A stretch of DNA of 43,473 bases from Steroidobacteraceae bacterium. GTDB lineage: Bacteria > Pseudomonadota > Gammaproteobacteria > Steroidobacterales > Steroidobacteraceae. Shown one piece after another: positions 1-43,473 of the stretch (positions within the stretch are counted from its first letter, which is position 1; each line of letters starts with the position of its first letter). Location: assembly GCA_027456085.1 (NCBI GenBank), contig DAIDVO010000067.1:1-43473 (forward strand), read 5' to 3'. The notes under the pieces are model-generated. The model did not search any database. It was not told the origin of the DNA and worked only from the letters and a program-made list of their open reading frames with translations. The position numbers and the translations under genes were made by a program.

Positions 1-1
1 A

Positions 2-1111
2 CATCTGGACGCGGCCGACACGACCTACCGGGTCGCCGACACCTGCGCCGATGATCACTGCTTCTGGCTGTATTCGTCCGGCTCGACCGGGCCGCCGAAG
101 GGAACCGTGCACGCGCATTCGAGCTTGATTCAGACGGCCGAACTGTACGCGCGGCCGACCCTCGGGATCAATCAGGCGGATGTCTGCTTTTCAGCCGCGA
201 AACTGTACTTTGCCTACGGCCTCGGCAACGCGCTGACGTTCCCGCTAGCGGTCGGCGCCACGACGATTCTGATGGCAGAACGTCCCACGCCGGCGGCCGT
301 TTTCGCGCGCTTCAACCGACACCGCCCGACGGTATTCGGGGGCGTGCCGACGCTCTACGCGGCGATGCTCGCGAGCGCCGACCTGCCGTCCCGCGGCGCG
401 GATCACCTGCGTTGCTGCACGTCGGCCGGCGAGCCGCTGCCGGAGGAAATCGGCAAGCGCTGGCGCAGGCATTTCGGCGTCGACATACTGGACGGAATCG
501 GCTCGACGGAAATGCTGCACATCTTCTTGTCCAATAGTCTCGGCGACGTCCGCTACGGCACGACCGGCAAGCCGGTGCCGGGCTATGAGGTGCGGATAGT
601 CGATGAGGCCGGCCGCAGGGTGCCGGTGGGCGAACAGGGCGAATTGCAGATCCGCGGACCCACCGGTGCGGCAATGTACTGGAACGACCGCGAACGCTCC
701 CGCAGAACTTTCATCGGATCCTGGACGCGCAGCGGAGATAAATTCGTCGAAACGCCCGACGGCTATTTCATCTATGCGGGACGCGGCGACGACATGTTAA
801 AGGTCGGCGGAATTTATGTGTCGCCCGCCGAGGTCGAGTCCGCATTGATCTCGCACGAGGCCGTGCTCGAGGCCGCGGTCGTCGCCCGCGAAGATCGCGA
901 CGGCCTGATCAAGCCGATGGCCTACGTCGTCGTCAAGACGGGCGTGGAGCGCTGCGAGACTCTGTGCGTCGCACTTAAGTCGCACGTCAAATCGATGCTG
1001 GCGCCGTACAAGTATCCGCGCTGGATCGAATTTCTCGACGAGCTGCCGAAGACCGCGACCGGCAAGATTCAGCGCTACAAGCTGCGAGCCGAGGCGAATG
1101 CGAAACGATGA
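2..1111 (+). CDS. Benzoate-CoA ligase family / AMP-forming acyl-CoA synthetase, 5'-truncated by the window edge
   Basis: Reading frame open from base 2; AMP-binding P-loop 'YSSGSTGPPKGTVH', 'DGIGSTEMLHIFLSN' and C-terminal 'ELPKTATGKIQRYKLR' typical of the benzoate-CoA ligase family. Confidence 0.88.
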   Translation, partial: HLDAADTTYRVADTCADDHCFWLYSSGSTGPPKGTVHAHSSLIQTAELYARPTLGINQADVCFSAAKLYFAYGLGNALTFPLAVGATTILMAERPTPAAVFARFNRHRPTVFGGVPTLYAAMLASADLPSRGADHLRCCTSAGEPLPEEIGKRWRRHFGVDILDGIGSTEMLHIFLSNSLGDVRYGTTGKPVPGYEVRIVDEAGRRVPVGEQGELQIRGPTGAAMYWNDRERSRRTFIGSWTRSGDKFVETPDGYFIYAGRGDDMLKVGGIYVSPAEVESALISHEAVLEAAVVAREDRDGLIKPMAYVVVKTGVERCETLCVALKSHVKSMLAPYKYPRWIEFLDELPKTATGKIQRYKLRAEANAKR

Positions 1112-1934
1112 GTCGCGCCGCGGCGTGCGGACGTGCGTCGATGGCGCCGTTGCGCCGCAAGGCGCACCGCTTCGGCATGTCGCCGCGGGCGGCCATCGCC
1201 TGGAGTTTCAGCTCATCGCGGCGCCGTCCACCGCGGCGTCGACGATCGTGTTCCTGCACGAAGGACTCGGCTCGATCTCGCTCTGGAAGGACTTTCCGCG
1301 CCGCCTCGCCGCGGCCTGCGGCTGCGGCGCTCTCGTGTATTCCCGCTACGGCTACGGCGCATCCGAACCGCTCGGCGAGCCCAGGTCCGTCGAGTACATG
1401 CACCGCGAAGGGTTAGATACGCTGCCCGAGTTGCTCGAGCGTCTGTCGATCGCGAACCCGATTCTCTTCGGCCACAGCGATGGCGCCTCGATCGCGCTGA
1501 TCTACGCGGCCTCCCAGCTGCGCGCGCCGCGCGCCATGGTCCTCTGTGCACCCCATGTGTTCGTCGAGGACGTGACGATCCACGCAATTCGAGCAGCCAA
1601 GATCGCTTACGAAACCACGGGCTTTCGCACCCGCCTCGCCCGCCACCATGCCGACGTCGAGCGCACTTTTCGGGGCTGGAACGACATCTGGCTGGACCCT
1701 GCATTCCGCGCCTGGAATATCGAGGACTGCCTTGCGAAGGTCGCCTGTCCGATCCTCGCGGTGCAGGGCTACGACGACGAATGCGGGACAATGGCGCAGG
1801 TCGATCGCATCGCGGCACAATCCAAGGAAATCACACTTCTCAAATTGCACGCGTGCGCGCATTCGCCGCATCGCGATCAGCCCGAAGCCGTGATCCAAGC
1901 GACGCAGCGATTCCTCGCTCGGGTGACCGCGTAA
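1098..1934 (+). CDS. Alpha/beta hydrolase
   Basis: 278 aa; 'VFLHEGLGSISLWKDFP', nucleophile elbow 'GHSDGAS', C-terminal 'HACAHSPHRDQPEAV'; overlaps the upstream ligase ORF by 14 nt. Confidence 0.85.
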   Translation: MRNDESRRGVRTCVDGAVAPQGAPLRHVAAGGHRLEFQLIAAPSTAASTIVFLHEGLGSISLWKDFPRRLAAACGCGALVYSRYGYGASEPLGEPRSVEYMHREGLDTLPELLERLSIANPILFGHSDGASIALIYAASQLRAPRAMVLCAPHVFVEDVTIHAIRAAKIAYETTGFRTRLARHHADVERTFRGWNDIWLDPAFRAWNIEDCLAKVACPILAVQGYDDECGTMAQVDRIAAQSKEITLLKLHACAHSPHRDQPEAVIQATQRFLARVTA

Positions 1935-2119
1935 CGCCAAAAACGCGCGCATCGGCGAATAGCGCCGCGGGCTTGCAACAAATTGCGCGCTTGCGGGTTA
2001 TATGCTCCAAGGGAGGCGCGGGAACTGCATTGTCGATTCGGCGTCGCAGTCGTTTCCTCGCTTGGTGTTTGCTTTCGCTGCCGCCCCCTCGCAGGGCCGC
2101 AAGCCGGGGATTCTAAGTT

Positions 2120-3277
2120 ATGGATCAGTCGGTTATCTTCGAACGCTCTGCGCCGGTTCGCCGGCGGCCTCGGTTCAAGCTGGTTGCCGGCGTGGCCGCT
2201 ACGCTGGTGTGCGCATGCGCGCTGCTGGGGTGGCTGGTCCTGCGCGCACGTGCCGACCCGGCGGCGACCGCGCACGTCGCCGCTGTTCCGCCGCTCGTGA
2301 CCGTCGTCGTACCGAAGCTGGGTGAGGTCAAGTCTTCGGTGTCCTTGACGGGGCTGATCCATGCGCGCAACGACGTGCCGATCGGCAACGAGGGCGACGC
2401 CGCGCGCGTCACCGAGGTATTGGTAGAGGCGGGTGCGCACGTACGCAAAGGTCAGGTGCTTGCGCGGCTGAACGCGGTCGGCGCGCGGTCGTTGGTCAAC
2501 AGCGCGGAAGCCTCGCTCGACGAAGCGCGCGCCGGATCCGCCCTGGCGCAGGCCGAATGGCTGCGCGCAAAGCAGGATCGCGACTTGTTCTCGAAGGAAG
2601 AGAATGAACAGCGGCGCGCGGCTGCGATCAGCGCGCGGGCCAAAGTCGAGGCCGCCGAGGCGCAAGTTGCCGATGCCCGCAGCCGATTGGCGCACACGGT
2701 CATTTCGGCTCCCGCTGCCGGCATCGTGCTGACGCGCACGGCGGAGGTTGGCCAGATCGCGGTGCCGGGCACGACCGTATTGTTCCATTTGGCCCGCGAC
2801 GGCGAGATCGAGATGCGCGGCCAGGTCGCCGAGGTGGATATGGCGCGGCTTGCGGTCGGCCAAAAGGCAAGCGTGCGGCTCGATGGCGTCGCCCGCAGCT
2901 TTGCCGGCACGGTCTGGCAGGTCGGCGCCGTCATAGACCCGGCAACTCGCCAGGGATCCGTGCGAATCTCCCTACCCTCCGCGGATCCGGATTTGCGGCC
3001 GGGCGCCTTCGCACGCGTGGAGGTCTCGGTCGGCAGCACGCTCGGCGCCACGCTGCCGCAGACCGCCGTGCTCAACGATGACCGGGGCACCTACGTTCTG
3101 GTCGTCGGCAAGGACAACAAAGTCGAGCGGCGCGCGGTTCGCATCGCCGGCGCGCGCTCCGAGGGCCTCCTGGTCGGCGCCGGGCTGACCGGGACCGAAC
3201 GCGTCGTGGCCATCGCGGGCGCGTTCCTGCGGCCGGGCGAACTGGTGTCGGCCGTCCTTGCCAAGGCGGCGACCTAA
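2120..3277 (+). CDS. RND efflux periplasmic adaptor subunit (HlyD/MFP family)
   Basis: N-terminal TM, biotinyl-lipoyl-like 'VTEVLVEAGAHVRKGQVLARL', coiled coil, 'VISAPAAGIVLTRTAEVGQIAVPGTTVLFHLA'; followed directly by the RND pump. Confidence 0.93.
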   Translation: MDQSVIFERSAPVRRRPRFKLVAGVAATLVCACALLGWLVLRARADPAATAHVAAVPPLVTVVVPKLGEVKSSVSLTGLIHARNDVPIGNEGDAARVTEVLVEAGAHVRKGQVLARLNAVGARSLVNSAEASLDEARAGSALAQAEWLRAKQDRDLFSKEENEQRRAAAISARAKVEAAEAQVADARSRLAHTVISAPAAGIVLTRTAEVGQIAVPGTTVLFHLARDGEIEMRGQVAEVDMARLAVGQKASVRLDGVARSFAGTVWQVGAVIDPATRQGSVRISLPSADPDLRPGAFARVEVSVGSTLGATLPQTAVLNDDRGTYVLVVGKDNKVERRAVRIAGARSEGLLVGAGLTGTERVVAIAGAFLRPGELVSAVLAKAAT

Positions 3278-3279
3278 TC

Positions 3280-6200
3280 ATGAAAAAACTCTCGGCGTGG
3301 GCGATCACGCACCCGGTGTTCCCGCTCGTGCTGTTCGCCGTGCTGTTCGTGTTCGGCATCGTCGCGTTCATTAGGCTGCCGATCACGTTGAATCCCGATA
3401 TCTCTGCGCCGTTCGTGCAGATCACGATCAGCGAACCCGGCGCGGCGCCGAGCGAGATCGAGACCCAGATCCTGCAGAAGGTCGAGGGCGCCGTCGCCGG
3501 CATCGGCAACGTCAAGAACATCACGTCGTGGGCCACTGAAGGCGTGGCGCAGACCGTCGTCGAGTTCCGTATCGGCACGCCGATCGACCGGGCGACCTCC
3601 GACGTGCGCGACGCGGTGGCGCGCGTGCGCGCCGATTTGCCCCAGGGCATTCAAGAACCGCAGGTACGGCGCATCGATATCGACGGTGGTCCCATCCTCT
3701 ATTACGCGGTCAGCTCGACCAGCATGAGCGAGGAACAGCTGTCCTGGTTCGTCGACGACACGATCACGAAGCGCCTGCTGGCCGTCTCCGGCGTCGCGCA
3801 AGTCACCCGCTCCGGCGGCGTCAATCGCGAGATGCGCGTCGACCTGGATCCGGCACGCATGGAGTCCTACGGCATCACGGCGGGCGAGGTCAGTCGGCAG
3901 CTGCGCGACGTGAATCTCGATGCCGCCGGCGGCCGTTCTCAAGTCGGCGGCTCCGAACAATCGATACGAATCCTGGGCGGCGTCCACACCGCGATGCAGC
4001 TCGCGGATCTGCGCCTGACGATGCCGGACGGGCGCATCGTAAGACTCGGCGATATCGCGGACGTGCGCGACGGCACGGAGGAGGTACGCAGCATTTCCCG
4101 GCTGAACGGCCGTCCCGCCACGACCTTCGGCGTCTTCAAAGCCAAGGGCGCCTCCGACGTCGAGACGCTGCATCGGGTGGAAAAAGAACTCGACAAGATT
4201 CGGCGGGACACGCCGGGCGTCACGATCAAACAGGTTTTCACGACGGTGACCTTCACGCAAAAGTCCTACGATTCATCGATCGAGTCGCTGATCGAAGGGG
4301 CGGTGTTGGCGGTCGTCATCGTCTTCTTGTTCCTGCGCGACGGCCGGGCGACCGCCATTTCCGCGCTCGCGATTCCGCTCGCGGCGCTGCCCACCTTCGC
4401 ATTCATGCGATGGTTCGGCTTCACGCTCAACCAGATGACCTTGTTGGCGTTGTCGTTGATCACCGGCGTACTCGTAGACGACGCGATCGTCGAGGTCGAG
4501 AACATCACGCGACACATGAGAATGGGCAAGAGCGCCTACCGCGCGGCGATGGATGCGGCGGACGAGATCGGCCTGGCCGTCGTCGCCTGTTCGATGACGA
4601 TCATTGCCGTGTTCCTGCCCGTGAGTTTTCTCGGCGGCCTCATCGGCCAGTTCTTCATCCAGTTCGGCTTCACGGTGGCCGTCGCGGTGTTCATGTCGCT
4701 GCTGGTCGCGCGGCTCATCACGCCGTTGTTGGCCGCATACACGCTGAAGCCGCACGCCGGATTGCGCGGCGCGGACGGGCCGGTCATGGACTGGTACCTG
4801 CGCGCGCTGCGTTGGTCGGTCGAGCACCGCGTCAAGACGCTGCTCGTTGGCCTGCTGATATTCGCATTGTCGGTCTTCGGTCTCGCGATGATTCCGAAGA
4901 CCTTCACCCCGGACGCCGACTTCTCGTCCTCGACTCTGCACGTGGAGCTACCCCCCGGCGTGCTGCTCCAGCAAACCGCCGCGGCCTCGGCCCGGGCGTA
5001 CCGGATTCTCCGCCGCCACCCCGAAGTCGCCAATGTGGTCGAGTCGGTCGGCGAGGATGAGGATGGCGAGGTGCGCTCCGGTAATCTGTATATCCAGCTC
5101 GTCCCGCCCGCGCAGCGCAAGCTCAGTCAGAAGCAGTGGGAGGCCGAGGTCATCAAGGAGTTGCGCGTGATACCCGATGCGCGCATGACCTTTCAGAGCC
5201 AGTCAAGCGGCGGCGGGCGCGATCTGACCCTGTACGTGGTCGGCAGCAACCCGCAACTGGTCGAACGCACTGCGCATGAGGCCATCAAAGAGATGCGCAC
5301 GCTCAAGGAACTGCGCGACCCGCGCATCGATGGTGACATGGCTCGTCCGGAGCTGCTCGTGCATCCGCATTTCGACGAGGCCGCGCAGCTTGGCGTGACC
5401 GTGGCCGCAATCGGCGACGCGGTGCGCGTTGCGACGCTCGGCGACTTGCCGCAAAACGACGCCCATTTCTCGCTGCCGGGCCGACAGATACCGATTCGCG
5501 TCAGCTTGATCGAGTCGGCACGCCGCAACCTGTCGACGCTCGAGAACCTGCCCGTGCGCACGTCGAACGGTTCAACGGTGCCGCTCAAGACCGTGGCCGA
5601 CGTCACATTCGGTCAGGGTCCGTCGCGCATACGTCGCTACAATCAGAACCGCCGCATCTCGCTCGAAGCGGACCTCAACCACGCCCAACTGGGCACCGCA
5701 CTCGACAAGATCCACGCCCTGCCGATCTACAAGCATCTGCCGAGCGGCGTGCAGATCGTCGAGATCGGCACCGCCGAGTACATGCAGGAATTGTTTACGA
5801 GCTTCATGCTCGCGATGGTCGCGGGCATCCTGCTGGTATTCGCCGTGCTCGTGCTCTTGTTCGCGCGCGTGTTCCAACCGATAACGATTCTGTCGGCCTT
5901 GCCCCTGTCGATCGGCGGCGCGGTGCTGGCATTGGTCGTCACGCATAGTCCATTTTCGCTCGCGACGGTGCTCGGCATCTTGATGCTGATGGGTATCGTC
6001 GCGAAGAACTCGATTCTGCTCGTCGATTTCGCGATCGAAGAGATGCGCGCCGGCAAAGACCGCTTGACCGCGCTGCTCGAGGCCGGCCACAAGCGCGCGC
6101 GTCCGATCGTCATGACCTCGGTCGCGATGATCGCCGGGATGCTGCCCGTCGCGGCCGGCATCGGCGGCTCCGCTGCCTTCCAGGGGCAGATGGCCATCGA

Positions 6201-6387
6201 GGTCATCGGCGGCCTCGTCACCTCGACGGGCCTGACGCTCGTCATGGTGCCGGCCGCATTTACTTGGATCGATGACCTGGAGCGCTTCCTGCATCGAAAG
6301 CTCGGCCGCCGTCTGATCAACCGCGAGGTTGCGCCGGCGCCCGCGCCCGCACCCGCCTGGGAGATCTCCGATGCACCGCGTTCCTGA
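3280..6387 (+). CDS. Efflux RND transporter permease (AcrB/HAE1-like)
   Basis: 1035 aa; 'ITHPVFPLVLFAVLFVFGIVAFIRLPITLNPDI', 'LVDDAIVEVENI', 'MLMGIVAKNSILLVDFA'. Confidence 0.96.
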   Translation: MKKLSAWAITHPVFPLVLFAVLFVFGIVAFIRLPITLNPDISAPFVQITISEPGAAPSEIETQILQKVEGAVAGIGNVKNITSWATEGVAQTVVEFRIGTPIDRATSDVRDAVARVRADLPQGIQEPQVRRIDIDGGPILYYAVSSTSMSEEQLSWFVDDTITKRLLAVSGVAQVTRSGGVNREMRVDLDPARMESYGITAGEVSRQLRDVNLDAAGGRSQVGGSEQSIRILGGVHTAMQLADLRLTMPDGRIVRLGDIADVRDGTEEVRSISRLNGRPATTFGVFKAKGASDVETLHRVEKELDKIRRDTPGVTIKQVFTTVTFTQKSYDSSIESLIEGAVLAVVIVFLFLRDGRATAISALAIPLAALPTFAFMRWFGFTLNQMTLLALSLITGVLVDDAIVEVENITRHMRMGKSAYRAAMDAADEIGLAVVACSMTIIAVFLPVSFLGGLIGQFFIQFGFTVAVAVFMSLLVARLITPLLAAYTLKPHAGLRGADGPVMDWYLRALRWSVEHRVKTLLVGLLIFALSVFGLAMIPKTFTPDADFSSSTLHVELPPGVLLQQTAAASARAYRILRRHPEVANVVESVGEDEDGEVRSGNLYIQLVPPAQRKLSQKQWEAEVIKELRVIPDARMTFQSQSSGGGRDLTLYVVGSNPQLVERTAHEAIKEMRTLKELRDPRIDGDMARPELLVHPHFDEAAQLGVTVAAIGDAVRVATLGDLPQNDAHFSLPGRQIPIRVSLIESARRNLSTLENLPVRTSNGSTVPLKTVADVTFGQGPSRIRRYNQNRRISLEADLNHAQLGTALDKIHALPIYKHLPSGVQIVEIGTAEYMQELFTSFMLAMVAGILLVFAVLVLLFARVFQPITILSALPLSIGGAVLALVVTHSPFSLATVLGILMLMGIVAKNSILLVDFAIEEMRAGKDRLTALLEAGHKRARPIVMTSVAMIAGMLPVAAGIGGSAAFQGQMAIEVIGGLVTSTGLTLVMVPAAFTWIDDLERFLHRKLGRRLINREVAPAPAPAPAWEISDAPRS

Positions 6388-6396
6388 GCGTCTCTC

Positions 6397-7935
6397 ATGA
6401 CGCGGGCAGCTTTCGCAGGCGTGGGAATCGTACTCGCCGCCGCCGGATGTGCGGTCGGCCCCGATTTTCGCGCGCCTGCGCAGCCCGCGGTCGGCGCCTA
6501 TGTCGCCGAGAGGTTGCCTGCAAGAACCGCGTCGACCGGCGGGTCCGGCGGCGCAGCCCAGCGGTTTGCGGTCGGCCGCGACCTGCCGGGTGAATGGTGG
6601 ACGTTGTTCGGTTCGACGACGCTCGACGCGCTGATCAAGGAGGCGCTCGCGAACTACCCGAGTATCACCGCACAGCAGGCGGCGCTGCGGGCGGCCCGGG
6701 CCGATGTGCGCGCGGGCCAGGGCGTGTTCCTCCCCAAGGCGCAGGGCACGTTCGGCGGACAGCGCGCCCAGGTCAGCGGCGCGTCCATAGCGCCGGGGTT
6801 TCCCGGATTCATCACGAACGTTTTTCAAGCGAATATCGGCGTGTCCTACACCTTCGACATTTTCGGCGGCGGCCGGCGCGAGCTCGAGCGGCTGGAGGCG
6901 CGGGTCGTGCAGCAGAATTTCCTGCTCGAGGGTAGCTACCTGACGTTGACGGCCAACGTCGCCTCGACCGCGGTTCAACTCGCATCGGCGCGCGAGCAGA
7001 TTGCCGTGACGCGTGACATTATCAGTCTGGAACAGAGCCAACTGGGGCTCATTCAGCGGCAATACGCCGCCGGAATCCGCACGCAGGCGGACGTACTGCA
7101 ACAGCAATCGAATCTTGCGTCGGTTCGCGCATCGCTCCCGCTGCTGCGCCAGCAGCGCTCGGTCGCGACGCACGAGCTCGGCGTGCTGACCGGCCATTTC
7201 CCACACAATGCGGCGCCCGTCGAAATAGATCTATCGAGCCTGAAGCTGCCGGAAAACGTTCCCGTCAGCCTGCCGTCCGCGCTGGTCGCGCAACGCCCGG
7301 ACATCCGTGCGCAGGAGGCGCTGATGCACGAGGCGAGCGCCGCGGTCGGCGTTGCGACGGCGAATATGCTGCCGCAATTGACGTTGAGCGGTTCGGCCGG
7401 CGGTGAATCCTTGTTGCTCTCCAATTTGCTGACGCCCGGCGCGGGAGTTTGGAACCTTGCAGCCGGCCTCACGCAACCGCTGTTCGCGGGGGGCGCACTG
7501 AACGCCAAGCGGCGCGCCGCAGCCGCGGCGTTCGATCAGGCCGCGGCGCTATATCGGCTCACCGTGCTCAATGCCTTTCAGAACGTCGCCGATACACTGA
7601 CGGCGCTCGACAATGACGCACAGGCGCTCAAAGCCGAAAGCGACGCCGTCGACGCCGCGCGGGCCAGCCTCGATCTGATCAAGAGGCAGTATGGCGCCGG
7701 CGCCGTCAATTACGTTTCGCTGCTGGCGGCGCAGCAGATCTATCAACAGTCGCGCATCGGCTATGTACGCGCTCTGGCAAGCCGCTACACCGACACGATC
7801 ACCCTGTTCCAGGCGCTCGGCGGTGGTTGGTGGAATCGCAACGATGCCGGCACGCTGCGAAGCCGCCTCCGTGCGCACGAAGCCACGACCGCCCCGGTTG
7901 TCCAAGGACCGACGACGCGGCGGCGGAGTCTGTGA
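6397..7935 (+). CDS. Efflux outer membrane factor, NodT/TolC family lipoprotein
   Basis: Lipobox-like 'LAAAGCAVGPDF', OEP repeats 'SVGVATANMLPQLTLSGSAG', 'LFAGGALNAKRRAAAAAFDQA'; third gene of the RND operon. Confidence 0.93.
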   Translation: MTRAAFAGVGIVLAAAGCAVGPDFRAPAQPAVGAYVAERLPARTASTGGSGGAAQRFAVGRDLPGEWWTLFGSTTLDALIKEALANYPSITAQQAALRAARADVRAGQGVFLPKAQGTFGGQRAQVSGASIAPGFPGFITNVFQANIGVSYTFDIFGGGRRELERLEARVVQQNFLLEGSYLTLTANVASTAVQLASAREQIAVTRDIISLEQSQLGLIQRQYAAGIRTQADVLQQQSNLASVRASLPLLRQQRSVATHELGVLTGHFPHNAAPVEIDLSSLKLPENVPVSLPSALVAQRPDIRAQEALMHEASAAVGVATANMLPQLTLSGSAGGESLLLSNLLTPGAGVWNLAAGLTQPLFAGGALNAKRRAAAAAFDQAAALYRLTVLNAFQNVADTLTALDNDAQALKAESDAVDAARASLDLIKRQYGAGAVNYVSLLAAQQIYQQSRIGYVRALASRYTDTITLFQALGGGWWNRNDAGTLRSRLRAHEATTAPVVQGPTTRRRSL

Positions 7936-7990
7936 TCGGACGCACAAAAGGGCAAAGCCACTATTTTCACGGCTGTCGATTGCGCGCCTA

Positions 7991-10063
7991 ATGTTCACAG
8001 TCAAAATGCAATCCAAACCTCAAGCTAGGCAAATCGCGCGCTCGCCGCTCGTGCATCGAGCAACGACGATTCTGGTCGTGGACGACAGTGCCGCGGACCG
8101 CGAACTGCTGCGGGCCGCGCTCGAGGAGATGGGCCACGCGGCTGTCGCGACTGCCGACGCTCGGCAGGCGCTTGTCGAGGCCCGAAAGAGTCGGCCGGAC
8201 GTAATACTGTCGGGCGTCCAGCTTCCCGGGGACGACGGCTTCGAACTGTGCCGACAACTCCAAATCGACCCGGACTTGCGCCATGTGCCGGTCGTCTTCG
8301 TAACGGCGGAGTATCGCGGACTGCAATTCGAGGAATTTGCTCGGGACGTCGGAGCGTTCTGCGTACTGTCGAAGCCGGTCGCGCCCGAAACGCTGCGCGC
8401 GGCCGTCGAGGAGTCGCTTTCGGTCGGCTTCGTCGCCGAAGCGACTCAAAAGCTGCGGCGCCTGGACAATGAGAGCTTTCATCAGCGGCACGCCCAGATA
8501 GTCGGCTCGCAGCTCGAGAGAAAAGTGGCGGAGTTGCAGCTGCAGGTGGACCTCTATGACGCGTTATCCCAGACCAACCAGGCCGTAACGCGATGCACCA
8601 GCGGCAAGGAGCTTTTGCCGGCCATCTGCCGCATCCGGGTGACATCCAGGCGACTGCGCTTCGCGGCGGTCTTTGGAAGAGTTGGAGCGGATCGGAAGAT
8701 AAAAGTGGCGGCAAGGTACGGCGAGGATGCCGATTACCTGAATACGGCTTGCCTCGTACTCGATGGCGGCGACACATTGGGCGGCGACCCCGTCGGCGCG
8801 GCGCTGAGGTCGGGAGAACCTGTCGTCAACAACGAGTTCCTCAACGATCCGACCGCCGCGCCGTGGCACGAGGCTGCGCGAGCGGCGGGCATCTGCGCCG
8901 TAGCGGCCTATCCGTTCCGCGAAAACGGCGCCGTCGCCGGTGCCCTGCTGGTTTATGCGGAGGAATCCGGGATCTTCGGCACGGCGATACTTCCCACGCT
9001 GGATGAAATGACGACAGTCATATCATTTGCGCTCGACAGCTATTTGCGCGAGACCGCGCGCGATCGCGCGGAGCAGGACATGCGCAATGCGCTCCTCTAC
9101 AGCGAATTGTTGCTTGCGACGTCTCCGGTAGGAATTATCGCCTACAAGGCCACGGGCGCCGCGGTCTCCGCCAACGAAGCAGCCGCGGATATCATCGGCG
9201 GGTCGGTCGGGCAACTCAAGGCACAGAATTTCCATGAACTCGAATCGTGGAAGAAATCCGGATTGCTGACCATGGCGGAACACGCGTTGGCCACGAACAG
9301 CATGACCGCCGGCGAAGTTCATTTCGCTCCCACAACGTTCGGAATGGACCGGTGGATCCAAACTCGCCTCGTTCCCTTCACGCACCGTTCCGAGAAACAT
9401 TTGCTGGGACTATTGTTGGACGTCACCGCGATCAAACTGCACGAGGAGCAGATCAGGAACTACGCCACGCAAATCGAACGCACCTTCCAGCAAACCGTGG
9501 AAATGGTCATGACGTTGAACGACATGCGCGACCCGTACACTTCCGGTCACGAACGGCGCGTCGCGGATATCGCTGTTGCCATCGGTGCAAAACTCGGTCT
9601 CGACGGGCGCGAAACGGAAGGATTGCGGATTGCCGGCTTCCTGCACGACATCGGCAAGATCAGCATACCGGCTGAAATCCTCTCCAAGCCCAGCATGTTG
9701 AGCATCCATGAATACGCGCTGGTCAAGGAACACGCTCAGGCGGGTTTCGACATCTTGAAAAACGTGGATTTTCCCTGGCCGGTGGCGCAAGTAGCGCTGC
9801 AGCACCACGAGCGCATCGACGGCAGCGGTTACCCCAACGGTCTGAAAGGCGACGCAATCATGCTGGGAGCGCGCATCATCGCGGTAGCGGACGTAATCGA
9901 AGCAATGGCCACGCACCGTCCATACCGCCCGGCCCTTGGCATTGACAAAGCCCTCGCAGAGATCGAGCGCGGGCGCGGCAGCGCGTACGACTCGGCTGTT
10001 GCCGACGCATGCCTGAAGTTGTTTCGCGAGAAAGCCTTTCGAATGCCCGGAACAAATCCATAA
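7991..10063 (+). CDS. Receiver-like / GAF / PAS / HD-GYP domain protein (putative c-di-GMP phosphodiesterase)
   Basis: ORF track starts at 7691 but the ATG at 7991 just precedes the receiver domain. 'ILVVDDSAADRELLRAAL', GAF and PAS-like middle, HD-GYP 'GFLHDIGKISIPAEIL...HHERIDGSGYPNGL'. Confidence 0.9.
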   Translation: MFTVKMQSKPQARQIARSPLVHRATTILVVDDSAADRELLRAALEEMGHAAVATADARQALVEARKSRPDVILSGVQLPGDDGFELCRQLQIDPDLRHVPVVFVTAEYRGLQFEEFARDVGAFCVLSKPVAPETLRAAVEESLSVGFVAEATQKLRRLDNESFHQRHAQIVGSQLERKVAELQLQVDLYDALSQTNQAVTRCTSGKELLPAICRIRVTSRRLRFAAVFGRVGADRKIKVAARYGEDADYLNTACLVLDGGDTLGGDPVGAALRSGEPVVNNEFLNDPTAAPWHEAARAAGICAVAAYPFRENGAVAGALLVYAEESGIFGTAILPTLDEMTTVISFALDSYLRETARDRAEQDMRNALLYSELLLATSPVGIIAYKATGAAVSANEAAADIIGGSVGQLKAQNFHELESWKKSGLLTMAEHALATNSMTAGEVHFAPTTFGMDRWIQTRLVPFTHRSEKHLLGLLLDVTAIKLHEEQIRNYATQIERTFQQTVEMVMTLNDMRDPYTSGHERRVADIAVAIGAKLGLDGRETEGLRIAGFLHDIGKISIPAEILSKPSMLSIHEYALVKEHAQAGFDILKNVDFPWPVAQVALQHHERIDGSGYPNGLKGDAIMLGARIIAVADVIEAMATHRPYRPALGIDKALAEIERGRGSAYDSAVADACLKLFREKAFRMPGTNP

Positions 10064-10144
10064 GGTGTTGATTCGGCCCTTTCATGGGCAATTGATTCCG
10101 CGAACATTCGCGTTTCGATGTTGCAGCTGCGACCGCAGGAAATC

Positions 10145-11131
10145 TCAAGCTACATCGATTCGCAGCTGCCGCCGCAGGGCGGTAATCGCGGCATCGGAGA
10201 GCGGCGTCTCGTTGAGCCGCGCGGCATAAATCGCCGCGCCGGCATCCGGCGGCAACACCGGCGCGGCGAATTCGTACTGCCTTGAGCCGTTCATCAGAAT
10301 CTCTTTCAACGGAGCCAACAACAAGGCTTCGAATTTGAACATTCCGCCGGAATACGACACGGTGATTGACTCGTCCTGCCGCACCTCGAGCCGATCGTGC
10401 ACGGCATCGACGATCGCGGCGAGTTCCCGCACGGCCGCGGCGAAGATGTTGCGCGCGCTCCGATCTCCCCGCTCCGCCGCCTCGGCGATCAGCGGCGCGA
10501 ATTGCGCGATGCGGCTGCGCTCAGCCTGCCCGGCGCCGTATACGGCACCGCAAATATCGAGGTCCTCGCCGAGACCGAAATGCACGCGCATCAACTCGTA
10601 CATCGGGCCCCTTGCGTCCCGTCCGTCACTCATGCGGGCGAACGCATGCAGACCCTCCCGCACAATCCAATAAGCGGACCCTTCGTCGCTGAACAATTCT
10701 CCCCATCCGCCGGCCCGCGCGGATCGACCGGAGTACTCCCCGTAGCCGATCGATCCCGTGCCGGCCACGATGTTGATGCCGTCCTTTCCCGCAAGTGCGC
10801 CCGACCAACCGCATACGACATCGTTACCGCAGCGAAAGCGCCCCCCGCGTAACTGCGTACCCGGCGCAGCGTCGAGATGGCCGCGCATGCGGCTGTCCTC
10901 GCCATAGGCCGGCAACCCGAAAAAGGCAAAATCCACCGACCCGGCGGAGACGGCAGCGAGCCGCAGTGCCGTCTCGATACCGCGAACCAACATCGCGCGC
11001 AAGGCATCCATGCCGGTCTCGAGGTAATACGCGCACCCTTCACGATGGCGCGCGAGGACGTTGCCGGCGGCGTCGATCACCAAGAAATCGGTCTTGGTGC
11101 CGCCGCCATCGACGCCGAGAAACGTACCCAT
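10145..11131 (-). CDS. BadF/BadG/BcrA/BcrD ATPase family sugar kinase (N-acetylhexosamine kinase-like)
   Basis: 'MGTFLGVDGGGTKTDFLVIDAAGNVLAR', 'NIVAGTGSIGYGE', 'GWGELFSDEGSAYWI'. Start chosen at Met49 of the ORF (11131), which overlaps the stop of the upstream SIS gene (TGATG). Confidence 0.88.
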   Translation of the reverse strand: MGTFLGVDGGGTKTDFLVIDAAGNVLARHREGCAYYLETGMDALRAMLVRGIETALRLAAVSAGSVDFAFFGLPAYGEDSRMRGHLDAAPGTQLRGGRFRCGNDVVCGWSGALAGKDGINIVAGTGSIGYGEYSGRSARAGGWGELFSDEGSAYWIVREGLHAFARMSDGRDARGPMYELMRVHFGLGEDLDICGAVYGAGQAERSRIAQFAPLIAEAAERGDRSARNIFAAAVRELAAIVDAVHDRLEVRQDESITVSYSGGMFKFEALLLAPLKEILMNGSRQYEFAAPVLPPDAGAAIYAARLNETPLSDAAITALRRQLRIDVA

Positions 11132-12288
11132 CAACGCGCGCTCCACGCGTGAATCGTCACGCCGTGCACAACGCGGCTCACGGTACCCGCCGCGTTCGGC
11201 GAGTCCGGGCGGATCCCGAGCGTCCGTGATCGTGAGAACGCGAGCGTTTGTGCGAACAGGACGTATGGAAAGCACAACTCCAATTCCGTCGCTTCCGTGG
11301 CGGTCGGCAGCGGCACCAGGTCGGAGCCATAGTCGACCGAATCGACCGCCGCGCTCAAAGCGACGACTTGTGCGGCGACGCCGTCCGCGCGCAATTCCCG
11401 AAGGAGATCCTGTTCGTACGCCCGCCTATATGCGTCACGGGATAGAAACACCACGACGAGGGTACGCCCATTGATGATCGTCTTTGGACCATGCCGGAAG
11501 CCGAGCGGCGAGTCGGCGACGGCGACGACTTTCCCGTCCGTCAATTCGAGCATCTTGAGCGCCGACTCGCGTGCCAATCCTTGGAGTTCGGCGGCGCCGA
11601 GATATACGACACGGTCGATTCGCTCACCGGCGAGAAGGCGGGCCCTCTGCAGCGTCAGCCGAAGCGAATCCGCCGCATCCCGTTCAATGACATGCCCGTC
11701 GCCCGGCAATACCACCCCAAACGCCAATCCCGCGGCGAGCAACATGGACGAGAAGCTCGAAGTCATCGCGAAGCTGCGGTCATTCGCGCGCTCCGGCAAC
11801 AATTGGCGGTGCGCGCGCGGGAGCGACGCCGTGCGCGCCGCAAGCGCGCCGTCCGCGTTGCAGGTAAACACGAGGTGATGACAGTCGCCGCTAATCCGCT
11901 CTGCGAGTTCGACCGCGGCCACACTCTCGGGGCTGTTTCCCGAGCGCGCGAACGAGACGAGCAACATGGGCTCGTCCCGTGCCAAATAGGCGTCGGGCGC
12001 GGACACCAAATCGGTAGTCGCGACGGAATCGGCTCGCAAGTGGAGTTTGCGCCGAATCGTCGGCGCAAGGCAGTCGCCAACAAAGGCCGACGTTCCCGCG
12101 CCTGTCAAGACGATGCGCAGGCCTCGCCGTGATATCAGCGGTCGAAGAAATTCCTGCAGGCGCAAACCGTCGACGCAGAACCTGTCATGCATTTCGCCCC
12201 ACAGAGAAGGTTGCTGCGCAATTTCGCGCGCGGTCCAATACGCACCCGCTGCATGCAGTTCCTCCTCCGCATACCCTATGTAATCCAT
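11131..12288 (-). CDS. SIS-domain sugar isomerase/deaminase, AgaS-like
   Basis: 'EEELHAAGAYWTAREIAQQPSLW', 'RIVLTGAGTSAFVGDCLAP', 'SFARSGNSPESVAAVELAE', 'DSPLGFRHGPKTIINGRT'. Confidence 0.9.
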   Translation of the reverse strand: MDYIGYAEEELHAAGAYWTAREIAQQPSLWGEMHDRFCVDGLRLQEFLRPLISRRGLRIVLTGAGTSAFVGDCLAPTIRRKLHLRADSVATTDLVSAPDAYLARDEPMLLVSFARSGNSPESVAAVELAERISGDCHHLVFTCNADGALAARTASLPRAHRQLLPERANDRSFAMTSSFSSMLLAAGLAFGVVLPGDGHVIERDAADSLRLTLQRARLLAGERIDRVVYLGAAELQGLARESALKMLELTDGKVVAVADSPLGFRHGPKTIINGRTLVVVFLSRDAYRRAYEQDLLRELRADGVAAQVVALSAAVDSVDYGSDLVPLPTATEATELELCFPYVLFAQTLAFSRSRTLGIRPDSPNAAGTVSRVVHGVTIHAWSAR

Positions 12289-12290
12289 CG

Positions 12291-13559
12291 TCAGACCCCG
12301 CAGGCCGCTGTGTAATGATGTAGAAGCCGCCGGATCGAATGCAGGATCATTGCGCGAGGGCGCTTTTCGAGTTCGCCGGCGCGCACCGCCTCGTACTGCG
12401 CAGGCAGGTACTGACTCACCAGCGTCATCGGTATGTCTATGCGTTCGAGCGCCCGCATCAATTCATCGGTCGTGCGTAGCACGGACGGCGCATTCCAGTA
12501 ATAGCGGATGCGGTCACTCAAACTGTACTGCAAGTCGAGAGTCTCCCGGTTCGGATCTGCATAATATGCGCGCCAATGACGAGGATCCGCGCGCATGACG
12601 TTCAGTACCGATTGCTTCAGTGGCGGCTCCGGCGGAAGGGACAATTCTCGCGCAATATCGGAAAGCGCCCAGAGCGCCTCTCGCAGCGCGAACGTCAATG
12701 CGGGCCCGACTTTGAGGATCGCAAAATGATCTCTAACGAGGCGACGCAGAGCCGCCGGCGTCTGATAATCGGTCGAGTGTGCCTCGTACACCAGGGCTTG
12801 CTCGCGCTCGATCCGGACCGATAACGCGCGCGCCCTCTCCGGCATGTAGTCGACGACCTTGTAATGATCGAACTCCACGCCCGGTTGAACGACGAGCGCC
12901 ACGACCCGCGGCCAGACGCTGTCCAATCCGCGCACCGCGAACGCCGCGCGGTGTGCATCGAGTGTTTCGTCGACGGCGGCCGGAGTCGTGACTTGCAGCG
13001 CACCGAGCGCCTCTGTCGCACCACCGGGGGTCGGCACTTCGGTCCCGATCACGTAGACGGGTGCTGCGCCGCCGGCGACGCCCCATGCGCGCTCCGCGGC
13101 CAGGCACAAATCCGCCGCGCGGTTCGCGATGACCTGCGTGGATAACACCGCGGGATCGTCGGCGCAGGACATCGAGCAATCCAGGTGCAACTTGCGAAAG
13201 CCAGCCGCGACGTATTCGTCCACCAGGACCGCGGAGCGCGCCATCGCGTCGGCGGTACCCAGGCCGCGCCAACAAGTCGGGCCAAGATGATCGCCCCCCA
13301 ACAGTATCCGCTCGGGCGAAATACCGGCGCGTTCCGCAAGGTCGTCCAAGAAGCGTCGGAACAGCGCGGGCGTCATGCCGGTGTAGCCGCCGAATTGATT
13401 GACTTGGTTGGCGGTGGCCTCGATCAAAGCATGCGCGCCATTTGGCCCGGCAACCTGCAACGCGGCTTCCAGCACCAGAGGATGCGACGAGCAAACCGAC
13501 GGGATGCCGACACACGCCCCCGCCTTGTGCTCGCGCAACAATGTTTGCAGCGCATTCAT
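12291..13559 (-). CDS. D-tagatose-bisphosphate aldolase non-catalytic subunit family (GatZ/KbaZ/AgaZ)
   Basis: 'GIPSVCSSHPLVLEAAL', 'ATANQVNQFGGYTGMTPALFRRFL', 'LGGDHLGPTCWRG', 'HLDCSMSCADDP', 'GTEVPTPGGATEAL'. Confidence 0.93.
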   Translation of the reverse strand: MNALQTLLREHKAGACVGIPSVCSSHPLVLEAALQVAGPNGAHALIEATANQVNQFGGYTGMTPALFRRFLDDLAERAGISPERILLGGDHLGPTCWRGLGTADAMARSAVLVDEYVAAGFRKLHLDCSMSCADDPAVLSTQVIANRAADLCLAAERAWGVAGGAAPVYVIGTEVPTPGGATEALGALQVTTPAAVDETLDAHRAAFAVRGLDSVWPRVVALVVQPGVEFDHYKVVDYMPERARALSVRIEREQALVYEAHSTDYQTPAALRRLVRDHFAILKVGPALTFALREALWALSDIARELSLPPEPPLKQSVLNVMRADPRHWRAYYADPNRETLDLQYSLSDRIRYYWNAPSVLRTTDELMRALERIDIPMTLVSQYLPAQYEAVRAGELEKRPRAMILHSIRRLLHHYTAACGV

Positions 13560-13586
13560 TGTGATTTCGGCTGTTTCGGCAATGGC

Positions 13587-14456
13587 TCACCCGGGTTGCA
13601 GCGACAGCAGCAACGCACCGGCGCGCGCAAGCACGGCGCCGACGAGCTTGAGGGCGCCGGGCAGCGTTCCGGATACCGTCAACGCGATCGCGGTAGTCAA
13701 AAACGGAGCGCCCGCGTTGACGAGTGGCGACACGACGATTGCCTTGCCGTACCGGAATGAATAGACGAGCAGCAATGCGCCGACCGCGTTCAACGTCTGC
13801 ACGCCGGCGGCCAACCAGGGCCCCGAGAGTCCGAGATAAATCGGGTGGGAGAAATCGGTCAGCCAGAAGGCCACCGGAATGAACATCAAGCCGGTGACCA
13901 TCATGTAAAAAAAGATGCTCTCCGCGCTCATTGTCGCGTTGGCAAGCTTGATGTAGTACGCCTGCAGGCCCCAGGCCAGCGTCACTCCGAGCGCGAGGTA
14001 GAACCACGCGCCATAGTGTTGCGCACCACCTTCGGCCGAGTAGTCGAACAGAGGCAGCGAAACCACCGCGAGCACAATCCCGGTCACGCCGAGCCGTCCG
14101 GTCCGCTCCCCGAGCAGCACCAACGACAACAGGATCGTCACCACCGGCGAGAGCGAGACGATCGGGAAGATGAGATAAGTCGGCCCGACCGTGACCGCAT
14201 GGAACAGCAGCATTTGCCCGCCCGCGCCGAGGAGGCCAACCGCCATGCCAAGTGCGATGGAGCGCCGGTCCTTGTTGAGCGGCGTGGCGGCGCGCCGCAT
14301 CACCCAGATGGCCGGGGCGATCATCGTCAACGCACACACCACGTACGTAAGCGTGTCCGGAAAGCCATGTTCGCTCGGGACGCCCGTAAACGCGCCCCAG
14401 ACGCCCCAGGCGAGCGTGGTGAGCAGCGCGTAACGCAACCAGTTCGATGCGGTCAT
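13587..14456 (-). CDS. EamA-family (DMT) transporter
   Basis: About 10 hydrophobic helices, EamA-type repeats ('LLTTLAWGVWGAFTG', 'TLAWGLQAYYIKLANA'); lies between TonB receptor and gatZ-like gene in the same orientation. Confidence 0.85.
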   Translation of the reverse strand: MTASNWLRYALLTTLAWGVWGAFTGVPSEHGFPDTLTYVVCALTMIAPAIWVMRRAATPLNKDRRSIALGMAVGLLGAGGQMLLFHAVTVGPTYLIFPIVSLSPVVTILLSLVLLGERTGRLGVTGIVLAVVSLPLFDYSAEGGAQHYGAWFYLALGVTLAWGLQAYYIKLANATMSAESIFFYMMVTGLMFIPVAFWLTDFSHPIYLGLSGPWLAAGVQTLNAVGALLLVYSFRYGKAIVVSPLVNAGAPFLTTAIALTVSGTLPGALKLVGAVLARAGALLLSLQPG

Positions 14457-14477
14457 CGCGGTGTCTCTGCGCTCCTT

Positions 14478-17381
14478 TTAAAACCGATAGCTCACGCCGA
14501 GTGTAAACGTGCGGCCGAAAGCCGTGTAGCCCTCGCCGACGGCGCTGCTCGTACCGGTGTTGCCGCTGCTCCAGATCGCATCCTTGCGGCCGTTCAGGTA
14601 GGACTTCGCGATCGCGTTCGCGAGATTCTTCCCCTCGAAATAGATCCGCAAGTTCTTTACGACCTCGATGGAGGCCTGCGCAGTGACCCACGAGAACGAA
14701 TCCGTGGTTGCGCTCCAACCCGGCACCTCTGTGAAGGTCTGTGCAACGAAGCTTCCGGCATAGTCCCATGTCACGCTGGAGCTGATGCGGCCGGACTCGT
14801 AGATAAGCCCGAGCGAGGCCGTCGACGGCGAAACGCCCTCGAGCTGCCCGACGTATTGTCCGCTGACGTAGGCCTTGCTGTTCGTATGGGTAAATTGCGC
14901 ATGCACGCCGAAGCCGCTTGGAAGGATGTGCTGGAAGCCGATTTCGACGCCGGTGACGAGGCCCTTGTCGCCGTTTATCGGTTGGTACACGGTGTACAGA
15001 ACCGGCACCGGTGTGGTGCTGCCGTTGAAATAGCCCTGCACGCCGAGATCGACGTTCATCCGCGCCGCCTGCGTGATGAAATCGCGGATATTCTTGTCGA
15101 AGAACGCCACCGTGAGCGCACAGTTGGGCTGGTAATACCATTCGAGCGAGAGGTCCGCCTGGTAAGAGCGAATGGGCTTGAGCTGCGCATTGCCGGAATA
15201 GTCGATCTCGTAGACCCGGTTCAGCGTGTTGTCGGTGCGTGTCGGCGCCAGCTGATTGAGTTCCGGTCGCGTCATGGTTTCGGCGAGTCCGAGACGCGCC
15301 TGCAGCGTCGGCCTTATTTTGTACAGGAAGTTCGCCGACGGCATCGCGAGCGTGTACGACCCGGTCGAGGAGGTCGGCGTCGGGCTGCTGTATTGAACGA
15401 TCGCCGGATCGGTCGGGTTGGCCGTATTGGCAATCGTGACCGTCTGAATGTTATTGACGGCGGTCGAGGCGCGCGTGTTGGTATGAACGAGACGTAATCC
15501 CGCATTCCCGCTCCACCGATCGCCACCGAACACGCCCTCGAAATACGCAGCGATCGTATCTTCTCGATCGGCGTAGGAATTCACCGCGTTGTATTGCGGC
15601 TGTGTAAGGCTGAAATCGTAGGTCGGCGCGAATCCATTATAGAGGTTCGGCTGCCCGTTCAAAGATTTCCACGCATTGAGCAGCGCCGGAACGTTGAATA
15701 CGGCAATCGTCCTCGGGAACGAGCCGCCGGCGCCCTGCATGTAATTGGGCAGGGTCGTAATCGACACGACGTTCGCGCCGAGCGAACCGAACGTGATCGG
15801 GTTCGCGCCCGCCGGGGTTGTGTAGAAATCGTACTGGCTCGAGCCTCCGGTCCAGTCGTTGCTGATGTCGGCGCGACTCTTGTCGCGCCGCGTCGCTGCG
15901 ATCCCGAATTGCAGCTGTCCGACGATTCCGCTCGCGAACGCGAGCTTGCCGTCGAGCGTGGCGCCGGTGACCGAATCGTGTAAGGAGTAGCCGCTGAGAC
16001 CCGTGTAGTGCCCGGTCCAATAATTGTTATTGAGCGCCCCGGAGGCGAGCGCAGCACCGTAGTCCTGGCCGTTCGGCAAGGTTACCGCGATGTTCGGCAG
16101 GCCGTTTTGGGTGTTGGTCCAGTTGATCGAGTTCTGGTTGTACGGTGTCGTGGATTCGAGACCGGCGGTCACGAAGGCATCCCGACCGCCTTCCGGTCGA
16201 TTAGCGTCGGAATGGTACAAGTCCGCGGCGAACGACAAGCGGTCCGTCGGCTTCCACTCGACATTGAGGCCGATGAGCTTCGTGTCGACGACTCGGTCGA
16301 TGGTCTGATTGACGATCTCCGGCGTGAACGTGTTCGCGCTGAACGAGGTGATCAATCCGTTGTTCACGACGACGTTCGACCATTCGGGATTGCCGTTCGC
16401 ATCGTAGTTGAAGTCGGGATAATAAGCCTGGTCATAGGCGACTTGCGGATCGCGCAGATGCGTGTACAGCCCATCGAGGGTGACGTGCAGCGCATCGGTC
16501 GGCTTCCACTCGAGCGTCCCCGAGAAGGCCTCGCGCTTCTTCTGATCGATCACGGACCCGAACGAGATACAACAGGACGCGACGACCGGCTGGCTGCTCG
16601 CACCGGTCAACGGCCAAACTCCCGGATTCGCCGAATCGTACGTGTTGTAGTTCAACGCATCGGTGCGAGTCTTCGTGTTCGAGAACACGGCGCCCACCAG
16701 GACACCCAACGTCCCGGCGGAGTTCGTATCGCTGACGAATGCGGAGCCCTTGCTGCCGTAGAATTCGGACATGTCGTTGTAATTGCGCTCGACGCGCACC
16801 GCGGTGTGAAGGCCCGGATGGTCGAACGGCCGCGCGGAGCGCAGGTTGACCGTGCCGCCGATGCTGCCCTCGAGGGCAGATGCCTGCGCTGACTTCAACA
16901 CGTCCGCCCCGGAGATGACGTCCGCGGGGAGAATGTCGAATGCAAGGTCGCGGCCGTCGTCGTCGGTCGCGAGGATTCGATTGTTGAGCGTGACGATGTT
17001 GTATTGTGAGCCGAGGCCGCGTACGCCGACATACATCCCCTCGCCACCGGTCGTTCGCGAGATGGAAATGCCGGTGATGTGGCTCAACGAGTCGGCGACG
17101 TCATCGTCCGGAAAGCGTCCGAGCTCGGTCGCATTGATCGAATCCAGTACGATCGCCGCGTTCTCTTTGAATTTGAGCGACTCACGCAGACTCTCGCGCA
17201 GCCCTGTGACGACAATCGCCGACAATGCGTCCTGATCTTCCTTCTTTTTAGGTAACGGCGTACCGGCGCGCGAAACGTCCGCGCGACTTTCGGCGGGCCA
17301 TGACGCGGCACCTAGCGTGAAGACGGCACCCACAACAAACAACGAGAGCTTGCGTACGAGCATTCCTGGTCTCTCCCTCAT
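14478..17381 (-). CDS. TonB-dependent receptor (Caulobacter-type)
   Basis: Signal peptide, plug 'VLDSINATELGRFPDDDVADSLSHITGISISR...VRGLGSQYNIVTLNNR', C-terminal 'GRTFTLGVSYRF'. Confidence 0.95.
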   Translation of the reverse strand: MRERPGMLVRKLSLFVVGAVFTLGAASWPAESRADVSRAGTPLPKKKEDQDALSAIVVTGLRESLRESLKFKENAAIVLDSINATELGRFPDDDVADSLSHITGISISRTTGGEGMYVGVRGLGSQYNIVTLNNRILATDDDGRDLAFDILPADVISGADVLKSAQASALEGSIGGTVNLRSARPFDHPGLHTAVRVERNYNDMSEFYGSKGSAFVSDTNSAGTLGVLVGAVFSNTKTRTDALNYNTYDSANPGVWPLTGASSQPVVASCCISFGSVIDQKKREAFSGTLEWKPTDALHVTLDGLYTHLRDPQVAYDQAYYPDFNYDANGNPEWSNVVVNNGLITSFSANTFTPEIVNQTIDRVVDTKLIGLNVEWKPTDRLSFAADLYHSDANRPEGGRDAFVTAGLESTTPYNQNSINWTNTQNGLPNIAVTLPNGQDYGAALASGALNNNYWTGHYTGLSGYSLHDSVTGATLDGKLAFASGIVGQLQFGIAATRRDKSRADISNDWTGGSSQYDFYTTPAGANPITFGSLGANVVSITTLPNYMQGAGGSFPRTIAVFNVPALLNAWKSLNGQPNLYNGFAPTYDFSLTQPQYNAVNSYADREDTIAAYFEGVFGGDRWSGNAGLRLVHTNTRASTAVNNIQTVTIANTANPTDPAIVQYSSPTPTSSTGSYTLAMPSANFLYKIRPTLQARLGLAETMTRPELNQLAPTRTDNTLNRVYEIDYSGNAQLKPIRSYQADLSLEWYYQPNCALTVAFFDKNIRDFITQAARMNVDLGVQGYFNGSTTPVPVLYTVYQPINGDKGLVTGVEIGFQHILPSGFGVHAQFTHTNSKAYVSGQYVGQLEGVSPSTASLGLIYESGRISSSVTWDYAGSFVAQTFTEVPGWSATTDSFSWVTAQASIEVVKNLRIYFEGKNLANAIAKSYLNGRKDAIWSSGNTGTSSAVGEGYTAFGRTFTLGVSYRF

Positions 17382-17414
17382 GAATGATCCCGCTGTCGGA
17401 TCCGGGCCCGATTA

Positions 17415-17485
17415 GCGAAAACGAACCAATACGAAACCTTACGAAGGCATCCCCGAAGTGGAAATTTCGTTTCCTTTCGTTTAAT
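17415..17485. promoter_or_regulatory. Candidate AgaR/DeoR-type operator array in the divergent TonB receptor / regulator promoter region
   Basis: ACGAA at 17421, 17431 and 17441 (10-bp steps), then TTTCGTTT at 17465 and 17475 (10-bp step). TTTCGTTTCCTTTCGTTTAA resembles the E. coli AgaR consensus as I recall it (TTTCRTTTYRTTTYNYTTKR). Confidence 0.55.
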
Positions 17486-17505
17486 ATTGTCTCCTGTCGC
17501 TTTCG

Positions 17506-18444
17506 ATGTCAACAGCACGACGACACTCAAGTAGACTTGCGGATGCCGCGGGAGGATCGGCTCTGCACGGGCAACTGCCGGTTTCGCAACCTTTCGACTG
17601 CAAAAACATGCACGAACCCGATTCTCAACACGCCGCGGGCATGGAACCCCCGATCGCCCATGTACCAACCGAACACGGCCTGCTCGTGGAGGAGCGCCGA
17701 CGGCGGATCTGTGACTTGCTGCGGGAGCATGGGCGAGTCACCGTTGATTCGCTGACGCGACGATTTGGCACCTCCGCCGTCACAATTCGCATGGATCTGT
17801 CGGCCCTCGAGCGCGCCGGCGAGCTAGTGCGCACGCACGGCGGCGCCCTCCTCCGTCGCGACGACCAAGATCCGCCGCTCGCATTCAAGCAGACACTGCA
17901 TCATGCCGAGAAGGTGCGCATCGCGCGGGTCGCCGCCTCGCTCATCCAGGACGGCGAGACGATCATCCTCGACTCGGGAACGACGACCGCGGAGATCGCC
18001 AAACAGATCCGCAAGATCGACGGCAAGTCGATCAACGTAATCACCAACGCGTTGAACGTCGCGGCGTTCCTCGTTGACGTCCCGTCGGTTCGACTGATCA
18101 TGCCGGGCGGCATGCTGCGGCGTGAATCGAACTCGCTGTCCGGCCACCTCGCCGAGGCCGCGCTAGCCGAGCTGCGCGCCGATCGATTGTTTCTTGGCGC
18201 GGACGGCATCGACCCGGAACTCGGTGTGATGACGCCGCACCTGCCGGAAGCGCAACTCAACGCGAAAATGATCGAAATTTCCCGCCGGGTGATCGCAGTC
18301 GCGGACTCCTCGAAGCTGATGCGCCGGAATATCTCTCGTATCGCTCGCGTGGAACAACTGCATACGTTGATCACCGACAGCGGCGCGTCACCCGCCGTCG
18401 TCGAGGAACTTCGCGGACGCGGCGTCGAGGTCATTCTCGCGTGA
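17506..18444 (+). CDS. DeoR-family transcriptional regulator, AgaR-like
   Basis: HTH 'EERRRRICDLLREHGRVTVDSLTRRFGTSAVTIRMDLSALERAGELVRTHGGAL', effector domain 'DGETIILDSGTTTAEIAKQI'. True start may be Met at 17608 or 17641. Confidence 0.93.
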   Translation: MSTARRHSSRLADAAGGSALHGQLPVSQPFDCKNMHEPDSQHAAGMEPPIAHVPTEHGLLVEERRRRICDLLREHGRVTVDSLTRRFGTSAVTIRMDLSALERAGELVRTHGGALLRRDDQDPPLAFKQTLHHAEKVRIARVAASLIQDGETIILDSGTTTAEIAKQIRKIDGKSINVITNALNVAAFLVDVPSVRLIMPGGMLRRESNSLSGHLAEAALAELRADRLFLGADGIDPELGVMTPHLPEAQLNAKMIEISRRVIAVADSSKLMRRNISRIARVEQLHTLITDSGASPAVVEELRGRGVEVILA

Positions 18445-19562
18445 ATTTGACGAAATCGATGATCGCGTCGTCGCCCCTGCCCACCGGCGTTGCGGCTTTT
18501 CTCTTCCTGTTCGGCTCGGTTCCCGCGCACCCGCAAGATCCATACTATTCGACCGCCGACTTCGCACGGATCGAGAAGGTCGACGCCCACATGCATGTAC
18601 ACGGACCGGCCGATCTGCTCGTTGCCGAAGCGGTCCGCGATCACTTTCACATTCTTACGATCAACGTCGATGACCCGGACTTTCCGCCGATCGCCGAGCA
18701 ATTGAAGGCCGCCGCCTCGCTACGCCACCGTTACCCGGGCCGGGTCGCCTTCGTCGGCACCTTTTCGGTCGCGAATTTCAGTTAACCCGACTGGGCACCC
18801 ATGGCATTGCGCGAGATCAACGTCGCGCTCGGCGACGGCGCCGTCGGTGTGAAGATCTGGAAGAACGTCGGTATGAGTTTGCGCGATGCGCAACGTCGCT
18901 ACGTGATGCCGGACGATGCGCGAATCGAGCCGATCTATGCGCGACTGCAACGCGACCACATCGTGCTGCTCGGTCATCAGGCCGAGCCCCGCGACTGCTG
19001 GTTGCCCTACGCGAAGATGACGATCCGGTCAGACCGCGAATACTATCGCGAGCATCCGCAGTACTACATGTATCTCCATCCTGACCGGCCCTCGCGCGAG
19101 AAGATCCTCGCGGCGCGCGACCGCATGCTCGCGGAGCACCCGACGCTGCGCTTCGATGCGCTGCACCTCGCCTCGCTCGAATGGGACGTCGGCAGGGTCG
19201 CCGCATTTCTCGACCGGTTCCCGAACGCGAGCGTCGACATCGCCGCGCGTATCGCGCACCTCGAATACCAGGCGGCGCGGCACCCGGCCAAGGTACGCCG
19301 GTTTCTGATCCGATATCAGAACCGTATCCTTTACGGAACCGACGACGCATACGGTCCCGCCGACGACGATCCGCACGCGGTCGCGCAGATCGCCGCCGAC
19401 TGGCATCAGGACTGGCGCTTTCTCGTGACCGACGACGTAATGCATTCGTCGGAATTCGCCCGGCCGTTTCGCGGCATGCACCTGCCGAAGGCCGTCGTCG
19501 ACAAGATCTACCGCGGCAACGCGGTTGCGCTGTTCCCGAAAGCCTGGCCCGGCCTCAACTGA
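18441..19562 (+). pseudogene. Amidohydrolase-family protein interrupted by an in-frame TAA at 18783-18785
   Basis: ORFs 18441..18785 and 18801..19562 share a frame, separated by TAA plus 5 sense codons (PDWAP). First part has a signal peptide and metal motif 'DAHMHVHG'; second has 'GAVGVKIWKNVGM' and 'ILYGTDDAYGP'. Confidence 0.75.
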
Positions 19563-19592
19563 ACGGCCGGCGGGACGGTGGGCCGCGGCCGT
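19563..19592. terminator. Possible bidirectional hairpin between convergent genes
   Basis: Inverted repeat ACGGCCG (19563-19569) / CGGCCGT (19586-19592), 16-nt loop, lying just after the stop at 19562 and overlapping the stop end of the convergent gene at 19593; only a short T run follows. Confidence 0.25.
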
Positions 19593-22040
19593 CTAGTTTG
19601 ACTCGAGCCGTCGGATTTGCGCCGGACGGAAGGTCGTCGAGAGGTATCCGGCGATACGCACGCGCAGCGCCTTCTCGACTGACCGGCCGTCGAGACCGGC
19701 CGCCCGCACGCGCACCGTGTAATCCCCCGGCTCGGTCCACGTATGCTGGACCTTGACTCCATCGCCGGTCACCCCATCGCCGAAGTCCCAACGCAACGCC
19801 CGAATCGGCTCCGAATTCAATGCCCGCGCCGAACAGGTGATCGCCTCGCCGGAACGGCCGGTCGCGGGACAGTCAACGCCGAGCTGGGGTGCTGTCGCCG
19901 ACCGGCTCTGATCGATGATCTTGATCATGCGCACCGCATGTGCGGGCAGATCGATCCGGACATTGCCTGATGTAACAGGCGCCGGCTTTCCTGGATCCAG
20001 GATGTCGCTGACATCGTAGCGTTGGTTTGCCGGCAGACCGAGCGCCGCCAGAACGATGACGTGGTGGGTCGGATGCAGGGTCCAATTGAACACGGTCAGC
20101 ACGCTTTGCCGCGCCGATTCTCGCAAATAGAAAATGCTCGGCTGCCGATCCGTGACCGCATAGCTCATCAGATCTTCCGCAACGGAGGCCTTGCCAAGAC
20201 GCACCATGTCGATCAGATCACGGTTCTCGAGCAGAGCCAGGCGTCGCGGCGAGCGTTCGAGGGACGGGAGATTATCGCCGATTTCGAGCATACCTCCGGA
20301 AACCGCCGCGAGCCCGATCGACACCTTGGCCTCGTTCAAGGTCAGCGGCTGCCGGCCCTCGTGCCAGGTCTGGTCGGTGATCCTTTGAGTGGACACCGTG
20401 AAAGCGTCCGGATCGGCGACGAAGAAATTGCGGTTCATGTAATAGCGCGCGGCGATGCCGCTCGCCGCGTCGCGGCTCGCCTCGAAGCTGTGGCCGGTGT
20501 CCTGCGATATGCGACCGTAGTCGACGTATCCGACGGGATTCAGCATCGCGCTTCCGTCCTTGTCGAGGTACACGTCGTCACCAACGGCATCGCGGATGAC
20601 CTGCAAGCCGATGCGCTGCGCCTGCATGGCCGTCGTGTGCGGCTGATGGTAGTAACCCTCGATCGCGCTGTCGTCCATGAAATCCAGTTTGATGTAATGG
20701 ATACCCCACTCGCGAACGAGCGTCCGGTATGTTTCCCGAAGATATGCCTGCGCCCCGGGATTGGTCGTGTCGAGGATGTAGAGCGCGTCCTTGCCGTCGA
20801 CGACGCTGCCCGCGTGAATTGGCTTGCCTTCGGCGTTCTTCACGAGCCAGTCCGGGTGCCGCAGATACACCGACGATCGTTGCGAGACTTCGAATGGAGC
20901 CGTCCAGATTCCCGGCGTGAGGCCGAGACCGCGCACCGCATATTCGACGGGGCCTAGTCCACGGGGAAAGAGCGTCGCGTTCGGCGTGACATATTCGCCG
21001 CGCGCGTATTGATACCCCTCGTCGATGTGGAAAAGATCGTAGCCGTATGTTCGCAGATGCTCGGATTCCCATTCGGCATTGGTCAGGGCCGCTCCTTGGT
21101 TGAGTCCAAAATAGTAAGCGGTCCAACTCCACCATCCCATGAGCGGCGGCGCCGCGATTCTGGCGTGATGAATTCGACGAATAAGACCGCCGTAGGTCCG
21201 TAGCTGCCGGTGATAGTCATGGCTGATGCTCATCGCAAGACTTTCCGATGCGAGGGCCTCCCCTGGGGCAACGGGCAAACTGAGCAGAACTTGATCTTGA
21301 GGCGGCGCTTTCTCGAGAGAGTTTTCCTTCTCCATCTCGGTCGTGCCGGTCGAGTCCACTTGGTACCCCGAGATGGCCGGCCTGCCGCCGGCCGTGGCGA
21401 CGCGGAGCCGGAGGATCGTGAGGAAGCGTTCCGAGGTGAGCGCGCCGAGGAAAAGACTCTCGCGACTATCGCGGTTGTAGATCAGCTGGCTTCCGACGGC
21501 CCGATGCATGCCGTGACCGGCATCTCCGAGATCGCGAATCCGCATCGCCGGGCGGTCCTCACTGAAACTGTCGGACAGCACGCGGTCCGCGGAAACGGCC
21601 CCACCGAGATCGCCGATCTCACCACTTGACGCATCCACGAGACGCATCGCCTGAACATGGACTGGCCGGGCCGTGACGTTGTGCACGACCACCTTGAGAT
21701 CGGCAAATGGCTCCGCCGCGTATACGCGCAGGCGATAATCGAGGTCCGGCGCCCCGGATAAGCCCGAGCAGGTCACCTGCCAGACGGTGGCCGGGCCGAG
21801 GTAGCCTCCCGCCGTCGACTGCGTAATCAGGCAACGCGGGTAATCCGTCGTGTGCAGCCAGCGTCCGTCAACTTTCGCAGCCACATCGGATACCAGCGTG
21901 TCACCGGTCGAATGCGAGCGGCCAACACGGTAAACCCCATGGGCATGGATCGAAACATGTAATGCGGGTTCTTGCGCGCAAACGGCATGCGCCGAAAACA
22001 GGAGCCCAATCGCTACGCCGCCAATGCCGCTGCCTTTCAT
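19593..22040 (-). CDS. Secreted clan GH-D glycosidase (alpha-galactosidase / alpha-N-acetylgalactosaminidase-like, GH27/GH36 type) with C-terminal PKD domain
   Basis: Signal peptide from Met9 of the ORF, 'MGWWSWTAYYFGLNQ', 'DLFHIDEGYQ', nucleophile region 'YIKLDFMDD', PKD 'RWDFGDGVTGDGVKVQHTWTEPGDYTVRVRA'. Confidence 0.85.
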   Translation of the reverse strand: MKGSGIGGVAIGLLFSAHAVCAQEPALHVSIHAHGVYRVGRSHSTGDTLVSDVAAKVDGRWLHTTDYPRCLITQSTAGGYLGPATVWQVTCSGLSGAPDLDYRLRVYAAEPFADLKVVVHNVTARPVHVQAMRLVDASSGEIGDLGGAVSADRVLSDSFSEDRPAMRIRDLGDAGHGMHRAVGSQLIYNRDSRESLFLGALTSERFLTILRLRVATAGGRPAISGYQVDSTGTTEMEKENSLEKAPPQDQVLLSLPVAPGEALASESLAMSISHDYHRQLRTYGGLIRRIHHARIAAPPLMGWWSWTAYYFGLNQGAALTNAEWESEHLRTYGYDLFHIDEGYQYARGEYVTPNATLFPRGLGPVEYAVRGLGLTPGIWTAPFEVSQRSSVYLRHPDWLVKNAEGKPIHAGSVVDGKDALYILDTTNPGAQAYLRETYRTLVREWGIHYIKLDFMDDSAIEGYYHQPHTTAMQAQRIGLQVIRDAVGDDVYLDKDGSAMLNPVGYVDYGRISQDTGHSFEASRDAASGIAARYYMNRNFFVADPDAFTVSTQRITDQTWHEGRQPLTLNEAKVSIGLAAVSGGMLEIGDNLPSLERSPRRLALLENRDLIDMVRLGKASVAEDLMSYAVTDRQPSIFYLRESARQSVLTVFNWTLHPTHHVIVLAALGLPANQRYDVSDILDPGKPAPVTSGNVRIDLPAHAVRMIKIIDQSRSATAPQLGVDCPATGRSGEAITCSARALNSEPIRALRWDFGDGVTGDGVKVQHTWTEPGDYTVRVRAAGLDGRSVEKALRVRIAGYLSTTFRPAQIRRLESN

Positions 22041-22134
22041 TCGATTTCGACCTGCGGCCTGCACATGCCCTCCATTCTCTCCAAGAATGATAAAAGGTCA
22101 GGCGACCAACTCGTCGGGGATCGGATGCCCGGAG

Positions 22135-22185
22135 TTTCGTTTAATTACCATCCAACCTTCATTTTCTTTTGTTTCTGCCGGGAAG
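22135..22185. promoter_or_regulatory. Candidate second AgaR-like operator upstream of the glycosidase
   Basis: TTTCGTTTAAT (22135-22145) repeats exactly the 11-mer at 17475-17485; TTTTCTTTTGTTTC lies nearby. Confidence 0.35.
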
Positions 22186-22220
22186 GCAATTAAAATTCTG
22201 CAGCCGTCGATGACTTCGCC

Positions 22221-23405
22221 CTATTCCTGAACTGGTGCCTCTTCTAGCCGGCTTCCAACGACCTCCACTGTCACGCGTCGATCCGGCTGCAGACAGGCAA
22301 TCAGTTTTGGCGTTCGCCGCCGGCCCTTGCAGTCATCGGGTTTCGTTACCGGGTCGGAGCCGTCTTCTCCTCGCGCCGTCACCTTGTCCGCCGGGATTCC
22401 GGCGCTTGCGACCAAATAGGACTTCACTGCGTCCGCGCGGCGCATCGACAGCTTCATGTTGTATGCGTGCGATCCAATTCGGTCGGTATACCCCGTGACG
22501 TTGATGACCTCATACCGAGCGCCGCGCAACTGTGCAGCAAATGCGTCGAGCGCGCGCACCCCCGCAGGCTTCAGGACGGCCTTGTCGAATGTAAAAAGCG
22601 AATCGGCCGAAAAATTCACGCGCGTCCGGACCGGGGGTGCCGGAGCCGGAGGAGGAGGAGGCGGCGGCGGCGCGACCACAGGTGCGGCAACGGGCTCCTC
22701 CGGCGCCACGACCTGCGGTGCGGGAGGCGGCGCTTCTCCGCCAAATCGAAACACGAGTCCCACTGAATATAGATCGACGTCGCCGGTGTTGCCGACGGCA
22801 TCGTTTATCCGGTAGCGCTCCGCCTCGACGCGCATGCCGACTGACCGGCTGAAATTGTACCTGGCACCGAGTCCGAACTTGTAATTCGGATCGCGCTTAT
22901 GGGGCTCCGACCTGATTACCGCGACCGCCCCGGTGCCGACGAACGAGTCCTTCGCCTCGGCATAGATGAGACCGGCCCGCGCAAACAGGGAGAAGCGCTC
23001 ACCGACAGGCAGCGAGGCCACGAGGTCGGCATTCACGCCCTTGATTTTAATGTCGCCGCGCAAGGTGCCGGACGGTGTCGTATCCGCCGTGAAGCCGAAA
23101 CGTCCGAGATCGAAGTAGCCGGCTTCAAGGGCAAAATAGCGATTGAACTCGTAGCCGCCGAAGACCTTGAAGCCGACATGACGGTCATCGTCGCTGATCG
23201 AGGTCGTGGTGAAGCCATCGCTTAGGAGGCCTTTGCTGATCCTGCCGTCGTCGATCTTCGCCTGCGCCTGGCCGACATTGAAGCCGGCGTACCACGCAGA
23301 ATTATCCGCGCGGGCGAGCGGGCTAAGGGTTATGGCGAAAGCAGCCATGCTCGACATCCCCAAGGTTCTTGCAATCTTCATGTTCCGCTCCGCGAAAGTA
23401 TTCAA
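22221..23405 (-). CDS. OmpA-family outer membrane protein: beta-barrel, Pro-rich linker, peptidoglycan-binding OmpA domain
   Basis: 'WYAGFNVGQAQAKIDDG...FGGYEFNRYFALEAGYFDLG', linker 'APPPPPPPPAPAPP', OmpA_C 'VINVTGYTDRIGSHAYNMKLSMRRADAVKSYLV'; alternative start at 23381. Confidence 0.92.
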   Translation of the reverse strand: MNTFAERNMKIARTLGMSSMAAFAITLSPLARADNSAWYAGFNVGQAQAKIDDGRISKGLLSDGFTTTSISDDDRHVGFKVFGGYEFNRYFALEAGYFDLGRFGFTADTTPSGTLRGDIKIKGVNADLVASLPVGERFSLFARAGLIYAEAKDSFVGTGAVAVIRSEPHKRDPNYKFGLGARYNFSRSVGMRVEAERYRINDAVGNTGDVDLYSVGLVFRFGGEAPPPAPQVVAPEEPVAAPVVAPPPPPPPPAPAPPVRTRVNFSADSLFTFDKAVLKPAGVRALDAFAAQLRGARYEVINVTGYTDRIGSHAYNMKLSMRRADAVKSYLVASAGIPADKVTARGEDGSDPVTKPDDCKGRRRTPKLIACLQPDRRVTVEVVGSRLEEAPVQE

Positions 23406-23408
23406 ACC

Positions 23409-25370
23409 CTATGGGGCAGGCACGTTGATGACCGTGGCCACCAGTGTGACCGAAGCACCCAGGGAGACGATTCTGCCGTTCAAAGTCACGATTGCCGTGT
23501 TGCCTACGGTGGAGAACGCCGCGCCCGCCTGAGAGATGATCGTTCCCACCATCGTGCCGCCGCCTGCCGCATCGATCGTCGCGGCACTGCCGACCTGCCA
23601 ATAGACGTTCTTTGCCTGTGCGCCGTTGACGAGGATTACGCTTTGCGGAAAGGCTGCGCCCGGGCCGCCTACGGTTAGCGTGGTCGCCATCTGGAACACC
23701 CAGACGGCATTCGCGTCGCCTCGGGCATCGAGGGTCAGGTCGCCGCCTTGAATCATGAAGCTACCGGCCGCAGCGGTGTAAACGCCGGGAACCAGCACGA
23801 GGTTCGCCAAGTTGCCGGCTCCGGGATCGGGTCCACCAGGTAGTGCTACCAGGGCGTTGTACGCGGTGAGTGCATCGGCGCGAGCTTGCATGGCGGCTGC
23901 GGCGGTGGTCGCGGTGCCCTCGCTGGGACAGGCCGCTGTGGGCGGTGGTGGCGCCGTATAGATCAGTCCATTCACGATGCCAACATCGGCGCCCAGGACT
24001 TCCGTGTAGGTGCAGCCTACCCCGGAGTCGTGCAGGCCGGTCACCAACGTCGACACGGCGGTCGTGCCGACGTCGCCGTTGATCACGGTCAAGATTCCGG
24101 AGTTGGTCACCCCTGCCGAACCGCCGAATGTCCCGAACGATGCGGCGGACGCCAGAGGGACCGGTGCCAGGCAAGCCGGGCCCGCAGCGACCACGGTGAA
24201 GTTCCAGGTAACGTCGCCCGGCAGGGTATCGGCCGGAACAACCAGGTCTCGCACTCCGTTGGCGCCGCCTTTGATTGTGGCCGTGTAGGTCACGCCGGCG
24301 GCGAGCGGGATCTGCGGCGTAAATGTCGCAACCAGCCCGGTCGCGGCATCGACAGACACGGACGCGGCACTGACGGGTGCCGACGCCGGCGCGGGACCGG
24401 TCACGAGAAAGGTCGCCGCGTTGAGCGTCGTCGGGTCGATCCGCGAACCGCCCGGCACCGTGAATGTGGCATTGATGCCCGTGCTCGGGCATACCGCGTT
24501 CGCATTCGCCGCCGGGTTGGTGGATAGCACCGCCAAATTTCCCGCGGCACTTGGAGATGCCGCGGTGATCGTCCAGACGTAGCTGCTCGGCGCGGGCAGC
24601 GGCGCTTGATTGCCGGCCAGTCCATTGCCGGCCAAATCCGTGGCCGCGGCGGTAATCGTGACCGTATAGGTGTCGCCTACCACCAAATTGGCGGCCGGCG
24701 TAAACACGGCGGCTCTCGCGTCGGCCGAGTAGCCGACGCTACCGGCAGGGGAGATGCAAGGCGCCGTACAGGTGACTGTAAAGCTTGTCGCGGAAATCGT
24801 CGCCGGCGCCATGCTCTTGGTGAAGATGGCGGGGATCGCGGTGTTGCTCGGCACGCCCGCCGTCGGACCCGGGGTTGTGGTCGCAGGGTAGGTCATCGAA
24901 ACTCGGGGCCGGATCGTGTCCGATGTAGGCGCTGTCGTAAATTGCCAGGTGAAGGGACTCGCCATCGCGACCCCGGTGGCAAGACTCTGGGCGCCGGCGA
25001 TCGTGGCGGTATATTGCGTGAGCGTTGCCAAGGCGGTGCCGGGAGTCAACGTAAAGGTGGCGATCGTATTCGTTGCATCGAGAGCCACCGCGCCCGTGGC
25101 GGCAACGCACGGACTCGCGCACGTCAGCGTCAAACTCGCAGTACCGGCAATCGGTGCAACCGGCTCGTTGAAGGTTACCGTGACGAGCGTGTTGTTGGTT
25201 GCAACACCGCTAGCGCCGTTCGTCGGCGTCTCGGTGATCACGGCCGGACGAAGCGCGGTGATTCCGTTCGAGCCGAGGATGGCATCTCTGCCGCATCCTG
25301 AGACCAAGGCGCACAGCGCCACCGCCATCGACCAGTTGCGGTATCGCGAATCATTTTTAAACATGTTCAT
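23409..25370 (-). CDS. DUF3494 ice-binding-family lipoprotein with three N-terminal bacterial Ig-like domains
   Basis: Start chosen at 'MNMFKNDSRYRNWSMAVALCALVSGCGRD' (lipobox LVSGC); Ig-like repeats ending 'PFTWQFTTA', 'SSYVWTITA', 'DVTWNFTVV'; C-terminal 'SAASFGTFGGSAGVTNSGILTVINGDVGT...DARGDANAVWVFQMATTLTVGG'. Confidence 0.88.
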   Translation of the reverse strand: MNMFKNDSRYRNWSMAVALCALVSGCGRDAILGSNGITALRPAVITETPTNGASGVATNNTLVTVTFNEPVAPIAGTASLTLTCASPCVAATGAVALDATNTIATFTLTPGTALATLTQYTATIAGAQSLATGVAMASPFTWQFTTAPTSDTIRPRVSMTYPATTTPGPTAGVPSNTAIPAIFTKSMAPATISATSFTVTCTAPCISPAGSVGYSADARAAVFTPAANLVVGDTYTVTITAAATDLAGNGLAGNQAPLPAPSSYVWTITAASPSAAGNLAVLSTNPAANANAVCPSTGINATFTVPGGSRIDPTTLNAATFLVTGPAPASAPVSAASVSVDAATGLVATFTPQIPLAAGVTYTATIKGGANGVRDLVVPADTLPGDVTWNFTVVAAGPACLAPVPLASAASFGTFGGSAGVTNSGILTVINGDVGTTAVSTLVTGLHDSGVGCTYTEVLGADVGIVNGLIYTAPPPPTAACPSEGTATTAAAAMQARADALTAYNALVALPGGPDPGAGNLANLVLVPGVYTAAAGSFMIQGGDLTLDARGDANAVWVFQMATTLTVGGPGAAFPQSVILVNGAQAKNVYWQVGSAATIDAAGGGTMVGTIISQAGAAFSTVGNTAIVTLNGRIVSLGASVTLVATVINVPAP

Positions 25371-25618
25371 GTGCGCCTCGAACCTGTAATTCAAAGAACC
25401 GGCCATGCCGACGTAAGCCACGCATCGATCCATCCGACGCGTCGGGACGCTTGCAAACGCTACTGCGCCCCATCGGCGAGAACCATACGACGAGGAGCGA
25501 CGGACTTCAGTACGCCAGCGCACCTACGCAATGACATCTGCGCTGCCGCGGCGTGCGTGGTGCGGGGTGCGGTTCGTGGTACGATCCGCGCGCTCATTAG
25601 GATTATGCGTTCATCGCG

Positions 25619-26623
25619 ATGACAGGCACATCTCACGGCAGCTCGTGGAAAAATGGTCTTTCCGAGGCGATCGGCAACACGCCGCTCATTCGCCTTTGCC
25701 GCGCCTCCGACGCCACCGGTTGCACCATCCTCGGCAAGGCGGAGTTCATGAACCCCGGCTGTTCGGTGAAGGATCGCACGGCCCTCTATATCATCGACGA
25801 CGCCGAGCAGCGCGGCGTGCTGAAGCCGGGCGGCACGATCGTGGAGGGCACCGCGGGCAACACCGGCATCGGCCTGACGTTGGTCGCCAACAGCCGCGGG
25901 TATCGTTGCCGCATCGTGATGCCGGAGACGCAAAGTCAGGAGAAGATCGACTTTCTGCGCATGATCGGCGCCGACCTGCGACTGGTCCCCGCGAAGCCGT
26001 ATCGCGACCCGGGCAACTACGTGCACGTCTCCCGCCGTCTGGCGCAGGAAACCGGCGGGATCTGGGCCAACCAGTTCGACAATCTGGCGAACCGCGAGGG
26101 ACATCGGGTGTCCACGGGACCCGAGATCTGGGCGCAGACCGGCGGAAAGATCGATGCATTCACTTGCGCCTGCGGTACGGGGGGGACTCTGGCGGGCACG
26201 GCGATGGCGCTCAAGGAACGGAACCCCGGCGTGAAAATCGTGCTGGCGGATCCGCACGGAAGCGCGCTATACGGCTGGGTCAAGAGCAACGATCTGACGG
26301 TGACGGGATCCTCGATCACCGAGGGGATCGGTCAGGGACGCGTGCCCGCCAATCTGGATGGTGCGCCGATCGATGACGCGGAGCGGATCGGCGACGCGGA
26401 GGCACTGGAACAGATTTACGATCTGCTGATCCATGAGGGTCTGTCGGTTGGGACATCGTCCGGCATCAATGTCGCGGCGGCGATCCGGGTGGCCAAGACT
26501 CTCGGGCCCGGTCACACGGTTGTGACGATCTTGTGCGACGGAGGCGCGCGCTATGCGTCCAAGCTGTTCAATCGGCCGTTCCTGCGCGAGAAGGGTTTGC
26601 CGGTGCCCGAATGGATCGCATGA
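25619..26623 (+). CDS. Cysteine synthase A-like PLP-dependent enzyme
   Basis: 'IGNTPLIRLCRASDATG', PLP lysine region 'NPGCSVKDRTALYII', 'GTAGNTGIGLTLV', 'SSGINVAAAIRVA'. Confidence 0.9.
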   Translation: MTGTSHGSSWKNGLSEAIGNTPLIRLCRASDATGCTILGKAEFMNPGCSVKDRTALYIIDDAEQRGVLKPGGTIVEGTAGNTGIGLTLVANSRGYRCRIVMPETQSQEKIDFLRMIGADLRLVPAKPYRDPGNYVHVSRRLAQETGGIWANQFDNLANREGHRVSTGPEIWAQTGGKIDAFTCACGTGGTLAGTAMALKERNPGVKIVLADPHGSALYGWVKSNDLTVTGSSITEGIGQGRVPANLDGAPIDDAERIGDAEALEQIYDLLIHEGLSVGTSSGINVAAAIRVAKTLGPGHTVVTILCDGGARYASKLFNRPFLREKGLPVPEWIA

Positions 26624-26671
26624 ACCATCGAAACCTCCGCTGGCAAGGCGTCGTCATCATGGGATATTGAA

Positions 26672-27643
26672 GTGGCTACCGCTCGAAACAACACAGGGCG
26701 CATCGATTTGAACGCTCTCTTGATGTTTCACGCCATTGCGTCCACCGGCAGCCTCACCCGGGCGGCCGCCCGACTAGATGTATCGAAAGCGACGCTGAGC
26801 CGCCGACTTCGGGAGCTTGAGCGCGAGGTCAATGCGCTATTAGTGACGCGGGGGCATCGACGGCTGGAGTTGACCGAGGCCGGGGCCGTTCTCTTCGCAG
26901 ACTCGCAGACCCTTGCTGCCGAGGCCCAGGCCGTAGCCGATCGCGTGCGTACGCTTCGCACGGAATTCGATGGGGCTCTGCGCGTCGCCGTACCTACGGG
27001 GTTCATGGCGACGGTGTGTGACAAAGCCGTGCTTCGGTTCGCGGCGCGCCACCCGCGTGTTCGTTTGCACGTAACTCAGGCGGACCGTCCGATTGATGTT
27101 ACCCAGGAACCCTTCGACGTCGCGGTGCACATCGGTGCCGTGCCCAACCGCGACGTCCCGATGCGCCTGCTCGCGCGCGTCCGTCGCGGCGCCTATGCGA
27201 GCCCGGCTTACCTCAAAGGAAGGCCGACTCCGGTTGCTGTGGCGGATCTTGCAGCCAATGCCTGTATTGCCCTGTCATCGCAGATTTCCGCGGGGGTCTG
27301 GTCGATCATTGAGCCATCCGGCCGGCGTAGCGTCCGCCGTTCGCTGCGCGCGATCGTGTCGGATGTCCATCTCGCCCGGGAGATGGCGCGTGCGGGGCTT
27401 GGAATCGCCGCGCTCCCGGAGGCCTTGTGTCGCGAGGACGTCGAATCCGGCAGGCTGGTACGCGTGTTGACGGAATGGCGGATCCCCGTAGCCGAGGTGT
27501 TTGCAACCTACGCTGATCGGCACTACATGCCGAGTAAGATCCGCACTTTTCTCGATTTCCTGAGGACCGAGTTCGACGACTTGATCGCCGATGGGCGCGG
27601 CAAGAAGCGGCCTCTGCGCACCGTTGCGAAACTGAAACCGTAG
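26672..27643 (+). CDS. LysR-family transcriptional regulator (GTG start)
   Basis: 'LNALLMFHAIASTGSLTRAAARLDVSKATLSRRLRELEREVNALLVTRGHRRLELTEAG', substrate-binding domain. Confidence 0.93.
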   Translation: MATARNNTGRIDLNALLMFHAIASTGSLTRAAARLDVSKATLSRRLRELEREVNALLVTRGHRRLELTEAGAVLFADSQTLAAEAQAVADRVRTLRTEFDGALRVAVPTGFMATVCDKAVLRFAARHPRVRLHVTQADRPIDVTQEPFDVAVHIGAVPNRDVPMRLLARVRRGAYASPAYLKGRPTPVAVADLAANACIALSSQISAGVWSIIEPSGRRSVRRSLRAIVSDVHLAREMARAGLGIAALPEALCREDVESGRLVRVLTEWRIPVAEVFATYADRHYMPSKIRTFLDFLRTEFDDLIADGRGKKRPLRTVAKLKP

Positions 27644-27805
27644 GTTCCGCGAATCGCTCTTCCTTGCGCGACCTCCCGGCGCTAGATTCAGCGGCGAACT
27701 TTGATGTCGGGGCGACGTGCAAAACATTCCACGATGTCGTTGCCGTCGCGTTGCGGGCTCCGAGGAGCGCGGCGCCTGCGCGATTGCCGGGGGGGGAATG
27801 CACCA

Positions 27806-29164
27806 GTGCTCGGAGACAATGCCAACAAGCCGACGATTCCCGCCAATGGCCCCGAAGACAAGCAACGTGCCCGCCTCGCCGGCTGGCAGGCGCTCGATGG
27901 GAAACAGTTCGAGGGCCCGGCCGTCGCCGAACTCTACAGGCAGCGGGCGACGCGGTTTGTGGACATCGTACAACTGAGACAGCCGGACCGCGTACCGTCG
28001 CTGCTGTTGTCATCAGGGATTGTGCCCCGGTACGCCGGGATTTCATTCGCAGACACGTTCTACGATGCCGAGAAGAGCGCCGCGGCTACACGGAAATTCA
28101 TAGAGGAATTTCGGCCCGAATACACGTTGATGGGCGGAGGCGCATCCGGCAGAGCCTACGATCTTCTGGGCTACAACGCCTACAAGCGGCCCGGCAGCAG
28201 CCTGCCGGACGACGTGCCGTTTCAGTATGTCGAAGGCGAATACATGCCCGCCGAGGACTACGCCGCGCTGATCAACAATCCCGAAGGCTACATGCTGCGC
28301 AATTATCTCCCGCGGGTGTGCGACAACCTGCAGGGACTGCGCCTGCTTCCCAGCCTGTTCTCGACCGTGGAGATGATCGGCCTCAGCGCCTGGCTCGCCG
28401 GCCTGTCGGCACCACCATTGCTGGAGGCGCTGAGACGGCTCGGCGAGGCCGCCGAACACGTCGGCAAGAACCACGCGGTCTGGATGAAGACGAGCGCCCA
28501 GATCCTCGGCCGTCATGGCTGCCCCGGCCTGGTGGGCGGCGTCGCCAAGGCACCGTTCGACATCGTCGCGGATACGCTTCGCGGTACGCGCGGCGCACTG
28601 ATGGATCTTTACCGGCGTCCGGACAAGCTGCTCGCCGCCAGCGAAGCACTGATTCCCACCTCGATTCACATGGGCGTCGGGGCAGGTGAGCCCGGTCCGC
28701 CACCGTTTGTGTTCATGCCGTTGCACAAAGGCGCGTCCGCGTTCATGTCGTTCAAGCACTTCCAGAAGTTCTACTGGCCATCCTTCGAGCGCCAACTGGA
28801 AGGCATCATCGCCGCGGGCATGGTGCCATTTTCCTTCGTCGAGGGTGGCTTTGACGAAGCACGGCTCGAGTTCATTGCGGCGTCGGGACTGCCGGCCGGC
28901 CGGACCATCTGGCTGTTCGACCGCACCGACCTGCGCCTGGTAAAGAAACACTTTAGCGGCTTCGCCTGCTTCGGCGGAAACGTGCCGGCCTCGCTGTTCT
29001 CGGCCGGCACCGTCGCGCAGATGGAGGATTACTGTAAACACCTGATTGATGACGTCGCGCCCGGCGGCGGCTTCTTCCTCTCGCCCGGCGCGACCGTGGA
29101 TGATGCGAATCCGGCTGTCGTGCGGGCGTATATGGCCTGCGCCGAGAAATACGGGGTTTATTGA
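27806..29164 (+). CDS. Uroporphyrinogen decarboxylase-family corrinoid methyltransferase (MtaA/CmuA/O-demethylase MT-I-like)
   Basis: URO-D-fold family sequence ('RVPSLLLSSGIVPRYAGISFADTFYD', 'PFVFMPLHKGASAFMSFKHFQKFYWPSFERQLEGIIAAGMVPFSFVEG'). In-frame GTG at 27806 proposed; ORF track begins at 27701. Genomic context supports a corrinoid role. Confidence 0.82.
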   Translation: MLGDNANKPTIPANGPEDKQRARLAGWQALDGKQFEGPAVAELYRQRATRFVDIVQLRQPDRVPSLLLSSGIVPRYAGISFADTFYDAEKSAAATRKFIEEFRPEYTLMGGGASGRAYDLLGYNAYKRPGSSLPDDVPFQYVEGEYMPAEDYAALINNPEGYMLRNYLPRVCDNLQGLRLLPSLFSTVEMIGLSAWLAGLSAPPLLEALRRLGEAAEHVGKNHAVWMKTSAQILGRHGCPGLVGGVAKAPFDIVADTLRGTRGALMDLYRRPDKLLAASEALIPTSIHMGVGAGEPGPPPFVFMPLHKGASAFMSFKHFQKFYWPSFERQLEGIIAAGMVPFSFVEGGFDEARLEFIAASGLPAGRTIWLFDRTDLRLVKKHFSGFACFGGNVPASLFSAGTVAQMEDYCKHLIDDVAPGGGFFLSPGATVDDANPAVVRAYMACAEKYGVY

Positions 29165-29245
29165 CGGGAGACGGCGCATGCAAACCCGATGTACGAACAG
29201 CGTTGCAAAGCGGGACCACGTCGAGTCCACAGGAGGACACCAGCA

Positions 29246-30709
29246 ATGGAACAGGCCGCGTTAGTGAATGCCATCGGTTCAGGACGGGTCAGTCATGATC
29301 CGGCGGAACTGGAGAGTTATTCGAGCGACGTCAGTTTCGCCAACCGCGTGCGCCCCGCATCGCTCGTAAAGCCGAGAACCACGGACGAGGTTCACCGAAT
29401 CCTGAAATTTGCCAACGAGACCAAGACGCCTCTGGTACCGGTCAGTTCGGGCGCACCGCACTTCCGCGGAGATACCGTTCCCAGTGTGGGCGGCGCGCTC
29501 ATCGTCGATATGAGCGGCATGAAGAAGATTCTGATGGTGGACCGTGACAGACGCGTAGCCATGTGCGAGCCGGGAGTCACCTTCGGCGAACTGATTCCGG
29601 CGGCGCAAAAGGCAGGGCTTCGGCTCAACATGCCGCTTCTGCCGCGGGCATCCAAGTCGGTGATCGGCAGCATTCTCGAGCGAGAGCCCGTCGTCATGCC
29701 CAAATACCAATGGGATATTTCCGACCCGCTGGCGTGTGCCGAAATCATTTTTGGAACCGGTGATGAGTTCAGAACCGGACAGGCCGCGGGTCCCGGTACC
29801 GTCGCGGAGCAAAGAGCGGTGGGAGGCGTGCAAAAGGCGCCCTACGGACCCGGCACGGCTTCGTTGCACCGCCTGATCCAGGGGGCTCAAGGAACGCTGG
29901 GTATCGTCACTTGGGTGTCGATGCGATGCGAAATATTGCCGAGTCTGGAAGAGCCCTTCGTCGTTGGCTCCTGCGATCTGGACCAGCTGCTCGAATTGAC
30001 CCATTGGCTGATTCGACAGCGAATGGTCAACGAGTGCTTCATCCTCAATAATGCGAATCTCGCGACCATCTTCGCGAATCCGGCGGCCGCCGACTACCGG
30101 AGCCTCAAAGCGGCGCTGCCTACCTGGACCCTGTTCTACACGGTGGCCGGCGGCGAATATTTCCCGGAGGAACGGGTCGGCTCCCAAATCAAGGACATCA
30201 CCGAGATCGCGCAGCGATTGGGTATCGAGGCGGTCAGGACAGTCGGCGGGATTTCCGCCAATGAAATCATGAAAACGGTACAGCAGCCTTGCGCAAATCC
30301 CTACTGGAAGCTTCGCCCCAGGGGCGCCTCCCAGGACATTTTCTTCATGACCATCCGGGAGAAACTCGAAGGTCAGATCGCCGGCATGGCTGCGCAGGCG
30401 GATCGAAGTGGCTACGCCGCCGCCGACGTCGGCGTGTACATCCAGCCGGCCGTGCAGGGCACGAGCTTTCACTGCGAGTTCAATCTGTTTTATGACCCCG
30501 GCAACGCCAAGGAACGCAATCGAGTCCGCGAGCTGACCAGTTCGGCCACCAAGAGCTTGCTAGCCGGGGGTGCGTTCTTCTCGAGGCCATATGGGGACGA
30601 TGCAAGGATGATTCTGAACCGCGATGCGGCCTCCGTGGAGGTCTTGCACACGTTCAAGAAGATCTTTGATCCGAACAACGTGATGAATCCGGGGAAAGTC
30701 TGTTTTTGA
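29246..30709 (+). CDS. FAD-binding oxidoreductase (FAD_binding_4; GlcD/VAO-like)
   Basis: ATG at 29246 preceded by AGGAGG; 'LVKPRTTDEVHRILKFANETKTPLVPVSSGAPHFRGDTVP...LIVDMSGMKKILMVDRDRRVAMCEPGVTFGEL', C-terminal 'FKKIFDPNNVMNPGKVCF'. Confidence 0.9.
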   Translation: MEQAALVNAIGSGRVSHDPAELESYSSDVSFANRVRPASLVKPRTTDEVHRILKFANETKTPLVPVSSGAPHFRGDTVPSVGGALIVDMSGMKKILMVDRDRRVAMCEPGVTFGELIPAAQKAGLRLNMPLLPRASKSVIGSILEREPVVMPKYQWDISDPLACAEIIFGTGDEFRTGQAAGPGTVAEQRAVGGVQKAPYGPGTASLHRLIQGAQGTLGIVTWVSMRCEILPSLEEPFVVGSCDLDQLLELTHWLIRQRMVNECFILNNANLATIFANPAAADYRSLKAALPTWTLFYTVAGGEYFPEERVGSQIKDITEIAQRLGIEAVRTVGGISANEIMKTVQQPCANPYWKLRPRGASQDIFFMTIREKLEGQIAGMAAQADRSGYAAADVGVYIQPAVQGTSFHCEFNLFYDPGNAKERNRVRELTSSATKSLLAGGAFFSRPYGDDARMILNRDAASVEVLHTFKKIFDPNNVMNPGKVCF

Positions 30710-30762
30710 CGCAAGCGGGAATACAGCGACGATCGGCGAACGGACAGCAGGAGACAGCCGCA

Positions 30763-32031
30763 ATGGGATTGGAACAGTACAAGGGCGATATGGACATGTG
30801 TTGCCGCTGCTCGACCTGCAAATTCGTACCCATGCAGCAGGTGAGCGGATTCCAGTACGCCAACGTGTGCCCCAGCATATCCAAATATGACTTTCACAGT
30901 TACTCCGGCGGCGGCCGGCTGAACATCGGCGCATCGATGCTGAAGAACGGGTTCAATTACACGCACAAGCTGCTGGACATCGTCTACAACTGCCAGATGT
31001 GCGGGGCCTGCGGCGTTTCGTGCAATTACGCCATGGACATGGAAGTCATGGCGCCGATCACCGAATTCCGGATCAAGTGTGTCAAGGACGGCAAGACACA
31101 TCCTGCCCTGGACAAGATCATCGCCGGTCTGCGCAAGAACGATTCGATGGTGCCCGTGACCGGCAAGCGCGGTGACTGGGCTGCCGGACTCAACCTGAAG
31201 GACGCCACCAAGGAAAAAGTGGACGTGCTCTATTACGTCGGATGCCTTACGAGCTACGACAAGAAGCTGCAGAAGCTGGCCAGGTCCACCGCGAAAATAC
31301 TGCAGAAGGCAGGGGTCGATTTCGGCATCGCCGGCGATGCGGAGACCAGCAGCGGCGGAGCGGCCTATGAGATGGGGTACGAGCAAGATGCCCTCGACCA
31401 GGCCAAGAAGACCATGGCCCTGATCAAGCAGACCGGAGTCAAGACGGTCGTTGCCTCCGGGGCCGAGGACTACCAGGCCATCAAGGTTCTATATGACAAG
31501 TTCAAGCTGAAGGGCGACCTGAAGGTGCTGCATATTGCGCAGTACATTCCGCAACTGATCAAGGAAGGCAAGCTCGAGCCGAAGAAGAACCTCGAACTCG
31601 CGGTGACGTACCACGATCCGTGCCACTTGGGCAGGCTGGGCGAACCATGGGTCCACTGGGAAGGCAAGAAGGTGCCGGGAGATCGCTTTGTGTTTGATCC
31701 GCCCAAGGTGTACCGGCGCGGAACACACGGCATCTATCAGCAGCCGCGGGACGTGCTGAAGAGCATTCCGGGAGTCAAGCTCACCGAAATGCCGCGGAAC
31801 AAGGAATATGCCTGGTGCTGCGGCGCCGGCGGCGGAGTGTGTGATTCCAATCCGGAATTCGCCCAATGGACGGCTAAGGAAAGAATCGAGGAGGCCGAAT
31901 CCACCGGTGCCGAAGCGCTGGTCACCGCTTGCCCCAAGTGTGAGAAGACGTTCAGCGCGGCGATCGAGGCCAATGGCAGCCGCCTGAAGGTCTACGACAT
32001 TGTGGAACTCGTCGAACAGGCGATCGAATAA
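30763..32031 (+). CDS. (Fe-S)-binding CCG-domain oxidoreductase subunit (GlcF/HdrD-like)
   Basis: [4Fe-4S] motif 'CQMCGACGVSC'; C-terminal CCG domain 'DPCHLGR...WCCGAGGGV...ACPKCE'; N-terminal CCG domain degenerate. Confidence 0.9.
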   Translation: MGLEQYKGDMDMCCRCSTCKFVPMQQVSGFQYANVCPSISKYDFHSYSGGGRLNIGASMLKNGFNYTHKLLDIVYNCQMCGACGVSCNYAMDMEVMAPITEFRIKCVKDGKTHPALDKIIAGLRKNDSMVPVTGKRGDWAAGLNLKDATKEKVDVLYYVGCLTSYDKKLQKLARSTAKILQKAGVDFGIAGDAETSSGGAAYEMGYEQDALDQAKKTMALIKQTGVKTVVASGAEDYQAIKVLYDKFKLKGDLKVLHIAQYIPQLIKEGKLEPKKNLELAVTYHDPCHLGRLGEPWVHWEGKKVPGDRFVFDPPKVYRRGTHGIYQQPRDVLKSIPGVKLTEMPRNKEYAWCCGAGGGVCDSNPEFAQWTAKERIEEAESTGAEALVTACPKCEKTFSAAIEANGSRLKVYDIVELVEQAIE

Positions 32032-33518
32032 TGGGACCACGAATCATGACGCTGAGCAAAGAAGTCTATGCGGAATTCGAAGATGTAGTCGGTCCGGAAT
32101 TCATCTGTAATGACCCGGCGATCATGCCCTCGTATTACGCCACCGAGTTCGCGGCAGTCATCCTGCCGGAGAACACGGCGCAGGTTCAGGCAATCGTCAA
32201 GCTGTGCAACAAGCACAAGGTGTCATTCCGACCGGTGTGCACCGGCTGGACGGGAAAGTTTCAAGCGGGCGTTGTCCTTTTGGATTTGAGAAGGATGAAC
32301 CGCATCATCGAGATCAACGAGAAGAACATGTACGCGGTGGTCGAGCCGTATGTGATCACGGCGCAGCTGCAGGCCGAGTTGATGAAGCGAGGCCTGCATC
32401 TGAACGTCAAGGGCGCCGGCACCAATTGCTCGGCGATGCTGCGCGGCCACGGACATCTGGATCAATCCACTGGCGGCGACGATCGCAATCATCTGGCCAT
32501 CGAGTGGGTCACGCCTGCCGGGAACATCGTCCGATCCGGCTCCTTGGGGTCTTCGGATGAATGGTTCTGCGGGGATGGCCCGGGGCCCTCGCTGCGGAGC
32601 ATCCTCACGAGTGCGACGCCTCCGGGTGTGACGCCTGGCGTATTTACGCGGGCCGCCATGAAGATCTATCACTGGCCCGGTCCGACGAAGTTCCCCATCG
32701 TCGGCAATTCGCCAAATTACGCCCTAAGCGAAATTCCGGCGAATTTCATGACCCGCTATTACAGTTTTCCGACCATGGAAAAGATGTGGCAGGCCGAGCT
32801 CAAGATCGGAGAGAGTGAAATCTCGTTCGAGCTCATGGGCTTCAACGTGGCCATGGTGGCGGCGAACATCACGACCAGCAATGAAGAAGAGGAAGCGGCT
32901 TTCAAGCGGCTCAGCAAAGAGGTGCAAGGTCCGGGCTTCCTGATCATCCTGGCCGGCAATTCCGCGGCCGACTTCGAATACAAGAAGCGCGTGCTGAATC
33001 ACATCGTCAATGCCGCGGGCGGCAAGTCCCTCGCTTCGCTGGAAGATCCCCGGACGGAGGGGATTCTGATGTGCCAGTGCATCCGAATTTCCGCCTCTAT
33101 CCGGGAAACCTTCCGCCCGGGCGGCGCTTTCAGTTCCATCCCCGTGATGGGGCAAAGAGACCTGACGATCAAGTGGGCGATCGGGGCCGGAAAGGCAAAG
33201 GAGCCGTTGATCGAAAAGGGTTTGATCGTGGATGACGGCGGCGCCTCCTTTGGATGGGGCGTCGAACAGGGACATCTCGGCAAGACGGAAATATTCTGCA
33301 AGTTTGATCCCCAGAACGCGGTCGCCAAGCAGGCGGTGCAGGCCTGGCACGACGAGCAGAGTGCCCGGGCCTTCAAGGAACGCTATTTCGCGTTACTATC
33401 GCCGGGCCAGCCCGAGGAAATCGGCAAAGCGCTGTCGAACTACCACGTCTGGTGGAACAAGCTCCAAAAGGAGCTCGATCCCAATCGCGTATCACCGGAG
33501 GGCGGCGCACTGGTCTAG
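32031..33518 (+). CDS. Second FAD-binding oxidoreductase (FAD_binding_4 family)
   Basis: 'VILPENTAQVQAIVKLCNKHKVSFRPVCTGWTG...VVLLDLRRMNRIIEINEKNMYAVVEPYVITAQLQAEL'; start overlaps the upstream stop (TAATG). Confidence 0.88.
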   Translation: MGPRIMTLSKEVYAEFEDVVGPEFICNDPAIMPSYYATEFAAVILPENTAQVQAIVKLCNKHKVSFRPVCTGWTGKFQAGVVLLDLRRMNRIIEINEKNMYAVVEPYVITAQLQAELMKRGLHLNVKGAGTNCSAMLRGHGHLDQSTGGDDRNHLAIEWVTPAGNIVRSGSLGSSDEWFCGDGPGPSLRSILTSATPPGVTPGVFTRAAMKIYHWPGPTKFPIVGNSPNYALSEIPANFMTRYYSFPTMEKMWQAELKIGESEISFELMGFNVAMVAANITTSNEEEEAAFKRLSKEVQGPGFLIILAGNSAADFEYKKRVLNHIVNAAGGKSLASLEDPRTEGILMCQCIRISASIRETFRPGGAFSSIPVMGQRDLTIKWAIGAGKAKEPLIEKGLIVDDGGASFGWGVEQGHLGKTEIFCKFDPQNAVAKQAVQAWHDEQSARAFKERYFALLSPGQPEEIGKALSNYHVWWNKLQKELDPNRVSPEGGALV

Positions 33519-33615
33519 TCCGCGCATATCACCGCCCGGCCGGCCATCCCAAGAATCGCTGCGGTTGCCGGGCCGGATTGAGTCTTGGTGCAACCGCGAT
33601 AAGGAGTGCATTTCG

Positions 33616-34308
33616 GTGACTGACATGACAGAGCAAGAACAACAGCTCGTCTCGTGGCTCGCGGACATGCGTGAAGACGACGCCGTCCCCCTCGCCACGG
33701 CGATGCTGCTTGAACAGCGTGTGGATCCGCTACACGTCCTCAATCTATGCCGCGCGGCGATGGAAATCGTCAGCAAGCGCTTCGAGCAAGGCGAATATTT
33801 CCTGCCCGAACTCGTACTTTCCGGCGAGATGCTTGACCGGATTGGCGCCATCGCCAAGCCGCTCATCAAGGATCTTCCCCAAGACGCCGCCCGCAAGGCC
33901 GGCAAAGTACTCATAGGCACGGTCCACGGCGACCTGCACGACATAGGCAAGAACATCGTTACCTTCATGCTGGATATCAACGGCTTCGAGGTGAAGGACA
34001 TCGGCATCGATGTTCCAGTCAAGGTATTCATCGACGAGATCAATGCCTACCAGCCCAATGTCGTCGGCCTGTCCGGATTCCTGACGCTGGCGTTTGAATC
34101 AATGAAGGAAACCATCGAGGCGATCGCTCAAGCCGGCTTGCGCGAAAAGCTCCGCATAATGATCGGCGGCGGCCAGATTGATGAGACGATCCGCGCTTAC
34201 ACGGGGGCGGACGCGTTCGGCAGTAATGCCGTCGAGGCGGTCGCCCTGTGCACCAAATGGTGCGCGGCAGCCGCTCCAAAACTCGGATACGCGCCGGCCG
34301 GCAAGTAG
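33616..34308 (+). CDS. Corrinoid (B12-binding) methyltransferase protein
   Basis: Cobalamin motif 'GTVHGDLHDIGKNIVTFMLDINGFEVKDIGIDVPVKVFID' and 'VVGLSGFLTLAFESMKETIEAI', with N-terminal B12-binding cap helices. Start GTG 33616 or ATG 33625; ORF-track start 33232 lies inside the upstream gene. Confidence 0.95.
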   Translation: MTDMTEQEQQLVSWLADMREDDAVPLATAMLLEQRVDPLHVLNLCRAAMEIVSKRFEQGEYFLPELVLSGEMLDRIGAIAKPLIKDLPQDAARKAGKVLIGTVHGDLHDIGKNIVTFMLDINGFEVKDIGIDVPVKVFIDEINAYQPNVVGLSGFLTLAFESMKETIEAIAQAGLREKLRIMIGGGQIDETIRAYTGADAFGSNAVEAVALCTKWCAAAAPKLGYAPAGK

Positions 34309-34350
34309 TCATGGCCGGGACTCCCCGGCAGTCGCGCGTAGGTTAACGTC

Positions 34351-35055
34351 GTGTACCGAATATCCAGCCGTCCGCTATTGTGCGCGGTCTCCTCGGCCGT
34401 GCCGGAACAGGTCATGAGCGGCGCTCATCTGCGGCTTCGTGCGCAGGCATTGAGGCTGCTTGAAGCCGAATCGATGCTCGACGCCCGCTACGCTTTTCGC
34501 TTCGTGACGATCGATGGCGTCCGTGACGATCTGCTCATCCTGGCCGGTGAAAGCCTTGAAGCTCCGTGGCTCATTCCGAAGAGCGGCCGGCTCACAGCCG
34601 TTGCTTGCTGCGTAGCCACGCTGGGAGAGGGTCTGGAGGATCGCGTACGCACGCTTTTCACCGCGCGACGCGCGGCGCTTGCACTCGTCTTGGATTCGAT
34701 TGGCAATGAGATCCTAATGGTACTGGCGCGGCGGGCGCAGGATCATATGCGGGCCGCGGCAACCGGCCGCGGTCTGTCCATGGCGGGCGAGCTGCGTTCC
34801 GGTGACCCTGGTCTGGCTCTCGATACGCAGCGCAGGATCCTGGCGCTCGCCGCCGCCGACGAATTGGGCATTACCCTGAGTAGCGGCTGCGTGATGCGGC
34901 CACTCAAGTCGACGAGCATGGTGCTCGGTGCCGGCATTGCGTTGCGCGAAGTTGGCTGGTCGCGCTGTGATCCCTGTCCGTCGCGACCACGGTGCCGCGT
35001 CGCCACCGGCGCGCGCATGAACAGTGCATCACCGCCGCCGCGAACCCAACCGTGA
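34351..35055 (+). CDS. Stand-alone vitamin B12-dependent methionine synthase activation-domain-like protein
   Basis: GTG start; 'VACCVATLGEGLEDRVRTLF...ALVLDSIGNEILMVLARRAQDHM' and 'SGCVMRPLKSTSMVLGAGIALREVGWSRCDPCPSRPRC', lying between the corrinoid protein and RACo genes. Confidence 0.75.
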   Translation: MYRISSRPLLCAVSSAVPEQVMSGAHLRLRAQALRLLEAESMLDARYAFRFVTIDGVRDDLLILAGESLEAPWLIPKSGRLTAVACCVATLGEGLEDRVRTLFTARRAALALVLDSIGNEILMVLARRAQDHMRAAATGRGLSMAGELRSGDPGLALDTQRRILALAAADELGITLSSGCVMRPLKSTSMVLGAGIALREVGWSRCDPCPSRPRCRVATGARMNSASPPPRTQP

Positions 35056-35066
35056 TACCGGCTGAA

Positions 35067-36899
35067 ATGAAGAACGTTCAATCGTACACGCTGCACTTTC
35101 CGCAGCTTGACCGCGATATTGCGGTGCGCGATGGCGAAACCATTCTGCAGTGCGCGCGCCGCGCGGGCGTGCGTATCGTCGGCGCCTGCGGCGGTCGTGG
35201 AACCTGCGGCTCCTGCATGGTCGCCGTGATCGAAGGCCGCGTGCGCAGCTCGACCCGCAAGAGCGCCACCGACTCCGGTACGGCGGAAGGACACCACACC
35301 GTCCGCGCCTGCCAGTCCAGTCCCGTGACGGACTGCGTCATCATGATATCAGCGCGCGCGCTCGCCCCTGTTGTGCGTACGGAAGTCGCCGCGGCCGACG
35401 ACTCGCTGTATTTGCCGCTGGACAGCGCCATCGTTCGACGGTGCATTACCGTGCCCGCGCCGACCCTTGAAGATCCCCGCGCCGATGCGGAACGCCTGGT
35501 CCGGGCCCTTCCGGGCGGCCCAAAGCCCACCATCGATATCACCGCGGCTCGTTCCTTGCCAATACGCCTGCGCGCCGACGGCGGCGTACTGTCGGTCGTC
35601 ATGCGCCGCAACGAGATCATCTCCTGCACGACGCAAGCCGCGGGCACGCTGGGTTTGGCCGTCGATTTGGGTACGACCAACACAGCCGGATTCTTGGTCA
35701 ATCTTCATGATGGGGCTCATATCGCCACTCTCGGCATCGAGAACCCGCAAGTTGCTTGGGGCGCCGATCTCATCAGCCGGATCAGCTACGCGCTGCGCAG
35801 CCCAAGCGGCGCCGAGGAATTGCGTCAAGCGGCGGTGACCGGAATCAACGCCATGATCCACGATTTATGCGCTGCCGTCGGAGCGCGGCCGGCTGAGATC
35901 GTCGACGTGACGATCTGCGGAAATACAGCCATGCAGTCCCTATTCGCAGGGCTGCCGGTCGACTATCTGGGCAAAGCCCCATTTGTCGCCGTGCTTCGTG
36001 ACGCCTGCGAGATACGCGCCCGCGATCTGGGTCTCGACGTATGTCCCGGCGCGTACGTCTATGTCGCGCCGAATGTTGCCGGGTGCGTCGGCGGCGACCA
36101 CGTCGCCGCACTTTTGGCAACGGAAGCTCGCTGGGCGGACGGCCGCGCCAGCCTTGTCATGGATATCGGGACCAACACCGAAATATCCGTGATTCATGCC
36201 GGCCGGATCCACACCGCATCCGCGCCCTCGGGTCCGGCCCTCGAGGGGGGCCACATTTCCTGCGGAATGCGCGCAGCGAACGGCGCCATCGAGCATGTAC
36301 GGCTTGGCGCATATGGCCTGGAGTTGGAGGTGATCGGCAACGCGGCGCCCGTAGGAGTTTGCGGATCCGGTGTTGTGGACGCGCTCGCAAGTTTGTATCG
36401 GGCGCACGTAATCGACGCACGTGGGCGAATCGGTCGCACGCATCCTGCCGCGACGCAACTCAACGGCAGGCGCTCCGCGATCCTGGCTCCCGGGGTCGAA
36501 TTTACGCAGGACGACATCCGCGCGGTACAGCTGGCGAAGTCGGCCATCCGAACCGCCACGGACGTTCTCCTGGAGCGCGCCGGACTACGCGCCGAAGATC
36601 TTGTGCGCTTCATCATTGCCGGCGCGTTCGGCGCCTACATCGATGTGCCCAGCGCGATCACGATCGGACTACTGCCGAACCTGCCGACGGATCGCTTTCA
36701 GCAGGTCGGCAACGCCGCCGGCGCCGGCATTCGACGCCTGCTCACATCGCAAGCCGCGCGCGAACGCGCAGGCGCTCTTGCGCAGCAATGTGAGTACGTC
36801 GAGCTCAGCTGCGTCAAGACGTTTCAGAAAGCATTTCTATCAAACATCGGATTTCCCGCCGACCCTTGTTTCCCGCCTACCCTTGCCACAGGAGCTTAG
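35067..36899 (+). CDS. RACo-like ASKHA-domain corrinoid activation protein (2Fe-2S ferredoxin plus DUF4445)
   Basis: [2Fe-2S] 'GACGGRGTCGSCMVAV', 'GLAVDLGTTNTAGFLVNL', 'ASLVMDIGTNTEISV', 'FIIAGAFGAYIDVPSAITIGLLPNLP'. Confidence 0.93.
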   Translation: MKNVQSYTLHFPQLDRDIAVRDGETILQCARRAGVRIVGACGGRGTCGSCMVAVIEGRVRSSTRKSATDSGTAEGHHTVRACQSSPVTDCVIMISARALAPVVRTEVAAADDSLYLPLDSAIVRRCITVPAPTLEDPRADAERLVRALPGGPKPTIDITAARSLPIRLRADGGVLSVVMRRNEIISCTTQAAGTLGLAVDLGTTNTAGFLVNLHDGAHIATLGIENPQVAWGADLISRISYALRSPSGAEELRQAAVTGINAMIHDLCAAVGARPAEIVDVTICGNTAMQSLFAGLPVDYLGKAPFVAVLRDACEIRARDLGLDVCPGAYVYVAPNVAGCVGGDHVAALLATEARWADGRASLVMDIGTNTEISVIHAGRIHTASAPSGPALEGGHISCGMRAANGAIEHVRLGAYGLELEVIGNAAPVGVCGSGVVDALASLYRAHVIDARGRIGRTHPAATQLNGRRSAILAPGVEFTQDDIRAVQLAKSAIRTATDVLLERAGLRAEDLVRFIIAGAFGAYIDVPSAITIGLLPNLPTDRFQQVGNAAGAGIRRLLTSQAARERAGALAQQCEYVELSCVKTFQKAFLSNIGFPADPCFPPTLATGA

Positions 36900-36900
36900 C

Positions 36901-37788
36901 GTGACACTGCCCGACAGCTTTCCTATCGAGATCATCGGCGAACGCATCAGCCCGGGCTACAAGAGCACCAAGGCGCTGCTGGACGCCGATGACTTGTCCG
37001 GCCTGCAGGCATTGGCCGTCAGGCAAGTCCAAGCGGGCGCGTCATACCTCGACGTGCACCTAGGCACCCGCGGACTGCGCGACCTGCCGTTCGTGACAGC
37101 GCTCGTGCGTGCGCTTCAAGCTGTCGTCGATGTGCCGCTGTGTTTCGATTTCCCCGAAATCCCGGTCCTCGAAACCGCGTTCGCCGCTTACGATCCCGGC
37201 AAAGCCGGGGGAGCGCCCGCCATTCTGAACTCCTTGACCGACCAACGCTGGGAACTGATGGAATTGTACGAACGGAATCGCTTTCGCGTCATTGTGATGG
37301 CCTCCGAGCGGGTGGTCGACGGCACTGCGCGCAGCAACCTGACGGCACCGGAAATCGCCGACACGGCTCGGAGTGTGGCTCTACGCCTGAACCGCGAATA
37401 CGGAATCGCAATCCCCGACATATTCATCGATGTCGCCGTGCGCGCGGTCATCGTGGACACGAAGGGACTCAATCGCGCTGTGCTCGACGCAGTGCGGCTT
37501 ATCCGCAATGACTCCACGATCGAGGGCATTCACATCATGGGGGCATTGACCAATATTGGTCAGCAGCTGCCGGCAAAAGCAGCCGACGGCTCGCACCTCA
37601 AACAAGCGCTCGAAAATGCATTTCTGACGATCGCAGTGCCAAATGGCATGGATACAGTAATGGGAACGCCGTGGAGCGGTTACAAGCCGCTACCGGAAGA
37701 CAATTACGTGCTCAAGGTGTACCGAGATTTCCTCGAGCAGTCCGGGAGCGCAGCGCTGCGAGCGGTTCGTAGGTTTTACCATACGTAA
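36901..37788 (+). CDS. Methyltetrahydrofolate:corrinoid methyltransferase (DHPS-fold, MeTr/MtgA-like)
   Basis: GTG at 36901 one nt after the RACo stop; 'IEIIGERISPGYKSTKALLDADD', 'QVQAGASYLDVHLG', 'DIFIDVAVRAVIVDTKG', 'IMGALTNIGQQLP'. Confidence 0.88.
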   Translation: MTLPDSFPIEIIGERISPGYKSTKALLDADDLSGLQALAVRQVQAGASYLDVHLGTRGLRDLPFVTALVRALQAVVDVPLCFDFPEIPVLETAFAAYDPGKAGGAPAILNSLTDQRWELMELYERNRFRVIVMASERVVDGTARSNLTAPEIADTARSVALRLNREYGIAIPDIFIDVAVRAVIVDTKGLNRAVLDAVRLIRNDSTIEGIHIMGALTNIGQQLPAKAADGSHLKQALENAFLTIAVPNGMDTVMGTPWSGYKPLPEDNYVLKVYRDFLEQSGSAALRAVRRFYHT

Positions 37789-37793
37789 ACGGT

Positions 37794-38429
37794 TCATGAG
37801 TGCCGCTCCCGCTCCACGGTCGGCGCGATGATCGGAATGTGCGCCGCCGCGCAAGCCGGCGCCAGGCCCGACAGGCGCGGATCATCCGCGACTTCGACCC
37901 GCCGTGCATACGCCCGGAAGCCGGACCGCAGATAGAAAGCGAGTGCGCCCGGATGATCGTGCGTGCACGTGTGGACCCAAAACCGGTCGATCGGACGCTC
38001 CCAGGCGCGTTCAGCGGCGCGATTCATCAGCCAGCGGCCGGCGCCTTGACCCCGCACCGCCGCAGTGAGGCCGAAGAATGCCAATTCGCACTGTCCCGCC
38101 TCGCGATAATCAAGTTCGAGCAGCCCCTCTTCCCGGCCATCGACCGTCACGGCGTAGACCTCGTTGTCGGCGCTTAGCAAAATCGCCTCGAGCTCGCGCT
38201 GCGGCATCACCAGCCGCGAGAACCACAGCCACTCGAGGCCGACGCGCCGAAAAATCCCGCGGTACCAGGTCGGATCGGGAGCGACGATGCGCCGCAGAAG
38301 CCAGGGCCCGTCGGCACGCTCAGGCCGGCGCAACGGCTTCTCGAGCATTTCGAGACAGGTCACGACGGAAGCCAATTTTCCGGGCGGAACATCGCTGTAA
38401 CCATTACTGAGCAGCATCGGGTGCGTCAT
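37794..38429 (-). CDS. GNAT-family N-acetyltransferase
   Basis: 'CELAFFGLTAAVRGQGAGRWLMNRAAERAWE...HTCTHDHPGALAFYLRSGFRAY'. Confidence 0.9.
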   Translation of the reverse strand: MTHPMLLSNGYSDVPPGKLASVVTCLEMLEKPLRRPERADGPWLLRRIVAPDPTWYRGIFRRVGLEWLWFSRLVMPQRELEAILLSADNEVYAVTVDGREEGLLELDYREAGQCELAFFGLTAAVRGQGAGRWLMNRAAERAWERPIDRFWVHTCTHDHPGALAFYLRSGFRAYARRVEVADDPRLSGLAPACAAAHIPIIAPTVERERHS

Positions 38430-38508
38430 CCAGATCGCTTCAAAGGATGATACCTTCGCACAGCGACGAGCAATCTGTCTGCACCATCCGCCCGGCTAAT
38501 GCCGTCCC

Positions 38509-39312
38509 TCAGGGCTTCTCAAACCGCAAGGTCATCCGGTCGGACTCACCGATCGATTTCATCTTGGCGTGCTCGCCGTCGGGGCCGGCCAAGTCCGGCG
38601 GCAGGCGGTGTACGTTGACGTCTTCCGGATCCGCGGGGTTCTCGTTGATCTCGGACACGCCTTGCAGCCGGAAGCCGGTTTTCAAGCCCAGCGCGATCAG
38701 GTAATCCTCGGGAATGCGATGCAGGAGTTTCGAGCTCTGCTCGGCGTCGGCGAAGGGTTTGGCGCGGTGTTCGACCACGCCGAACGTGCCCCCGGGCTTG
38801 AGCACGTCGAATGCGGCTTTAAACACGGCGTCGAGAGCGGCCGGACTGCGATTCAGCCAGTCGTGGGCGTTGCGGAACGTGAGCACCATGTCGGCGGAAT
38901 TCGGCGGACCGAGGGTGACCTCCCGAGGAGGCGCAAATGGGACGACTTTTTCGATGTGGCCGAATACGGCCGGATCGGCCTTGATCTTCTCCTCGAACTT
39001 GGATGGCGCGGCCTCGATTAGATGCCCGTTGTCGCGCAGGAAGGGCGCCAAGATTTCGGTGTACCAGCCCCCGCCCGGCGCCAGCTCTATCACCGTCATG
39101 TTCGGTTGGATCCCGAAGAACCGCAACGTCGCGACCGGGTGACGGTAACGGTCGCGCGCTCTATGCGCGGCCGAGCGCCAGCTGCCGTTGACCGCCTTCT
39201 GCAGCAGCGCCGTCGTGTCTTGCGCGGACGCGTCAGCCGCCGCGCACAGACCGATTGCGAACAGGACGGCGCTGGAAAGTACGGTATTCAACGTGCGGCG
39301 ATGCAGGACCAT
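38509..39312 (-). CDS. Class I SAM-dependent methyltransferase with predicted signal peptide
   Basis: 'MVLHRRTLNTVLSSAVLFAIGLCAAADASAQ' then 'MTVIELAPGGGWYTEILAPFLRDNGHLIEA' and 'VLKPGGTFGVVEHR'. Confidence 0.88.
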   Translation of the reverse strand: MVLHRRTLNTVLSSAVLFAIGLCAAADASAQDTTALLQKAVNGSWRSAAHRARDRYRHPVATLRFFGIQPNMTVIELAPGGGWYTEILAPFLRDNGHLIEAAPSKFEEKIKADPAVFGHIEKVVPFAPPREVTLGPPNSADMVLTFRNAHDWLNRSPAALDAVFKAAFDVLKPGGTFGVVEHRAKPFADAEQSSKLLHRIPEDYLIALGLKTGFRLQGVSEINENPADPEDVNVHRLPPDLAGPDGEHAKMKSIGESDRMTLRFEKP

Positions 39313-39448
39313 GGTGCGACCCCCTGACGACGAGAGCCCAAGACTACGCCCGAAGCGGATCGCAAGACCAGACCCTCCGTTCAGGGCGGTGCGCGAACGA
39401 TCTAGGCCGGAAGGCCGGAGGTGTCGTGCCTGCACCGTCCATCGTCGG

Positions 39449-40399
39449 TTACGTCACGCCCGGCGGCCTACATAGAGCCCATGCGCATGCAAGATCCTGC
39501 ACTACATGGCCGAGCGACTTGTAGACGGTAATATCCTCGTCGGACAGACGGCCGACGATGTCGCCCGACAGGATCTGACCGATCTCGGCAACGATATGCG
39601 CATCGTCGATCACGCCCGCTTCCTTCGCTCGCAGAAACTCGGCGCCTTGGCGCAGCACGCCTTCACGGCTGTCGGCGACGAAGCGCGACCTGGCAACGAG
39701 CTCCGTATCCACTTCGACAGGTCCGGCCATGCTCGAGCCCACCAAGTTAAGATGCGTGCCCGGGCGCACCCAAGCGCCTTTCAAGACCGGCTCGCGGGCG
39801 CCGGTGACGGTGCAGATGATGTCGGCATCGTGGACCAGGTCCTCCACGTCGGTTGCGCTACCGAAAGGGATGCCAAGCTCGGCGCGCATGCGTCCGCAGA
39901 ACGCCTCGGTTCGCTGCTGCGACCGCCCCCACACTCGTACGGCGTTAATCCGGCGAACTTTGAGCAGGGCTCTGGCGTGGGTCGCGGCCTGTTCGCCATA
40001 ACCCAGAATTGCGAGACGCCGGGCGTCCGGACGCGCGAGGGCGTCCGTCGCGACCGCACTCGCCGCGGCGGTGCGCACGGCCGTGATCTCGCCCGCGTGG
40101 ACGACGCAGACCGGCTCTCCGGTGCCGGGATCGAACAGAACCACCAACCCCTGATGCGACTGTCGGCCTGTGGAGAAATTCTCCGGGTAGACACTGATCA
40201 GCTTCGCGCCGAAGGCCGCGTCTTCGCCCAAGGCCCCAGGCATGATTCCAAACATATGCCCTCGAGCCAATGGGATAATGGACCGCAGCAGCTGGCGCGT
40301 CTCGCCCTTGGAAAAAGCGATCATCGCCTCTCGGACGATCGGAATACACACCTCGTAGGTCAGGCGCCTCGCGACTTCTTCCCGCTCAATCACCCGCAT
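39449..40399 (-). CDS. Ornithine cyclodeaminase / mu-crystallin family protein
   Basis: 'GAKLISVYPENFSTGRQSHQGLVVLFDPGTGEPVCVVHAGEITAVRTAAASAVATDALARPDARRLAILGYGEQAATHARAL'; internal Met17 preferred as start. Confidence 0.9.
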   Translation of the reverse strand: MRVIEREEVARRLTYEVCIPIVREAMIAFSKGETRQLLRSIIPLARGHMFGIMPGALGEDAAFGAKLISVYPENFSTGRQSHQGLVVLFDPGTGEPVCVVHAGEITAVRTAAASAVATDALARPDARRLAILGYGEQAATHARALLKVRRINAVRVWGRSQQRTEAFCGRMRAELGIPFGSATDVEDLVHDADIICTVTGAREPVLKGAWVRPGTHLNLVGSSMAGPVEVDTELVARSRFVADSREGVLRQGAEFLRAKEAGVIDDAHIVAEIGQILSGDIVGRLSDEDITVYKSLGHVVQDLACAWALCRPPGVT

Positions 40400-40443
40400 G
40401 TCGCATTCACTCCTTATTCGCAACCCTTGTGAGGATGCCGGCG

Positions 40444-41136
40444 TCAAAGGTATACCGGCGGCTCGGCGGTAAGGCCGCGATGGATTTGTCGGGCGCGTTC
40501 GTCGGCGAGAACTTCGCTTGCGCCGGCCTCAAGCGCATCGAGCGCCTTATCGACAATACTCTGCGGGGAAACCTTGGGAATATCGAGGCCCTTCGTCATG
40601 TCGGTATCGACAAAACCCATGTGCAGTCCCAGAACTTGGGTGTTTTGCGCGCGCAGCTCGTTGCGCAGGCCGTTGGTCAAACTCCAAGCAGCGGCCTTGG
40701 AGACGGCGTAGGCATTCATCGCGCCGGAATTTATCCAGCTCGCCGCGGACAATACATTGAGGAACGCCCCGCCGCCGTTCGCGGCGAGAGTCGGAGCGAA
40801 GCATTGCATGACCCGCAACATGCCGAGCACATTCGTGTCGAAGTGGCGCTGTGCGTATTCCGTGGCCTTTGAGCCGAGGAGGCTGCCCATATGGGCGATG
40901 CCCGCGTTGTTCACGACGAGGGTGACGTCGCTGCAAAGCTGCGCGGCCGCTGCGACCTCCTCGGCCAACGTGACATCCAATTGCACCGCTACGACGCCCT
41001 TCAGTGTGACTGTCGAGGGACTGCGCGCGGCGGCGTAGACCTTGCGGGCGCCGCGTTTCATTGCCGCTTCGGCGAAGGCGAATCCGATGCCGCGATTGGC
41101 GCCGGTGATGAGGACGACAGCGTCTCTGAGATTCAT
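40444..41136 (-). CDS. SDR-family oxidoreductase
   Basis: 'VVLITGANRGIGFAFAEAAMKRGARKVYAAAR', 'VVNNAGIAH', 'NAYAVSKAAAWSLT'. Confidence 0.93.
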   Translation of the reverse strand: MNLRDAVVLITGANRGIGFAFAEAAMKRGARKVYAAARSPSTVTLKGVVAVQLDVTLAEEVAAAAQLCSDVTLVVNNAGIAHMGSLLGSKATEYAQRHFDTNVLGMLRVMQCFAPTLAANGGGAFLNVLSAASWINSGAMNAYAVSKAAAWSLTNGLRNELRAQNTQVLGLHMGFVDTDMTKGLDIPKVSPQSIVDKALDALEAGASEVLADERARQIHRGLTAEPPVYL

Positions 41137-41339
41137 GCTCGAGCGTCCTTAGCGATGGGTTCGCGATGGGGAAGGATAAACCGTCTTTCTACGCGGTACT
41201 TGCGGCACTGGATTGTATTCGAGGTTCCGGTGCAAGTGCGCTCATGTAAGGCGATCGGCCGGCGCCGTTGCAATTTAGGTAGAATCGGCCGGCGGGCGGC
41301 GATCGCCCCGCGCACATCCGACTCCTCGCGAGACCCCTC

Positions 41340-43334
41340 ATGGCAGCTCTGCAAGCGAACCCGGGCGAAACCCGCATCGAAGGCGAGACTCGGCGCATCC
41401 GCGGCCTGCTCGAGAAGCGGCAGTTCGCGGCGGCGCTCGCGGCGGCGCAAGCGCTGCTCGCCGAGGTCCCGCAGAACCGCGATGCGTTCTATCTCGTCGC
41501 GGTCGGTCAGCGCTCGCTCGGCCTCGTCGACGATGCGCTCGAGACACTGGCGCGGTTCGAACGGATACATGCCGATTTCGGCCGGCTGTTCCAGGAGCGC
41601 GGCCATTGTTACCGCTCGGCCGGCAAGATCGACGCCGCAATCGAGGCCTATCGACACGCGGTGCTGTTGAATGGCGCGCTCAGCGCCAGCTGGAGGGCGC
41701 TCGCGGATCTTTGCCGATCCGCCGGACTCGCCGCCGAAGAATGGGAAAATGCCGAGCGCCAGGTAACGCGGCTCGCGCAACTCCCGCCGCCGGTGGTCGC
41801 GGCGTCCGGCATGCTGGCCGAGGGCGACGTCCACGGCGCCGAGCGCGTACTTCGCCGCTTTCTCCTGACGCAAGCAGATCACATCGAGGCGATGCGCTTA
41901 CTCGCCCAGATCGGCATGAAACTCGAGATCCTCGACGACGCGGAATTTCTGCTTGAAAGCGTACTCGTATTTGCGCCTGATTACGCGGCTGCGCGCTACG
42001 ATTATGCCGTCGTACTGTTGCAGCGCCATAAGCACAGGGATGCGCTCGTGCAAGCGACCCGGCTTTTGCAGATCGAACCCGGCAATCGCGCCTTTCGGAT
42101 CATCCATGCGAATGCGCTCATCGGTCTCGGCGACCAGGAAGGGGCACTGAGAATATTTCGGTATCTGCTCGCCGATGATCCGCAAAAGGCGCAACTGCAC
42201 CTGTCCATCGGGCACGCCGAAAAGACGCTCGGCCGGCAGGCCGAGGCCGTGCAGGCGTATAGATCGGCGGCGGCGGCGCAACCGTCCTTCGGCGACGCCT
42301 ATTGGAGCCTCGCCAATCTGAAGATCTACCGCTTCGCGGACGATGAAATCGCCCGGATGCGCGCCCAGGAAGCCGCACCCTCCATCGGTTTGGTCGATCG
42401 GTACCACCTATGCTTCGCGCTCGGCAAGGCGCTCGAGGATCGGGCCGAGTACCAGCAATCGTTCCGGTACTACGAACGCGGCAACGCCTTGAAGAAGGGG
42501 GAGAGCACGTATTGCGCCGATACGCACGAACGCACTCTGCGCCTGCAGGCATCGGTGTGCACGCGCGAGTTCTTCGACGCCCGGCAGGGAGTCGGATGCG
42601 CCAGCGCCGCACCAATATTCATCGTCGGTTTGCCGCGCGCCGGCTCTACGCTTCTGGAGCAGATCCTCGCATCGCACTCGCAAGTGGAGGGTACGGCCGA
42701 ACTGGCGGAGATTCCGCAGCTCGTGCAGCTGCTCGCCGGCCGCGAACAAGAAGGCTCAAAGCCTCTGTATCCGCGCGTGCTCGCCGAGCTTGGCGCGGAC
42801 CGGCTTGCGGCGTTTGGCGAGAAATTCATCGCCGACACGCAGGTGTACCGCAGCGGCAAGGCCTTTTTCATCGACAAGATGCCGAACAACTTCCGGCATG
42901 TCGGCCTGATTCATCTGATCCTGCCGAACGCCAAGATCATCGACGCCAGGCGCGAGCCCATGGCTTGCTGCTTCAGCAATTTCAAGCAGCTGTTTGCGTC
43001 GGGCCAGGAATTCACCTACAGCCTCGAGGACATCGGCCGCTATTACCGCAGCTATGTCGCGCTCATGCAGCACTGGGACAGCGTGCTGCCCGGCAAGATC
43101 CTGAAGGTCCAGCATGAGGACGTCGTCGAGGACTTGACGGGCAGCGTGCGGCGGATGCTCGCGTTCTGCGGCTTGGAATTCGAATCACAATGCGTCGAAT
43201 TTCACAAGACAGCGCGCAGCGTGCGCACCGCGAGCTCCGAACAAGTGCGCCGGCCGATCTACAAGGAAGGACTGGATCAGTGGCGCCACTACGAGCCTTG
43301 GCTCGGCCCGCTGAAATCCGTTTTACAGGCCTAG
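41340..43334 (+). CDS. Tetratricopeptide-repeat sulfotransferase
   Basis: TPR-like N-terminal half; PAPS-binding 'IFIVGLPRAGSTLLEQILASHSQVEGTAELAEIPQL', 'FFIDKMPNNFRHVGLIHLILPNAKIIDARREPMACCFSNFKQLF'. Confidence 0.93.
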   Translation: MAALQANPGETRIEGETRRIRGLLEKRQFAAALAAAQALLAEVPQNRDAFYLVAVGQRSLGLVDDALETLARFERIHADFGRLFQERGHCYRSAGKIDAAIEAYRHAVLLNGALSASWRALADLCRSAGLAAEEWENAERQVTRLAQLPPPVVAASGMLAEGDVHGAERVLRRFLLTQADHIEAMRLLAQIGMKLEILDDAEFLLESVLVFAPDYAAARYDYAVVLLQRHKHRDALVQATRLLQIEPGNRAFRIIHANALIGLGDQEGALRIFRYLLADDPQKAQLHLSIGHAEKTLGRQAEAVQAYRSAAAAQPSFGDAYWSLANLKIYRFADDEIARMRAQEAAPSIGLVDRYHLCFALGKALEDRAEYQQSFRYYERGNALKKGESTYCADTHERTLRLQASVCTREFFDARQGVGCASAAPIFIVGLPRAGSTLLEQILASHSQVEGTAELAEIPQLVQLLAGREQEGSKPLYPRVLAELGADRLAAFGEKFIADTQVYRSGKAFFIDKMPNNFRHVGLIHLILPNAKIIDARREPMACCFSNFKQLFASGQEFTYSLEDIGRYYRSYVALMQHWDSVLPGKILKVQHEDVVEDLTGSVRRMLAFCGLEFESQCVEFHKTARSVRTASSEQVRRPIYKEGLDQWRHYEPWLGPLKSVLQA

Positions 43335-43473
43335 CTGACCGGCGGCGAACCGCCCGCCTCGGTGCGCCGCACGACGTACTCATCCAGGGCTTCGACGACC
43401 GCGGGATCGCGCGCCGGCGCGACGTATCGATCGAGCGTGTCGCGCCAAATCGTGCTCGCGCGCTCGGTCGCCG
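43331..43473 (-). CDS. Partial ORF: C-terminus resembling an MttB-family corrinoid methyltransferase
   Basis: Manual reverse-strand translation from the window edge: 'ATERASTIWRDTLDRYVAPARDPAVVEALDEYVVRRTEAGGSPPVS*', matching the usual MttB-family tail pattern (ER-x-IW-x3-L-x2-Y-x2-P-x2-DPAV-x-EAL-x2-YV-x-R). Stop overlaps the convergent sulfotransferase stop (CTAG). Confidence 0.6.
   Translation of the reverse strand, partial: ATERASTIWRDTLDRYVAPARDPAVVEALDEYVVRRTEAGGSPPVS

Follow-up and report, generated by a model that had tools for sequence, protein, structure and literature searches.

A conserved flavoprotein and iron-sulfur triad within a putative corrinoid-dependent demethylase operon of a Steroidobacteraceae bacterium

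An operon of eight genes, all read from the forward strand, occupies positions 27806-37788 of a 43,473-nucleotide stretch of DNA from a Steroidobacteraceae bacterium (the window, i.e. the whole stretch analysed here). Between the genes for a predicted substrate:corrinoid methyltransferase (MT-I) and a corrinoid protein, it carries three genes for a flavoprotein, an iron-sulfur protein and a second flavoprotein (FAD1, CCG protein and FAD2; hereafter the triad), which form a conserved and previously undescribed module and whose carriers are nested within MT-I-bearing genomes. We lean towards reading the operon as a catabolic demethylase whose methylated substrate would most likely be a methoxylated phenolic, joined by a separate triad dehydrogenase acting on substrate or product. 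Lignin-type aromatic methyl groups are a large carbon pool, and their anaerobic removers beyond acetogens and methanogens are poorly known. In uncultured Chloroflexota, Acidobacteria and Proteobacteria, the triad, conserved across phyla and nested in genomes with UroD-type demethylases, would signal that such pathways have a second half that is oxidative; it also provides a clear gene target.

Gene content of the operon

ORF calling across the window returned eight co-directional reading frames with intergenic gaps of ~1-100 bases, and the Pfam matches of their products agreed with the gene order given in a preliminary description of this DNA, confirming the operon. A LysR-family regulator gene lies immediately upstream (26672..27643, +; an ORF whose LysR-type NCBIfam matches fall below cut-off) and may regulate the operon, whose eight genes include, by Pfam, none of the SAM cycle. 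Promoter and terminator scans of the operon gave no more matches than shuffled sequence, and no convincing repeats were seen at its edges. The operon is missing from 22 of 22 congeners, though both flanking stretches match congeners at 65-85%, which makes a mis-binned contig unlikely.

The first gene (27806..29164, +) encodes MT-I, whose Pfam URO-D score (31.4 bits) exceeds the cut-off. HemE was rejected as its identity, since the genome has a separate HemE that scores 457.7 bits and is distant from MT-I in the tree. A profile of the MT-I family matched CdmB (3e-66) far better than HemE (4e-6), in line with the earlier view that the UroD-like protein is not HemE, and MtaA gave no match to this profile up to E=1. 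CdmB was also the best match of MT-I in a single-sequence search of the PDB (1e-24). Together with the tree, these matches suggest MT-I to be a UroD-superfamily corrinoid methyltransferase of the CdmB/O-demethylase kind and a distant relative of CdmB. Members of the family share an invariant glutamate in FVEGG at the presumed HxC position, a placement made in an alignment without an MtaA sequence; a His-Cys-Cys zinc site is the mark of S-methyltransferases (PMC10418091). CdmB, a haloalkane enzyme, is the sole structurally solved close relative of MT-I, and its own close relatives MtvB, OdmB, VdmB and MtoB are O-demethylases (PMC13222342). As in the operon, CdmBCA of Acetobacterium dehalogenans and these O-demethylases combine a UroD-superfamily MT-I with a corrinoid protein, a H4folate methyltransferase (MT-II) and an activator; the window operon alone has an embedded FAD-CCG-FAD triad, and its MT-I is only distantly related to theirs.

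The remaining methyl-transfer functions are encoded downstream of the triad. The MtbC/MtgC/MtaC-like corrinoid protein (33616..34308, +; Pfam B12-binding 73.1 bits and B12-binding_2 46.1 bits, over cut-off, with NCBIfam in support) keeps the DxHxxG motif, including the histidine stressed earlier, as DLHDIG. A RACo-type ATP-dependent corrinoid reductive activase (35067..36899, +; AcsV-like by NCBIfam) combines the RACo middle and C-terminal ASKHA domains with an N-terminal 2Fe-2S domain that has its cysteine motif (Raco_middle 161.2, RACo_C_ter 244.8 and Fer2 45.6 bits, over cut-off). MT-II (36901..37788, +) is a probable methylcorrinoid:H4folate methyltransferase of the DHPS/pterin-binding fold, with a Pterin_bind score of 35.4 bits against a cut-off of 25.5, a PRK07535 score of 100 bits that is short of that model's narrower cut-off, and likeness to the cassette proteins described below. 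Pfam matches and motifs thereby support the earlier proposal of a complete system with all four methyl-transfer roles.

The description of gene 6 (34351..35055, +) as MetH-activation-like, by contrast, did not hold up: the protein matches nothing in NCBIfam or, up to E=10, in Pfam (Met_synt_B12 included), and only the protein encoded at the equivalent position of a Chloroflexi locus shows a sub-threshold Met_synt_B12 match (E 0.001). We treat it as a conserved cassette protein, on account of its 30-48% identity to proteins of a five-gene cassette, CorP-UroD-(gene 6)-RACo-MT2, that occurs at three loci of the host's order (L006, L007 and L008) with no triad nearby. This cassette has the gene set of the operon minus the triad, with the last three genes in the same order, and the four downstream genes of the operon, from corrinoid protein to MT-II, resemble it (CorP 56-73%, RACo 39-53%, MT2 43-58% identity), whereas its MT-I is only 32-33% identical to that of the window and falls into a separate clade. 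One triad-less cassette from the host's family has a MobR-like phenol regulator gene in its vicinity.

The triad and its association with MT-I

The triad genes encode FAD1 (29246..30709, +), the CCG/HdrD-like iron-sulfur protein (30763..32031, +) and FAD2 (32046..33518, +). Both flavoproteins match FAD_binding_4 (61.8 and 69.3 bits) and the iron-sulfur protein matches Pfam CCG (94 bits), all over cut-off; the latter has two 4Fe-4S motifs, an intact C-terminal CCG motif and a degenerate N-terminal one. For FAD1, the profile search placed vanillyl-alcohol dehydrogenase, eugenol oxidase and PCMH nearest, and phenol-oxidising VAO/PCMH enzymes were matched ahead of glycolate oxidase by the profiles of both FAD1 (4e-28 vs 2e-13) and FAD2 (2e-21 vs 5e-14). 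An AlphaFold model of FAD2 (pLDDT 75) matches the VAO superfamily fold, with D-lactate dehydrogenase ranked as high as the phenol oxidases and the two not separable; this fold check covers FAD2 only, the predicted model of FAD1 (pLDDT 63.6) being too poor for use. In VAO/PCMH 4-phenol oxidases, a Tyr-Arg pair binds the phenolate. No such pair was seen in FAD1 or FAD2 at the expected C-terminal place, itself resting on a weak alignment, so phenols are not necessarily the substrates of the triad.

FAD1 and FAD2 belong to the VAO/PCMH superfamily but to none of its named families. They share this superfamily with p-cresol methylhydroxylase, eugenol oxidase and vanillyl-alcohol oxidase/dehydrogenase, their best PDB profile matches, but the triad pairs two paralogous flavoproteins with a CCG iron-sulfur partner instead of cytochrome c or O2. 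Glycolate oxidase (GlcD-GlcE-GlcF), like the triad, consists of two FAD_binding_4 subunits and one CCG iron-sulfur subunit. We rejected the triad as GlcDEF, as its NCBIfam scores were 63.8 for GlcD (cut-off 567.9) and 24.9 for GlcF (cut-off 333), and the HxGDxNxH motif is in neither flavoprotein.

A genome scan recovered all three triad genes in the same order at 31 of 42 loci, in at least six phyla and all in MAGs. Between the triad proteins of the window and those at loci from other phyla, identity is 57-85% (FAD1, 57-73% to 26 other FAD1 proteins; FAD2, up to 85%), which argues that the triad is more than chance. We found no description of the triad together with a demethylase in the open-access literature. 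At the sequence level, the earlier suggestion of a candidate undescribed variant gains support.

Triad genomes proved to be nested within MT-I-bearing ones. In one Chloroflexota order, MT-I occurs in 23/23 triad genomes vs 17/133 others (p=5e-17, over lineages that are not independent), and 17 MT-I genomes of this order lack the triad iron-sulfur protein. Among triad genomes drawn from several phyla, 21 of 22 possess MT-I. None of 273 other genomes of the host's class has MT-I at E<1e-50, and no full-length FAD2 relative was among the best matches in those genomes. A sample of the class Dehalococcoidia contained FAD2 homologues in 4/148 and MT-I in 6/148 genomes, with one genome in common (both at E<1e-60); the three FAD2 genomes without MT-I hold only distant FAD2 (37-40%), and we therefore claim the association for the triad proper only. 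Richness in the two modules, MT-I and triad, tends to go together across genomes.

The triad also occurs together with methyltransferase genes in other genomes; with HemE rejected and DxHxxG kept, none of the three refutations named in the preliminary description held. MT-I was found at most 2 kb from the triad in 3 cases vs 0.4 expected (p=0.009), and close to it in further related lineages (L065-L067, L070); at most triad loci, MT-I is not within the fetched flanks. A Chloroflexi contig (L055) repeats all eight roles and adds a CoA ligase. In the four gene trees of MT-I, FAD1, CCG and FAD2, the sister is L040 alike, despite a different orientation of MT-I, and these trees indicate that MT-I and the triad share one history. 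MTHFR-type genes occur at L040 and L070. Near the MT-I and FAD2 genes of L073-L075 are genes for an aldehyde ferredoxin oxidoreductase and a thiamine-diphosphate enzyme.

Possible functions of the operon

In the reading that we regard as moderately probable, demethylation combined with a separate dehydrogenase, MT-I would methylate the corrinoid protein at Co(I) at the expense of the substrate, MT-II would pass the methyl group on to tetrahydrofolate, and RACo would use ATP to rescue Co(II). FAD1-CCG-FAD2, as a VAO-superfamily dehydrogenase in its own right, would oxidise the same substrate or the demethylated product, and its 4Fe-4S and non-cubane clusters would relay the electrons to an acceptor at the quinone level. 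The sequences themselves show the gene content and homologies, the conservation and nesting of the triad, and its common inheritance with MT-I. Demethylation as such, together with the substrate class, the triad substrate and the electron acceptor, is what we infer for this operon. A quaternary amine is an unlikely substrate, as the known MT-Is for quaternary amines are MttB-type, not UroD-type. We entertain only tentatively that MT-I and the triad make up a single undescribed 'oxidise-and-demethylate' unit, in which the flavoproteins would convert a methoxylated (lignin-like) compound to a form that Co(I) can attack, or would draw the reaction forward through oxidation of the released phenol. 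With such a unit, Dehalococcoidia and Acidobacteria that are uncultured and have many MT-I paralogues would be able to dismantle many methoxylated compounds without oxygen.

The triad might instead be an unrelated catabolic dehydrogenase with only habitat and gene pool in common with MT-I genes, its place in the operon being accidental. This would fit the majority of triad loci, which have no MT-I in their fetched flanks, the triad alone on Agrobacterium vitis plasmids (see below) and the joint richness of genomes in both modules, yet it seems rather unlikely in view of the shared L040 sister despite differing MT-I orientation, the excess of MT-I near the triad (including L065-L067 and L070) and the recurrence of all eight roles at L055. 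As to the two roles that the preliminary description had offered for the triad, oxidation of substrate or product is favoured, and the supply, with RACo, of low-potential electrons for reducing the corrinoid protein from Co(II) to Co(I) is very doubtful. RACo has its own 2Fe-2S domain, three genomes from the order of the host have RACo cassettes with no triad nearby, the triad iron-sulfur protein is absent from 17 MT-I genomes of one order, and the A. vitis plasmids hold the triad without such methyltransferase genes on them. Nor is any VAO-type flavin known to attain the potential needed for Co(II) reduction; what speaks for electron supply is the position of the triad inside the operon, between MT-I and corrinoid protein, and the relatedness of CCG proteins to the HdrB/HdrD electron carriers.

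Two further alternatives concern the methyl group itself. That MT-I takes it from a halomethane or another small donor rather than from a methoxylated aromatic is suggested by CdmB, a haloalkane enzyme and the only solved close relative (PMC13222342), but we consider this improbable: the nearest relatives of CdmB itself are O-demethylases, a CoA ligase, a phenol-type regulator and a thiamine-diphosphate enzyme near such genes elsewhere suggest the breakdown of organic acids or aromatics, and chloromethane needs no two-flavoprotein dehydrogenase. Transfer in reverse, a methylation that readies the substrate for breakdown in the manner of the cobalamin-dependent estrogen methyltransferase, is established in denitrifying Denitratisoma (PMC7448270). 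It is scarcely credible for this operon, which lacks SAM-cycle genes and encodes an MT-II of its own with the pterin-binding fold; EmtABCD was itself rejected as a counterpart, the window MT-I being UroD-type and EmtA MtmB-like (PMC7448270).

The triad on Agrobacterium vitis and Allorhizobium ampelinum plasmids

Plasmids of A. vitis and A. ampelinum carry a FAD-(Fe-S)-FAD triad whose genes, annotated by domain only, have the same order as in the window (37, 36 and 29% identity). No close UroD-type methyltransferase was found on these plasmids. Nearly all carriers of the triad are uncultured bacteria; A. vitis is a cultured organism whose plasmids carry it alone. The plasmid triad adjoins an MFS transporter, porin and P450 set, and in A. 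ampelinum the genes near it suggest other catabolism.

Operon content and methyl-transfer partners

The window corresponds to contig 67 of the host genome (2.46-Mb assembly, 81% complete), and at positions 27806-37788 of its forward strand it carries eight genes, all in the same direction and ~1 to 100 bases apart. The bin contains no 16S gene, and its gene content looks proteobacterial. The eight-gene operon of the preliminary description proved sound, and Pfam and NCBIfam upheld seven of the eight gene names; the exception is gene 6, called MetH-activation-like, for which the family search gave no match. The operon is missing from 22/22 congeners, and the sequence flanking it on both sides matches theirs at 65-85%. 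As a whole, the system is a predicted UroD-type corrinoid demethylase coupled to a widely conserved, undescribed flavin–iron-sulfur dehydrogenase, with the substrates, the direction in which methyl groups flow and the acceptor of the electrons being inferred.

For the substrate:corrinoid methyltransferase MT-I, grouping with true HemE would have counted against the preliminary description. The host genome encodes a separate, true HemE, and a family profile built from 23 relatives of MT-I favored CdmB of Acetobacterium dehalogenans over HemE (3e-66 vs 4e-6), the identification as HemE being rejected. CdmB was also the sole convincing relative in the PDB (1e-24). CdmB is a corrinoid-dependent haloalkane MT-I; its nearest relative is the O-demethylase MtoB, and the O-demethylases MtvB, OdmB and VdmB are close relatives (PMC13222342). 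A glutamate is invariant in the MT-I family at the tentatively placed position of the S-methyltransferase HxC zinc ligands (zinc rule for those enzymes from PMC10418091).

Among the partners, the corrinoid protein retains the expected DxHxxG motif as DLHDIG, the reductive activase RACo retains its 2Fe-2S motif, and MT-II has a pterin-binding fold; the host genome additionally yielded a partial MTHFR match (83.5 bits). The closest kin of these partner genes sit in a five-gene cassette from the order to which the host belongs, arranged as corrinoid protein–MT-I–gene 6–RACo–MT-II; 3/98 host relatives carry it and, unlike the operon, it has no triad nearby. Close to one such cassette in the host's family (locus L008), a MobR-like (phenol-type) sigma-54 regulator is encoded at 12296-14068.

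Elsewhere in the window, at 107-1934, a gene of the benzoate-CoA ligase family (TIGR02262, 558 bits vs a cut-off of 375) is truncated and followed by an alpha/beta hydrolase; the pair suggests a route for aromatic acids at a distance of ~26 kb from the operon. Positions 10145-22064, judged by eye, comprise a sugar-amine/galactoside utilisation cluster (kinase, SIS-domain isomerase, tagatose-bisphosphate-aldolase-like protein, TonB receptor, DeoR regulator and glycoside hydrolase).

The flavin–iron-sulfur triad

A census of 85,462 species (one genome each) with the second flavoprotein, FAD2, as query yielded 42 loci at 45-85% FAD2 identity, every title being that of a MAG. FAD1, the CCG Fe-S protein (window 30763-32031) and FAD2 were consecutive and in the same order in 31 of them, and in five more the contig ended before FAD1; of the remainder, L064 and L078 are partial and L071 and L073-L075 have FAD2 without FAD1 and CCG. 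Identities to the window proteins were 57-73% (FAD1), 57-81% (CCG) and 47-85% (FAD2).

Profiles of both flavoproteins matched phenol-oxidising VAO/PCMH enzymes best and glycolate oxidase much less well; however, the Tyr-Arg phenolate pair of the former was seen in neither FAD1 nor FAD2, nor was the HxGDxNxH motif of hydroxyacid dehydrogenases. In its predicted model (pLDDT 75), FAD2 adopts the fold of the superfamily, but this does not separate branches within it. Together, the profiles, the motifs not seen and a fold that is not branch-specific make the triad a putative undescribed subfamily.

The Fe-S protein carries two 4Fe-4S and two CCG motifs. The C-terminal CCG motif is complete in nearly all triad Fe-S proteins, as are the N-terminal ligands outside the window and the four loci with Proteobacteria titles (L040, L041, L042 and L046). 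In this set, CC of the N-terminal CCG motif is replaced by SS or ST and the next ligand is lost, as is the first cysteine in three members. The homologous protein of A. vitis shows a loss of the same kind.

Association with MT-I and role of the triad

As the preliminary description required, triad and methyltransferase genes occur together in other genomes. Across several phyla, 21/22 triad genomes hold MT-I (median 7-8 copies), and in one Chloroflexota order MT-I was found in 23/23 genomes with the triad Fe-S protein vs 17/133 without (p=5e-17, with genomes treated as independent though related by kinship). The association runs one way, in that genomes with MT-I often lack the triad but those with the triad rarely lack MT-I. 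A search of 273 further genomes from the class of the host gave no MT-I at E<1e-50, and the matches listed included no full-length FAD2 relative.

The Chloroflexi contig L055 holds all eight roles (FAD1-CCG-FAD2-CorP-UroD-gene6-RACo-MT2, then a CoA ligase), its gene 6 being tied to that of the window via L080 only. In each tree the alphaproteobacterial MAG locus L040, with MT-I on the opposite strand, is sister to the window protein (MT-I 100/100, FAD1 98/97, CCG 99/96, FAD2 95/87). The operon thus looks like two joined modules, one comprising MT-I and the triad and the other a cassette for methyl transfer from the order of the host.

Two roles had been offered for the triad, oxidation or supply of electrons for Co(II) reactivation. 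Against the latter speak the RACo cassettes, which manage without a triad, and plasmids of A. vitis and A. ampelinum, where a homologous triad (37, 36 and 29% identity) adjoins a transporter and a porin and no close MT-I was found on the plasmids. Both observations speak for a self-standing catabolic dehydrogenase. At these plasmid loci (L147, L149 and L150) the transporter is of the MFS type, and the vicinity includes a P450-ferredoxin-reductase set, a CoA ligase and a carboxylase/HMG-CoA-lyase set.

At other loci with the triad or with FAD2 and UroD genes, the neighbors are MetF, MetV and a FlpD-domain protein (L070), among others, and a GMC oxidoreductase, an aldehyde dehydrogenase and an MTHFR-type gene at L040. 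L073, L074 and L075 share a unit of aldehyde ferredoxin oxidoreductase, UroD-type MT-I, FAD2-like flavoprotein and benzoylformate-decarboxylase-like thiamine-diphosphate enzyme, with FAD1 and CCG absent beside it. Such neighbors and the L008 regulator hint at aromatic catabolism but do not establish a substrate.

A ~160 aa protein with cupin-like HxHDxDE motifs, without a match in Pfam, recurs near Dehalococcoidia triads (L065, L070, L080, L056, L069 and others). In Dehalococcoidia contigs (L133, 8685-17933; G383:C75, G378:C13 and G620:C43), UroD-type MT-I paralogues stand in tandem, about six or seven to an array, and one array is adjoined by a corrinoid protein gene.
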